Positions 1 to 64,000 of a DNA stretch of 64,000 nt are shown piece by piece. Numbering within the stretch: the first letter of the stretch is position 1; each line of letters starts with the position of its first letter. The notes below the pieces were generated by a model. The model saw nothing but the letters and a program-made list of their open reading frames with translations. It did no database searches and had not been told where the DNA came from. The position numbers were made by a program, and so were the translations under genes. The DNA is from Aquilaria yunnanensis (lineage: Eukaryota > Streptophyta > Magnoliopsida > Malvales > Thymelaeaceae): assembly GCA_039654915.1 (NCBI GenBank), contig CM077594.1, positions 93,076,893 through 93,140,892 on the forward strand. Direction: 5' to 3'.

Positions 1-89
1 AGTAATCTAATAGTAAAAATCTCCTAGATTTAGTCCAAAATCAAGGGTGTAGTCTTTGTTAGATGGACACCTGGTATTCTTTTTCTGGT

Positions 90-410
90 ACAACAAAAAG
101 ATGTAATGCGTGCATTCTACTACTTTCCATTTTTACACTCTTTGCCATTATACTATCTATTATTGCCATCACACTTTACTTTTTGGCAACTGGTAATTCT
201 TTTTGTTCTCTAACAAAAAGATGTTACGTGTACATTATACCACTTTTTAATTCCATTATTACATCTACACATTGTACTAATTTTTACCAAAAATTCAATT
301 ATTACAGCTACACATTCTACCACTTCTTACCAAAAATTCCGTTTTTTTTATATATCCATCTTTCACTCCTTTCCATTATACTATCCATTATTGCTATCAC
401 ACTTTACTTT
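90..410 (+). repeat. Degenerate short tandem repeat
   Basis: Short phrases recur with drift: a version of 'acaaaaagatgt' at about 92 and 214, and a near-identical 35-base block at about 147-181 and 371-405. The open frame across it (63-434) is hydrophobic only because the DNA is T-rich, and I do not regard it as a gene. The block probably belongs to the repeat-rich 3' region of the LTR retrotransposon that ends at 8586. Confidence 0.5.
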
Positions 411-434
411 GAAAACGATATTACTCGTGGGTGA

Positions 435-1240
435 AAATAAAAAGTTAAGGGAGATTTAATAGTGGCGATCTTGAAAGTGCTGTCAAATCTAGTAAGAAGG
501 ATTTCATATGTTGCACCCCAACTCTCAAAAAAAGAATTCATAGTGGTTATCAACATCCTTGCAAGAAGTCTGGGGTTAGCTTCCAAACAAGGTAGCTCTC
601 ATATTAAATGACTTCAGTGGCCTCCCAATTCTCACAAATGCTCAATACAAAAAAAGGTTCTCAGTCTTCCGCAACACAAACTCTGAAAAGAAAAAGTTCA
701 TCCCTTCCATCAAAAAGCCATTAAAGGAAAAATCCAAAAAAAAATCTAAAAAAAAACAGAGAGACTGAGAAGCAAATAAAGCCACTTGAGTCATCTCACT
801 TCAAGAAGGCTATGATCTCGGTTCTCCATAACACAAACTCCAAAAAAAAAAGGGAAAAAGTTCATCCCTTCCATCAAAAAGCCAACAAGGGAAAATTCAA
901 AACCAAAAAGAACTGAGAATAAGCACGAGCAAGCAAGGCCACTTGAGTCATCTCACTTCAAGAGAGTTATCAAGTATGTCATCACCATAGCTCATACAAA
1001 AAAAAAAATAAATTTTTCTAAAAAAAAAAAAACAAAAAAAGAAAAAAGAAAAAAAAAGAAAACAAAAAGTGAGCTATGGATTCTAGACTGAAAACCTGCA
1101 AAGGCGGTTTAGAACACAAAAGCAACTTTCAAGCCAAGCATACATAAAGACCACGATAGTTAGGGGGCAACAGATGAGGTTTAACTTTCTGGAAAGAGTG
1201 GCAAGTTTGAGGTCATCACTATTGAGTTTTTCATCATAAT
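435..1240 (+). repeat. Repeat-rich spacer, about 170-bp period, with A-rich tract
   Basis: A block reading 'aagttcatcccttccatc' followed by AAAAAGCCA occurs at about 695 and 860. A second phrase, 'ccacttgagtcatctcac', occurs at about 782 and 942. This gives about two copies of a unit near 165-170 bp. An A-rich, nearly homopurine stretch follows at about 1000-1070. No gene is visible. Confidence 0.55.
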
Positions 1241-1242
1241 CA

Positions 1243-1690
1243 AATTTGCTCACGAGTAGTATTAAAAGACCCTTCTTTCAAACCACTTTCCTCAGACTTA
1301 TCATCCTCATTCAGCTAAAAGACTATCATTGTGAAACATGTTTCTACCTTATTTAATACTGCTCACGAGTAGTATTAAAAGACCATTCTTTCACACCACT
1401 TAAATTTAACTTTCCTCAGACCTAACATCCTCATTCAGTTAAAAGACTATCATTGTGAATCATGTTTCTACCTTATTTAATACTGCTCACGAGTAGTATT
1501 AAAATACTCTTCTTTCACACCACTCAAACTTAACTTTACTTAGACCTAATATTTACCTCTTAATATTATTTTCATTCAGCTAAAAGACTGCCACAAAAAA
1601 TAAAAAACATTCAAACTTAACTTTCCTCACACCTAACATTTACCTCTCGATATCATCCTCATTCAGTTAAAAGGCTATTATTGTGAATCA
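1243..1690 (+). repeat. Tandem repeat, about 112-122 bp period
   Basis: The phrase 'gctcacgagtagtattaaaa' recurs at about 1250, 1362 and 1484. Between these the phrases 'ctaaaagactatcattgtga' and 'atgtttctaccttatttaat' repeat in the same order. Two more decayed partial units follow up to about 1690. This fits the variable repeats found in the 3' region of Tat/Ogre elements. Confidence 0.7.
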
Positions 1691-2660
1691 TGTTTATACC
1701 TTATTGCCTTGCACAGTTTATGTCTTCGAGTTGGAAAGGGAAGAGTGGCAGGATATTTTAATTAAAAACAAAGACCGTAAATTACTTTGTCAAGCTTTGC
1801 AAATTGATGAAAGTTTTTCTTTAAGGCCAAACCATTATTCATTAATGTGTGTAGATTTAAAAGTGAGGAGATAGCTTGAGACTTTCTTTAAGAAGATGTG
1901 GTTCTTGTAAGAGAAATTCATGATCAAGGACCATCACAAAGGTCTAGAAATGCTCAACCTTCTGTTAAATCAAAGATGAGATGATACCTTTTATCCACAT
2001 AAACACCATATTCAAGGGGGCAAAGTAGTCTCTACTAAGCGTAAGAAGAGTACTGCCAAGAAAGAAGTTCAATAGACAAGGGGGCAAGTCTTATGGATCA
2101 GAACCTGAGTCTAAGGAAGAGCAATCATTCGGACTGTAACATGGGGGTAAACAAGTGTCGACACGGCCACAAGAAAAGGGACAATGAAACATTGAAAGTT
2201 AAGCCTTTGATAGTATGAAATCCATGACAAGGGATGAGTATTTGAAGAGATATAAAGTATGAGGCGAGCGAACATTAAAGAAATTGAGGCCAAAATTCAA
2301 GAACAAGTCAAAGAAAGCGGACTTTGAAAAGAGTTGGGCTTTTGAGGCAGCGAACAAAAGCTGGAAAGCATAAAGAGATTCAATGATAGTCCAAGAAGGC
2401 AATCATAAAGAAGATCCAGTAAAGCAAAGACATGAAGAACTAGATCCATAAAAAAAAAAACATCAATTCCACATGCTCTGCATTCATGCATTTCACATCA
2501 TGCATGCATGGCTTTTGCATAATAGGAACCAAATGGGAAGCACATCCACGGCACAGTTTCAGCAGTATAAGCTGAGATCTCAATGTCATCAGCTCTTACC
2601 AATCTATCACTGGATACACAGCTAATATGCGGGACCAACCCGCATCAGGAATTCAAGGAT
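1691..2660. other. Unassigned retroelement spacer
   Basis: No recognisable protein domain. A 63-codon open frame at 1683-1874 looks more protein-like than its neighbours, but I cannot match it to a family. The stretch includes purine-rich, stop-laden sequence on both strands. It probably belongs to the same retrotransposon 3' region as the flanking repeats. Confidence 0.4.
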
Positions 2661-3130
2661 AAAGTAGACAATATTGTCAAAAGCTTGGCTACCGATTCAA
2701 TAATCGAGGCTACAGCTAGTAGTATCCAAGATAAGAGATAGCTATAGCCAAGGATAAGGCAGATATCAAAAAAAATATAAAGTAGACAATATTGTCAAAA
2801 GCTTGGCTACCGATTCAATAATCGAGGCTACAGCTAGTAGTATCCAAGATAAGAGATAGCTATAGCCAAGGATAAGGCAGATATCAAAAAAAATATAAAG
2901 TAGACAATATTGTCAAAAGCCTGGCAATTGATTCATAATCGAGGCTACACCTGGAAGGACAGGATTGATGCCAGCTTAGCAGCATCCAAGATAAGAGATA
3001 GCTGTGGTCAAAGATAAGGTAGACATCAAGAAATATTGTCGTTGAAACTTTGTCAAAAGCGGACAATGGATTCAATAATCGAGGACTGGATCAACGTCAG
3101 CTCGATGGAATATCCAAGATAAAAAATATC
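2661..3130 (+). repeat. 118-bp tandem repeats rich in GATAAG
   Basis: Units start at 2661, 2779 and 2897, an exact 118-bp spacing. The first two are nearly identical; the third and a fourth partial unit (to about 3130) are diverged and carry small insertions. Each full unit holds two GATAAG motifs ('aagataagag' and 'aggataaggc'), the core of plant I-box light-response elements. The array ends about 140 bp before the start codon of the viral-like gene at 3270, so it could act as its upstream region. That role is inference. Confidence 0.75.
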
Positions 3131-3269
3131 TATCACATCAAAATGAAGTAGGATCTACTTTTCCGGTTAAGCGGCGGATACGGTACTCCGTGACTCTCAA
3201 GTCGGTTCTCTCAGTTGCCCATAATAACTAATTCTTTCCTCTCTTTTTTCTTTTACTTCCCTCTAGAAA

Positions 3270-3818
3270 ATGGATCCTACTCTTTCTGTCTTACGAAAAT
3301 ATTTTCCTTCTTTCCCAATGAACATTCTCAAAAAGATCTACCAAGTTCGCTGTGAACGATTAAGAGTTCTGATGCACAAAGGAATCCCTGAAGATGTGCG
3401 GTGGTTAATCGAAGCCAAGGTTCGTCTGGCAGGTGAAATCCCAGAGGCATTTGTGTCTCACATGCCTGGTATAGGCAGAAGCTCTTATGCCAAAAAGCAA
3501 AGAGCGAAAAGGTTACGAGTCTGCCACAAATGTGGACGGTGGACTTGTAATACTAAATGTCATTCTTTAGGAATGATCTCCGATAATCGAGAAGATAAAA
3601 TACGATTCATCAAGAATGGCCTGAGTAAGGACTCATTGGATGATATCCGATTGACTCTTGAGACACATTCTTGTGGATCTGTGCAACGTGAACTTCTTGG
3701 TTTATGGAGCATTTTTCATGAAGAACGAAACCGTTACAGTCCCGGGAATCTGACTGTAAATGACCCTGTTTGCCAGCTTGTAAGAAAACTGGATGGGAAG
3801 CAAATCCTCGACTCATAG
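3270..3818 (+). CDS. Virus-like cysteine-rich nucleic-acid-binding protein, copy 1 (intact)
   Basis: A 182-codon ORF without interruptions. A basic run (residues 75-83) leads into a zinc-binding-like cluster C-x2-C-x4-C-x3-C at residues 85, 88, 93 and 97; the preceding residues read GRSSYAKKQRAKR and a later motif reads EDKIRFIKNGL. The order Gly-Arg-Ser, basic box, Cys cluster and RF(I/V)K resembles the small nucleic-acid-binding proteins of carlaviruses and vitiviruses (Betaflexiviridae), several of which suppress RNA silencing. The N-terminal 65 residues and the C-terminal 60 are extra to that core. The ATG was chosen because both other copies start at the same place. It is the first of three tandem copies ahead of a LOG-like pseudogene, upstream of a retrotransposon LTR. 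The viral link rests on motif recognition only; a plant or retroelement zinc-finger protein with a similar core is the alternative. Confidence 0.6.
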   Translation: MDPTLSVLRKYFPSFPMNILKKIYQVRCERLRVLMHKGIPEDVRWLIEAKVRLAGEIPEAFVSHMPGIGRSSYAKKQRAKRLRVCHKCGRWTCNTKCHSLGMISDNREDKIRFIKNGLSKDSLDDIRLTLETHSCGSVQRELLGLWSIFHEERNRYSPGNLTVNDPVCQLVRKLDGKQILDS

Positions 3819-3849
3819 AAGCCATTAATGCCGTTACTAGACGTAAAGC

Positions 3850-3995
3850 CAGTGGAAGATGTGAGTCACAGTCACAATTACTGTACATACAGTTTGTTAT
3901 ATTTGGAAAAGTTTGCATTTTCTTTTGACAGATGTACATGCTCCCCTAAGTGTAATCGACACGTTATCCATTTTCATCACTATAAATGCGTGTTC
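3850..3995 (+). promoter_or_regulatory. Putative promoter of copy 2
   Basis: A TATA box (tataaat) at 3981-3987 lies about 120 bp before the ATG of copy 2. It is preceded by a block beginning 'gagtcacagtcacaattact' and containing 'gacagatgtacatgc'. The same order of blocks occurs before copy 3 and, multiplied, before the LOG-like gene, so it looks like a promoter duplicated with the genes. Confidence 0.5.
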
Positions 3996-4107
3996 TTCCT
4001 TTTGATTAAGCAGCGGATAAGATACCCCGTGACTTCTAAATTCGGTTATTCCAGTCTCTTACAATAACTGATTCATTTCCCTCTTCTCTCAAATTCTTCT
4101 CTCATCA

Positions 4108-4656
4108 ATGGATTCTACTCTTTCTGCACTGCGAAAATACTTTCCTTCCCTTCCAATAAAAGTTCTTAAAAAGATCTACCTTGCTAGATGTGAAAGAATC
4201 AGAGTTTTTACATGCAAAGGCATTCCCGATAATGTGTAGTGGATAATTGAAGCTAAGGTCCGTTTGGCGGGTGAAGTTCCAGATACATTTATGCCCCGCA
4301 TGCCCGGTTTAGGTAAAAGCCGTTATGCCAAAAGGCGAAGAGCAAAGAGACTAGGCGTGTGTTATAAATGTGGGCAATGGAATTGTAATACTAAATGTCG
4401 CTCTTTAGGATACATCTCCACAAATCGTGAAGATAAAAGAAAATTCATTAAGAATGGCCTGCGTAAGGAATCTCTGGAAGATATCCGAGAGACTCTTGAA
4501 ACGCATTCTTGTGGAAAAGTGCAAGGTCAAATTGTCAAATTGTGGAGGACTTACCATAAAGAACGAAACCGTTACAGTCTTGGGAATGTGACTTTAAACG
4601 ACCCTGTTTGTCAGTTTGTAAGGAAACTGGATGGGAAGCAAATCCCCGACTTATAG
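4108..4656 (+). pseudogene. Virus-like cysteine-rich protein, copy 2 (one nonsense codon)
   Basis: Collinear with copy 1 over the same 549 nt with no indels. The single disabling change I see is TAG at 4237-4239 (codon 44), where copies 1 and 3 read CGG. Downstream the frame stays open to 4656 and keeps the basic box (AKRRRAKR), the C-x2-C-x4-C-x3-C cluster and the RED-x4-FIKNGL motif. The basic box is closer to the viral pattern here than in copy 1. A shorter product starting at an internal Met (4264 reading frame) would still contain the whole basic and zinc-like core, so the locus may not be functionally dead. Confidence 0.6.
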
Positions 4657-4689
4657 AAGGCATTGAAGCCATTACTGGACATAAATCAG

Positions 4690-4815
4690 TGGAAGATGAG
4701 AGCCACAGTCATGATTGCTGTACATATAAGCTGTCATTTGTCTTTTCTTTTGACAATAATGTACTTGCTTCTGTAAGCGTAATTAACGCATTATCCCTTT
4801 CATCACTATAAATAT
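4690..4815 (+). promoter_or_regulatory. Putative promoter of copy 3
   Basis: TATA box (tataaat) at 4807-4813 in the context 'ttcatcactataaatatgtg', nearly the same as before copy 2 and about 60 bp before the copy 3 ATG. Upstream are the related blocks 'agccacagtcatgattgctg' and 'gacaataatgtacttgc'. Confidence 0.5.
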
Positions 4816-4872
4816 GTGTTAGTTATTTTCGTTTCCTACAATCACTAATTTCTTTCTTTGCCTCCTTCATCA

Positions 4873-5420
4873 ATGGAGTCTTCTCTTTCCGCCCTACGAA
4901 AGTATTTTCCTTCCTTCCCAATAAATGTTCTTAAAAAGATTTATCAAGCTAGATGTGAACGATTCCGAGTATTTATGCACAAAGGCATTCCTGATAATGT
5001 GCGGTGGCTAATTGAAGCTAAGGTTCGTTCAGCTGGTGAAGTTCCAGAAGCGTTCTTTCCCCGTATGCCCGGCTTTGGTAAAAGCGCTTATGCCAAATAA
5101 GAAGAGCAAAGAGGCTAGGCGTTTGTCATAATTGTGGATGGTGGATTTGCGGCAATAAATGTCGTTCTCCATGAGTGATCACCAGAAATCGTAATGATAG
5201 AATAAGATTCATTAAGAATGGCTTGTGTAAGGAATCTCTAGAATATATTCGAGATGTTCTTGAAGCGCATTCTTGCGGAATAGTGCAATTTGAGGTTGTT
5301 GGATTATGGATAATTTTCCAAAAAGAACGAGATCGTTACAGTCTTGGGAATCTGACCCTAAACGACCCTGTTTGTCAGTTTGTGAGAAAGCTAGATGAGA
5401 TGCAAATCACCGATTCATAG
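4873..5420 (+). pseudogene. Virus-like cysteine-rich protein, copy 3 (frameshift and stop)
   Basis: Starts at ATG 4873 and follows copies 1 and 2 up to the basic box. There the phase is lost by one base near 5097 (548 nt in total against 549 in the other copies). The second frame carries the four cysteines and then meets TGA at 5172-5174, after which it remains open to 5420. Copy 3 is therefore a pseudogene with two lesions. Its segment 5180-5340 is the closest match in the window to the isolated fragment at 60402-60562. Confidence 0.65.
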
Positions 5421-5464
5421 AAAGCATTGAAGCCATTACTGGACGCAAAGCCAGTGGAAGACGA

Positions 5465-5935
5465 GGATCAAAGTCACGATTACTGTACGTGCTAGCTGTC
5501 GCTTTTGAAATTTTCCTCCCCTTTTGGTAATAATGTATCCACTCCTGACGTGAACCAAAGTCACGATTACTGTACGTGCTAGCTGCCGCTTTTGAAATTT
5601 TCCTCCCCTTTCGGCGATAATGTATCCACTCCTGACATGAGCCATAGTCACGATACTGTACATGCTAGCTGTCGCTTTTGAAATTTTCCTCCTCCTTTGG
5701 CAATAATGTACCCACTCCTGACACGGACTACTGTATATAGCTGCCACTTTTGAAATTTTCCTTCACTTCCGACAATCACATACCTACTCCTGACATAAGC
5801 TACAATCGCGACTACTGTATATTTTAGTTGCTTTTGAAAATTTCCTCCTCTTTTGATGGTAATGTACCCACTCCCGACCTAAGCCATAGTCGTGACTACT
5901 GTGTATAGCTGACAATAATGTATCCACTCTTGAGA
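5465..5935 (+). repeat. About six 87-bp copies of the upstream promoter block
   Basis: The block around 'agtcacgattactgtacgtg', followed by 'cttttgaaattttcctcc' and 'aataatgta..ccactcctgac', starts near 5471, 5558 and 5645 (87-bp spacing). More diverged copies lie near 5720, 5805 and 5885. A single version of this block occurs before copies 2 and 3 of the virus-like gene. Several copies contain TGACGT- or TGACAT-like cores similar to plant as-1/bZIP sites. The array lies directly upstream of the LOG-like TATA box. Confidence 0.7.
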
Positions 5936-5954
5936 ATAAAATTATTACTTTATC

Positions 5955-5975
5955 TTTTCATCTCTATAAATATAT
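5955..5975 (+). promoter_or_regulatory. TATA box of the LOG-like gene
   Basis: 'tcatctctataaatatatcc', with TATA at 5965-5972, lies about 45 bp before the ATG at 6013. It closely resembles the TATA context of copies 2 and 3 of the virus-like gene. Confidence 0.55.
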
Positions 5976-6012
5976 CCTCTTTTCTTCTTTTCTCACATGG
6001 GTAAGGATAGGA

Positions 6013-6643
6013 ATGGAGAAAACCCCAACTCGTAAATCCCGAAGTATTTGTGTATTTTCTGGGGCTTTTCCTGGAAAAGATGAAGAGTATTTAAAGGCAG
6101 CCAACCATTTGGGTAGAGTATTAGCTGAGCGAAAAATACATTTAGTTTATGGATGAGGTAGTGTCGGATTAATGGGAGGTGTAGCATCAGCAGCATCTTT
6201 AGGAGGAAGTCAAGTTTTGGGCATCATCCCTGGACCTTTGAAATTTGTTTCTGGGGGGCACGATTGGAGAAGAATTAGTGGTTAAAAATTTGCAAGAGCG
6301 TGTGTTACAAATGCTTTTAAATGCTGATGCTTTTATCGCTCTACCAGGTGGTTTTGGCACATTGGGAGAAGTCTTTCAAATTGCTTCCATGGCCCAACTT
6401 AATTTGCATAAGAAACCCATTGGGCTTTTAAATGTTAACAATTTCTTTACAGGTCTGATAGCTTTTATGGATTATGCTATGCAGAAGAATTTCATATCAA
6501 GAGTGTCACGACGAATCATAATATCCGCAACAACTGCTGAAGAATTGCTAGATAAAATACAAGCTTTTGTTCCTGAACCAGATCCAGCAATGATTCAGAT
6601 AGACTGGACACGACAGTCTTTCCCGACCAGTTCACTCCCATAA
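6013..6643 (+). pseudogene. Intronless LOG-like cytokinin riboside 5'-monophosphate phosphoribohydrolase, broken
   Basis: LOG enzymes release active cytokinin bases from their nucleotides. The translation shows the family layout: an N-terminal ICVFSGAFPGK segment, a VYG-x-GSVGLMGG turn, the catalytic Arg in a LQERVLQM segment, the diagnostic LPGGFGTLGE motif, and KPIGLLNV near the end; the length (about 209 codons) is normal. Two lesions are visible: TGA at 6154-6156 inside the glycine-rich loop, and one extra G in the run at 6253-6258 that shifts the frame. Plant LOG genes usually have several introns; this copy has none, suggesting a retrocopy or capture through RNA. It lies about 0.6 kb after the third virus-like copy with a similar promoter. 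The family call is firm; the origin is inferred. Confidence 0.8.
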
Positions 6644-7184
6644 TGGTCCTCTTCTCACCCTATTAAAGTTTTGTGGAAGAAAGAAGCGATCTGATCCGTT
6701 TTTCTTGTCCTTTAGTTTTATTATCAGCATTTTCTTTCGCGTTTCAGTTTTTCTTTTCAGGGAATTTCTTTTTTTATAAAATAGTTTCGTTCATGCTGAT
6801 ATTAAAACCACAGGATAACGCCTTTAGGTTGGAATGGCTGAGTAAAGAGTAATTTTTATTGCTCTTGAGACGCATCCTATTAGGTCTACTAAGCATGACA
6901 TTTTGGGGTAGTTAAGCTTCAACCTTATTTGGATGACATATCTCACAAGGGAATCTATATTTACTGAAAAAAATATTAGATGAACCTTGGATATTGATTC
7001 CAAACATCCGTTCCCTTTACATAATTTGTTAGTGTTATTGTCATCATCAAGATTCACTCATCTCATCGAAGTCTAAATTTCTGCACTCACCTATTATGAA
7101 AATTCACACTTCCGAATAGAACATTTCAACTTCGATTGTCTGAGGTACTTAAAAAAGAGGAAAGAGTTTTTCTCCACAATCAAT
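6644..7184. other. Spacer without recognisable gene
   Basis: T-rich sequence after the LOG-like stop codon may be its former 3' untranslated region. No domain, convincing repeat or RNA gene is visible. Confidence 0.4.
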
Positions 7185-8485
7185 TTCAATTTCGACGAGG
7201 TTCTAAGGACGGAACCTTTGCCTCGTAATCAATCAATTTCAATTTCAACGAGGTTCTAAGGACGGAACCTTTGCCTCGTAATCAATTAATTTCAATTTCA
7301 ACGAGGTTCTAAGGACGGAACCTTTGGCTCGTAATCAATCAGTCCATCTTGCAACGATAGGAGGGTTCCTATCGTCGAGGTTCTAAGGTAGGGCCCTTAA
7401 CCTCAAACTTGCAACGATAGGAGGGTTCCTATCATCGAGGTTTTAAAGTAGGGCCCTTAACCTCAAACTTGCAACGATAGGAGAGTTCCTATCGTCGAGG
7501 TTCTAAGGTAGGGCCCTTAACCTCAAACTTGCAACGATAGGAGGGTTCCTATCGTCGAGGTTCTAAGGTAGGGCCCTTAACCTCAAACTTGCAATGATAG
7601 GAGAGTTCCTATCGTCAAGGTTCTAAGGAGAGTTCTTTAAACCTCAAACAATCAATCATCAATTTTTCTTAAACGATAAGAGAGTTCTTATCGCAGAGGT
7701 TCTAAGGTAGAGCCCTTAACCTCAAACTTTCAACGATAGAAGAGTTCCTATCGTCGAGGTTCTAAGGAGAGTTCCTTAAACCTCAAACAATCAATCATCA
7801 ATTTTTCTTAAACGATAAGAGAGTTCTTATCGCAGAGGTTCTAAGGTAGAGCCCTTAACCTCAAACTTTCAACGATAGAAGAGTTCCTATCGTCGAGGTT
7901 CTAAGGAGAGTTCCTTAAACCTCAAACAATCAATCATCAATTTTTCTTTAAACGATAAGAGAGTTCTTATCGCAGAGGATCTAAGGTAGGGCCCTTAACC
8001 TCAACCTTTCAACGATAGAAGAGTTCCTATCGTCGAGGTTCTAAGGAGAGTTCCTTAAACCTCAAATAATCAATCATCAATTTTTCTTAAACGATAAGAG
8101 AGTTCTTATCGTAGAGGTTCTAAGGTAGGGCCCTTAACCTCAAACTTGCAACGATAGGAGAGTTCCTATCATTGAGGTTCTAAGGAGAGTTCCTTAAACC
8201 TCAAACAATCAATCATCAATTTTTCTTCAAACGATAAGAGAGTTCTTATCGCAGAGGTTCTAAGGTAGGGCCCTTAACCTCAAACTTGCAACGATAGGAG
8301 AGTTCCTATCGTCGAGGTTCTAAGGAGAGTTCCTTAACCTCAAACAATCAATCAACCAGTCCATCTTACAACGATAGGAGCTTTCCTATCGTAGAGGTTC
8401 TAAGGACCTTTCCTTAACCTCAAACTTGCAACGATAGGAGAGTTCCTATCGTCGAGGTTCTAAGAAAAGTTTCTTAACCTCAGGA
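7185..8485 (+). repeat. Tandem array of alternating hairpins (60-bp units and about 139-bp higher-order units)
   Basis: Units of exactly 60 bp repeat from about 7330; from about 7620 they alternate with 79-bp versions to form higher-order units. Each unit holds two inverted repeats. Hairpin A is ACGATAGGA..TCCTATCGT with a 4-base loop, counted 17 times. Hairpin B is built from GAGGTT-x2-AAGG..CCTT-AACCTC. Some variants change both arms together (GATAAGA with TCTTATC). Repeat arrays just before the 3' LTR are a known feature of Tat/Ogre elements, and this array ends about 80 bp before the polypurine tract. Confidence 0.85.
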
Positions 8486-8567
8486 TTTAGGCGGCGAGAA
8501 AGTTTTCAATGCCTAGCTAAGTCTGACGAAATTTGGTAACGACTTTGCTTGCATCATGTCTCATGAA

Positions 8568-8586
8568 GCATGCAAAGGGGGGCAGC
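8568..8586 (+). other. Polypurine tract of an LTR retrotransposon
   Basis: 'gcatgcaaaggggggcagc' directly precedes an LTR that opens with TGTTGACACCC. This is the plus-strand priming site that marks the end of the internal region, so the retrotransposon runs left to right and its coding part would lie before position 1. Confidence 0.8.
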
Positions 8587-11500
8587 TGTTGACACCCAAT
8601 TTCGTCCGACCATAAAAAAATTTTTAAAAGAAATTAAATAAAAAAATTATTATTTTTATTATTATTATTATTACTAAAAATTTTAATTAGTTTAAAATAC
8701 ATTTTTTTTGTGAAGATTTGATTTAAAATGATATATGTGTGTATTTGAAAGAAAAAAAGAAAACTCCAAAAAAATGGCAAAATTTAAAAGTTTGAGGTAA
8801 AAATGACAACATTAAGAAGTTTCGGGAAAAATTGACAAATTCTGAAAGTTCCAAGAGCATTTGGTAGTTTGTCACATAAAATTTTGGGCCTGCCGACGTT
8901 TCTGGCCCAAATTGACAGAAAACGACAAAATTGTCAAAATCAGAAGCTTCAGGAATTTATCCAGAGGCTGAGAGACGTAAAGGACTAAAATTATCATTTT
9001 ACCAATTTAAAAGATAAGTTTGAAATTTTTTATTAATTTATCCATCAACAGTTCAGCCAAACTTCCTCTATAAATAGCCCCCCAAATTTTGTGTTGAACA
9101 CAGAAAAAAATAGAGAGAAAGCTTAAAGCTCCGTTTAAAAAAAAGGAAAAAATTAGCCTAGGTCCCTGGCCCTCTTCTCTTCCTCTCCAGAAAATCTAAA
9201 CCTTCTCTGACTGTTTTTTTTTTTTCTCGCGCGCGTCCGCGTTTCCTGGAGAATTAGAAATTTTAGTTCCTGGGTAAAATTCAGCTTTCGCCCTTCATCT
9301 TTCCAATTTATTTCTATTGAGTCACTAACCTTTTATTTTATTCTTGCAGAGAATTAATTACTAACTTTCCTCTTATATTTTACTTGTTTATTATTATTAT
9401 CATTATTAACTTTTATTACTGTTGTTATTAACTTACTAATTTACTAACTTTACTAACTTTTATTATTATTGTTGTTATTATTAACAATTAACTCAACTAA
9501 CATTACTAACTTTTATTTTTATTGTTATTGACAACTAACTTTAATAACTTTGTTAACTTTTATTATTGTTATTATTAATTTTAACCATTAACTTTACTAA
9601 CTTTTGATAATTTTTATCATTGTTGTTAACAACTAATTTTTTTATTTTATTATTATAATTATTGTGGATGGCCAAAAAAGCCCCACTTTATTATTAATTG
9701 TCTCTTTTAGGTGTTTAAATTTAGTTATTATTAAAAAAAAAAAAGAATTTTATGTGAATAATTATTAAGGCTAATAAAAATCATTTTTAAAAGCCAATTA
9801 TCTTTTGTTATTTTGGAATAAATGTTTTTTTTATTATTTCTTTAAAGATAACAAAGTTAACTTTTTATTCCTTTTGTTAAAAATTAATAAACAAACATAA
9901 TTAAATAATTCTAAAAATATACAAATCAATTATTTTTAAACATATTTTTTAAAATAATGATATTTAAAATTTAAAAAAAATTCAAGAAAAATAACAATAA
10001 AAATTGTGATTAAAATTAATAAATAATTAAATGATTAAAATAAAATTTAATAAACAAAATTTAAACTCCATGTCCAAATGATCCGTTAGGATCCAATGGC
10101 TTGGATAATAAAAATTTTTTTAAAAAAATATAAAATATAAAATTAATTTTAATAGTTATTTTAATTCAGTAAAAATAATAAAAAAACAAAAAAAAAACAA
10201 AAATATGTTTAATAAAAGAAATACATGAAAATTAAGACTTTGTATTTAACTTATTTCTTTAAAATATAACTTTGGATTCTTTTATTGAACAAATAAAACT
10301 TTAGCCAAATGATTTCAAATAAAGGTAATAAAAATAAATAAATAAAAAAAACATATTAAATTTCTCTTAAATATTTTAAATTTATTAATTAAATGTATTT
10401 TTACACTTATAAATAGGAAAATCTTTTATCAAACAAAAAGAACATAAAAATGAAATATGTAAATATCAAAAACTTTTCTTTTATTTTTTAAATATACATA
10501 TAAATTTTTTAGTATCTTAATTAAATAATCACTTTTTAGTTAATCTTTCATCAAAATAAATTATATAAATATTATGACTTTACTTTTATATTTTTAAAAT
10601 ATACATATAAATTTTTAGTTTCCTTATTAAATAATCATTTTTTGCTTAATTTTTTTATCAAAAATAAAACAAATAAATATTAAGACTCTTCTTTTATTTT
10701 TGAAATATACATATGAATTTTTGGTTTCATCATTAAATAAATAAAGTTTTGATTACTTTTTGATTCACCTTTTATCAAATACAATATTAAGACTTTACTT
10801 TATTTTTAAAATATTAAATCTTTAGTTTTCTTCATTAAATAAAACCTTGATTAAATAATTTCTTTTTTTGGTTTATCTTTTATCAAATAAAAAGAATAAA
10901 TATATAGATTTTTCAATATACATATAAATCCTTAGTTTTCTTGATTAATTTCATTTTTGTTATTCTTTTATCAAATAAATAGAATAAATATAAAATAAAA
11001 TATTTTTTTTAACTCTTTAATTTCTTTATAAAAAAAAATTAACCAATTAAAAATTAATTATTTTTCTTTTATAAATCAAGTAATTATTTAAGAAAAATAG
11101 ATAATAAATTTTTTTTCATTAAATAAGAAAACTAAAAGAAAGAAAAGAAAAGAAAAGAAAATATAAAATATAAAAAAATAAAATTTTTAGATTATTAATA
11201 AATCTAAAAATTTCATAAACAAAAAGAATTACGAATTAGTAATTAAACTAATAATTAATAAAAATAAGAATTAAATAATTAACTATAAATTAAATTAACT
11301 TCCATATCTGGATGATCCGTCAGGATCTACGGTTTGGAAAATATCAACTTTTTTTTTTTACTAAATAAATTAAATAAATATAAAGATAAAAATCCATATT
11401 CACAATATGGATAAAATTGTTTAAAATTTCACCAAATTCCGTGTCCAAATGACTCGGCAGAGTCCATGGTTCGGAATCAAATCTTCCGTGTCCAAATGAC

Positions 11501-11759
11501 TCGGCAGAGTCCATGGTTCGGAAGTATAAAATTCTATACAAATTAATTACCAAAAATCCACATCCGATTAATTCAGTTAAAAATTCTAGATTGAAAATTA
11601 ACTGAAATTTATTTAAAAGCAAAGTGAAACAAAATTAAAATCAACTAAGGTACCAATTTTTGGGCGTTTTAACAAAGTTGTTTTAACGTAACCGTACTCC
11701 CGAACCCCCGAACTCTCGCAGACCATATTTTAGGTAACCAATCGACCTAAACATAAACA
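8587..11759 (+). mobile_element. Long LTR of a Tat/Ogre-type Ty3/gypsy retrotransposon
   Basis: Begins TGTTGACACCC after the polypurine tract and ends ..TAAACA just before a primer-binding-like site, giving about 3.17 kb; Ogre LTRs are typically this long. A TATA box (tataaatag) lies at 9069-9077. The middle (about 9,600-11,300) is extremely AT-rich with no ORF. A block close to 'ccaaatgactcggcagagtc' is repeated at about 11447 and 11491, with diverged copies near 10075 and 11305. The left end is clear; the right end is inferred from the CA and the adjacent primer site. Confidence 0.75.
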
Positions 11760-11760
11760 G

Positions 11761-11780
11761 ATTGGTGGCGACTCTCGAAA
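11761..11780 (+). other. Putative primer-binding site
   Basis: 'attggtggcgactctcg' follows the LTR end directly. Ogre-like elements often have a GGTGGCGACTC-type primer site here. I could not check the complementary tRNA, so the tRNA identity is left open. Confidence 0.5.
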
Positions 11781-11799
11781 ACGAACCACACGTTGCCAC

Positions 11800-12960
11800 A
11801 ATAAGGAAGAAGAATTGATCACTTTTCTCAAAGAATTGTGATGCCTTAGCTTGGTTTGCTAAAGATATGCCAAGAATTAACCCAAATACCATAACTCGTA
11901 AGCTTAACACCATGCCAAAAAGGCACTTGGTCCAACAAAAGAAGAGAAACCTCAGGTGAAAAAGGAAAGCAGCTACTAAGGCGAAGGTAGAAAAGCTCTT
12001 AGCTGTAGGTTTTCTTAAGGAAGTCAAGTATCCAGATTGAGTCTGTAAGGTTGTAATGGTTCCAAATACCATCTTTGGGTGGCGAATATGTAATGACATC
12101 ATAGATCTTAATGAAGTATGCCCTAAAAATTGCTACCCTTTGCCTCAAATTGATGTCATGGTTGATGCCTTGGTATCTCATGAAATGTTTAGCTTCATGG
12201 ATACCTTCAGTGGCTATAACTAAATCCGCATGCATCTATATGATAAAATTCACACTGCCTTCATAACAGACCAAGGCATATTTTGCTTTACTAGAATGCC
12301 ATTTGGCCTTAAAAACGTTGAAGCCACCTACTAGAGAATTACGAACAAAATCTTCAAAGAACAAATTGGTAGAAATGTCAAGGTTTATTTAGATGATATG
12401 CTCGTTAAAAAGAAAATAGAGACAAGACCATATTCCCAATTTCAGGGAAACATTAAATTTCTTGCGAAAATACAATATGAAACTTAATCTAGCCAAATGT
12501 GCCTTTGGAGTTGGTTCAGGAAAATTTTTAGGCTACATGGTCACCTATCGGGGCATTAAGGCTAACCCGGAAAAAGTAAAGGCAGTTCTCGGCATGACTC
12601 CACCCAAAGACATAAAAGGTATACAAATATTGGCAGAGCGAATCATAGCCCTTGGAAGATTCTTAGCAGGGTCAGCTAGAAAATGTCTTCCATGTTTCCA
12701 AGCACTAAAGAATAAGGGGAATTCATATCCCTTATAGGATAAAGAATGTCAAAAAGCCTTCGACCAAATTAAGGGCGAATCGAGTAACTTGCCAATCCTT
12801 AAAAGTTTAAGGGAAGGCGAACCTCTCATTTATTACTTATCAGTTATTCAAGAAACAAGTGTCGCGGCCCTCATCAAGGAAGAACAAGGAATGTAAAGCC
12901 CAAATTATTTTGTTAATTGAGTTTTTCAAGGGGTTAGAGCCTGGATTTACTAAAGTGGAG
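11800..12960 (+). pseudogene. Decayed Tat/Ogre pol: reverse transcriptase and start of RNase H
   Basis: In pieces of frame, translation shows the pre-RT segment (FAKDMPRINP), the lead-in VEKLLAVGFLKEV, the RT core with FSFMDTFSGYN, FITDQGIF, MPFGLKN and the catalytic box VYLDDMLVK. ANPEKVKAV and MTPPKDIK follow in the connection region, then a start of RNase H (GEPLIYYLSV). Many stop codons make it non-functional. The MTPPK and GRFLAGSARKCLP phrases are typical of the Tat clade. gag, protease and most of the leader are missing: the RT begins about 100 bp after the primer site. Confidence 0.85.
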
Positions 12961-13319
12961 AAAAATAATATTAATGCCCACTATTATAGTAAGAAAGCTT
13001 TGACCATATATAGAAAAAAAAAGAGAACATTTCCCTAGGTTATTTGATGCTTTGGGAAGCATTAAGTGGTGTATTTATTCAACTTTAACACTAATAATGA
13101 AAGATGCAAAAGGCATTTTAGCATGTTGGAAGAAACAAGCCAACAAAACACTAACTAAAAGATGACGGTAAAAAGGATGGCAGTAGCAAAAAAACTTAAA
13201 AAGATGTTGAGGATGATGGTATATACACTAGTTAGTACAAAAGAAAAGGTGAATAAACAACAGTATATATGTTGTGCCAAGCGTTAAAAATGGCGGTAGA
13301 TTAGCCATAATGCATCTAT
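12961..13319. other. Stop-laden retroelement remnant
   Basis: Probably the former RNase H/integrase side of the decayed pol, but I cannot recognise any motif. No other feature is visible. Confidence 0.35.
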
Positions 13320-13860
13320 GTCACGTTTAAAAAAGAAGAAAGAAAAGAAGGATACAAATAATAGTAGAAGATAAATAAAAAGAAATGAGGCGGTGGTAGT
13401 CAACTTGCTTCTCCTAGAAAAGAGGCAACAGTAGTTAAGAAAATAAGAAGAAAAGAGATGGTGAAAGGCAAAAGAAAATAAGAAGAAGAAAGACGATGGT
13501 AGGCAAATAAAATAAGAAGGAGAGAGATGATAGAGGGCAAAGGAAAATAAGAATTAAAGACACGATGGTAGGAAAAGAAAATAAAAAGGAAAGAGACAAC
13601 GAAGGGTAAAAGAAAATAAGAAAAAAAAATGGCAGAAGGCAAACGAAATAGAAATGAGAGAGATGAAGGTAGGCCAAGAAAATAAGAAGGAAAAAAATGG
13701 CAAAGGGCAAAAGAAAACAAAAAGGAGAAAGACAACAGTAGGCAAAATAAAGAAAGAAAACAAAGAAAACATATGGGACAATGGTAGAACCACCAAAATC
13801 ACGTAAAGTGTGCTAGTAAAAGATGGTGGTAAATCCAATAAATTAAGTGAGTCCTTCATT
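13320..13860 (+). repeat. Purine-rich imperfect tandem repeat
   Basis: A loose unit of about 45-55 bp repeats around ten times: 'gatggtaggcaaaagaaaat' followed by aagaagg-type runs. Nearly all bases on the plus strand are A or G. The long hydrophobic frames on the minus strand come from this composition. Lying downstream of decayed pol, it may be the 3' repeat region of the second Tat-type element. Confidence 0.65.
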
Positions 13861-13929
13861 TTTTTAATAAAAAATATTTCCTAAAAAATACCTCTTCCAA
13901 ATATATTTCCCCAAAAGGAGCTTTCCAAT

Positions 13930-14480
13930 AAATTTTTTCTAAAAATGGGGGCATTACACACGTGAAAATTTTCCCACAGTTTTTCCTTAGATAATTTCTT
14001 CATGACTTAACGGAAGTACGAAAAAGTCGTAAATAAGTATCTACTAGAAGTTGCACTCTGTTAAGATTAAGGGGCAAATGGTGATATCTATCCTAGGAAT
14101 TTTGACCCAAATTACTTTAAGGAAGTAAGACCCATCAAGTGTTTTAAGTCCAATCCAACTTAATTTAGGCCCACCGTCCTATACTCCTTAAAAATAGGAC
14201 CACAAAAAGACAGGATCATATATCCAATAATCCAAGAGACAAACACTTCATCCAACAATTCTAAACTCTAGGACACATAACCCTAAAAACCTATATAAAG
14301 ACATTCATTATCACATGTCAGATATGATATCACTTTCTTTGGTATTTGCATCCTACCAGAATCCTTATTGACTTCAACATCGGAGTATCTTTTACAGGAC
14401 TACATGTTTCCCCCTCCAAGATGTACTCGTGTGATGGATTTCATTCCCGAGTATCCAAGTCACATACCAAAGGAAGTGTA
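13930..14480 (+). mobile_element. Possible decayed LTR fragment
   Basis: A G-rich 'aaaaatgggggca' precedes the segment. Inside are a TATA-like 'cctatataaag' at about 14290 and a downstream phrase 'gacttcaacatcggagtatc' of the kind found in the R/U5 part of many plant gypsy LTRs. No matching partner is visible in the window. Confidence 0.4.
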
Positions 14481-14529
14481 TCATCAATATTATTTGTAAA
14501 TAATGTTGTTTTATTCAGTAAAAACTAAT

Positions 14530-15335
14530 GTTCCATTCAGACAATTGTGTAGTTTTGTAATATGTTGTTTCGTTCAGTAAGATGTGTTGTTCATTTCATA
14601 AAATATATTGTTCAAATGGAGTGGCATTTTTGTCAAAAATGTATTGTTTTGTGATATGTTATTCATTTCGTAAGATATGCTGTTTGTAAATTTTGAGGTT
14701 CTTTCTAATAAAAAGTGTTGTTCCATTAATACAAATGTGTTATTTTATACAATGGTGTTCATCTACTAAGATGTGTTGTTCCATTCATATAAATGTACTA
14801 TTCCATTCACTGAAATGTGCTATTTCATTTAGTAATAATTGTTGTTCCGTTCAAACAAATATACTATTATGTAATATGTTGTTCATTTCATAAGATGTAT
14901 TGTTCATAATAAGTGTTATTCCATTCAATTACATGTGTTGTTCCATTTTGTAATAAATGTTGTTATGTTCATGTGAATGTACTATTCTGTAATATATTAG
15001 AGATAATATGACAATAATAACATAAATGTTCAATAACGTCGTGGTACAAATTAGTTTTTAGCTTAGTATAATGTGGTGTTCTTTATAAAGGAAGGTATTG
15101 TTCAACGTAATAGTGTTCATTTTATAAAATTTGTTGTTCAAGATGCAATGAATGTCTTACAATAGCGCGTTTGCAGTTTGAAAACATCAATGTACAAATT
15201 AGTGTTCAACTTGGTATAATGTAGTGTTCTTTCTACCTAAAGATGTTGTTTGGCGTAGTGGTGTTCATTTTGTAAGATATGCTGTTCAAGATGGGTGGTG
15301 TTCATTTTATAAGATATGTTGTTTAAGATAAGTAC
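14530..15335 (+). repeat. Degenerate minisatellite around TGTTGTTCATTT
   Basis: Dozens of drifting copies of 'tgttgttccattca' or 'tgttgttcatttcataagat' with spacing of roughly 25-40 bp. No exact period and no coding potential. It could be the internal minisatellite of a non-autonomous transposon. Confidence 0.6.
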
Positions 15336-16039
15336 TGTTTGTGCACGATTTGCCCTTCTCATGCCAACGTGTATGATTTGCCCTAGAATCATCGATCTAA
15401 GTCCAGGCGTGCATCTGATCATCAACTGTGCTCAGAATTGCTGGCTTTTGGCTTCAACTATTGGTTGGGCGACAAGTGGTGAGGGGGAGGATGAACTCGG
15501 AGTCTGAAGTAGAGCGGCCTTTTTGCCCTAATGGATGGAGACCAAATCTCGCCGAAGATGATGAATTGATAGAGGGCCGGATGAGAGAAGAAGGCCAAGC
15601 CCGGAGGCAATGGGGGAAGGAGGAGGGCGAGCCCAGCAAAAGGGGGATTGTTTTTTTTTTAATTAATTTTTATTATTTTAATTTTTCATATTTTAATTTT
15701 TTTTATTATTTTTCTTCCTTTTCACGTCATCACCAATAGCTTATTATTGTGCCACCATGGCAAATCGCCACTCTAGTGTGCCACATCAGTGCCACTGTGG
15801 CAAATCACTCACGCTAAGTCACTAACATGTCATATGACCAATTTCATAAATTTTGACACCTTTTGTTTGCCAAAGGTCTAAAATGGAATAAAAAATTTTG
15901 GTTGAGGACGTCCCATGGAAGGTTTTAAGGCTAGGGTTTAAAATAAGATAATAATAAAATATTAGGGACCAAATGTGTAATTTACCTAAAGGAGCACAAG
16001 TTACTGAACCTGAGGCCGAGGCCGAGGCCGAGTGCTACA
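15336..16039. other. Intergenic spacer upstream of the GPN1-like gene
   Basis: Contains a GC-richer piece (about 15,350-15,650), an AT-rich piece, and a 'gaggcc' hexamer repeat at 16013-16031. No gene is supported. The first exon of the GPN1-like gene probably begins just after this, near 16,040-16,060. Confidence 0.4.
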
Positions 16040-16339
16040 AATGCAATTGAAACGTTGACCGCTGATCTCTCGACTCGACGGTCTTCAAATAAAACGCGAA
16101 TAAATTGCTCCTCCTGCCGTGGAGCGAAAAAGGTTAGTCTACTTGAAACCCTAGCAAAGAGCTCACTGTCTTTGTTCTATAAATCATTTCCAGTTTCTTT
16201 TTCTCCGCAGGCGTTGATTTTCTTCGTCCACAGCATTTACGACTTTCGCCGTCGTAGTCTTTGCGATGGTTTCTTTCTAGGTTCCTTTCTAACTCCTCGC
16301 CGGGTCTGCTCGTTTCAGTTGCTTAGGAATAGACGAAAG

Positions 16340-18758
16340 ATGGATGTTGATTCCGAGATGGAAAAGACTAATACTAAATCAGAGGAAGAAGGCACTTCGA
16401 TGCAAGTGGATGCCCAGGAACCAAATGAGACAAAGGTACTGGTAGTCGAGTTTATTTTTTGAGTCTAGAAAGTGGGATTTCGTAATTACTTTGTCTTCTT
16501 AAGTTGGTGGTTGAATATTCCTTCTGGAGATAACTTAGTGGGTTAAGGTTGCATCCATTAGAGGACGTTATAAAATAGCTGAAGGTTAACGAAATTGAAG
16601 GAACATTTGTTTTGTTGGAGTATTCTTCTGATTAGTATCCTGTTTTCCGGTTATGATATGAAGGCTAGTGATGAAGAAAAAGAAAAGCTTTCTGAGTTCA
16701 TGGAGCAGTTGAAAATACAGCAGGCAGCATCGAGTTTCAAGAGAAAGCCTGTCATTGTACTAGTGGTTGGGATGGCCGGTAATCAATTGAAATGCTAGTG
16801 TTTCTGAATTAGATAATTTTATGGGACTGAACTTTATCAATATGTGCTACCAAAATGAATCTCAGAGGTTTTGGATTGTTGTTCTGGTTGTTTAGGGAGC
16901 GGAAAAACCACTTTCCTTCATAGGTTGGTTTGCCACACACAAGCTTCAAATATAAGGGGTTATGTTCTGAACCTTGACCCTGCTGTTATGACCCTCCCGT
17001 ATGGTGCAAATATTGATATAAGAGATACTGTTCGATACAAGGAAGTGATGAAGCAGTTCAATCTTGGACCAAATGGGGGGATTCTTACGTCCCTCAACTT
17101 ATTTGCTACTAAGTTTGATGAGGTAATTCATTAGAAAGTTTCTGATCTCCAGTCATTCTGAAACATGGAGCTATCTAGATCTTGCTGTTGAGGGATGTGG
17201 TTTTTGTCGTATGATAAAGTTCCTCTCTGACTTAAACCAGTGTCCTTGGGTAAAAAATTGTCATTGCTTCTCATAACTTCTCAAATATCCTTTTACAGGT
17301 GATTCAAGTGATTGAAAGGCGAGCAGATCAACTTGATTATGTTTTTGTGGACACCCCCGGCCAGATTGAAATTTTTACTTGGTCTGCTTCTGGAGCTATC
17401 ATAACAGAAGCTTTTGCTTCAACATTTCCCACTATAGTCACTTACATCGTGGATACACCTCGTTCAGCCAGTCCAGTGACTTTTATGAGCAATATGCTTT
17501 ATGCTTGTAGCATCCTTTATAAGACAAGACTGCCTCTAATTCTTGCATTCAACAAAACTGATGTGGCTCAGCATGAGTTTGCTATAGAGGTCAGCATAAT
17601 TGTTTAGTTATTCTCTGTTCTCTTCCCTGAGTGTGGTCTGGGATGTTCAGATTGTTGATATTTTTCATGTGCGTTTCGGGTTGTCTCCTGGATATCAATC
17701 ACAACAGCTATTCTCATTTCATTCCTTCTTTTTGACAATTTATCTGTTGGCTGCTTTCATCTGCTGAAAATTTGATTTATCGTATTTTAAAGGTTTTGGC
17801 ACTTATTTTATTCTTTTGCTGGCTTGCTTAGCTTATGCTTATACATGATTCCCAAACTCTACTAATACTTGTATCTGAGTCTTGAAGCTGAATCTTAGTT
17901 ATTCTTTGATTAAATATATTAAGGTTTCTTGCAAAGTAAAATCTTGCTTTTCATTCTGTTTGTTCCTTTATAAATTTTGGTTAAATACTTGATTTCTAAT
18001 ATTCTGCCACTTTATGTTTCACATGTTTTTAATGTGGTGTGAGCACTGAAATTCTCTTTATCTGCTGCTATTAGTCTCGATTTTAATTATATTTGGTCTC
18101 CAGTCAATCATCTCTAAAATGAGAAATTGATGTGAATGCAGTGGATGAAAGATTTTGAGGCATTTCAGGCTGCTGTAAGTTCAGATACTTCTTATTCATC
18201 AACCTTAGCACAAAGCCTTGCCCTTTCTCTGGATGAATTTTATAACAATTTACGATCTGTTGGAGTTTCTGCTGTATCGGGTTCTGGAATGGATGCATTC
18301 TTTGAAGCCATCAAAGCAAGTGCTGAGGAATACATGGAGACATACAAGTATTCGCTGAACTTGAGAAGCTTTCATGTTCCTTATTTCTAAGTCAGCGTTT
18401 TTACTTCTAATTGAATAGCAGAGATTGGTAACCTGACAAATTATCTTGGTTTTCTAGGGCTGATCTTGACAAGAGACGTGCTGAGAAACGTCGTCTGGAG
18501 GAAGAACGCATTAAGGAAAGCATGGATAGGTTGAGGATGGATATGGAGCAATCCAAGGGAGAAACTGTTGTTGTGAGCACTGGTTTGAAGGACAAGAATA
18601 GCAACAGAAAGAGCATGATGGATCCTGAGGATGAGGATGAATTCATATTAGAGGAAGAAGATGATGATGATCTTGATGGGTTTATTAAAGAAGAGGACTA
18701 TGTGGATGAGGATGAGGATGAGGATGAAGATGAAGAGGTTGCCAGATTTTCCTTCTAA
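16340..18758 (+). CDS. GPN1: GPN-loop GTPase 1 homologue (QQT2/XAB1-like), six exons
   Basis: Coding exons: 16340-16435, 16664-16778, 16896-17122, 17299-17589, 18142-18347, 18458-18758; all introns are GT..AG, phases match, and the product is 411 residues. GPN1 acts with GPN2/GPN3 in assembly and nuclear import of RNA polymerase II. Motifs seen: P-loop GMAGSGKT (split by intron 2, about residues 68-75), the defining Gly-Pro-Asn loop (128-130, LGPNGG), G3 DTPGQ (164-168), G4 NKTD (231-234), and a long charged tail ending in an Asp/Glu run. Family members have about 375-400 residues, so the gene looks complete. An upstream frame in the same phase (from 16055) is best read as 5' untranslated sequence, with a likely intron at 16133-16210. 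No lesions seen. Confidence 0.93.
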
Positions 18759-19029
18759 CAAAGCTTTAGTAAAGAGCTTTTTTATTTGAACTCAGTGAAT
18801 TACCCCTAATGACCATGAGAAGACACTAATCAGTGGTCGGAATTAAACAGTGGCAGGCGCTTGTGGTTGGTATTAAACAGAGGCGATGGCTGTCCATGTA
18901 AATAATTGAGACTAGAACTTGGGCTTCAGCTGAGTTTATCTAAAGATGACTTAGTGTTGGTCGTAACAAAATTTGCATGACATTGGGAAACACAACTCAG
19001 CTATACCACACAGGGTAGATGCTAGGCAA
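18759..19029 (+). other. Probable 3' untranslated and downstream region of the GPN1-like gene
   Basis: No ORF. The hAT element inserts about 270 bp after the stop codon, so it may lie in or just past the 3' untranslated region. Confidence 0.4.
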
Positions 19030-19595
19030 TAGCTTTAGTAGTGAACGGTGGGCCTAACTGGCCCGGCGGGGTGGGCCTAGGCTTGGCCTGGTTAGGCCCA
19101 GGCACAGCATGCATAATCCGTGCTACGCCTAGGGCAGGCCCGTTCACGGGCCTAGGATGAGGATTTTTTATTTTTATTTTTTAAATTTTGTTATAATTTT
19201 TTAAAAATTTTGTAAGGGTTTAAGCTTTTTATTTTTATTTTTTAAATAATTTTTAAATTTTTTAAAATTTTAAAAAAATACTTAATTGTTTTTGGTTAAA
19301 ATTTTTATAATTCTATGAAAATAAAAAATACTACCACCGGTGTAAATTTTGTTAATAATAAAGCCAAGCAGCAATAACAAACAAGTTGGAACGGACCTTG
19401 CATTTGAAATGGTAAAATGTTCCAAAAAAATAGGAATGAAATGAAAACATGTGATCTATGCTATACAGCATAATTAGATTACATACATTCTGAGAACTAA
19501 AAAAAAAAATATAGGATATGGAAACATCGTTATCATGTTGTATCTCATCTTATTAACTTTTTGGGTCTTGTTTTCTTAAGACAATAAGGCCCCAA

Positions 19596-19735
19596 TTACA
19601 GTTGCACATACAGACCTACACTATTTTCTAGCGTCAACTTGACTCGTTTCTTTGAAATGACTTGTTTGACAGTATTGAAAGCAGACTTCGATGCAACAGT
19701 TGAAATCAGAACTGTGAGAACTTCCTTAACGAGGA
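19596..19735 (-). pseudogene. hAT C-terminal dimerisation domain relic
   Basis: The minus-strand frame reads ISTVASKSAFNTVKQVISKK, then an RVKLTLENSV segment and a stop at 19596-19598. This is the conserved tail of plant hAT transposases, in which a STVASESAFS-type phrase is the hallmark. It lies about 560 bp from the left end of the element, in the same orientation as the BED relic. Confidence 0.75.
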
Positions 19736-20284
19736 TAAACAGAATTGGAAATCTTGCACTTTTTGCTTTCCGATAGGCCAGATGATGTGGGTTGAGAACA
19801 CTTGAGCAACTGTTACGCGGGGTTGAATGGTGCTGATGAAGAGCAGGTTGATGAGAGTTATGCGGTGGAGAAAGATGTTGATTTTACATTGTCTTTGTAT
19901 CGGGTGAATATTTTTTGTATAGCTCCAATATGTCACTAGTAAAAGCAATGTAATGATCAATTGTAGAAAAATGCGCCTGCAAATTAGATTTACCTAATTC
20001 AAACATTTTAAATACTTCTCTTCGTGCAGTTGTCCTAGATGTCTTTTTAAAGGCAGAGTTTAAAGTAGACCTAATCTAATTTTTTAAATGCATGTTTTCG
20101 GCTTGTGTAAAAAGTTTTTTCATTACCATCATCTAATTAACCATACCTTCCCTACAATTTTGTTGATTAAATTTAAAGATACCTATACCACCGGTTGATC
20201 CAAGTTGTGTCTGTTCACTAGAACTCCCTTCGGCTTCGATAGTGTATTAGATGCTTGCTCCTTATATGTTATTGAAGCGTCCTG

Positions 20285-20691
20285 ATCCCGGAATTCACCT
20301 TGTATGCCAATTTCTTCCCATAGTGCTTGCACTTGGCGAACCGATTGTCTTTCTTCCTAATTGTCTCAAAATGCTCCCACAAGAATGATTTGAGATGAGA
20401 TATTCCTTCACCTCCATCAGGAACTTGACTTTGAGGTGTTCGTTGTTCATCACCCCCTTCTTACATATCAATGTTTTGAGCGGGGGTCTCTTGGATTTTA
20501 ACATCGTCATCGGATTCTTGCACATCACATTGCAAATCGATATTCATCATATCGATGTTGTCAGGCTTAGGCTTGTCTTGGATGTGAATTCTCTTTTGCA
20601 TAGAACTCTTTCGACGGAAGAATGACCCCAAGCCGATGCAAGAGGAGGAGCTATTAGCAAGCGTCGAGCTAGTACTCTTCCTTGAAGCCAT
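20285..20691 (-). pseudogene. hAT transposase N-terminus with BED-type zinc finger relic
   Basis: A start at 20691 opens a Ser/Lys-rich leader (MASRKSTSSTLANSSS). After a break, another frame at about 20,290-20,405 reads SFLWEHFETIRKKDNRFAKC followed by KHYGKKLAYK. This is the BED finger region of plant hAT transposases, although one cysteine of the usual C-x2-C pair is replaced. Frame changes make it a pseudogene. Confidence 0.7.
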
Positions 20692-21272
20692 TAATGTGAT
20701 GAAAATTAATGAAAGATTTATGAAGGATTAAAGAAAGATTAAGAAAAAATTAGTAGGAGATTAAAAAAATTGTTGGAGGAATATAAGAATTGAGGAGAGA
20801 AATGTGAATAAGCTAGAAGATGTAGAGCGCAGAGTGTAAGAAGTTGTGTGAGGAAGTGAGGGAATGATGGGTATTTATAGGAGTGGCAAAAATTTGGTTG
20901 GATGAAAATATCCTTAGAAACTAGCCATTTTTTAATGTTTGGTGAAGGTAAAAAAGGTTTTGTACTTAAATAACTGTTGGTGCACAGCAGAAGGTCCTTA
21001 GAGTAATTTGCTTTTTTTTGAAAACTGACCGTTAGAGCTATTTTTTTGGAAACGGTAGGCCCGGACCAAACCGGCATGGACTATCCGTTCCTTGGCCGAG
21101 CCGAGCCTAGCCCGGGTTTGATGTGAGCTTGGGCTGGTCTTAGGCCGTGCCTCATTTTATGTTTCAAAGGCCCATATTCAGCCTTGATCCTTCCGAGCCT
21201 TAGCTGAGCCGTGCCTGTTCTGTGCCTGGGCTGGGTTCAATTCGTGCCAGTTCCGACTTCTAAATAGCTTTA

Positions 21273-21869
21273 CACCAAATTCATTTTAACTTAAGTTAAT
21301 TAACTTTAAAATAATTTATTTTTATTCTTATGTCTTTTTTGTCTAGAACTAATTTTAATTAAAATGCAATGTTATTAATAATCAATTGAAAATACAATTT
21401 TTGTAATCTTATTAAATTTTTATAAATTTTTCTAGTTTAAAACATTAAAAAGGAAAAATTCATAAAAAAATTAACAATATTATAAAAATTTATTTTCAAC
21501 TGAATTATTACATTTATATAAGATTGACTTTCAAATAAAATTGATAAGACAAAAAATATATATAAAAGTAAATATAAATTAGTTAACTTACGCTTAAAAT
21601 AAATTGACAGCATTTCAAATTCACTTGCATTTTGTCTAGCAAACAACGTCCAAAACCATAGAATTTGAGAACCACGGGTGCAGAACAGCACAAGTTTGAG
21701 CCTACAGCTCAAAATTGTCGAGCAGACTGCTATGAATCTATTCCATAGTTTAATAAATGTAATTGTTTCGCCAATCGCCATATACATTTATGTTGCGTAG
21801 TCATCTTTCATCGTTTCTTCGTCTCTGAGCGTAAATCGAGGCCCATCAGTTGCTGATACCAACAAATTC
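21273..21869. other. AT-rich spacer downstream of the TZP-like gene
   Basis: Between the hAT right end and the stop codon of the minus-strand TZP-like gene. It probably includes that gene's 3' untranslated region. No gene or clear repeat. Confidence 0.4.
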
Positions 21870-24800
21870 CTAAAACGGTAACGCTCTTTTTTCCTTCACT
21901 TTGTTTCTTAAATCTTCCTCTGATGGAATATGACAACCGCTTCTTTTGGTTGTAGACCACCAAGCCTTCAGCTCATCCTGCTCAAAGACTATAGTTGGTG
22001 AGTCCACCTCCAAAAGTCCAAAAATAAGTTACTGCCTCGCTTACATGGGAAATGGATGATTTCGCTAGCTTTTTACCTCAAGAAAATCATGGTTGGAGAT
22101 GTACTGGCTCTCCACCAAACACTTGACCCTTCCAACGTTCACATGAATACAACTCTTCGAACTTGAATCTGGAATTTCTTCATCTACTTCTGTGCCATTG
22201 GAAGAATGAAGAAAAAGGGATCACACATGCAATTTACGCATTTAAGCAGTTGTTATTTGCAGTTGGCATCATATACCATTTTTGAAGCAAAATTAATTAC
22301 ATACCTACGGGAATGATTGAACAAGAAAAAACAAGAAAATATCATTATATCCTTAAGCATACCATTGATGCAGGCAACATAGTATCCAGTTCCAGACAAC
22401 CCTTCTTGCCACTTCCCCAGCCGCAAGCGCACAAAAAAACCATCAAGACTTGAAAGTGTCATTTGTGATTTCATGCACCTGATAATCACACAAGAGAACA
22501 GCTGAACTGTGAATTAGGATGCTGTGGAAAAGAATGAAAGGAAGACGTGCATTGTTTTTCTGGAAATCATTTCTCCTGAAGCAAGTAACAATGTTTATGG
22601 TCACATCTTACAGTGTCAAAATACTGACAAAAAATATATACATGTGCGTGTGCAGAGTAATGCAGGCTTTGTGATGCAACAGCAACCATGAGTCTGATAC
22701 TAACAAATGATCATAATCAATTTGCTCATGGTTACAAATCAGTAAAAGCCAGTTCCATCATGTTAATGAAAGAAACTCCCCAGAACTACTTGGAGTCCGC
22801 TAATATGGTTAATGAAATGCTCACAACTGTTATAAGAATAACAATAGAAGGCAATGCCACACCAATATTGGACAGGATTTATTGAAACATTAAAATCAAT
22901 GGTACCTGTCGCTTAATCTATAGGCTACTTACCTCAGGATATCTGTTCTGGACAAACGAAGCATCTTAATGGCATCAAAAATCCCTTTAGGTATGTCTGA
23001 TAGCTGCTGTCTTGTAAACCCGTGAAGAGGTGATGTGGAACCCTCTTTTGCCTCCACTATCCTCGAACTTGAAGCTTTAAATGTCTCTTGTAAGTCTGTA
23101 GCTGACCGTATTTTGTTGGCAGTTATCAAATGATTAAGGTTGTCGCATGCTTTTACACCAAGCGTGCTACAAGCAGTGTGTGCACCAACTTCAGCTTGGT
23201 TTGTGTGACTTTTCAAATCTTCGTCATCACACTTCTTTTTACCACGACTTAGAAAAGAAGCACAGGGATCTGATTGAAGTTCTACCCTTGAGGGCACATT
23301 GGGACATGAAACAGCCCAGTGATTTAGCTGAAAGCATCTAATGCAAATGGAAGGCAATTCATCAACTCCATTATATGGTTTCATATTATGCACAAGATAC
23401 TTAAGGTCAGTTTCAGTTATCTCTGAACAGTCTCGCAAATGATGACCTTTTTTACCACAAAAGAAGCAGGTGGCAGTTATATGAGCTGCATCCTCAGGGA
23501 CACCAAAAGACACAATTTGCTTGAGAGCGTCCAATCTCCTTGCGAAGAGAGAAGCCATTGCCTCAGAGTTCTTCAATCTAGGTGAGGTCGTAATGGTGTT
23601 CAACTTATTTTTTATTTTACTAAAACCTGCAGAAGCTCCAATATTTTTCGTGAAACCATTGAGCTCCTCACTCAAGCCAGTTAGTGGATTTTCCTCAGAT
23701 TGCTGCCTGGATACCTTGAGATCATCAGGGAACTCAATAGTCCTACTGGTAGATTGTCTGACTGTGTCCTGGTTCGACAACAAACCAGATACTTTAGAGG
23801 CAAACCGAGTTATCCACAAGCTTCCTAGAGGGTCGCTTCTGTAACTATCATCATATCTTGCCTTTCCTTCAGATGGTGTGTCAGAATCAATGTGGACAGC
23901 AGCTGTCACAATATCTTTGCCCATGGAAGAACTGGAGCTTGTTCTATCTTTCTGAGCAGAACTGCAAGAGTTTTTGTTTCCTTCAGGGTAACTCTCACTG
24001 TTTGTCTTAATACCTCCACGTGGAAGAATCTCCATCTGGTTTTCTGAACCAGCTTCACTCTCCCTTGGCAGAGGAAATAATTCACCAAGCTGGAGATTTT
24101 CCCCACTGCAAGCAATTGGAGTAGCATCTGTGTCACATATGTTGCAAGCTATATCAGCATCCAACAAATCATTCTCGTTAGGAGCTCTTGGTTCCTGCAC
24201 CTTTAACTTTGGACAGTATATTGAGTGGAATATGGACCCAAACCCATTATTCTTGATTCCAGGATGCTTGTTTTCATTGCATGGGACAAGATCTTGATGT
24301 GCATTAGAATCTGAAAGTGTGAGTGCCAAAGAAGGAACCTCATGTTTCACTTTGGGAAACCCTTTCATCATGTTTGATATCCAGTTCATGAAAGAGCTAT
24401 CTTGTTTAATAGATGATGAGCAACCTGGAGTTTCTTGGATTTGCTTTTTGACTCTTTTACTTCCAACATTCAGCTGCTGTTCAAAGCTCCATCGCCTTTT
24501 CCCCGTGTGAAACATCCCTGCACTGTTACGGCTCTCTACACTCTCATGGCTGTCATCCCCATCTTTTGACATCCTTCCTTCAACATCTCCATCAGATAAA
24601 GCCTTCTTCTCCTTCCGCTTCTTCTGAGGCTTCATTCTACTGTTAATTACACAACCTTCACCAGAAACAGTCTTCTGTTGAAGTGCCACCTCATCCTGCT
24701 GAGAATTCCTTCTAGCTTCATCGGAAAATTCACATGTTGTAATCTTGTTTGTTGCGACATGGACTTTCTCATTCACCACGGATGGAAAATCATTTTCGGC

Positions 24801-26166
24801 AGTTTTCTCCAGCTTTTCAAGAAGACAATGACCAGGAAAATGACTTTTCTTCATTGCTTTCTCACTCTCCTCTTCCCTGAATAAGCTTGACTTTTCATGC
24901 AGCACCTGTAGTTCACCAGCTCCAGATTGATTTTCACCATAAACCTTAGGAGGGAAGAAAATTTCCAATTTTGACATTCTCTTCTGAGCATCAATATCTC
25001 TAGTTTCCACAACAGAATTCTTTGAAAGAGATTCAGTTTGAGCCTCTACTTTCTGCTCTTCTGTGTTGCAGTTCAAAAATATTAGATCAGACAAATGACA
25101 AGCAGACAAACTGAAAACTATCAAAGTTGGGCAATGTTTCAATAGAAGAGAAGTAACAAATAATCATCAAAGAGAATGAATTTTGCAGGACAGGTTAGGC
25201 TTTAGATTTTTAGATGCTTTTAGTTCAAGGAGTTTCAAAATCCTAGGAAAATCTGAATCTGGAAAGCAAGATGAAAGTAATTTTCCACAACTTTTAAGCA
25301 GGAACAAGATTCCTCAAAAGTTATGAAGGAAAATTCATCTGGTTAATCATTAACCAGTTCCGTTGAACAAACAAATGAAATGAAAGCTTTTCAAAACCTT
25401 CTCCTAGACACTTTCTCATGCTCCTAAAAGGTGTATGAAGGGAGGCATCTGAACCTGGGAAAAGTGGAGAAATATTTTCTTTGGTTTTATCGCCTTTAGC
25501 TATGCAAGGATCACTTGTATCACAAATATTGACAGGGCTACAATCAAGAGGGTTGCCCTTCCCATTCAGATTATGAAAGGATTCTTTGCAGCTTTTGTGT
25601 CTCTCCTTCATAGAACCATCATATCCTGTTGATAAAGAGTCATTGGATGAATGGCATTGAGGAAGATAGAACAGGAAAATATTAAAATGTTGGCTTTCAC
25701 CGTATATATAATGCAACATGCCTGAAAGATTATCAGTACCTTTCTGCTCTTCACTGCCAGATGAACTAGCGTAACCATTTTTAACACAGCAGAGGAGTGA
25801 CCGGAAGGTATCTATATTAGAAACTTCTGTATTTATTCTAAGCATGGATTCATCGAAGTAATCTTCATCTATATGCTTGTCATTGCTGACAATTCTAGCT
25901 GGAAAAACCGCATTGCTTGGTCCTGCTCCCAAAAGATGAGAAGTTTTCTTATCTAAAAAGCTTTGCTCGGTACACTTCAGGCTCAAACCTCTTTGCGGGG
26001 ACCAAACTAGTTCAGAGAGAGGGTCTGTGGCTGCAAATGTAATGTCTATATTTGAACCTGCATTTGCACCTGCACCTGTCGATCTTCCCTGAGTGGTGTT
26101 ATTAGAGTTACCAGGAGCAAGTCTCAAATCAGTCGCCGGTCCAGCATTCTTATTCTCCGCATTCAT
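21870..26166 (-). CDS. TZP: TZP-like protein (tandem zinc knuckle plus PLUS3 domain), five exons
   Basis: Coding exons, 5' to 3' on the minus strand: 26166-25398, 25060-22933, 22478-22363, 22189-22077, 21977-21870; phases fit and the product is 1077 residues. In Arabidopsis TZP is a nuclear protein that works with phytochromes and promotes light-regulated growth and flowering. Seen here: a long, low-complexity N-terminal region; two C-x2-C-x4-H-x4-C knuckles (CFFCGKKGHHLRDC at about 787-801 and CIRCFQLNHWAVSC at about 830-845); and a C-terminal PLUS3-type domain (LDGFFVRLRLGKWQEG, then VGRVKCLVESQYISNHDFLE) ending in DELKAWW and a short tail. It is longer than the roughly 830-residue Arabidopsis protein, mostly in the disordered part. 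Intron 1 was placed by phase; its acceptor lies just after 'tgcaacac' on the minus strand. Confidence 0.9.
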
Positions 26167-27405
26167 CCTAACCCTTCATGAGATCCTGAAAGCCAAAAAG
26201 ATTGGCCTTAGACTTCCTTATGGTGCTATAACCTATACATCAAAGGCCTCATTTGATAAGGATGATGAAATAGGATCAAATTACAACTCATAAATCATCA
26301 CCCATTCCATACAAGTCCTGAACAAAAAACAAAAATGTAACCAGCATACGATCCGATGCATGCATTTTTCGGATTTCTTTTAAGATGAGGCACCTAAGTT
26401 CAAACCAATAAAAAAGGTGGTTCTTACAGCTATATCAGATGCATGTAACCTTAGCATTCTAAGATAAAGATGCTGCTCCTGAAAGCTACCTTAGCATTCT
26501 AAGATAAAGATGCTGCTCCTGAAAGCTACCCCTTCATTACCTTTGAGATAAATTCTCTTAGAATTAACCACTTAACGCAAGGCCTTCCATGGTGGCATGA
26601 TCTAGACTTTACATGGCCAACTAAACTGAGCTCGAGCATTCAACTTAACCATCCAACAATTTCCTCTTAAACAAAATGAGAACTTCAATAACAGGATTTG
26701 AACAGAATACAAAATCCTAAATCCAATCCAGCAGACAAATGTAACACGATGAACATAATCACATATATAGGACAAGAAGACCACCATGATCTTTTTCAAT
26801 TATAAGAAAAAGAATCAGATTAAAGAAAGAAACCATCGTTAGAGGGAAAAGTTGAAACTTGAGATGTACCCAGCAGGTATCAGTTGCAGCCCATAGCCAT
26901 AGTAAATACGTTAAGTGTTTTTGGCAGGGCGTCGGACAACAGAAGAATAATGAAACTGAAACAAGAGTACAGAACAGAGAGACGTTCTGTGTAGATTAGG
27001 ATCTAGAAATTAAAAAAAAAACACACAAAACAAAACAAAACAAAAAACGAAAAGGAAAAGGAAGAGAGTTTGGTTTTATGAGTTAAATGACCAGCGGCTC
27101 TGGCATGAGTAACAACAATAGAACAGGCACAGCTGTCCCCATTATTCCCGCAAAGTTTCCGAAGAATCTCAAGTGTGAGGATCACAGGATGCCACGTGGA
27201 TGCTTACATTGCAAATGATAACTCACGGCGTGGCCTTGGCCTTGCGCGACTCCAACTGATCAACAGAATTTCCTTTCACCGTTTCCATGCATCTCCCTTT
27301 TTTTTTTAACCCACTAAAACGTACTTTGCTTTGTTTAGTCAAAAGCACTCCTCACTTGTGTGGGCCTTTTCCCTTTAATTATTTCTGTGCCGTTACTAAA
27401 ATATT
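26167..27405 (-). other. 5' leader and promoter side of the TZP-like gene
   Basis: No ORF of interest. The minus strand has several possible leader-intron acceptors. The GC-richer patch near 27,060-27,250 may hold the transcription start. Includes the 40-bp tandem duplication listed separately. Confidence 0.4.
26451..26530. repeat. Perfect 40-bp tandem duplication
   Basis: The unit beginning 'ttagcattctaagataaaga' and ending 'gaaagctacc' occurs twice in exact tandem (26451-26490 and 26491-26530), about 290 bp upstream of the TZP-like start codon. Confidence 0.95.
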
Positions 27406-28343
27406 GGGCTAAATATCAATTCTATCATTAAAAAAATGTCGACAGGACTAAATTTATTATTAAACTTTTAAAAATAGCAAATCTCATATTGAAGTTTACT
27501 TTTGAAATCAAATTTACTATTAAACTTACAAAAAATATTAAATTTATCATTACTTCGTTAATTGACTGTTAAATTGAATGTAAAAATAGCAGTTTTAATC
27601 ATTGATTTTTTACATCTTTTCTATTAGTGCCCTAACTTTGACTATCTAATGATCGTGTCATATTCTTCAAGAGATTAAAGACCACCTCCGCCAGTAACAC
27701 CATCCAACCATTACTCCATCGTATCCTCAAAAGGCACCTTCCTAAATGCTACAATTTCATTCTTTTTTCCAAGGTACAACATAAATTGGAACTATGAGTT
27801 ACTGTTATAAATCGGAATTATGTGTGATTTCCCTCATATTTTCTAATTGATGTTATTGAGATTGGGGAAAGATGAAAAAAAAATTGGTGAGATTTTAAAG
27901 GTTAAGCTTTTGGCTGTTTTAGCCAGGATTGGCTGTTTTAGGATTAGGCGTTCATCAGTAGGAGTAGAACCAAAATTGTTAAGATTCATGCCTATCAAGA
28001 AATAATCTTTGGAAATGAAAAAATCTTATAATGCGATTAATGGCTCTAGGGAGGTCTTTAAAGAAAGCAAGTCAACCACAGTCAGAATTGAACTTGGTGC
28101 TGAACTTGTTGAAAACGATAGTATTATTGTTAAATATGCAAAGTTAGGATAATAGTTAAAAAAACATAAAAAATTAAAAAAAAAACTGTGATTTTTCTTT
28201 TGATTTGATGGAAAAAGTATCGGTTGTTATAAATTTGATGTTAAAAGTAAAGTTTAGTATTAAATTTGATACTTATAAAAGTTTGATGGTAAATTTAATC
28301 TTTTTGATACTTTTAAATGATAAATTTGGTACTTAATCCTTAA
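27406..28343. mobile_element. Probable non-autonomous MULE-like element with long terminal inverted repeats
   Basis: The left 150 bp (from 'gggctaaatatcaattctat') reappears in diverged inverted form at about 28,190-28,340. Flanking 'aaaatatt' occurs on both sides (27398-27405 and 28345-28352) and may be the remains of a 9-bp TSD. There is no transposase inside. Confidence 0.55.
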
Positions 28344-28450
28344 AAAAATATTCTAATTTTCTTCGTGTTCCTTTTTTTCTCTCGTTGATCTCTCATCTCC
28401 TTCTAACCGCACCACTTCCGGCTCAAGTCCACTTCGATTTATCGTCGCCA

Positions 28451-28740
28451 ATGGCTAACGACATCGGGGAGCGGTGGCGTCTAGTGAGGCAAGACAACGA
28501 ATTGAAGAGGACGAGCCTTGCGAGAGCCCACTGCATTTAAATGTCGATCCATTGCCTCCAGCCAACGATTCGTTCCGTCCACCTCTCACGGAACCGGCAT
28601 CTGCCTCCGCCGCTAAAGGCCAAGCTATCATCGCCCTCATTTCGGCGTCCAATCACCAAATCGAAGAAATTGGAACCCGCTTCCAAGATTCCTTTGAGAA
28701 AACAATTCCAAGCTTGGTCCTTTTAACTTTTCTTCAGTTA
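28451..28740 (+). pseudogene. Unidentified exon-like gene fragment
   Basis: GC-richer than its surroundings and coding-like. A frame without stops at about 28474-28720 reads ARQRIEEDEPCESPLHLNVD at its start and later KGQAIIALISASNHQIEE. No upstream ATG lies in that frame; the ATG at 28451 is in another frame and stops after 29 codons. After about 28,720 the sequence becomes ordinary AT-rich DNA. It looks like the first exon of a gene whose remainder is missing, perhaps captured by a transposon. I do not recognise the family. Confidence 0.45.
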
Positions 28741-28799
28741 TTATTTTGGTCATTAATGATTTTGGATTTTCAATTTAGTTACTCTAACAGGTTTTATTT

Positions 28800-29727
28800 A
28801 TTTGAGAAAATTACTGAATACCCCCGAAGATTTAGTCGACCATACACTTTTACCCTCACTGTTTCAAATACCTACACTTGTCCCTTCCAAGTTAACACCA
28901 TTGCTATAAAAAAAAATGTCTGACTTTACCCTCCTAACCTTCTTCCTTATAAACTTTGCCCCAACAACAAAACCCATTCAAATCAAACCAATTAATCTGG
29001 AAAAAAAAAATCAAGGAGGTAATCGCCACCGGCAGCTGCTGCCTTGGCAAACTAGTCAAATTTGTCGACCGACAGGCCTGGCTTTTTATCAACGAGATCC
29101 AGAGCTCTGATCTGATCTGTTGTAACTAGATGGAGTCGATTTGATCTTCTCAATTCATAGAGCTATGATGGAAATATGATCAAAGCAAATCGGACAGGCA
29201 AGGAGCGATTTGAGACCCAGACTCCAAACATCGTGCACTTGGGTCGCCGATGACCTGGGCAAGGGAGCGGCGGCACATGGGTTGCCGACAACCTCAACTT
29301 GGGTTCCCCCACTCCATCAACTGGTGGCCTCCTCTACAAAGGTGGAGGCAGCACGCCTCCCCAGACCATTTCCTCGACAACCGACAGGTCCCTAGCCAAT
29401 TCTTGAGCTGGTTCGACATTTTGAAAGATTGGGTGCGAATCTGGGTAGAAGATCAGCGATTGCAAGGGAAAATGATAGAGCGGCAGATGTGCACAGAGGA
29501 GATGAAGCGAATTGAATTGGAGAGTGGCAGTGTCGATCATGCATGAACGCTTATATGATTTCGAGGCTCTCCTGCTTGAATCCTAAACGAGAGCAATTAA
29601 AGCTTGTGTTTCCCAAAAGTTCCGCTTGGTGTTCTATCCCAACAGCAGTGGAAAGCGGCTGGAGCTCTAAGGAGTCCGTTTTCTAATGGTCGAGCATGAT
29701 AAGAATGGAAGAGAGTAGACTAGAGGA
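28800..29727. mobile_element. MULE-like terminus with non-coding or captured interior
   Basis: 'gaaaattactgaataccccc' at about 28804 is followed by 'cctacacttgtccctt'. The same order occurs, inverted, at about 32,700-32,885 and 34,330-34,530. This is the style of MULE terminal repeats. The GC-rich interior (29,030-29,700) has short frames but no recognisable domain. I found no matching TSD, so the partner end is uncertain. Confidence 0.45.
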
Positions 29728-29735
29728 GACTTGGG

Positions 29736-30876
29736 TAGGGCTGAAAATGGGTTGGGCTTTATTCGGGTAGCTCGAGCTCGAGCTCAAGTAAGAGATTTTT
29801 GAGTTGGGTATTTTCGAGCTCGAGCTCAAAAATTGGGCTCAAGTTATTTTCGAGCCGAGCTCGAGCCTACACATATTCGGCCCTTTAGGCCCTCGAGCTT
29901 AACAGGCTTGATATTTAAATTATTGGGCCTTATGATTAGGCCCGTTATCCCAGTCCCAGCCCACTCCCCTTCGGCCCTTCCCCTTAGTCCCTCTCCCAGT
30001 GGTGACCCAGTCTCTCTACGGATTCGGAATCAGGCAGAGGTCACAGAGCAGAGAGTTCAGAGTCTTTAGACTCTCGCGACTCTCATCAATCGTCACTCTC
30101 CCGAGTCCTTCCCGACTCCACGACCTTGAGTCTCGACTCCCGTCGGACCCGTCTCGGCTCTCCCCTGCCCTGACTTTCCACGCCCAATCCCCTACTTGGC
30201 CTCGGCTACTCCCGTCGGCCCTACGTAAATCATAATTCGTATCCCTCGCCTTTGCAATCGATTCCGATTTCAATTCCGGTACTCGTGACCTACTCCGACT
30301 TCGATCGCCCTCCAGAGACCACCAGTCTCCTCGTCGGAGCACCATGACCGTGCAGGCGGGAAGAATCAGTCAGGCAATGCCGCGGTGCGATTTTCAACCC
30401 TAGCTGCGATTGGCCCACCCATAGTCCAAGATACGCATCAGATGCCGGAGATAGAAATCAACACCGCTAAACGATGTCTGACCAGGAGATCCAGTTCGGC
30501 AGCTCCAGACAGAAATCGCCGTCTGGAGGAAGGTGATAGCTTATTTGTAATGTTTACAAAATTAGGGTAAACTGGCAAAGAATCAGAAAGTCTAGGATAG
30601 ATTTTGTCATTTTCTCTTGTTTAGTTATCTCTATAGAAAATTACAGGTTTAGTCCCTAGCTTTTATCTAAGCTGCAAGTATTGTGCTAAAATTTTATATG
30701 TGCTATTCGAGCCCAACAAGCCTTCGAGCCAAGCTCGAGCTTATCTCGAGCCGAGCTCGAGCCTAAAAAAATTGGGCTCGAACAATTCGAGCTCGAGCTC
30801 GAGTAGTACCGAACGGCAAAGGGGCCGAGCTCGAGCTCAGTGGGCTCGAGCTGGGCCCGGCCCATTTTCAGCCCTA
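29736..30876. mobile_element. Non-autonomous hAT element (MITE-like), 1141 bp
   Basis: A 16-bp perfect terminal inverted repeat TAGGGCTGAAAATGGG at both ends is flanked by a perfect 8-bp TSD GACTTGGG (29728-29735 and 30877-30884). Subterminal GAGCTCGAGCTC-type palindromes are dense at both ends (about 29,770-29,900 and 30,720-30,850). The interior (about 29,940-30,540) is GC-rich and looks like captured, non-transposon DNA without a recognisable gene. It is inserted within an older element. Confidence 0.95.
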
Positions 30877-30884
30877 GACTTGGG

Positions 30885-32299
30885 CGATGGGTCTAGATCG
30901 GGGCTTAGTCCGTTTGATACAAAGTTAAGGGTAAAGTTTTTGTGGATGAAGGCTTATTATCCTCATGATATTTAGGTGAAATTATATTTGTGTACTTTTT
31001 TTTTTTTAAATACTTGCCTTTACCCCTTAAAAGTTAGCATACGGACACTTATCCTTCTCCAGAGTAATTGTTAGGATAAAAAAATTATTTTAACCTCCTA
31101 CCCTTTATTCAATTGATAATTTTGCCCCTTTTCCCCAAAACTTCACACCTACCTCACCATCCTTGATTTATAATGACCAAAAAACACACATACTCTCCAA
31201 ATTCATCCCAACCTCAACACAGATGACAAAACCTACAAATAAATGATAAAATCTAATTGAACAAGAAACGAATTCATTATTACCCACAAAATCTTCATCG
31301 CCTCGCCTTCATTTGCATTGACTAACCATCGTATCTTTGCTCTCTTCTCCTTCCACTGCATTTCTGCTTGGATCTTTGCTGGAAATCATTCGATAGCATT
31401 TGGGAATCACGGCATCTTTAACTCCACCTCAAAATTTTTGCTCGAAATCATTAGTTGCTTTTTTGGAATTGTGTTTGTCTCTGTGTCGCCGAATGGGGAT
31501 GGGCTGGGTTGCCCAATAAAGGTGCTGCTTAACTTCGATTACAAATCCTAGATTGAATCTCTTGAAGAGTTGTTGAGGTTGGGGAAGATAACACCAGACT
31601 ACACTAGAAGGAGGCGACGTAAGAGATGGGAAACCCTAACCCCAACACCCAGTTGCAAAATCAATCATGGTGGAAAAATCGATCATAAATGACGGCCACT
31701 CAGGAGCATCCGGTGGCCACTCAAAAGCATTCGGTCAGTTTGGACCCACTATAGCATCCAGCCAGTTTGGACCCATCTCAACACATCATTCAAGCCAAGC
31801 AATGTCGACATATTGAAGTGGTGAAAACAAAAGAGATCAAGGCTTCTAATATTGTTGATTATCACTCAAGAGATTCTTACAATACTAGTCTCAACCATGA
31901 CATCCAAGGCATTGTTCAATTCAGGAAAATGGGCAATATTGAAGAACGAGCAAGATTGATGTCGAAGGTAGTAGAAGTTTGTGTATGCAACTGAGATTGG
32001 TCAGAACTCGATACACTATGCAAGCAAGACAAAAAGAGCTCCGATGATGAGGTATTATTTGATGATGAGGCTTGTTTTTTTTTTTATTTCTCTTAGTTTG
32101 TATTTGATCTAAGTATGTTGTTAAGCATGAATCATATGTTTTAATTTTTGAAAATTTTGGAACATTTTCATCATTTTATTCTGTAAGGCACGTTCTAGTT
32201 AATTGTAAATGTCATTTGGATTTTTAATTAATAAAAATTGCACCGGTAATGATATTTAAAAAAAATCAAGTAATCCAAATTTAATTTAAAAAAAGAAAT
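30885..32299. other. Mosaic of MULE-like fragments and spacer
   Basis: 'agttaagggtaaagtttttg' at about 30,925 resembles the inverted end piece at 32,650. Another direct-orientation terminal piece is seen at about 30,975-31,130. A 75-codon frame at 31767-31994 has no family I recognise. No functional gene is supported. Confidence 0.35.
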
Positions 32300-33033
32300 T
32301 CTTAAAAAAAAACTTGGCACAGCCTAGGCCTAGCACAACCTAGGCCTAGTCTGCTTTTTCTTGAGATGTGCCCAGGTCTCCTAAACCCACCTTTACCCGA
32401 GATGTGCCTAGGCCTCTTAAACTCAAGCCCAGACTCGGCTGGGTCGGCCATTTGCCTACCTCTAGGCAAGATGTTGTTGACGTTGATGCTGATATAGGTG
32501 CGGCGGCTACTAATGTGGTTGGAGTACAGTGACTTTGATTTCGTAAGGCTAACATCACCGATTTCTCTCCTTTTTTATTGTCAGATTTGTTTCTTATTCA
32601 AACTTCAGATTTGTTTCTTATTTAGACTTCAGATTGTTAGATGTAAAAGTTAGGGGCAAAGTTTTTGTGAAAGGAGGCTAGAAAGGCAAACTGAGTATTT
32701 TTCTCTTTTCTGTTAAAGGGTAAGTGTGGGTTAATTTAGGTTTTTTAACAAATGTTAATGGTGTAAGGGATAAGTGTAGGGATTTTAATTTTTTTAGGGG
32801 GTTAGGGTAGGTTTTTGAAACAGTAAAGATACAAGTGTAGGTTACACCAAACCTCAGAGAGGTCTTGATAATTTTCCCTTCTAATATGGACAAATAAATA
32901 AAAAAATCATACTAACATTAACATATAATTACATATGTACAAAAAAACAAACTCATTTGTACAAATAATGTCAAATACATTATTATTCACATGTAAAAGT
33001 TTATTAATGTACATATCTACAACACATCTCCAA

Positions 33034-33099
<66 letters not shown>

Positions 33100-35500
33100 G
33101 TAACATGTTTTATATATATTTATCACTAGCTTTATATATTAAGTTTCATACATATATACCATCTGATTTGTACATATCTCATATTTCGGCGAAAAGTAGG
33201 ATTTAACACGTTTATGTTTGTGTTTTTACTATTGAATATATCAGTGACATACTTGTAAACTTATTTATACATATGTCACACATTATTTGTACAGATCTCT
33301 CATTTCCTTTATACATTAAGCTTGTATATATCTGATATCTAACTTGTACATATCTCCAATTTAAGGAGAATATGATCTTTGATGTATTTATACTTGTTTT
33401 ATACTATGAAAGGGTATATTAGAATACAAATATATATAAATATATATATACATAAGAGGTAGGGCATAGGTTACTTACTTTGCCTTCTCGGCATGTCACC
33501 GCTTACAAGATTATGGTGCTAATCTGATTTTTACTTTTTATATAGTATCCTAACTCTCTTAAAATATTTGTCATTTTTTTTAAATCTTACTCCACGTATT
33601 TTCAATTATGCATATTATTTTAAAAATATATCATTCTCATTATTTAGAATTTATGAATGCTTGTTCATTGTAATTATAAACTGATTCTTACTAACTGACA
33701 AAGGGTCAAAGAGTAATATTTCCTGCCTCCCATAAAGAATTGTATGTTTCTCAAAGAGCTAAAATTAAGATATACATAGTTTATGATATCTTTTCAAGTT
33801 TTCCCCTAAGACTAATTTTTGTTTTAAAAAAATGGATTTTATATAGTGAGAGTTTACCCCTAAAATTAAAATTTTTTAAAAAAAAATGAAGTTTGTGTAG
33901 AGAAAGTTTAAATGATGATTTAAACTTGACACAACCTAGGCCTAACCTACCTTTACTCAAGATGTGCCTAGGCCTCCTAAACTCACCTTTACCCCAGATG
34001 TGCCCAGGCCTCCTAAACTTAGGCCCAAACCTGGCTAGGTCGGCCAACCACCCACCTCTAGGTGAGATGTTGTTGATGTTGATGCTAATATAGGTGCAGC
34101 GGCTACTAATGTGGTAAGAGCACAGTGACTCCAATTTCACGAGGCTAACTCACCGATTTCTCTCTGTCTCTGACCCCGATTTCTCTCATTCTTTATTGGC
34201 AAATTTGTTTCTTATTCAGATTTCATTTTTGTTTTTATTTAGACTTCGAATTGTTAAATGCAAAAGTTAGGGGCAACGATTTTGTTAGGGGCAACGATTT
34301 TGTGAAAGGAAGCTAGAAAGGCAAAATGAGTATATTTCTCTTTTCTATGAAGGGGTAAGTGTAGGTTAATTTCGGTGTTTTAACGGATGTTAACGATGTA
34401 GTGAATAAGTGTAGGGATTTTAAATTTTTTAAGGGGGTTAGGGTAGGTTTTTGAAACGATAATGGCAAAGTGTAGGCTTCACCAAACATTAGGGGGTTTT
34501 GATAATTTTTCCTTATAATATAGACAAATAAATAAAGAAATCTTACTAACATTAACATATAATTACATATGTATAAAAAAATAAATTCATTTGTACAAGT
34601 AATGTCAAATGCATTATTATTCACATGTAAAAGTTTATTAATTTATATATCTACAACATATCTCTAACTCATTTGTATATATATGTAACATATTTTGTGT
34701 ATATCTATCACTAGCTTTATACATTGAGTTTCATGCATATATATTATCCGATTTGTACATATCCCATATTTTAGCAAAAGCAGGATTTGACACGTTCATG
34801 TTTGTGTTTTTACTATTGAATATATTGGTGACATATCTATGGACTCATTTATACACATGTCACATATTATTTGTATAGATTTCTCATTTCCTTTATACAT
34901 TGAGTTTGTACATATCTGATATCTAACTTATACATATCTCCAATTTGCGGAAGATATGAGAGTTGATGTATTTACACTTATTTACACCATGAAAGGGTAG
35001 TATTAGAATGCAAATATATATAAATATGTATAGACATAAGGGCTAGGGTGTAGATTTGACTTACTTTGCCTTTGCAGCATGTCACTGCTTACAAGATTAT
35101 GATGCCAATCTAATTTTTATTTTTTATATAGTATCCTAACTCTTTTGAAATATTTGTCATTTTTTTTAAATCTTACTCACGTATTTTTCAATTATGCATA
35201 TTCTTTTAAAAATATATCATTCTCATTATTTAGAATTTATGAATGCTTGTTCATTGTAATTATAAACTGATCCTTACTAACTAACAAAGAGTCAAAGAGT
35301 AATATTTCCTCTCTCTCATAAAGAATTATATGTTTCTCAGGGTGCTGAAATTAAGATATACATAGTTTATGATATCTTTTCAAGTTTGCCTCTAAGACTA
35401 AAATTTTTTAAAAAATTGGATTTTATGTAGTGAGAATTTGGCCCTAAAACTAAAATTAAAACAAAATTGGAGTTTAAATGATGATTTAAAAAATCATTCT
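32300..35500. repeat. Tandem segmental duplication, unit about 1.6 kb
   Basis: The order of blocks at about 32,300-33,900 repeats at about 33,905-35,500. The blocks are a TAGGCCTAGG-rich GC patch, 'gttgatgctgatatagg', the MULE-like terminal piece, 'cattaacatataattacata', 'catgtaaaagtttattaat' and 'acatagtttatgatatctttt'. Corresponding points are offset by about 1.58-1.63 kb. Unit 1 contains the (TA)n expansion that unit 2 largely lacks. Confidence 0.85.
33038..33092. repeat. (TA)n microsatellite
   Basis: About 27 uninterrupted TA units. The corresponding place in the second duplication unit (about 34,676) has only a few. Confidence 0.98.
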
Positions 35501-35959
35501 TTTAATTTTGTATAGTGAGAGTTTATATATATATATATTAGTTTTGTACACTGAGAGTTTAAATAATGTAGTAAGTTAAATTAGACGTTGAAAACTTTTC
35601 AATAAGGAAACACTTTACACTCAATTTGTTTCGGGGATAGAGGTTATTTGATAAACATATCTAATGATGCAACGATAATTCTAATATTTTAAAGGGAATA
35701 TAATAGTATAATCAATTTAGTTTATCTTTAAACACTGCATATTGTGATGGGAAATGAAGACATTTCGTACATAAACAGCATATTAATGGAGTATATCTTT
35801 TGAACAACTACAGGAAGGATTATTTATGAAGAATTAACCTTGCAAAAGCAAGACATACGCTGCTTCCCTCTACTAGAAATAGGGATAGGATCATATCATG
35901 GTTGAAGGGTATAATGCTCCATCTTCAACATCATAATCCTTGGACTTTGTTTCCTTTGT

Positions 35960-36690
35960 CGCCCATTGAAGCCTCCTGATCATTTATTTATGAACTCAAT
36001 CGGTGCTATTCATGTTCCATACGTTCTAGCGTATGTTGATGGCATAATTATTACTAGTAATAACTCTCTATTCTCGAATTTCTTCACCTCCCTACTATCA
36101 TCTCATTTTTTCTGCTTAGGAAATGGAAGGCATTACCTAATTTCCTGGTGTTGCGCAAACTCAGAACACATGAACATCCTTTATGTACATGATTTGTATG
36201 GAGGTCTTCGTCTTCTTCTTTTTCTTCTTCAAGATGACACACCTCTGGTAGCAGATTTCGTCCAATCATCGGTGTCATCAAACCAGACATGACAAACTCA
36301 TCTTGTTGCTCTTAAATGTGTTTTCCGCTACCTTAAGCACACTACATAAGGTTCTCCACTAACCTCAAACGCAACGCCCTTGCTATTGCAGATTATGGAG
36401 CTGGTGATGCCGACACGTACCTCTATATTAACATAATAGTTGTTCCAACTTGGCTCTGATCCATGGCCTAGAGCTCGGAGGAATAAATCACTCTTCACCA
36501 CGTCATTTGAACTGCCCCTTGTGAGCTTCACTGGTCCCATTGCATTAAATTCATGTTTAGCCAAAAGAACATCTCCGAATTCAATTCAATGCAATGGTCG
36601 AACTTGCGCTGAGTCGTTCTCGATTAGGAGTATGTTCCATCATTCAGTTACGGAAGGCAGATGACTTCATCCAACAACTGGAGAAGTCAA
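35960..36690 (+). pseudogene. Ty1/copia reverse transcriptase-RNase H relic
   Basis: Frames in order read AYVDGIIITSNNSLF (the YVDD box with its second Asp changed to Gly), then DTPLVADFVQSS, HLVALKCVFRYLKH and a LGSDP..RARRNKSL segment. These match the end of copia RT and the start of its RNase H. Stops and frame changes are present. No LTR for it is visible nearby. Confidence 0.75.
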
Positions 36691-36974
36691 GGAAAAACGA
36701 CGAAGAAGATGGAGAATGAGGACAGCTAGTGACCCCTCTTTGCCTCTTCTTTCTGGCGGAGAGACTTCGAGAGGTGAACGGATAAAAGCTTGAAAAATAA
36801 AAAGTTGGTCCACACTGGTTTATACAAAACAGAAAGCGACATGGTGCAATAAATGATCTACTTCTTCCTTACCTATCGGATTCGGAGTATGTAAGATTGA
36901 TGAAGTCAGCCTCATAAAAAATTACATGGATCGACTAAATTCAAACAAGATACAGGTAATGTCGTCGCAAACTC

Positions 36975-37926
36975 TCACCTCCGGCCAATTCTTTGCCCGG
37001 CTCCAAGTAACAGGGCCTTCCCAATTAATCCTGAATGAAGTCCACAAACCAATGCTACGGTTCCACCTATTGCAATCCACTTCCAGTCGATGCACTGATT
37101 TTTGTGTACCTTCATTGCCATAGCTCCACCTGTTTCTTCGTCACCCAAAGCATGTTCTGAAGTTTCCAGGTCATTTAAGGACAGTTTTGTGGTGATTTTG
37201 GCCGAAAGGGCACATCTTGACAATGAAGCCCCTGATTTCCTCGCATTCTGGTAAGCTCTCATTCCAGAGTGCAATTTCTTAACAGCTCCCCACATTACAT
37301 GTCTGACCCCCAACTTTGCCACATCTTTGGGAATACCCAAGTCCTCATAATGGATAAGAGTGACCTCAGTTGCAGGATGCTGTCCATCCCTTTTCTGAGA
37401 TTCCACTGCAACATGAATTGAATTAGCAAAGATGTCCTGTCAGTTGGAACAAGCATTTTCCAGAATATCTGCATAATCCAATCTGTCCATCCTTACCAGG
37501 CTTGATAACCCAACTTGAAAAATACAGTTCCACACGCCTTGGCTTCTCACGCTTCTGCAGGCTTGGATATGGCACTCCCTGCAGCATTGTCACTTCCAGA
37601 GATTATACTCACCAATATGAATGGCAAACCATAACTTCTTTACAGACAGTAAAACTGACTCATTCTAATGGCTAGGGAAAATAAATAGAGTAAGCTACAC
37701 ATGAAGGTGCCTTTGTGCATCTCAAAACACCACAGGTCTTATGTCCAGCTAGTCCAGTGAAATTGCAAGCAAATCAACAACGTATTGAGTAGGATAAAAA
37801 ATTGAAAAACAAAGGCCAGATCATACAAACACCGAGCAGAGCTAAGTCATCATCATTCATCTTTCTCTGCAGGTATTTCAATCTCCTCAAAACTCACAGA
37901 AGTCAACATGCTACTCAATCCTGGCG

Positions 37927-37960
<34 letters not shown>

Positions 37961-40900
37961 GTATTCTTCATTGGGTTGAAACCAACCCAATAAAGAGTAC
38001 TCATCTAATCATTACCTTTGTTATGCAGTAATATGTCTGTCCAGCTTCCCATATTCTCCGGCCAATGATGTACTCACGATCACTACAGAAGAAAGGAAAC
38101 TGCCAAAAAAGATAAACTATGTGTAAGCCCATGCATTGTTACACTATTCAATGGCATCACAATTGACAGAACCTGAACAATCAACGCACTTTTTTTACCC
38201 AGTGAACAATCGTTGTTCCTGTACGAGGGCATTCCTCCAACATCTTGAAATATGCAAGCATAGGATCCCACTTAGGCCGAAATTCATCATCCCAGAAGAA
38301 ATCCCTTACCAACTCTGGGGTTGCATCCTCAAATACAGTTCTGCTACGATAAACAGTTGGCCCAGTCTGGAAAACAAAATGCAACAACAGGTTATATCAG
38401 GTCATCATTCAGTACAAAAATCATGACATATAACATTACAGAAACATGCCAACAACAAAACTTTAGGCTTGGATTTGGCATCGCTTTCAAGATCATCATG
38501 ATAATCAAATTACAATGTCGATTATTAGTCATCCTCGATCACCATCTGTGGTATCACAATAACTAATTATATCAGTATGAAATTTGATTGTTTTGAGCTC
38601 ATCCAGATTACCATACCAAACTGTAATCTCAACTACACCAGGGTGCATGAAGTTCATGAAATTCATATCCAAACTATAAATCCATGCAAAAGAAAGTTGA
38701 CAGTTTTCGTGCTGGATGGCTTTCCTAACACACCCCTTATTTCACATGAATATAAAATGATTAAACATGAACCGCCAATATAATTTCATACCACACAATA
38801 TTTTGTAGCAACCTATATTAGTTCTCAAGGTCGCTCAAGTTGAAAAGAAAAAAGAAAACCAAACGCTTGCACCTCTTTTCATTCTAAACTGATTTACGGT
38901 ACGTTGTCTTTAACTAAAGCAACGAATATCTAAGAACAAATATGATACAAATATCTGAAAAAAAAAAAAAAAACTTTCTAATTAAACCAATAATTAATCT
39001 AGGCTTATTTGTAAGCGTGTGTTGGGAGGAAAAAATTGGCTGACGCATATTGTTAGGGTAAAGTAATCACATTGTAATAGATCACCTCAGTCATGCAAGA
39101 TTACTACCATTTTACACGGGATTTATATCACTACCCAGTAGAACAATGCAATCGTGGTGAACTAAGTTCACTGCCATGTAGGACTATCTAAACTGAACAA
39201 ACCACTGACTAGATTACCGAGTGGTAGATCATCTAGACCAAGCATGCACCCTAAATGGACCCTATACGGATCCAATGTTATCTGGATATACATGAAACAA
39301 AATCACCTTAATAAACAAATAAACTAGGAAACACTTAACCGCCATATCCAAGCCAATAGCCAGCAGCTCATTGAATAAGATGGTCAAAATATACAAATTG
39401 TGCATCATCTAACAGCTTAGAAAAGGAATTCATATGTTAGCACTCGATTTGTTTCAAGACTAGAATTTCCAACCTTACGTCTACCTAAAAAAACAAAGGA
39501 CTCATGCCAGCATCGATATTAAAATCCAAGTGGATAGCGCACCTCAGGCTCATGGCGCCAGCCTTGATATGACATATTTGGTGTTGACCTTTCCATCAAA
39601 TTCTGCCACTCTATTTCACCATTTTTACCTTCAAGTAGATGCAATAGGTGCTCTAAGTCATCCTCAGTAACCATGTCCTCTCTCTCTGCAGCATTAGTGT
39701 TGGAGCTGTGAATAGAAGTTCAGTAAGAATAATTTTCATCTTCAATGGTGTCAACACTTCATCTAAATAATGAAACAGCATGTTTTGGAACTTACTTTCC
39801 TTCTGTTCTGGATATGTAAGCTTAATTTCTCACATGAATTATAATTCCTATGTACACTACTTGAGTTTCCACTAATGTTAGAGAGTAATTTCCTTCTTTG
39901 CTTGGGAAATAAGCCCAATTCCATTCTTGAATTATACTGATTCCTGATAATATTAGTTGCAACTTGTTTGTGAATTGCTCTTCCAAGTAAACACTACTAA
40001 TTCATCTGTCTGAACTTTATTTTAAATTTAGTGGACAAATCCAAATGACATAGAAACGAATAGGTAATAAAAAATTACCCTAACCCAGGAGTCTGATTTT
40101 TCTTGGAGAGACAACCCTAGAAACTACCACTAATTCAGTTCCTAGTGACAGAAACAACACCTAGAAAGGAAAGGCACCATAAAGATAGTGCTATCCTTTT
40201 TTGTTATGCTATGGGAGTAGCAAACAGGAAATACTATTGAACAAGATTAAATCATTTATGTGACAGATACATTAAGAAAATGTCATCATGTTCTATAGGG
40301 TGCACTTTGATTTTCACAATATCAATCTTGTAATGTAGCATGACAATAGCAGCCATACATTGAGAAAATGTCATCATGTTCTATAGGGTGCACTTTGATT
40401 TTCACAATATCAATCTTGTAATGGAGCATGACAATAGCAACCATCTCAACTCATCATCATCTCATGATATTTCCATGTAAGTGAAGAAAACCTATGATGA
40501 TGACGAGTTCAAAATTTTATATCTTATTCCCTCGTACAAGGGTTGCCACACGAACAGCATCTAGCGTAAAACTCTGCCACTATGAACTTTGCATGCACTT
40601 GGGGTGTTAAATAACTTTAAACAGCTATTTAACACAATAAACCTCATTCCACTGAGCACAACATAGTTGGGATTAAGGTGTTGATGACGATGAAGATAAC
40701 AATACATTGAGGAAATATTCGGTCTAAACTTTGCTCCAGTTCAGTTGATACTAACACTATAATTATTTAATAAAACCAGTACAGTATTATAAAATACTTA
40801 GCAACATGAACAAGACAATTTGGTTGGCTATAGTGTGAGTCTGTGAGCATTAACTGAAGCAATATGTTATAGAAACTAAAAGATAGCAAAAACCAACTTC

Positions 40901-42608
40901 AAGAAGACATACATCTGCAATCACACCACTCACCAAACAAATTCAATATCAAATTCTAATCAAAATGTCATCTACGCAGTGTGCAAAACTGCTCATTAAA
41001 GTCTAGGTTCTAATTTGTGGTTGTAATATATGGGTTTAAGTAGTTTTCAGAGCCTTTTAGTTGAAACATAGGATTTAAGAAGTTCTTGATAATATCAAGG
41101 GAAGAGGTGATGCTGTGATATTTGGAGTGACATTATGAGCATTATGAGTACAATAAAAAGTGAATTTTAAGGTAACTGCCATCCTTAGGTGACGTATTTA
41201 CTCAATGCATCATAGATATCCATTATATTGGAAAATTAGATTCTCCTTAGATGACTTGTGTCTGTGTGTGTTAGGGGGCGTGGGGGACAATGATACCTAA
41301 CACAGCGGCAAGTACAGTTAGACACATAAGTTGGATTCCCCCTTAGTTGATAATGGGAAAAAGCAAGGATACCTAACTTAGGGACAAGTAACTTTAAACA
41401 CATTACCCTTCAAGTCCTTTAGCAGAAACTGTAGCATAAACTAAAACCACCATGTGCCTGCTGAATATAAAGGAACGTGGAGGGAAATGAGCCCTGCACT
41501 ATAATCCTTATGAGAAAAGTTACTTTGAACCACGAAATTTTCTCTTTAACAAGATCGTGTGTCCATAAAAATTGGAGTAGCTACTGCTGATAACTAGATG
41601 CCTAGTCTCCCAACCAATTTGCAATCAAAAAATTCATGTAGAACATCTTGGCACACATTCAAATTGATAAATATGGCTCTTAAGGAAACATTACTTTCAG
41701 GAACAAGATTTAGTTGCTTTTTGCTCTGGCATGCTTGGCACACGACTCATGAAAGTAACAAGGGATTCGAGGAAAGTTGAGCAATCAATATTGGCAAGGA
41801 TTTAAACCAAATCAGTTACAACATTATGAAGTAAGTGTTATCATGTTCAAAAAATTCACTCCTCCCCTTAAAAAGATCAGTCTAGGGCAATCATGTATAG
41901 TTGTTAATTGTGGAAATCATAGCATCAAACTAGCAGGCCACGGCTTCTTATCACTTAATCCGTGTTTGCAAGCAATTCACAGCAGTGAAGTCCCAGACAC
42001 TAAACTTGCTTGATAATTCTCTATAAATACTAAACGACATAGATAAAAACATTTTACTTCGCAAAAAAGGAAAAATTTAAAAAAAAAGGATGGAGAACTT
42101 CTACTCGACATTAATTTTGCACGATCCCCAGTCGCATTAGGGATATAGGATGAGGTTAAAAGCAAGGGCAGAAGATATCGATTCTAATCAGGAAATATGA
42201 GAAGGGATGATAAGCCAAAATGCTAAGACCTACTGACCTGACAGCATCAGCTGCTCCCTCATACGAACTTCGCTCGGCGGCGGCCACCGAAGCCGGTGCC
42301 GCTGTTTGCTTGCCTCTACTCCTGAAATTAGACCAAATGGTGCGGCAGACGGAGAAAGCGGAGAGGGCCGTGAAGGCAAGCCAGAGTCGGCGAGCCCCGA
42401 AACCCGGAGGTGCCCATATGAAGCGGAACTTGGAGCGGAAGCCGAGGAAGAGCAGGCCTGTCCATCTGGGGCGCCAGGACCAGCCGATGAGGAGGCCGAT
42501 CATGACGGCTAGCCAAATCGGAACTGTACAGAGCAAAATATCGACGAGTGTTTCGATAACAGTGGGCCTCTTGAGGAACTCCATCAGATCAAAAATATTG
42601 TCGTCCAT
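36975..42608 (-). CDS. Membrane-anchored START-domain (StAR-related lipid transfer) protein, six exons
   Basis: Coding exons, 5' to 3' on the minus strand: 42608-42238, 39705-39543, 38366-38190, 38099-38016, 37578-37497, 37405-36975; GT..AG introns, phases fit, 435 residues. START domains bind lipids; plant proteins of this type have a hydrophobic N-terminus and one START domain. Seen: an N-terminal membrane segment (ILLCTVPIWLAVMIGLLIGW), the conserved FGARRLWLAFTALSAFS stretch, then START signatures YRSRTVFEDATPE, WDPMLAYF, DREYIIGRRIW and VELYFSSWVIKP, and a hydrophobic C-terminal stretch (WIAIGGTVALVCGLHSG). The start was chosen at 42608 because the only earlier candidate in frame is not an ATG. 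Intron 1 is 2.5 kb. The leader is CT-rich (minus strand). No lesions seen. Confidence 0.92.
37929..37958. repeat. 30-base poly-C tract in an intron
   Basis: Thirty consecutive C residues lie in the intron between the fourth and fifth coding exons of the START-domain gene (G on the coding strand). Confidence 0.95.
40271..40446. repeat. 88-bp tandem duplication in an intron
   Basis: The unit containing 'gaaaatgtcatcatgttcta' and ending near 'catgacaatagca' occurs twice (40271-40358 and 40359-40446) with only a few differences, in the large first intron of the START-domain gene. Confidence 0.9.
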
Positions 42609-43318
42609 TGTGTGGGAGAATCCCAAGTTCCAGGACTCGGAAAGGATCAAGAAAGAGATCAGGTCATTGCATCGTGGAGATGATGGAATTAGGTTTTCTC
42701 AGTGGAGACGATCATAAGACATGTACGAATTAGCTCTGCCTCTGCGAGGGAGAGAGGGAGAGGGAGAGATCCAGCTATGTTCTGCCCTCGGAGCGAAGAA
42801 GACTAAGAGAGAGAAAATACGTACTCATACTCAGTGTATTCTATACGTACTGTTTCATCAGAAAAATGGATTATTTGCATTGGTTCGGCGGATGATCGAG
42901 ATTAGACACAATCAAGAATGGTGAATTACACGCGCATGGAGAGGTAGGTGGGTGGGTAAGTGACCGTCGTGGAATTAGTAGCGATGGCCGATGGGATCGG
43001 AGTTGTTAAGAAAGGAATTTCAGTTTCGGGCTCGTCTCGGATAAGGTAGACACCCGCGAGTATGAGAGTGAATTGCGGGGGAATAACACATAAGCGATGT
43101 GTCAGCAAGTGGCAGGTCCATGTGAAATTACTACTCGTTCGTTTTATATTCTTTTCACAATTTATTTTTTAGGTTCGTCCTGAATTTTTATTTATAAGTT
43201 ACTCTGCTCTATTAATATTATTCTAAAATTTTTATTTCAATATTTATTTTTTATTTTTTATTTTTAGTGAAAAATAAAAAAAATTCCTTTTTTTAATCTC
43301 CACATTAATTAAAATGTT
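42609..43318 (-). promoter_or_regulatory. Leader and promoter side of the START-domain gene
   Basis: On the minus strand the sequence at about 42,745-42,770 is a CTCTCCCT-type repeat, common in plant core promoters and leaders. Beyond about 43,150 it becomes AT-rich. No gene is seen. Confidence 0.45.
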
Positions 43319-43770
43319 GGGATAATTATAATTTGGCCCCTGAGGTTTACATGAAATTATATTTTACACCATTCTGTTTTAGAAATATACACTTTATCCC
43401 TACCTTTTTAATACAATCCAACAGCAACTTATGAAATTGTAATTTAGATATTACGATGGCCATCTTTCAATATTTCAATCTGTACAATATTTTTTTTTGC
43501 AATTAATGGATATTTTCAATAATTAGTTTTTTTCTTTCTGTATTTTTGTTAGTTTTTTAAAACAATAATTTTAAAATGTTAATTAATTGTAAAAAAACTA
43601 CTGCACTGATTAAAACTAATTGAATATGATTACCATGTAATTTAAATTAAGATTTCAGAAATTGTTGCCGGACTGTATAAAAAGGACAAGGGCAAAGTAT
43701 ATATTCCTCAAACAATAGGGGACAAAGTGTAATTTCACCTAAACCTCAGGGAGCAAATTGTAATTAACCC
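43319..43770. mobile_element. MULE-type MITE, 452 bp
   Basis: A perfect 9-bp TSD TAAAATGTT (43310-43318 and 43771-43779) flanks a 452-bp segment. The tips are GGGATAATTATAATTTG and, inverted, GGGTTAATTACAATTTG; similarity of the inverted ends extends for about 90 bp (with CCCTGAGGTTTA in both). There is no coding capacity. Confidence 0.9.
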
Positions 43771-43779
43771 TAAAATGTT

Positions 43780-45987
43780 TAAAATAATATGGGACATGGA
43801 GTATTATGATTATGTTTCATCATTACCAAATTATTAACAAATCACCAAGTTTAACGTTGGTAGGTTTATTTTTTTTCAATAAAAGATGTTTTATTCTAAT
43901 TAAAAGTAAATCAAAGAGTTTCTTACAAATCAGCAACGAAATAAGACTCTATGGGACAGTAGGAACATAAAATTGGCTATAAAAATACTACTTGTTCTTG
44001 TGACACTGAATGAAGGGAAGAGAATCGGATCAATCTGAACATTCTAGATAAGCCAAAATAAATCTAGAATATAGAACTCATAAATAATTAGAACAAAACC
44101 TAGATCAAGCTAACAATAACTAAGTAATGCTATAACCAACAAGGCATCAGAGACTTGAACAAGACTATATATAAAAATAAAAAGATTACCTAGAAAACCT
44201 AAACAAATAAATACTAGCTTTATTCTATGCAATCACATCTATATCTATTGTTAAGCATTGGGACACCCTAGGAGAGTTAAGACTCTGGTAAACCCAAGAG
44301 GAAACCTAGATCCATGGTTGCCCGCCTCTAATTGAATATCTATCCTACCAGAGTCTTGCATCACTCTTAAATACTAAGATTTGGAGGAAATTACATCTAC
44401 CACTCAATTTGATAAATAACATCAGATAAGGTAAGTCAAACAATAAAAATATTGAAAGAGAATCTGCCAGAGTTGGACTGAAGTCTAAATTTGGCCAAAA
44501 ATGGGCCAAAAAAAAATGGGATAGACAACAAAAAGGAATAGGTTGAGGAGAGGAGGCGGCGGCTAGGTTTTTTCATAATATAACATTGGTAGGTTTAGTT
44601 CTAAATAATAAATACTAACATGATGGCTAAAATACATCACAATCCTTATTTGTGGATTTATGTGCTGCCAATTAAGTTTTCATATAGTTATTAGAACGAG
44701 ATTCATTTGTACTACGTGTTGCAGCGGTTCAATTTGTAGTAGTACTTAATATAAATATAGCAAAATAATTATTGAATAACAAAGTCTGTGGATAAAGAGA
44801 AAAAAAAATTAGAGTTCAAGCATTTAAAATTGGATTTAACCATTGATGCAAAAAATTTTCCATGAAATTAAATCATGATCTAATATTTACAAAATGAAAT
44901 TTTGTAACTAATAGGGTAAATGGTGAGATTTTGGTAAGTAAAAGTGGTGTTTAACTATTAACAAAAAAAAATAAAGTAAAAAATAGTACAAAATGTAGGT
45001 TTAAATTGGAAAATCCAAATGCAATTTATGGACGGTCCAAGTTATGACAGACAAATCATAACAACCAAATTTTTTTCTTAGAGGATAAAACAATGTTTCA
45101 ACTAAAAGTGATATTTAAGCATTGACATAAAAGTCAAAGTAAAGTTTTGAAATCAGTAGTAAGGTTTAACAATGACTTAATAAAAAAAATAAATAAATAA
45201 AATTGTGAACAAATAAAATTTAGGGACTAAAATAAAACGATTAATAGCACAGGGATTGGAATGTATTTTAAGCACAAAAATTTTGAGACAAATAAATTTT
45301 GGAGAAAGTCCTTGTAGTTGTTCTCTTTGACAGCTATAGTTCCCAAACTTGCATATTTATCAACCCCGGCACCAACCCAGTATTGTCTCTCCCTCAAGGT
45401 TTAATTGTGAGATGAAATAGTTTAGGAACCAAAATGGAAAGAAAGGAAATCTGCATGTGCTAGAAGATGGGTTAAACCATCACTTGGAGAAAAGGGGGAA
45501 AAAAAAAAAAAAGGAAGTCACTGTTCATGAATAGTGATTTTGTTCCACAATTAATATATAGTGTTATACGAGGTTTATGGTGCCCACGCCTTATGGCGAT
45601 TTAATCTGTGTTAATATTAAATATAAATATAAATAGTGGCAATCATTAACGAAGTAAAAAAAAATTATAAAAATGAGAAAAAAAAAGTAAGAATCAAGAA
45701 AAAAAGTCAAAGTAAAGTTTTGGGATAAAGAGAACTAACAATAAGATTATAAGTATCAAGAGATAAACTTTAGTGGTTAAAATTTTATTCTAGAAGAGAG
45801 AAATAATATGAAAAAATTGATAAAATAAGACAAATAGTGGGATTTTAATGACAAAGAGAACAAATGTAAAGATTTTAGTAATTAAAAGATTAATCATCAA
45901 CTTAATAAAGAAAAAAAATAAATGAAAATATTGACTAGAAAAAATTAGCTCGAATCATATCTAAAAGAAGACAATTCATATATAGTG
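43780..45987. other. AT-rich intergenic DNA
   Basis: No ORF, tRNA or clear repeat. Short phrases such as 'ttaataaag' plus A-runs recur here and beyond the far end of the Athila element (58.8-59.6 kb), suggesting that the element split an already repetitive region. Confidence 0.45.
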
Positions 45988-45992
45988 ATTAA

Positions 45993-47412
45993 TGTTGCAA
46001 AACTAAGAGTTTATCAATTTGTAACCCTTAATTACCCACAAGCACATGGAGTTGTAGTGTACTTTAATGTGAGTAGGGGTATCGTCCCAAGGGAATTTGG
46101 TGTTTTTACCAAGATTCGAAATTCAACTTACTCAAGTTACTTAATTGGAAATGAGAGAGAAGTAAAACTAGAGAAGGTAATTGCTCCTAATGAGGTACTT
46201 GAAAGAGTTAAACTAAATGAATTCCCAATGTGCTAAATGAAACTTGTCAAATGAGCTAGAAATAAGAAAACTATCTCCCTAGGACTCCACTCCTACCCCT
46301 TGTTACCCAAGTAACTTTAACCTCAAGATTGGTTTTCCTTGTGTGGTAATGAGGATCTATCTTCAAAAACTCCTTTCTCAAATTGAGTCCTTGCTCACCC
46401 TCAATTAACTTAGGCTTTACCCAAGCTCCAATTTTAACCTAGGGTGGGTTAAGGTTCAAACATCTTTTTATTACCTAATGACCACCTAGATTACCTCTAA
46501 TCTAGATTGCCACTATGCCCCCTCCACTTCTCTCCACTCACCTATTAATCCTCTCTCAAAGATTTAGTGAACTGGAACTTTATGTATGGTGGCCTACCAT
46601 CACTCAACATTAAGCACAAGAAGAAGGGCAACACAAGATGAATCTCATCCATAATCACAAACACGAATTCATTGAGTAGCAAGATAGGAAATGTCATCCT
46701 AAAGAGATAAATCAAACTACTCACAATCCATAATATGTATCAACAACAAACCTATAACAAATATATCCACAAAAATCCAACAAATAAAAAGAGGGAAAAG
46801 AAGAAACCCAAGAAAACCCTTAAAAGACTAAGCTCCCAGGGGTGATGACCCCATTCTTCCAGCTCCCAAACACTTCCTTGATGGTGAATAACCTCTAAAA
46901 GTGATGAGAGAAGAAATATGCCAAGGTGGATGATGTGGGCTCTTCCTTTCTCCTTCTATTTATACTCCCCCTGTTTTCTGCCTCCTTCCCTCTTCCTAAA
47001 ACCCTAAAGGGATAAGAATCCCTCTACAAAACCAGCTCACCAAGTGGGAAAAAGTGGGGGACCATAAAAAATGTAAGATTTCGGCAAAACAGAGTGAACG
47101 TTGGCGACGCATCGCCAACTGGGTTCGAATAAAAGTGTTCACAGAACGTTGCTAACTTTGGCGACGCGTCGCCAACTGACGCGATTTCTGGCGACGCGTC
47201 GCCGACTTTGATTTTCTGCTTCGATCACTTCTTTCATCCAAACGCCATCCTGCTCGAGTCTGCTTCTAATGCCATGTCCGTAACACAGTCCCAACTTGTA
47301 GTAAGCCAAAGAAAACAGGAAAAAACTAAGACAAAAAGAAATAGTTACAAGAAATTGTCGGTCAAAGTTGTCGAAAAGTCAACACTTTGACCGTGGATTT
47401 ATGCACTTAACA
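45993..47412 (-). mobile_element. Athila 3' LTR
   Basis: On the plus strand it reads TGTTGC..TTAACA. The TATA box on the minus strand is at about 46957-46966 (plus 'ctatttatac'). Palindromes of the GGCGACGCGTCGCC type lie upstream of it at about 47,101-47,205. It is 1420 bp, shorter than its partner mainly because one palindrome segment is missing near 47,112. Confidence 0.93.
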
Positions 47413-47432
47413 AATTCCCCAAAACTTAAACC
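47413..47432 (-). other. Athila polypurine tract
   Basis: The minus strand next to the 3' LTR reads AAGTTTTGGGGAATT, the usual purine-rich priming site. Confidence 0.6.
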
Positions 47433-49481
47433 TAAGCTAGTCCCTAGCGACCTACCCTATAAAACCAACCACACAAAACCAAGAAACTACAATGTTAACC
47501 AATTGTTACACCTAAACTTCAATGATTCGCTAGTTTAACTTCAAAAGAAGAAATGGTGGCTAAGGAAAAAGTAGTTTTGCTACTTAAGGTGGATCCCTTA
47601 AGGGTATGACCCTTAACACTTAATTCAATTTCTGCTAGAGGAGTTGTGCTATTTAACTTGGAGCTTGCACTACGTTCTTTTCCATAGGCTTGCAAGAAGA
47701 TCCAACATCCTCTACCATATTCATCTACGGTAAGTTGTACAAAAATCAAAGCTCAGTTGGTTTTTTGAAAGGTCGCAACGGGTTTGGGCAAAGAAAAGAG
47801 GAGGAACCGGATGATAGCTTTCGAAATGAAGTTAGTAAAGTGATCAAGACAAAATCAAGAGCTTAAAAGAAACGAACAAAATTGAACAAGAATCAATCCA
47901 CCGTTCACCACCCCATTACACCTCTTAACTAACTACTATTTCCTCTTCATGTATTTCGCCGTTTAGCAAGTATATAAACGGGAGCTCCGCCTATACCCAA
48001 GCTACTAACTTAATACAATCCAAGGTGATTTTATTTTCTTTTATTATTATTATTATTATTATTTTAAGTCATACTCATGTCTCAAGCATCTTTTTCGAGC
48101 TGTGATCAACTCTTGCCTTAGGAGAAAACTTCAACCTACTTCGATATTGTGAAACAGCGGAGTAGTATACTCTTCTCTTGTTTTTTTTTTTATCACACCC
48201 TCAAACTTGCCATTATTTCCCACTTTATTCAACTCAATGCAATTTCTTTTAAGCCTAAGATTTTACATTTTCCACCTCAGGTAAACTCAAGGGTATATCA
48301 AAGGGAAAATGAACACTCAGAATAAGGCTGAGTACATAAAAAAAAATAATAATCAATTAAGCACAAAAGAGCCCACTAAGAGAAAGCGTGGTAGGATTGA
48401 CTATTTGGTGGAAAGGTTCCTCCTATGAAACCAAACGAGCTTCGAGTTCATACAACTACTGTAAGTTTGCCGGGTCCTCAGGCAAGTTCTAGATCAAAAC
48501 TCAGTACAATAGTCTCAAAAGAGAACAAGTTCATAGCACAACTCCCAAGCTCACTATATCACAACATCAAGATTCCACCAAAAGTATCAAAGCTAATTTT
48601 CCAAATTCATCAAAACTTCAAGAAAGTAAAACTAGTAACCACATCCATCCATATGCAACAATGGTTTCCATTGGGTCCTAAAAACACACAAAAAAATTGA
48701 CCTACATGCTCCTGTATGCAACCTATTGATATTAAATAAAAGAAAGAAAAAAAAAAAGCAAAAACAAAAAAAAAACAACAAAACATGCAAGAAACATGCA
48801 CCCTAAATGAAACAACCATAATTACCCTAAAACTTAGAAACACAACTTAGTCTAAAAACAAAGACAAAAACACAAACAAAGAATATTAAGTATGATAGTT
48901 AAACAACAGCTCCCCCAAACTTAAACATAGCATTGTCCTTAATGGAAAGTGTTTGTTCAAGAATCATACTTGGGGGCGGGTGTTCCCGCCCCTACTACTC
49001 CTCACCTATGTCGTCTTGGCCGGAGGAGCCACCGGCAGGAGAGAAGGAAGAAGGACCTTCAGATGGGACACGGGAAGAGCCAAAGTGTGGGTAAAATGGG
49101 GGTGAATGGCTTGAGGGGTGCGGCATGTACCACTGGTATGCCGAGGGGTGGAAGTGTGGTGGTATGGGTTAAAAATGAGGGTATTCTTGTAAGAGGTTCT
49201 GCTGCTGCTGCTGCTGCTGGTGGCCCCAGCGGACTTGGCCAGAAAGAGACTTCTGGTTGCCGGCAATGAGTGAGATGCCCTCGCGCATTTCTTTAGCAAA
49301 AGAAGAGAAGGTGCCTCCGACTGATTTGAACCGGGCTACTGACTCTTCATGCTGCTCTCTCCTCAACATGTACATCTTGTTGAGTGCTACGGCCAGTGAG
49401 GCCGGGGTAGCGGTAGCTGGGTCAATTAGCTACTCAAACACCCCCTAACTCATCACCTCCCTGAAACTGCTCCTGATCTTC
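47433..49481 (-). other. Athila 3' non-coding region
   Basis: Between the third ORF and the polypurine tract. Near 49,199-49,219 there is a CTG run (CAG on the element's strand). A decayed frame at about 49,170-49,375 (HEESVARFKSVGGTFSSFAK) looks like a former C-terminal extension of the third ORF. Confidence 0.5.
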
Positions 49482-50393
49482 TTATTCTCCCACTTGCTCT
49501 TGGTCCTGAGTGGCATCTTCCTCCTCTTCTTCTAACACTATCTCCTGGATGCCCTTTGAAGCCCTGCTAAGTTTATCCATCGAAATTGGCCTAATGACCA
49601 AAGATATCTTTAAGGGGTCCTCCATGGGAACATCGGCCCTCAGTAGTAAGTTAGTGACTAGCTGAGGGAAGGGCAGGTTCCTCCGTTTCGACTTGGTAGC
49701 CCGGAGGATATGCTTAAAGATGAGCCGGCCAACATCTATCTGAAAATCACACACAATGCAGTATAAGATCTCCAAGTGATCCGGGGTAACTTCCCGAACA
49801 TGAGTAGTCGGGATGAGGCGGTAGGAGATGAAGTAGTTCCATGCTTTCATCTTTGGTGGGAGGGCTGCGGAGCTGAAATAAAGCTTCCTGTGATACTGGT
49901 CCCAGCTCAATGTCCAATTGACCGGGTGACCACACACTATTTGAGCCTGCTGCTCGAGAGAGGCATTTTTGAATGATCCTCCAATTAAGGGGTTGATGTT
50001 GAGCAAACTGTTGATAGCTGTGTCATCATAGTGCACAGTGCGTTGTCGTACAAAGCAAAACTTGGCTCAACAATTCAGATAATATGCTTCCATCAAGTAT
50101 GCATTAAATTCCATGATTAGGATCTTGGACACCTCCGCCTGAGGATGAGCGACCCATTGCTGCCATCCTCGCCTCTCCACCACTCTTAATATCCCCTCAT
50201 TTTCTTTCTTCGAGAAATCGAAGCCTCGCTCCGGTGTGAACTTGCGATTCACATACCCCTCAAAGCAGTTGTTTGCCCTAGAAGACACAAAGCAATTCTT
50301 ATCGTAAGGAGGTTCTTGAGGCTCCTCCTCACGAATCCCCTTCCCCCTCCCCTTCTCTTTCAAAGAATGAACTGATACTGACTTGTGAGGCAT
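49482..50393 (-). pseudogene. Athila third ORF (env-position, putative plant transposon protein), one in-frame stop
   Basis: ATG at 50393, about 304 codons to 49482 with a single in-frame TGA near 50067-50069 after EAYYLNC. It contains VERRGWQQWV, LIMEFNAYLMEAYY, DDTAINSLLNI and PFPQLVTNLLL, and ends in a Glu/Asp-rich tail. These match the 'putative plant transposon protein' domain seen in the third ORF of Athila elements, whose function is unknown. I see no clear envelope features (signal peptide or fusion segment). A splice-acceptor-like 'ttttgtag' ends five bases before the ATG. Confidence 0.75.
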
Positions 50394-50398
50394 GTTTC

Positions 50399-51550
50399 CT
50401 ACAAAACCACAAAATTTAATTCAACTTCCTTTACATGAAAATTTAAGGAACAAAAGATTAACCTTCACCACCACTACTCACAGCTTCAAGTTGATAAACC
50501 ATATAAGAAAAGCTCATGCATAAGTGAAACATTTACAATCTTACTTCAAGTCCATCCTAGGTATTCTAGGAGATTGCACCAAGTATTGTAAAGGCCATGC
50601 ATGTTGGGATTGGACTACTATACAACACACACTTGCCCATTGAACAAATCATCAAGAAGAACCCAAGTTAAGGCCACATGTTAGCAAGGGAATCCCATCA
50701 AAGTCCATACATAAATCTTGCTCTTGGTTCATATGAAAAACATGCTTCCGGGTGCAAACTAATGATTCAATCTTGCACTATGCAACACCTAGATGCAACT
50801 TACACAAAGGATTGAGGTAAACTAGAAACACATGAAGCCACATTGTTGTGCAAAGTGCCTATGGAGGAAGTCGAGTTACACTTTTCTGGAAACACACAAA
50901 CTTAAAAATCAATCAATCTAGAGCAAATCGGTAGCAATTCAAGATTGACCCATTCTTATCTTAAGTAGATACCAAGTTTAGAATCAATCAAACATAAAAA
51001 AACAAGCATAATCGAGAATTTACCATGAAAATTCGTAGCCCTCTTTGTGAAAAAAATTCTAACTTTGATTTCTAATCCAAATCAACAATCCAATGCACAA
51101 AACACTCAAAATACATAAATCTATCCAAATTAGATCAAATTCACGCAAGGAATCCATGAAACTCAAGCATAATCAATCAATTTTCGGAACCTCTACAAGC
51201 ATGCACCATTTGCCCAAAACGCATTACAAAGACGAAGAAAAGAGGAAGAAGATGAAGAAAACTTACTTGCTTCGAATCTTGATAAGAAGAATCAACAAGA
51301 AAATCGAACCGTGAAGTTTACGACAAGGCTAGGGTTTGAAAGTTCAGAGGTTTTTTTGTTAGAAGAACAAGGTAAAAAGTGAGGAAGAGTGAAAAGACAC
51401 GAAATTAAAAATGGCAGTTTCAGGCTTGGTGATGCATCGCCAATCTGGATGAATTCTAGCGATGCGTCGCCAACGCTATGAACGTTCTATAAACTTTTGC
51501 ACAATTTGGCGATGTGTCGCCAATGCTGGCAATGCGTCGTTAGCGTTGCG
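50399..51550 (-). promoter_or_regulatory. Candidate internal promoter and intron ahead of the third ORF
   Basis: On the minus strand, four GGCGAYGCRTCGCC-like palindromes (51,427-51,540) precede a leader-like stretch with AAACCCTAGCC (about 51,330). A good donor (GTAAGT, GT at 51266-51265) follows, and about 860 bp later a TTTTGTAG acceptor sits just before the third ORF. The order resembles a small plant gene leader. Expression from it is inference. Confidence 0.4.
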
Positions 51551-51928
51551 AATTCATCCTTATGCTTTCAAAAATCTTGCAAATTAACCCCTAACTTTTT
51601 ATACTGACTCTCATACCCTTTGGAAATTCAATACATTGTACCTCCTTAAGTTGAGAAAGTGTTGTCCATTCTCCTCACTTTCCTTCTAATGGCTCTTCCA
51701 ACCCGGCAAAAACACAGCAAACTGAAAAATAAATAGAAAATCACAAAGGAAAACACAACCTAACTCATGAAAATGAAAAGAAAAAGGCAATGGAAATCGG
51801 GTTGCCTCCTGACTAGCGCTTGGTTTTACGCCTATAGCTAGGCGCCTTTACAAGGTCTCTCAATGGTCGGGTTCGGCCAAAATGGCTTGGCTAATGTGTC
51901 TAAGTTCATCACCATAATAAGCCTTGAC

Positions 51929-52735
51929 TCATTGTCCATTGACTTGAAAGATGGATCCATCTTGACCTTTAAGCTCCACCGCTCCATATGGTTGCACTTT
52001 AACCACCTCAAAAGGACCTGACCACTTGGACTTTAACTTTCCCGGGAATAGCCTCAACCTTGAGTTGAATAGTAACACTTTTTGACCCAGTTGAAACTCC
52101 TTCTTCATAAGCATCTTATCATGCCACAACTTCGTTTGCTCCTTGTAAATCCTTGCATTCTCATAAGCTTTAAGGCAGATTTCCTCCAACTCGTCCAATT
52201 GAATAGCTCTCTTCTTTTGGGCAGTCTTCAATTCAAAATTCATTTTCTTAACCGCCCAATACAACTTATGCTCTAACTCCACTGGCAAGTGACAAGCTTT
52301 CCCAAACACAAGTCGGTATGGGGACATTCCAATGGGTGTCTTAAAAGCTGTCCTATATGCCCAAAGTACATCACTCAACTTTTGTGACCAATCTTTCTGA
52401 TTGACGCCCACTGTCTTTTCCAATATCTTCTTGATCTCCCGGTTTGAAATTTTGGCTTGACCATTCGTTTGTGGATGATAGGGAAGTGACATTTTATGCC
52501 GTACACCATACTTCACTAGAACTTGAGTCAACATCTTGTTAATGAAATGAGACCCCTCGTCGGAGATAATTGCTCTAGGTGTACCAAACCTTGCAAAAAT
52601 ATTCCTTTGTAGGAACTTAACAACCACATTAGCATCACAAGAAGGAGTGGCAATAGCTTCCACCCACTTAGAAACATAATCAACCGCAAGTAAAATATAA
52701 TGATTAGGAAAGGACCCATAAAATCTATACCTCAT
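51929..52735 (-). pseudogene. Athila integrase core and C-terminus
   Basis: Open for 268 codons. The D,D,E triad is visible in [22 protein letters not shown] and [10 protein letters not shown], with the usual [11 protein letters not shown] phrase. The [13 protein letters not shown] stretch is typical of Athila integrases. It is separated from the zinc-binding part upstream by a stop and frame change near 52,740-52,800. Confidence 0.9.
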
Positions 52736-52797
52736 AAATCAAACACTTCCACCTCAAGAATGTTTTGCAATGGCATTTCATCTCTCCTAGAAATGTT

Positions 52798-53292
52798 TCA
52801 TAACCTTTGGCATCTATCACATGTTTTCACAAACGTATATGCATCCTTAAATAAAGTTGGCCAATAATAACCGGTTTGCAATACCTTACTTGCCGTCTTG
52901 GATGCTAAAAAATGTCCGCCACATGGTGAGGAGTGACAATAGTAGAGAACATCCTTCACTTCCTCATTTGATATGCATCTTCTTATGATTTGGTCTGTAC
53001 ACCGGTGAAAGAGGAAAGGCTCATCCCAGAGATAATGCTTGACATTGGCTTGAAATTTCTTCTTTTCTTGGTAAGCCAAGTTTGGTGGCAAGACTCCACA
53101 AGCTAGATAATTCACATAATCCGCATACCATAGCACCTTACCTTCCACCTTGAATAAACTTTCATCCGGGAAGTGCTCTTGAATAGGTCGCTCCAATGGT
53201 TGTTCTTGGCCTTCCAATCTAGATAGGTGATCGGTCACAAGGTTCTCACATCCTTTCTTGTCCTTGACCTCAAAGTCAAATTCTTGAAACAA
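52798..53292 (-). pseudogene. End of RNase H connection and integrase zinc-binding domain
   Basis: Includes FDFEVKDKKGCENLVTDHLS (end of the RNase H linker), then the HHCC finger: H in CHSSPCGGHF and the paired cysteines in KTCDRCQRL. Stops at both ends separate it from its neighbours. Confidence 0.88.
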
Positions 53293-54739
53293 AAGAATTT
53301 ATCTTATAAGTCTTGGCTCGGCATCCTTCTTGGTGAACAAATATCTAATTGCCGCATGATCGATGTGAACCACAACTTTAGAACCCACAATATAAGATCG
53401 AAACTTATCCACCGCATAAACCACCGCCAAAAGCTCCTTCTCCGTAGTGGTATAATTTTGTTAAGATCCATCTAAGGTCTTGCTAGCATAGTAAATTACT
53501 CGAAAAATCTTTTCCTTCCTTTGTCCCAACACCGCTCCCATGGCGAAATCGCTAGCATCACACATAATTTCAAATGGTTCATCCCAATTGGGTGCTATCA
53601 CCACCGTGCACTCACCAATTTCTCCTTCAAGTTTTTAAATGCTTCCAAACAGTTTTCATCAAAATGGAAAGACAAATCCTTCTCCAGCAAGTTGCATAAG
53701 GGCTCAGCGATCTTGGAAAAATCTTTTATAAATTTCCGGTAAAAACCGGCATGCCCTAAGAAACTTCTCACCCCTTCACATTGGAAGGTGGTGGTAATTT
53801 TTCAATAGCTATAATCTTAACTCTATCCACTTCCATGCCTTCACAAGAAATTTTGTGCCCAAACACTATTTCTGAACTAACCATGAAATGACAATTTTCC
53901 CAATTCAAAGCTAAATTAGTTTTTTGACATCTCTTCAAGACACGAGCTAAGTTATCCAAACATGCATCAAAGGAATCACCAAAGACCGAAAAATCATCCA
54001 TAAATACCTTCATGTATTTCTCCACCATGTTGGAAAATGTGGCCATCATGCATCGTTGGAAGGTTGCCGGTGCATTGCAAAACCCGAATGGCATTCTTCG
54101 AAAGGCATAAGTACCTAAAGGACTAGTGAAAGTAGTCTTCTCTTGATCCTCCGGTGATATCACAATTTGATTATACCCCGAATAACTATCCAAGAAGCAA
54201 TAAAACTCATGCCCCACCAACCTATCCAAAATTTTATCAATAAAAGGAATGGGGAAATGGTCTTTCCAGGTAGCCTTGTTGAGCTTCCTGTAATCAAAGC
54301 ATACCCTCCATTTGGTAACCAACCGCTTAGAAATCCATTCATTATTATTATTGCCGACCACGATTGTACCGCCTTTCTTAGGCACCACTTGTACCAGGCT
54401 CACCCATTGAGAATCCGAAATTGGATATATAATACCAGCATTGAGCAATTTCACAATCTCCTCTTTGACCACTTTCTTCATCTTCGGATTTAACCTTCTT
54501 TGAGCTTTAATGGAAGGCTTAAAGTCATCTTCCATAAGAATTTTGTGCATGCAAATTTTCGGGCTAATTCCCTTGATGTCAGAGATGGACCAAACTATCG
54601 CCCCTCTATGTTCCCTCAAAACTCGAATCAATTTTTCTTCCTCCAAAGTGGTCAATGTAAAAGAAATAATCACTGAGAGGGAACTCTCATTGCCAAGATA
54701 AACATACTTAAGATCTTTTGGTAATGGCTTTAACTCCAA
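53290..54739 (-). pseudogene. Athila reverse transcriptase and RNase H
   Basis: The RT frame (54739-53768) holds AIVWSISDIKGISP, WRVCFDYRKLNKAT, FLDSYSGYNQI, RMPFGFCNAPATFQ and the catalytic KVFMDDFSVFG. RNase H continues in shifted frames to about 53,290 ([49 protein letters not shown]), with in-frame stops. FMDDFSVFG is characteristic of Athila. Confidence 0.92.
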
Positions 54740-54775
54740 CTTGAGTTCTTCCTTGAAATTGCAAGATAAAAGTTG

Positions 54776-55572
54776 TTATACCCTTTTTCTTGGAGTTTGC
54801 AACTTCCCACAAGAATCAAGAGTTGTCAATGTGCTCATTACTTCATGGTCTTCCTCACTAAATGCATTTCTAAACACTAGTGCTCTTCCAATAGAATCTT
54901 CTATAAGCAACAAATCTCTTTTCTCTTCAATACAAGAATCAATCACATCAATCATATAACACTTGGGCACCTCATCAATAGATTTCATGGCTTGAGCAAG
55001 ATTAAAAGTAATTTCCTCATCATTAGCTCTCAAGGTGAGATTAACTTTTTCCACATCTATGACGGCCTTCCCGGTGGCAAGGAATGGTCTCCCAAGTATG
55101 ATTGGCATGTTTCGGTCTTCCTCCATATCCAACACCACAAAGTCTACCGGAAATATAAATTTGCCAACTTTAACCAACATATCCTCCAATACACATTTTG
55201 GGAACGTGAATGACCTATCCGCCAATTGAAGACAAATAGATGAAGGCTTCACCTTTCCAAGACCAAGGCTCCTACAAATGGTTAAGGGCATCAAGTTAAT
55301 ACTAGCCCCAAGATCAAATAAAGTCTTGTCACAATGGAAAAACCAATGTCTAGGGGAATAGTAAAGCTCCCCGGGTCCTTGAGTTTTTGAGGCATCTTCC
55401 TTTGAATGATGGCACTTGTTTCTTCTTTCATCAAAATGAGTTCATTATCAAGGAACTTTCTCTTTTTAGTAATCAACTTCTTGAGGAACTTGGCATAAGA
55501 GGGCATCTGATTTAATGCTTCCAAGAAAGGAATATTAATCTCTAATTTTTTGAATATTTCTAGAAACCTCAT
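54776..55572 (-). pseudogene. Athila aspartic protease region
   Basis: The active site appears as DLGASINLMP (Leu in place of the usual Thr/Ser, as in many Athila copies), reached only after a frameshift near 55,330-55,345. The flap and tail (DMEEDRNMPIILGRPFLATG, VNLTLRANDEE) are intact. Confidence 0.85.
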
Positions 55573-55779
55573 AAATTGAGTATCCTCCTTCTTGGGCTTG
55601 AACCTTTAGGGGTATGGAAGAGTAGGAATATGCTTGGGTGCTTTCTCTTGTGTGGGTATAGCCTTGTCCTTTGAGCTAGCTTCCTCACTTGTAGGTGATG
55701 ACACTTGAACATCTCTAATATTCTCCAATGGGGTGGGCCCTTGGTGAGGATATTCTTCTTGAATAGGTGGCTCCTTAGT

Positions 55780-57249
55780 TTATGTCACCACATTTCTCCC
55801 ACTTTTAAAAGTAATAGCTTGGCAAAACTCCCTTGGATTGACATCCGTATCACTACGTATGAACTTTCCCTTTTGGAGTTGCCGCATAGACATTGCTAGT
55901 TGACCCATTTGTGTCTCCAAATTCTTGATTGATGCTTGAGTGTTAGCTTGCATCGTCTTCATTTCATCCTCCAATGCACCAATCTTTTTGTTTTGTCCAC
56001 TTTCCATCCCCCGCACTTCATGCATGAACTCTTCCATCATAACCTTCATGAAATCTTTCAAAGATGCCTCCGCTTCATTAAAGGTCTCACCTTTTGGTTG
56101 CATAGCACCTTTGGGATTTGAGTAATTGAATCCTTCATGTTGATGATTCCTTGGGAAGAAGTTCCTTCCTCCTTACTTGGGTGGGTAGGGATTCCGGTGA
56201 CCCACAAAGTTCACATCTTCTACTTCATCCACATCCTCACTAGCCATAGCTTGTTGCAATTTCACTCTATCTTGATTTTTTGATAACTTGGATACCATGC
56301 TAGTGAGTGCCGAAAGTTGTGCTTGGAGAGAGGTATCTTTGTTCACTTCATACAGTCTACTTCCCTTCCTTGGGATCCGTTTTCCACTAAGCTCAAGACT
56401 TTTGGCCATGTTGTTCAATAACTCAAAGCACTCCTCCACATCTTTCAACAACAAGAAACCACCGGCTGCGGCATCAACTTGCAAACGAGTATTCAAACTC
56501 AAACCATTGTAGAAAAGATGAAGTTGGTGAGTTTGATCAATATCTTGAGTTGGAACCCTCTTCATCATCCTCTTGAAGCGCACCCATGCCTCCACAAGTG
56601 ACTCCCATTCATTTTGCCTAAATGCCAACAACTCATTCTTAAGCTCAAACGCTTTTTGAGATGGAAACAACCTCCGAATAAATGCATCATATAACTCTTG
56701 CCACGTATGAACCGATGTAGGCTCCAAGTTCTCAAAGCATTCCAATGCTTCATCCACAAGAGAAAAGGGGAAAAGTCTTTTGCATCTTCACTTACACCAT
56801 CTAAATCAAAAGTATCACATAGACTAACAAACCTCTTGATATGGTTGTTTGGATCTTCATTAAGGGTTCCTTCGAATGGGTGTGCTTCAACCAATTGGAG
56901 AACATGGCTAGGAATCATGAAATCTCCCTCGAAGCGGCACCAGTCTAATCATGTTGTCTTGGTCCTCAACTCTTTGAGGGCAAAAGTAATCAAGCACCGG
57001 TCTTCCTCTTCTTCTCGCACCATTTCCATTGTCCATCACCTCCTCAACCCCATTGTGATCCATGGCATTGACATTCCTTTCTCTTCCAAGGTTCCTCATG
57101 TTATCTTTTTGATTTCCTTCTATATTGACAGAATTGAAGGTACTAGTATCTTCTTCTTCAATCACCTTGCTTCTTAATCGAAGTTTCCTCAAACTTCTCT
57201 CAATCTCTAGATCAAGTGGTATCAAGTGAGAACACGAGCTCCAGGTCAT
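55780..57249 (-). pseudogene. Athila gag
   Basis: Starts at ATG 57249 and runs through at least two frameshifts (near 56,930 and 56,760). It has the retrotransposon gag core (HPFEGTLNEDPNNHIKRF, SVHTWQELYDAFIRRLFPSQ, HLFYNGLSLNTR) and ends in a coiled-coil-like segment (about 55,800-56,100). Confidence 0.88.
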
Positions 57250-57361
57250 GCACTAGATGTACCTACAATTTGACAAAGAAGAACACACTAACTACAAGGA
57301 CTAAAATCAAGTAAACAAGAGTAACCAACTTTCATTAACCAAGGTAAAAATCAAATCAAAA

Positions 57362-57379
57362 TCCCCAGCAACGACGCCA
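57362..57379 (-). other. Athila primer-binding site
   Basis: The minus strand reads TGGCGTCGTTGCTGGGGA nine bases inside the 5' LTR. It resembles the tRNA-Asp-type primer site usual for Athila, with two C-to-T-like differences from the form I know. Confidence 0.7.
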
Positions 57380-57388
57380 AAAAAACTT

Positions 57389-58830
57389 TATTGCAAAACT
57401 AAGAGTTTATCAATTTGTAATCCTTAATTACCCATAAGCACACGGAGTTGTAGTGTACTTTAAGGTGAGTAGGGGTATCGTCCCAAGGGAATTTGGTGTT
57501 TTTACCAAGATTCGAAATTCAACTTTCTCAAGTTACTTAACTGGAAATGAGAAAGAAGTAAAACTAGAGAAGGTAATTGCTCCTAATGAGGTACTTGAAA
57601 TAGTTAAACTAAATGAATTCCCAAGGTGCTAAATGAAACTTGTCAAATGAGCTAGAAATAAGGAAACTATCTCCTTAGGACTCCACTCCTACCCCTTGCT
57701 ACCCAAGTAACTTTAACCTCAAGATTGGTTTTACTTGTGTGGTAATGAGGATCTATCTTCAAAAACTCATTTCTCAAGTTGAGTCCTTGCTCACCCTCAA
57801 TTAACTTAGGCTTTACTCAAGCTCCAATTTTAACCTAGGGTGGGTTAAGGTTCAAACCTCTTTTTATTACCTAATAACCACCTAGATTACCTCTAATCTA
57901 GATTGCCACTATGCCCCCTCCATTTCTCTCCACTCACCTATTAATCCTCTCTCAAGGATTTAGTGAACTAGAACTTTGTGTATGGTGGCCTACCATCACT
58001 CAACATTAAGCACAAGAAGAAGGGCAACACAAGATGAATCCCATCCATAATCACAAACACGAATTCATTGAGTAGCAAGATAGGGAATGTCATCCTAAAG
58101 AGATAAATCAAACAACTCACAATCCATAATATGTATCAACAACAAACCCATAACAAATATATCCATGAAAATCCAACAAATAAAAATAGGGAAAAGAAGA
58201 AACCCAAGAAAACCCTTAGAAGACTAAGTTCCCAGGGGTGATGACCCCCTTCTTCCAGCTCCCAAATGCTTCCTTGATGGTGAATAACCTCTAAAAGTGA
58301 TGAGAGAAGAAATATGCCAAGGTGGATGATGTGGGCTCTTCCTTCCTCCTTTTATTTATACTCCCCCTGTTTTCTGCCTCCTTCCCTCTTCCTAAAACCC
58401 TAAAGGGATAAGAATGCCTCTATAAGGCCAGCTCACCAGGTGGGAAGAGCGGGGGACCATAAAAAATGTGAGATTTCGGCGAAACAGAGTGAACGTTGGC
58501 GACGCGTCACCAACTGGGTTCAAATTCTGGTGACGCGTCGCCAGATGAAAAAGTATTCACAGAACGTTGCTAACTTTGGCGACGCGTCGCCAACTAACGC
58601 AATTTCTGGCGACCTGTCGCCAGCCTTGATTTTCTGCTTCGATCGCTTCTTTCATCCAAACGCCATCCTGCTCGAGTCTGCTTCTAATGCCATGTCCGCA
58701 ACACAATCCCAACCTGTAGTAAGCCAAAGAAAACAGGAAAAAACTAAGACAAAAGGGAAGAGTTACAAGAAATTGTCGGTCAAAGTTGTCAAAAAGTCAA
58801 CACTTTGACCGTGGATTTATGCACTTAACA
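57389..58830 (-). mobile_element. Athila 5' LTR
   Basis: Partner of 45993-47412, 1442 bp. The inner edge reads TATTGC where the other LTR has TGTTGC. The TATA box is at about 58351-58360 (plus 'tttatttata'). It has four palindrome copies (58,496-58,625) against three in the 3' LTR. Confidence 0.92.
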
Positions 58831-58835
58831 ATTAA

Positions 58836-60401
58836 AAGTTTTGTTTAAAAAAAATAAAAAAAAGGTTAAACGAAGTTATTATGGTGGACTAGAAAAATAA
58901 AAGAAACAAACCATGGTTTCCAAGATTTTTCTTTAGAATAAAATAAATAAATAAAGAAAAAAAAATTAGAGGCCAAAAAAATAAATGGAAAAACTCTAGT
59001 TATTAAATTTTGAGATTAAAATGACCAACAAACAAAAATCAGTGACTACAATGGGAAAATGTATGTGTTTTGAAAATGATAAATATTTCTTATGTTAGCA
59101 AAAAACAGTTTACTAAAATCTTTCATGTCTTATTAACACAAACTCCAATTTTCAATATCAATGAAAAATTTATCCACAAAAATTCACTTTCAATTTCAAC
59201 AATAATGGACTAAATTATTTTAGTAAACCATAGACCTTAAAGTAAATCATTAATGCTACAAAACTTAATCATCAATAATGAAAAAAAATAAATGAAACAT
59301 GAAAATTTATTTAATTTATGTTAATCAATTAATGGTTTAACTATTAACTTAATAAAGATAAAAAGAAAAAAAATTGACTAAATTCGCATCAACCATAACC
59401 ATAGTCAAAAGTTGGTAAACTATAATGATTAAGGTTTCATGTCAGAAAACAATAATAAAGAAATATAAAAAAAAAAAAAGTTTAGACCAAGCCAAAAAAT
59501 GAAAAAAACTTTAGGTATTAAGGATTTAATAATTGTCTTAATAAAGTTAAAAAATGATTATGGCATTTATAATGCAGGAAAACATTGAACAATTTACATG
59601 CAATAAGTTTTTCTGAAATTTTACTTATTAATGAATTAGCGTTAAAATGAAACCTTTTAAGAATCAAATACCATAATATAAATTGTGCACTATTTTAACT
59701 AATCAAAACTTTGAATTAAACTCATGTAAAGCACTCGTGCATTATGCAACTTGTGCTTCTGTTTCAATTAATTAAAATTTTGAATTTAACCTATCTAACT
59801 AAACCTTTGAATAAATCCATGTAAAAAATAATTTGGTATTTAATATGGTTAATGAAAAACATTTCTCTCATTTTCATTTAAGAATCTATCATTTCAAATT
59901 TAAACAACCCATATTTTATTTTTTTTTCTAAAAATTTCCAACAGATTAAAAAAGTTAGAGACTATTATGACATAATTGTTATATTGAGGACCAAAAGGGG
60001 GATTTGACCATTTAACCTGTGAAGTAAAAAAAAAAAACCAAAACCGCGTGCAGCGGGGGGGGCTTGCCAAGTGCCAACCATGGAGTTGAATGTTTGTTGA
60101 GGAGGGTAAATGCAGGTTTCCAAAAAATGAGGGACACAATGATAGGTTGCCCTAAACCTCAAGTGGGGTTTTAGTAATTTTCCAATGTGTATAATCCGTG
60201 TTTGGTCAAACTCGACTTTTACTTTTTTGGCTTTAATATTTTTAATCTTAGTTCATCTAAAAGCCAGAAATACTAAAATTAAAGGAGAAAAAAAAAAAAA
60301 GCAAAGTCCCACTTGAAGTCTTGCCTTACTTGACGAACTTACAAAGTGCATACACATTATAGGTGAGTCTAAGAACCTGATTTTGAAGGTTAGTGAAAAC
60401 A
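58836..60401. other. AT-rich intergenic DNA with MULE-like terminal remnant
   Basis: No gene. At about 60,100-60,185 the inverted strand reads a MULE-like end (GAAAATTACTAAAACCCC with TTGAGGTTTAGGGC), similar to those at 28.8, 32.9 and 43.3 kb. A G-run lies at 60,055-60,061. Confidence 0.45.
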
Positions 60402-60562
60402 CACCAGAAATCGTAATGATAGAATAAGATTCATTAAGAATGGCTTGCGTAAGGAATCTCTAGAAGATATTCGAGAGGTTCTTGAAGCGCATTCTTGCGG
60501 AATAGTGCAATTTGAGGTTGTTGGATTATGGATAATTTTCCAAAAAGAACGAGATCGTTACA
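60402..60562 (+). pseudogene. Isolated 161-bp fragment of the virus-like cysteine-rich gene
   Basis: Gapless match to copy 3 at 5180-5340 with three differences that I can count. At those three codons the fragment reads Arg, Asp and Glu, where copy 3 has Cys, Tyr and Asp; the Arg and Asp also occur in copy 2, so the fragment preserves an older sequence. The frame is open throughout. Flanking DNA on either side shows no further similarity to the cassette. Confidence 0.9.
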
Positions 60563-61523
60563 CATAGCATAAGTTTTCCTTAGAACAATCCTTCTCTAAT
60601 TCTCCAAGTCTAGTAATATATATGATCCTGCATACAATAAGACCAGAATTAAACAGAGCAACAGAGTAAAACAGAAACAAAATTACTGGGAGCAAACCAA
60701 AAACCTTTCATGTCAAGTACCGGGTTGATGATGATGAAGAGAAGTGATCCCTAGAATGTGAATCCGAGAATGATGATGGACCTGGCAGGGCAGTCTTAAA
60801 GGTCTCTCAAAATCAAACATTTTTTTCCTTTGAGCGTTTGACGGGGCGCGAGTCACAAGAGACAAGACTCGTATTTGTATTCTATAGTATACCTGACCAG
60901 CAAAAAGAGAGAGGGTTTAAAGCTTGCATTTACGGACATACTAAAGCTCGCTCGCTCCCCACCTTCTTTAATTACTTGATGTACGTACATTGATTCTTTG
61001 TAAGTGTCTGCAAGCAAAGCTATTTTGGAGAAAAAGAGAAATTAAAGAAGGGACGTAGTGAGAAAAAGATGAAACACAGCTTTTGTTATCTTCTTTCCTT
61101 TCCTCTTCTTTTTGGTCGTATTTTCACACCAAAGCCCCTTCTTCTTCTTCTTCCCACTAATTACCCTCTCCTTTTCCTGGCCGATGCAAAGATTAATTAT
61201 TTCAGAAACCAATTACTAACTCCAGGGAACTAATAAAATTCATGTTTTTTTTTAACCGACGCATACTGAAATCAGCAGATCACATATACTGCAAAATTAA
61301 AAGGAAAAAAAAAATCTGATGATGAGGATCTCTGTCTGTATATTTTCTGTGTTGATCCAGACACACGTGCGCCTGCACACACACACACACAAGCATGCAT
61401 GAAATGACAGTAACTGAAAACGCATTGAAGAGAAACAAGAAGTGCTGCTTCCCTTTGCTTTCCCTCTGCATCGATCAGAGCCAGCAAATCAATATTGTTA
61501 TTTGTACGCATAGAGAGGGGCTA

Positions 61524-61557
<34 letters not shown>

Positions 61558-63647
61558 AGGAAGCTCCAACCCGGGGGGAGGCATGAGGAGAAACAAAAGA
61601 CATGAATAATAATAATGATAATATGCAGAATGCAGTACTTACATATATATTTGCATGATCTTGATTGTTGTAAATGAGAGGGCGGTTGGGGGGAATGAAG
61701 CCTGGTCCGAAATCATTCCATCAAAATGCAATAATGTTTTCAATTTAGTTACTTAGTTTGGTGATTCCGAAAGAATGGTCTCGAGCCAGACAGCATTCCC
61801 CTCAACTGGGTTGAAGACAGGAGTGGAGAAGGGAACAAGACGCTGAGACAGATCCCTTTATATATATGTCTCTGTTTTCTCTTCTTGAGGAATGGGATAT
61901 TGAGGCCCAGGTTTATTTGCTCTCTCTCTCTCTCTCTCTCTCTCATCACTTTTCCTTTTGGGTGAGCTCTCGAGTGCTGACATAAGTCTCACTTTCTGGT
62001 TTCTACTCCACACCATAAGTAAAAACTCCCGCTTGTAATATTATCAGTGCCATTTCCAACACTTAAACTTGTCTTTTCTATACAAGTCATCATCCGCTTA
62101 TCATTTCAAATTAATTTTGGTCATTTTGTAGAATCAGGTAAGAATCACAAATAAAACCAATAATGTGGGCAATGTTATGAGATGAAGTGAGTAATAAAAC
62201 ATCTATGTTTTTTATTTTTGAAAAAAATTGAGAAATAGCATGTGTTATGACTTATGAGATGAAGTGAGCAATAACATAATGTAGAAATTCACTTTTAATT
62301 GGTGCACATATGAAGGACATAGGAGAAATATTAAGGTGTTTGGTGGAGGAAAATAAAACCAGTAATATGGGCAATATCAATTAATGAGCTCAAACCAAAT
62401 TAATCAATGAACTATACTATTTGAAGCAAGGGTCTGCTTCTTCTGCTCTCTCTAATTTCAGCATCTCATAAAAGCTCTCTTCTGACCTTCCCATGGCCAC
62501 TTCCCCCTCCCACTGGGCTGGTTAATTGTATAGCTCATGCCATGGAAATCATAACGTGGCTACAAGTGGCAAGCTAGTAACATTTGATGAGAGATCAATT
62601 AAAGTTTTTTTACTGATAAGCGCTGCTTGGAAACATTGATGTGATGATTACAGAACAGTACTGGGTTTGAACTAAAAGAAAAACGGGGACTGGTGATTAA
62701 GTGCGTCATTATATTCCTGGCAGAGCTGTTTAAAGGATGCCTCTTTTTGCTTCCCACTTGAGGAGAAAGGGAAAGGTTAGGTTGGGGTTGCAGAATCACT
62801 TCAATTATATTAGAGCAGACCACAAACGGTACTCTGATCCCTAGCTTAAATGACAAGAAAGAGGTTTCCCTGTTAATAGGTTTAACTGACAGCGGAGCAA
62901 GGTTTTAAGTTTCTTTCAAGTTAGAATGACTTCTAAGTATAATGTTTAAGTTTAAACGGGGTTACATACTGTTTAACCACTAATCTAAAAGGTTTCACAA
63001 AGTAATTGCCATGAAAGTAAGCTCCCCACCATCCTTGAAACGACGGGCGACAAGCCAAAGAGGAAAATAAAATGCAATCATTGAAAATGTACCGAAAATT
63101 CAAGGAAAAAGGTTAAAAAAGAATATTAAAGCCAGGCGTCCTTTTGACTAGAAAATTTTCTTCGCAGGACCAGGAGAGCAAATTCAGCTTGCAAAGCCCT
63201 CCTTTGCTTTTCAGTCACGGAAATTTTTTTTACCAACGAGAGGCGCCACAAATATGAATTAATTTCAAGAATTTGCTTGATGAAAAGGGAAAATTTCAAA
63301 GCATAGTAAGTGGGTCACTTGGCCCCTCTTTTTTGTTTCATCCCTCAAGAATCCACATCATTTCTCCAACAAAATAGACATGCATGAGATGGAGAGAAAC
63401 TTCGACAAGATCCAAGCACTGTAATAACACAACAGAAGTTGCAGCAAACAAGGGACTCTTTGTATATACCAAACAGACATAACTTACAAAAGATTTACAC
63501 TCGACACATCTGAAGAAAGATAACGACTAGTCAAATAAAACTTTGGGGACAGAGTTTGGATATTGTATGGAGAAAGTCATGACTCATTATAATGAAAAAG
63601 ATGGAGATCATTTCTCCTTTAAATTAGAAAACCGGAAGAAATTCAGC
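60563..63647. other. Intergenic region with microsatellites
   Basis: No gene is supported. It contains an AC run (61,375-61,391), an AT run (61,521-61,557) and a TC run (61,918-61,943). The last few hundred bases before 63,648 are probably the 3' untranslated region of the WVD2-like gene. Confidence 0.5.
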
Positions 63648-63956
63648 TCACGACTGGACACTGATGTCCCTATTACTTTGTCCATTTACCTCAGGTACAA
63701 CTGAACCGCCAGTCTCTTCAGTTTTCTCAGTCCTGTTCCTGGATTTCCGAGAAGCATGACCGTTCTCAACATTCCACAGATTCTTTTTGTTCGAAGACCC
63801 AGTGCTGGTAACAGCATTTGGTTTTAGGCTCCCAAGACTGTGACGGTTTGTCTGATGAGAAGTTCCTTTTACCTTCTCTGCTTCATTGGCACCCACTGCA
63901 TCGTTACAACTTTTCCTGCGCCCCAGCTTGGGTGACTTTGCACGAGTTGGTGGCAT
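63648..63956 (-). CDS. WVD2-like (TPX2-family) microtubule-associated protein, last exon
   Basis: The exon begins after a TGCAG acceptor (AG at 63958-63957) and reads PPTRAKSPKLGRRKSC, the phrase that closes the TPX2/KLEEK domain of plant WAVE-DAMPENED2-like proteins, which bind and bundle microtubules. The remaining roughly 85 residues are a Ser/Asn/Lys-rich tail ending at TGA 63650-63648. The earlier exons lie beyond the window. No lesion is visible. Which family member it is cannot be told from the tail. Confidence 0.85.
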   Translation of the reverse strand: MPPTRAKSPKLGRRKSCNDAVGANEAEKVKGTSHQTNRHSLGSLKPNAVTSTGSSNKKNLWNVENGHASRKSRNRTEKTEETGGSVVPEVNGQSNRDISVQS

Positions 63957-64000
63957 CTGCATCCACACCCAGCAAATATAAAATGTAAATACATATTAGC

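Follow-up and report, generated by a model that had tools for sequence, protein, structure and literature searches.

A decayed cassette of flexivirus-type nucleic-acid-binding-protein genes and a LOG-derived gene, probably carried by a Ty3/gypsy LTR retrotransposon, in Aquilaria yunnanensis

A LOG gene (YgdH domain) has already been reported in Ty3/gypsy elements of Citrus and Populus (PMC9289625, citing Steinbauerova et al. 2011, in the passage concerned). Nucleic-acid binding and silencing suppression have been reported for viral relatives of the nucleic-acid-binding proteins (NABPs) considered here, with differences between viruses (PMC3689765, PMC12172455); in the relevant passages of these papers, p12 of chrysanthemum virus B did not suppress local silencing (PMC3689765) and is termed a weak suppressor (PMC12172455). 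An NABP in an LTR retrotransposon, or an NABP paired with LOG, was not found in print among open PMC papers, mostly at the level of their listings. The earlier note on this DNA, which knew of no described retrotransposon with such a pair, stands as regards the pair in these papers, although LOG in Ty3/gypsy elements is published.

The window, that is, the whole stretch of 64,000 nucleotides that was analysed, contains three tandem homologous genes of the flexivirus NABP kind (3270–5420, plus strand), followed by a LOG-like gene. With a probability of roughly 0.6, we consider this region to be the decayed remains of an accessory-gene cassette, made up of the NABP triplet and a LOG-derived gene, that a Ty3/gypsy LTR retrotransposon carried. 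The arrangement first described, three tandem cysteine-rich genes and an intronless LOG-like gene in sense orientation between repeats and a polypurine tract and LTR, was confirmed; copy 1 is intact, while copies 2 and 3 and the LOG-like gene are broken (Table 1). Read from the sequence, all of these genes lie in sense to the LTR, and a polypurine tract, an LTR starting with TG and a primer-binding site are all present, as in a Ty3/gypsy LTR retrotransposon. A longer Ogre-type primer-binding-site pattern had no match at up to three mismatches. A single unit of the arrays at 7177–8482 folds at -23.2 kcal/mol (z -3.0).

Table 1. Features of the window (L001, a related locus; P numbers, related proteins)
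Feature	Position	Strand	Remark
Repeat arrays	1285–1549, 2659–2949, 5469–5878, 7177–8482		flanking and within the gene cassette
Conserved 70-nt leader of copy 1	3160..3229	+	-110 to -41 from ATG; 60/70 identical to L001
NABP copy 1	3270..3818	+	intact 182-aa ORF, TAG stop; Pfam; P0001 96% identical over 100%
Conserved post-stop tract, 66 nt	3819..3884	+	directly 3' of copy 1 stop; 57/69 identical to L001, block counted from the stop codon onward
TATA-like block CATCACTATAAAT	3975..3987	+	upstream of copy 2
NABP copy 2	4108..4656	+	one in-frame stop, codon 44 (4237–4239)
TATA-like block	4801..4813	+	upstream of copy 3
NABP copy 3	4873..5420	+	one-base deletion and stops; P0003 groups with its pieces
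Tandem repeat array	5469..5878	+	interval from copy 3 to LOG; repeat search
TATA-like block	5964..5972	+	upstream of LOG
LOG-like gene	6013..6643	+	no introns; stop at 6154–6156 and frameshift near 6255
Tandem arrays	7177..8482	+	units of 53–60 and 139 nt, foldable as paired hairpins; repeat search
Polypurine-tract-like AAAGGGGGGCAGC	8574..8586	+	
LTR, first letters TGTTGACACCC	8587..11759	+	end provisional, placed by eye
Primer-binding-site-like TGGCGACTC	about 11766	+	after the LTR; read by eye
Decayed reverse transcriptase/RNase H fragment, presumably Tat-like	12056..12806	+	tblastn, 25–43% to other Ty3/gypsy pols
Dispersed 161-bp copy-3-type NABP fragment	60402..60562	+	98% identical to 5180–5340

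On profile scores, the triplet is related to the NABPs of flexiviruses, as its description as a virus-like gene had held. Against curated Pfam cut-offs of 23 bits for Viral_NABP and 20.9 bits for Carla_C4, copy 1 scores 26 and 23.6 bits and the open part of copy 2 scores 32.9 and 26.7 bits; for copy 3, in which two short pieces are open, no Pfam match was obtained up to E 0.1. A family search returned 157 matches, and PF01623 was found in all 120 listed (a paper containing this number, PMC11168688, was set aside: the number is given there to HAGH_C). Among aligned members, Viral_NABP is found in 55 of 64 and Carla_C4 in 54 of 64; the NABP of L001 reaches 19.8 bits for Carla_C4, just below the cut-off, yet lies above that for Viral_NABP. 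Family members share a basic motif and a central zinc finger, mostly C-X2-C-X4-C-X3-C: the finger is present in 109 of the 120 listed proteins, and in 108 of these 109 the preceding 16 residues include at least six Lys or Arg. When NABP models were compared with BFVD in two Foldseek searches, proteins of viruses that we take to be flexiviruses made up 16 of the top 19 and 26 of the top 29 matches, respectively; the other three in each search were unnamed. Among viral folds the closest match reaches E 0.01, and both models used are weak (pLDDT 65 and 64, pTM 0.34 and 0.31), without improvement from a deeper alignment. A virus carrying the NABP–LOG cassette was also considered and rejected, since scans of viral contigs with the NABP and with the leader found no relative; the scan with LOG matched 24 viral contigs at 23–39% identity.

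The NABP gene moves as a module of conserved leader, ORF and post-stop tract: identity to L001 is 86% in the leader, 75% in the ORF and 83% in the post-stop block, and 18–51% outside the module. The post-stop tract is kept in all three copies, with a one-base gap in copy 2; considered as a readthrough extension, it was not clearly coding-like in a codon-position count made by eye. Tests of the leader as a structured RNA were negative: three sequences showed no significant fold, and L001 matched nothing in Rfam up to E 1. Judging from dN/dS values of 0.19–0.32 among the copies and 0.21–0.23 against L001, NABP was evidently under purifying selection before it decayed. The triplet was inherited, as P0001 clusters with copy 1 and P0003 with copy 3. 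Three TATA-like blocks occur within 3001–6100, compared with none in 200 first-order Markov controls.

We read the cassette as cargo because an NABP lies directly behind a Ty3/gypsy integrase in Melia, and because the order NABP-then-LOG recurs in Citrus, Gossypium and Orobanche. In L001, an RNase H–integrase ORF (104–1594) is followed on the same strand by the NABP (1799–2347), giving this element, which we take to be Athila-type, an extra ORF downstream of integrase; here and for the window's minus-strand element this lineage name stands for relative distances only. A gene model of Melia azedarach (P0256, from a 17.5-Mb contig) has the same integrase as L001 (100% as rounded, 78% covered) fused to NABP, and four of the 120 listed NABP matches are NABP-then-LOG fusion models (P0098 of Orobanche, P0103 of Gossypium, P0107 and P0109 of Citrus). 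The proposal that these genes are transposon cargo recurring as a pair is thereby upheld, and the pair looks like accessory cargo that such elements have kept over long evolutionary time. No LOG was found in the 983 bases 3' of the NABP gene in L001. Contigs of equal size lend weak support to NABP–LOG linkage: comparing 30 LOG with 105 NABP contig sizes gave four matches (chance mean 1.1, controls as high 0.024), two of the four pairs coming from different sources, and for sizes above 2000 nt two matches were seen where chance gave 0.08 on average (controls as high 0.002). By the same approach, none of 77 pol contigs matched an NABP contig.

The earlier note had assigned the cassette to a Tat/Ogre-type element. 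The polypurine tract and the LTR agree with this; however, the integrase in cis with NABP belongs to another lineage, as the L001 polyprotein is 57.6% and 52.4% identical to the window's minus-strand element, and five related pols are 49–68% identical to that element versus 25–43% to the reverse transcriptase fragment, which lies only to the right of the LTR and is tentatively placed in the Tat lineage by its motifs. What supports the label of a Tat/Ogre 3' region is the LTR with its right flank; no polyprotein was read in cis to the left: among 120 listed relatives of the L001 pol, P0256 alone matches 1–11760, by way of its NABP part, these queries being outside the Tat lineage and nevertheless detecting the reverse transcriptase at 12 kb.

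There is close to an even chance that the cassette is that of an Athila-type element, and that the Tat-like LTR at 8587 marks a second element beside or inside it, through nested insertion or deletion. This would agree with the sole integrase in cis with NABP, which belongs to the same lineage as the minus-strand element, and with the homology of L001 to the window, which starts about 70 nt after the L001 pol stop codon, so that no pol is left in the window at the cassette; LOG-bearing elements were also reportedly placed in the Athila lineage by Steinbauerova in 2011. However, a single element with a long 3' region would fit the shared orientation of the polypurine tract, the repeat arrays and the cassette, and the LTR of the minus-strand element has no copy near the cassette. 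Athila-type polypurine-tract motifs had no match in 1–8600, and several on the minus strand at 47.4–51.7 kb, inside the minus-strand element. Alternatively, and at odds only slightly under even, the module may have been acquired by the Tat-lineage element itself, possibly from an element of Athila type, and have travelled between its pol and 3' LTR. The position and orientation of the cassette relative to the polypurine tract and LTR favor such an uptake, and in Retand elements the corresponding region is known to be long and often to contain repeats (PMC11963269, in the part concerned), but no pol match was found in the 3.27 kb of the window to the left of the cassette.

The 6245–6640 part of the LOG-like gene matches Lysine_decarbox/LOG in a profile search (1.4e-27). 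Its reading frame is not intact, although intact relatives exist; the piece retains PGGXGTXXE and the catalytic residues Arg99 and Glu122 (numbered as in PMC4979012), has Val, Gln and Met at Lys100, Glu125 and Trp129, and lacks the C-terminal LxLxL tail found in many relatives. Among 120 listed relatives, PGGxGT is present in 105 and absent in 15, and in a small sample the relatives form a clade separate (97/98) from two Arabidopsis LOGs. Reevesia accounts for 54 of the 120, with 19 chromosome labels in the locus names, counted irrespective of neighboring genes such as NABP or pol; the 120 listed NABP matches include no Reevesia protein. The earlier assumption that this LOG activates cytokinin is doubtful, because Lys100 and Glu125, which like Trp129 are kept in all four natural solved LOGs compared, have given way to other residues in almost every close relative that could be scored. 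We tentatively suggest, at somewhat less than even odds, that the LOG-derived protein no longer activates cytokinin, and either applies its retained catalytic dyad to a different substrate (some other nucleotide, which may be a signal in immunity or metabolism) or recruits a corepressor through LxLxL, which we take to be an EAR-like motif. Of the 105 relatives with PGGxGT, 104 keep Glu122 and 99 keep Arg99, with Lys100 replaced in 99 of 99 scored and Glu125 in 104 of 105; 77 of the 120 listed relatives have LxLxL among their 12 C-terminal residues, compared with 0 of 1878 internal 12-residue blocks. Against such a change, 75 of 105 still have Trp129, plant LOGs reportedly carry their own C-terminal motif (PMC11593424, in the passage concerned), and the LxLxL control consists of internal blocks rather than host LOG tails.

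If the cassette is retrotransposon cargo, the NABP, with its basic stretch and zinc finger, would bind nucleic acid, and might, like certain carlavirus relatives, weaken host silencing of the element RNA or regulate transcription. A nucleotide or a cytokinin ribotide might be the substrate of the LOG-derived enzyme within the same cells, and both proteins together would favor expression in dividing cells that give rise to germ cells; internal promoters at the TATA-like blocks may express the cassette genes apart from gag-pol. That the cassette counters silencing, as had been proposed, is not supported as stated: suppression by a retrotransposon NABP is inferred from viral relatives. More speculative, and in our view unlikely, is a single silencing-suppressor gene pool shared by flexuous RNA viruses and plant LTR retrotransposons, in which an alpha- or betaflexivirus NABP came from, or went to, a retrotransposon lineage that maintains a self-contained module (own promoter and leader, ORF, post-stop tract possibly read through) and an altered-substrate LOG with an EAR-like tail as a kit for counter-defence and growth reprogramming.

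It is highly improbable that the region derives from an RNA virus inserted into the genome, or is an old cluster of host genes, with no functional transposon link, the host cluster having been named as the main alternative: a betaflexivirus replicase-like sequence is described in the cucumber genome (PMC3136472, in the part concerned), but NABP lies behind integrase in Melia, the NABP–LOG pairing is repeated, scattered LOG relatives are many, no other viral gene was found beside NABP among the families scanned in a selection of ORFs, and integrase in cis together with dispersal argues against both.

Should the NABP suppress silencing, a plant retrotransposon would be armed with a suppressor of plant-RNA-virus type, under selection in several eudicot orders, and the origin of the flexivirus NABP gene would become testable. 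Its LOG-derived partner may offer a naturally altered active site for the study of LOG substrate choice, and the spread of such genes could confuse counts of the plant LOG gene family.

Compared with the NABPs of alpha- and betaflexiviruses such as carlaviruses, those described here share Viral_NABP and Carla_C4 scores above cut-off and a basic stretch before a central zinc finger. They differ in probably being coded by a retrotransposon, in length (182 aa versus 62–157 aa in the named flexivirus Foldseek matches up to rank 26) and in the prevailing finger, which in potato virus H is C-X2-C-X9-C-X4-C (PMC3689765, in the passage concerned). LONELY GUY enzymes (AtLOG3, At5g11950, CgLOG) have the same PGGXGTXXE motif and catalytic Arg and Glu, whereas the LOG relatives have Lys100 and Glu125 replaced, form their own clade and mostly end in LxLxL. 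The Citrus and Populus Ty3/gypsy elements resemble this locus in their LOG-type gene, Citrus also being among the genera with NABP–LOG models; NABP, tandem copies, an altered LOG pocket and an LxLxL tail are unmentioned in the part of that account concerned (PMC9289625). In Retand elements, too, tandem repeats and extra ORFs occupy a long 3' region, but these ORFs (TRP28 and others) are antisense, whereas the genes here are in sense (PMC11963269, likewise in part). Gypsy elements of Phalaenopsis with an AlkB-type RNA demethylase provide a parallel of a Ty3/gypsy extra gene that possibly counters host control, with a different gene, which its authors assayed in vitro (PMC9289625, in the passage on these elements).

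In this window of plant DNA, we confirmed, by reading open reading frames and by Pfam searches, that the three tandem cysteine-rich genes and the LONELY GUY-like gene of the earlier note are real: the former encode a flexivirus-type nucleic-acid-binding protein (NABP), and the latter (LOG) belongs to a family of cytokinin-activating enzymes. Copy 1 and the open portion of copy 2 passed both curated cut-offs, those for Viral_NABP and Carla_C4, while no Pfam match came from copy 3, of which two short open stretches were searched. The proposal that this cassette is transposon cargo also held as the best reading, and the cassette appears to be recurrent in plants, as NABP lies behind an integrase in two relatives and is joined to LOG in several protein models; the mechanism is only proposed.

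Features of the window and of the plant contig L001
Feature	Position	Strand	Remarks
NABP copies 1-3	3270-5420	+	tandem copies of one gene
NABP copy 1			intact ORF, 182 codons
NABP copy 2			broken by one in-frame stop
NABP copy 3			broken by one-base deletion and stops
LOG-like gene	6013-6643		intronless, downstream of NABP triplet; stop at 6154-6156, frameshift near 6255
Repeat arrays	7177-8482		between LOG and polypurine tract
Polypurine tract	8574-8586
LTR	8587 to 11759		starts TGTTGACACCC; end provisional
PBS-like sequence	~11766		TGGCGACTC, right of LTR
Decayed RT	12056-12806		right of LTR
L001 RNase H-integrase ORF	104-1594
L001 NABP gene	1799-2347		intact; same strand as integrase, ~200 bases downstream

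A search of 5.8 billion proteins returned 157 NABP matches. PF01623 was found in each of the best 120 of these, 14 of which bear plant names (Populus, Xanthoceras, Orobanche, Gossypium, Citrus), and in four of the 120, P0098 (Orobanche), P0103 (Gossypium), and P0107 and P0109 (both Citrus), NABP runs on into LOG. Scanning bacterial and archaeal genome contigs, we obtained L001 (DAIEQH010000041.1; 3330 bp), a stray plant contig filed under a Candidatus Nomurabacteria MAG; it is a plant retrotransposon contig contaminating the public record of a bacterial MAG. Where it aligns with the L001 integrase (78% coverage), the Melia azedarach protein P0256 has 100% identity after rounding; it continues from integrase into NABP and is encoded on a 17.5-Mb contig. 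A plant assembly thus has integrase and NABP side by side, and L001 looks like Melia sequence. LOG is absent from the 983 bases 3' of NABP in L001. Just 5' of the conserved NABP leader, L001 has a pyrimidine-rich stretch ending CTGCAG (1645-1661) that resembles a splice acceptor, and the NABP mRNA might be spliced in this element.

The LOG search gave 1904 relatives. Of the 120 listed, Reevesia pubescens contributes 54, whose locus names include 19 chromosome labels. Such scatter, as read from the locus labels, would be the pattern of transposon genes; no Reevesia protein was among the 120 listed NABP matches.

The NABP gene has been maintained by purifying selection and moves as a module. Between window copies 1-3, dN/dS is 0.19-0.32, and against L001 it is 0.21-0.23 (broken codons dropped). 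One clade (100/95) unites copies 1-3, P0001, P0003, and a 161-bp copy-3-type fragment at 60402-60562. Within it, copy 1 has the intact protein P0001 next to it and P0003 groups with copy 3, which means that the copies were already distinct genes when the tandem set was passed on, and that decay in the window came later. Identity between copy 1 and L001 reaches 60 of 70 positions in the leader (41-110 nt 5' of the ATG), 410 of 546 over the ORF, and 57 of 69 from the stop codon onward, whereas outside these stretches it is 18-51%, so the gene travels as a module. The 66 nt right after the stop are kept in copies 1-3 and L001 (window 3816-3884, L001 2345-2413, stop codon included) and are in frame in one of the 120 listed NABPs, P0103; this tract could be a readthrough extension or an RNA element. 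Near-identical TATA-like blocks precede copy 2 (3975), copy 3 (4801), and LOG (5964), three being observed versus none in 200 Markov controls, and none was found upstream of copy 1. These blocks suggest duplicated internal promoters, as would follow if each duplication had taken in a complete transcription unit.

The 60402-60562 fragment lies 55 kb from the triplet, is 98% identical to copy 3, and groups with it in the tree, without some copy-3 changes; its flanks show no homology. About 1.1 kb from it is a MIR166 precursor (61685-61806, minus strand; score above the Rfam gathering threshold). The window also contains a tandem duplication of ~1.6 kb with 82% identity (32334-35475).

The LTR appears to be bordered on both sides by element-internal DNA, because a PBS-like sequence and a decayed RT lie to its right. 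Immediately 5' of the polypurine tract is an array of ~60-nt units (7348-8482), and the one unit folded forms two hairpins (-23.2 kcal/mol, z -3.0). On the minus strand, 45995-58831 holds an LTR pair of ~1.44 kb with 93.9% identity and, between the two LTRs, a Ty3/gypsy element whose 3' region carries PF20167 (Transposase_32). By their motifs, we provisionally take this minus-strand element and the L001 pol lineage to be Athila-type, and the RT at 12 kb to be Tat-like. Five relatives of the L001 polyprotein share 49-68% identity with the minus-strand element (51.9-54.4 kb) and 25-43% with the 12-kb RT, the 43% being for a 37-residue piece; positions 1-11760 have no match to 120 L001-type pol proteins, except for the NABP part of P0256. 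Hence, either the Tat-like element itself took up the NABP module or an Athila-type remnant adjoins a Tat-like LTR, the two being about equally likely. The Tat/Ogre label of the earlier note is therefore unproven.

The LOG relatives have an altered active site. Excluding 15 of the 120 listed that do not have the PGGxGT motif, Glu122 is kept in 104 of 105 and Arg99 in 99, while Lys100 is replaced by Ile, Met, Leu, Val or Thr in 99 of the 99 scored there, Glu125 is replaced in 104 of 105, and Trp129 is kept in 75 of 105; the four natural solved LOGs compared have Lys, Glu, and Trp at 100, 125, and 129. According to PMC4979012, Lys100 binds adenine and prenyl, and alanine changes at binding or catalytic residues nearly abolished activity, S19A being the sole exception. 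In a tree with a small host sample and two long-branched bacterial outgroups, 30 sampled LOG relatives group together (97/98) to the exclusion of two Arabidopsis LOGs. An LxLxL pattern occurs within the last 12 residues of 77 of the 120 listed relatives versus none of 1878 internal blocks; it is mostly degenerate in Orobanche, and the window LOG is without the tail. LxLxL is a pattern known from EAR repression motifs.

Among the 120 listed NABPs, 109 have a zinc finger (spacing C-X2-C-X4-C-X3-C in 100), preceded by a basic stretch in 108 of the 109. Two low-confidence structure models (pLDDT 65 and 64) had flexivirus proteins on top among viral structures (16 of the first 19 matches and 26 of the first 29, the rest unnamed), with no match having E below 0.01. 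According to PMC3689765 and PMC12172455, several viral NABP relatives suppress silencing locally, and p12 of chrysanthemum virus B acts as a transcription factor that induces hyperplasia; the two papers disagree about silencing suppression by p12 (none locally versus weak). By analogy, the transposon NABP might have carried over such roles.

The abstract of Steinbauerova 2011 reportedly mentions Athila-like elements with similarity to LOGL4. Searches of open PMC papers turned up no description of an LTR retrotransposon with a flexivirus-type NABP, or of an NABP-LOG pair; a betaflexivirus replicase-like sequence is described for cucumber in PMC3136472. As far as searched, the cassette is thus new in its NABP gene and in the NABP-LOG pair, while its LOG part is already known, PMC9289625 (citing Steinbauerova 2011) placing LOG in Ty3/gypsy elements of Citrus and Populus.
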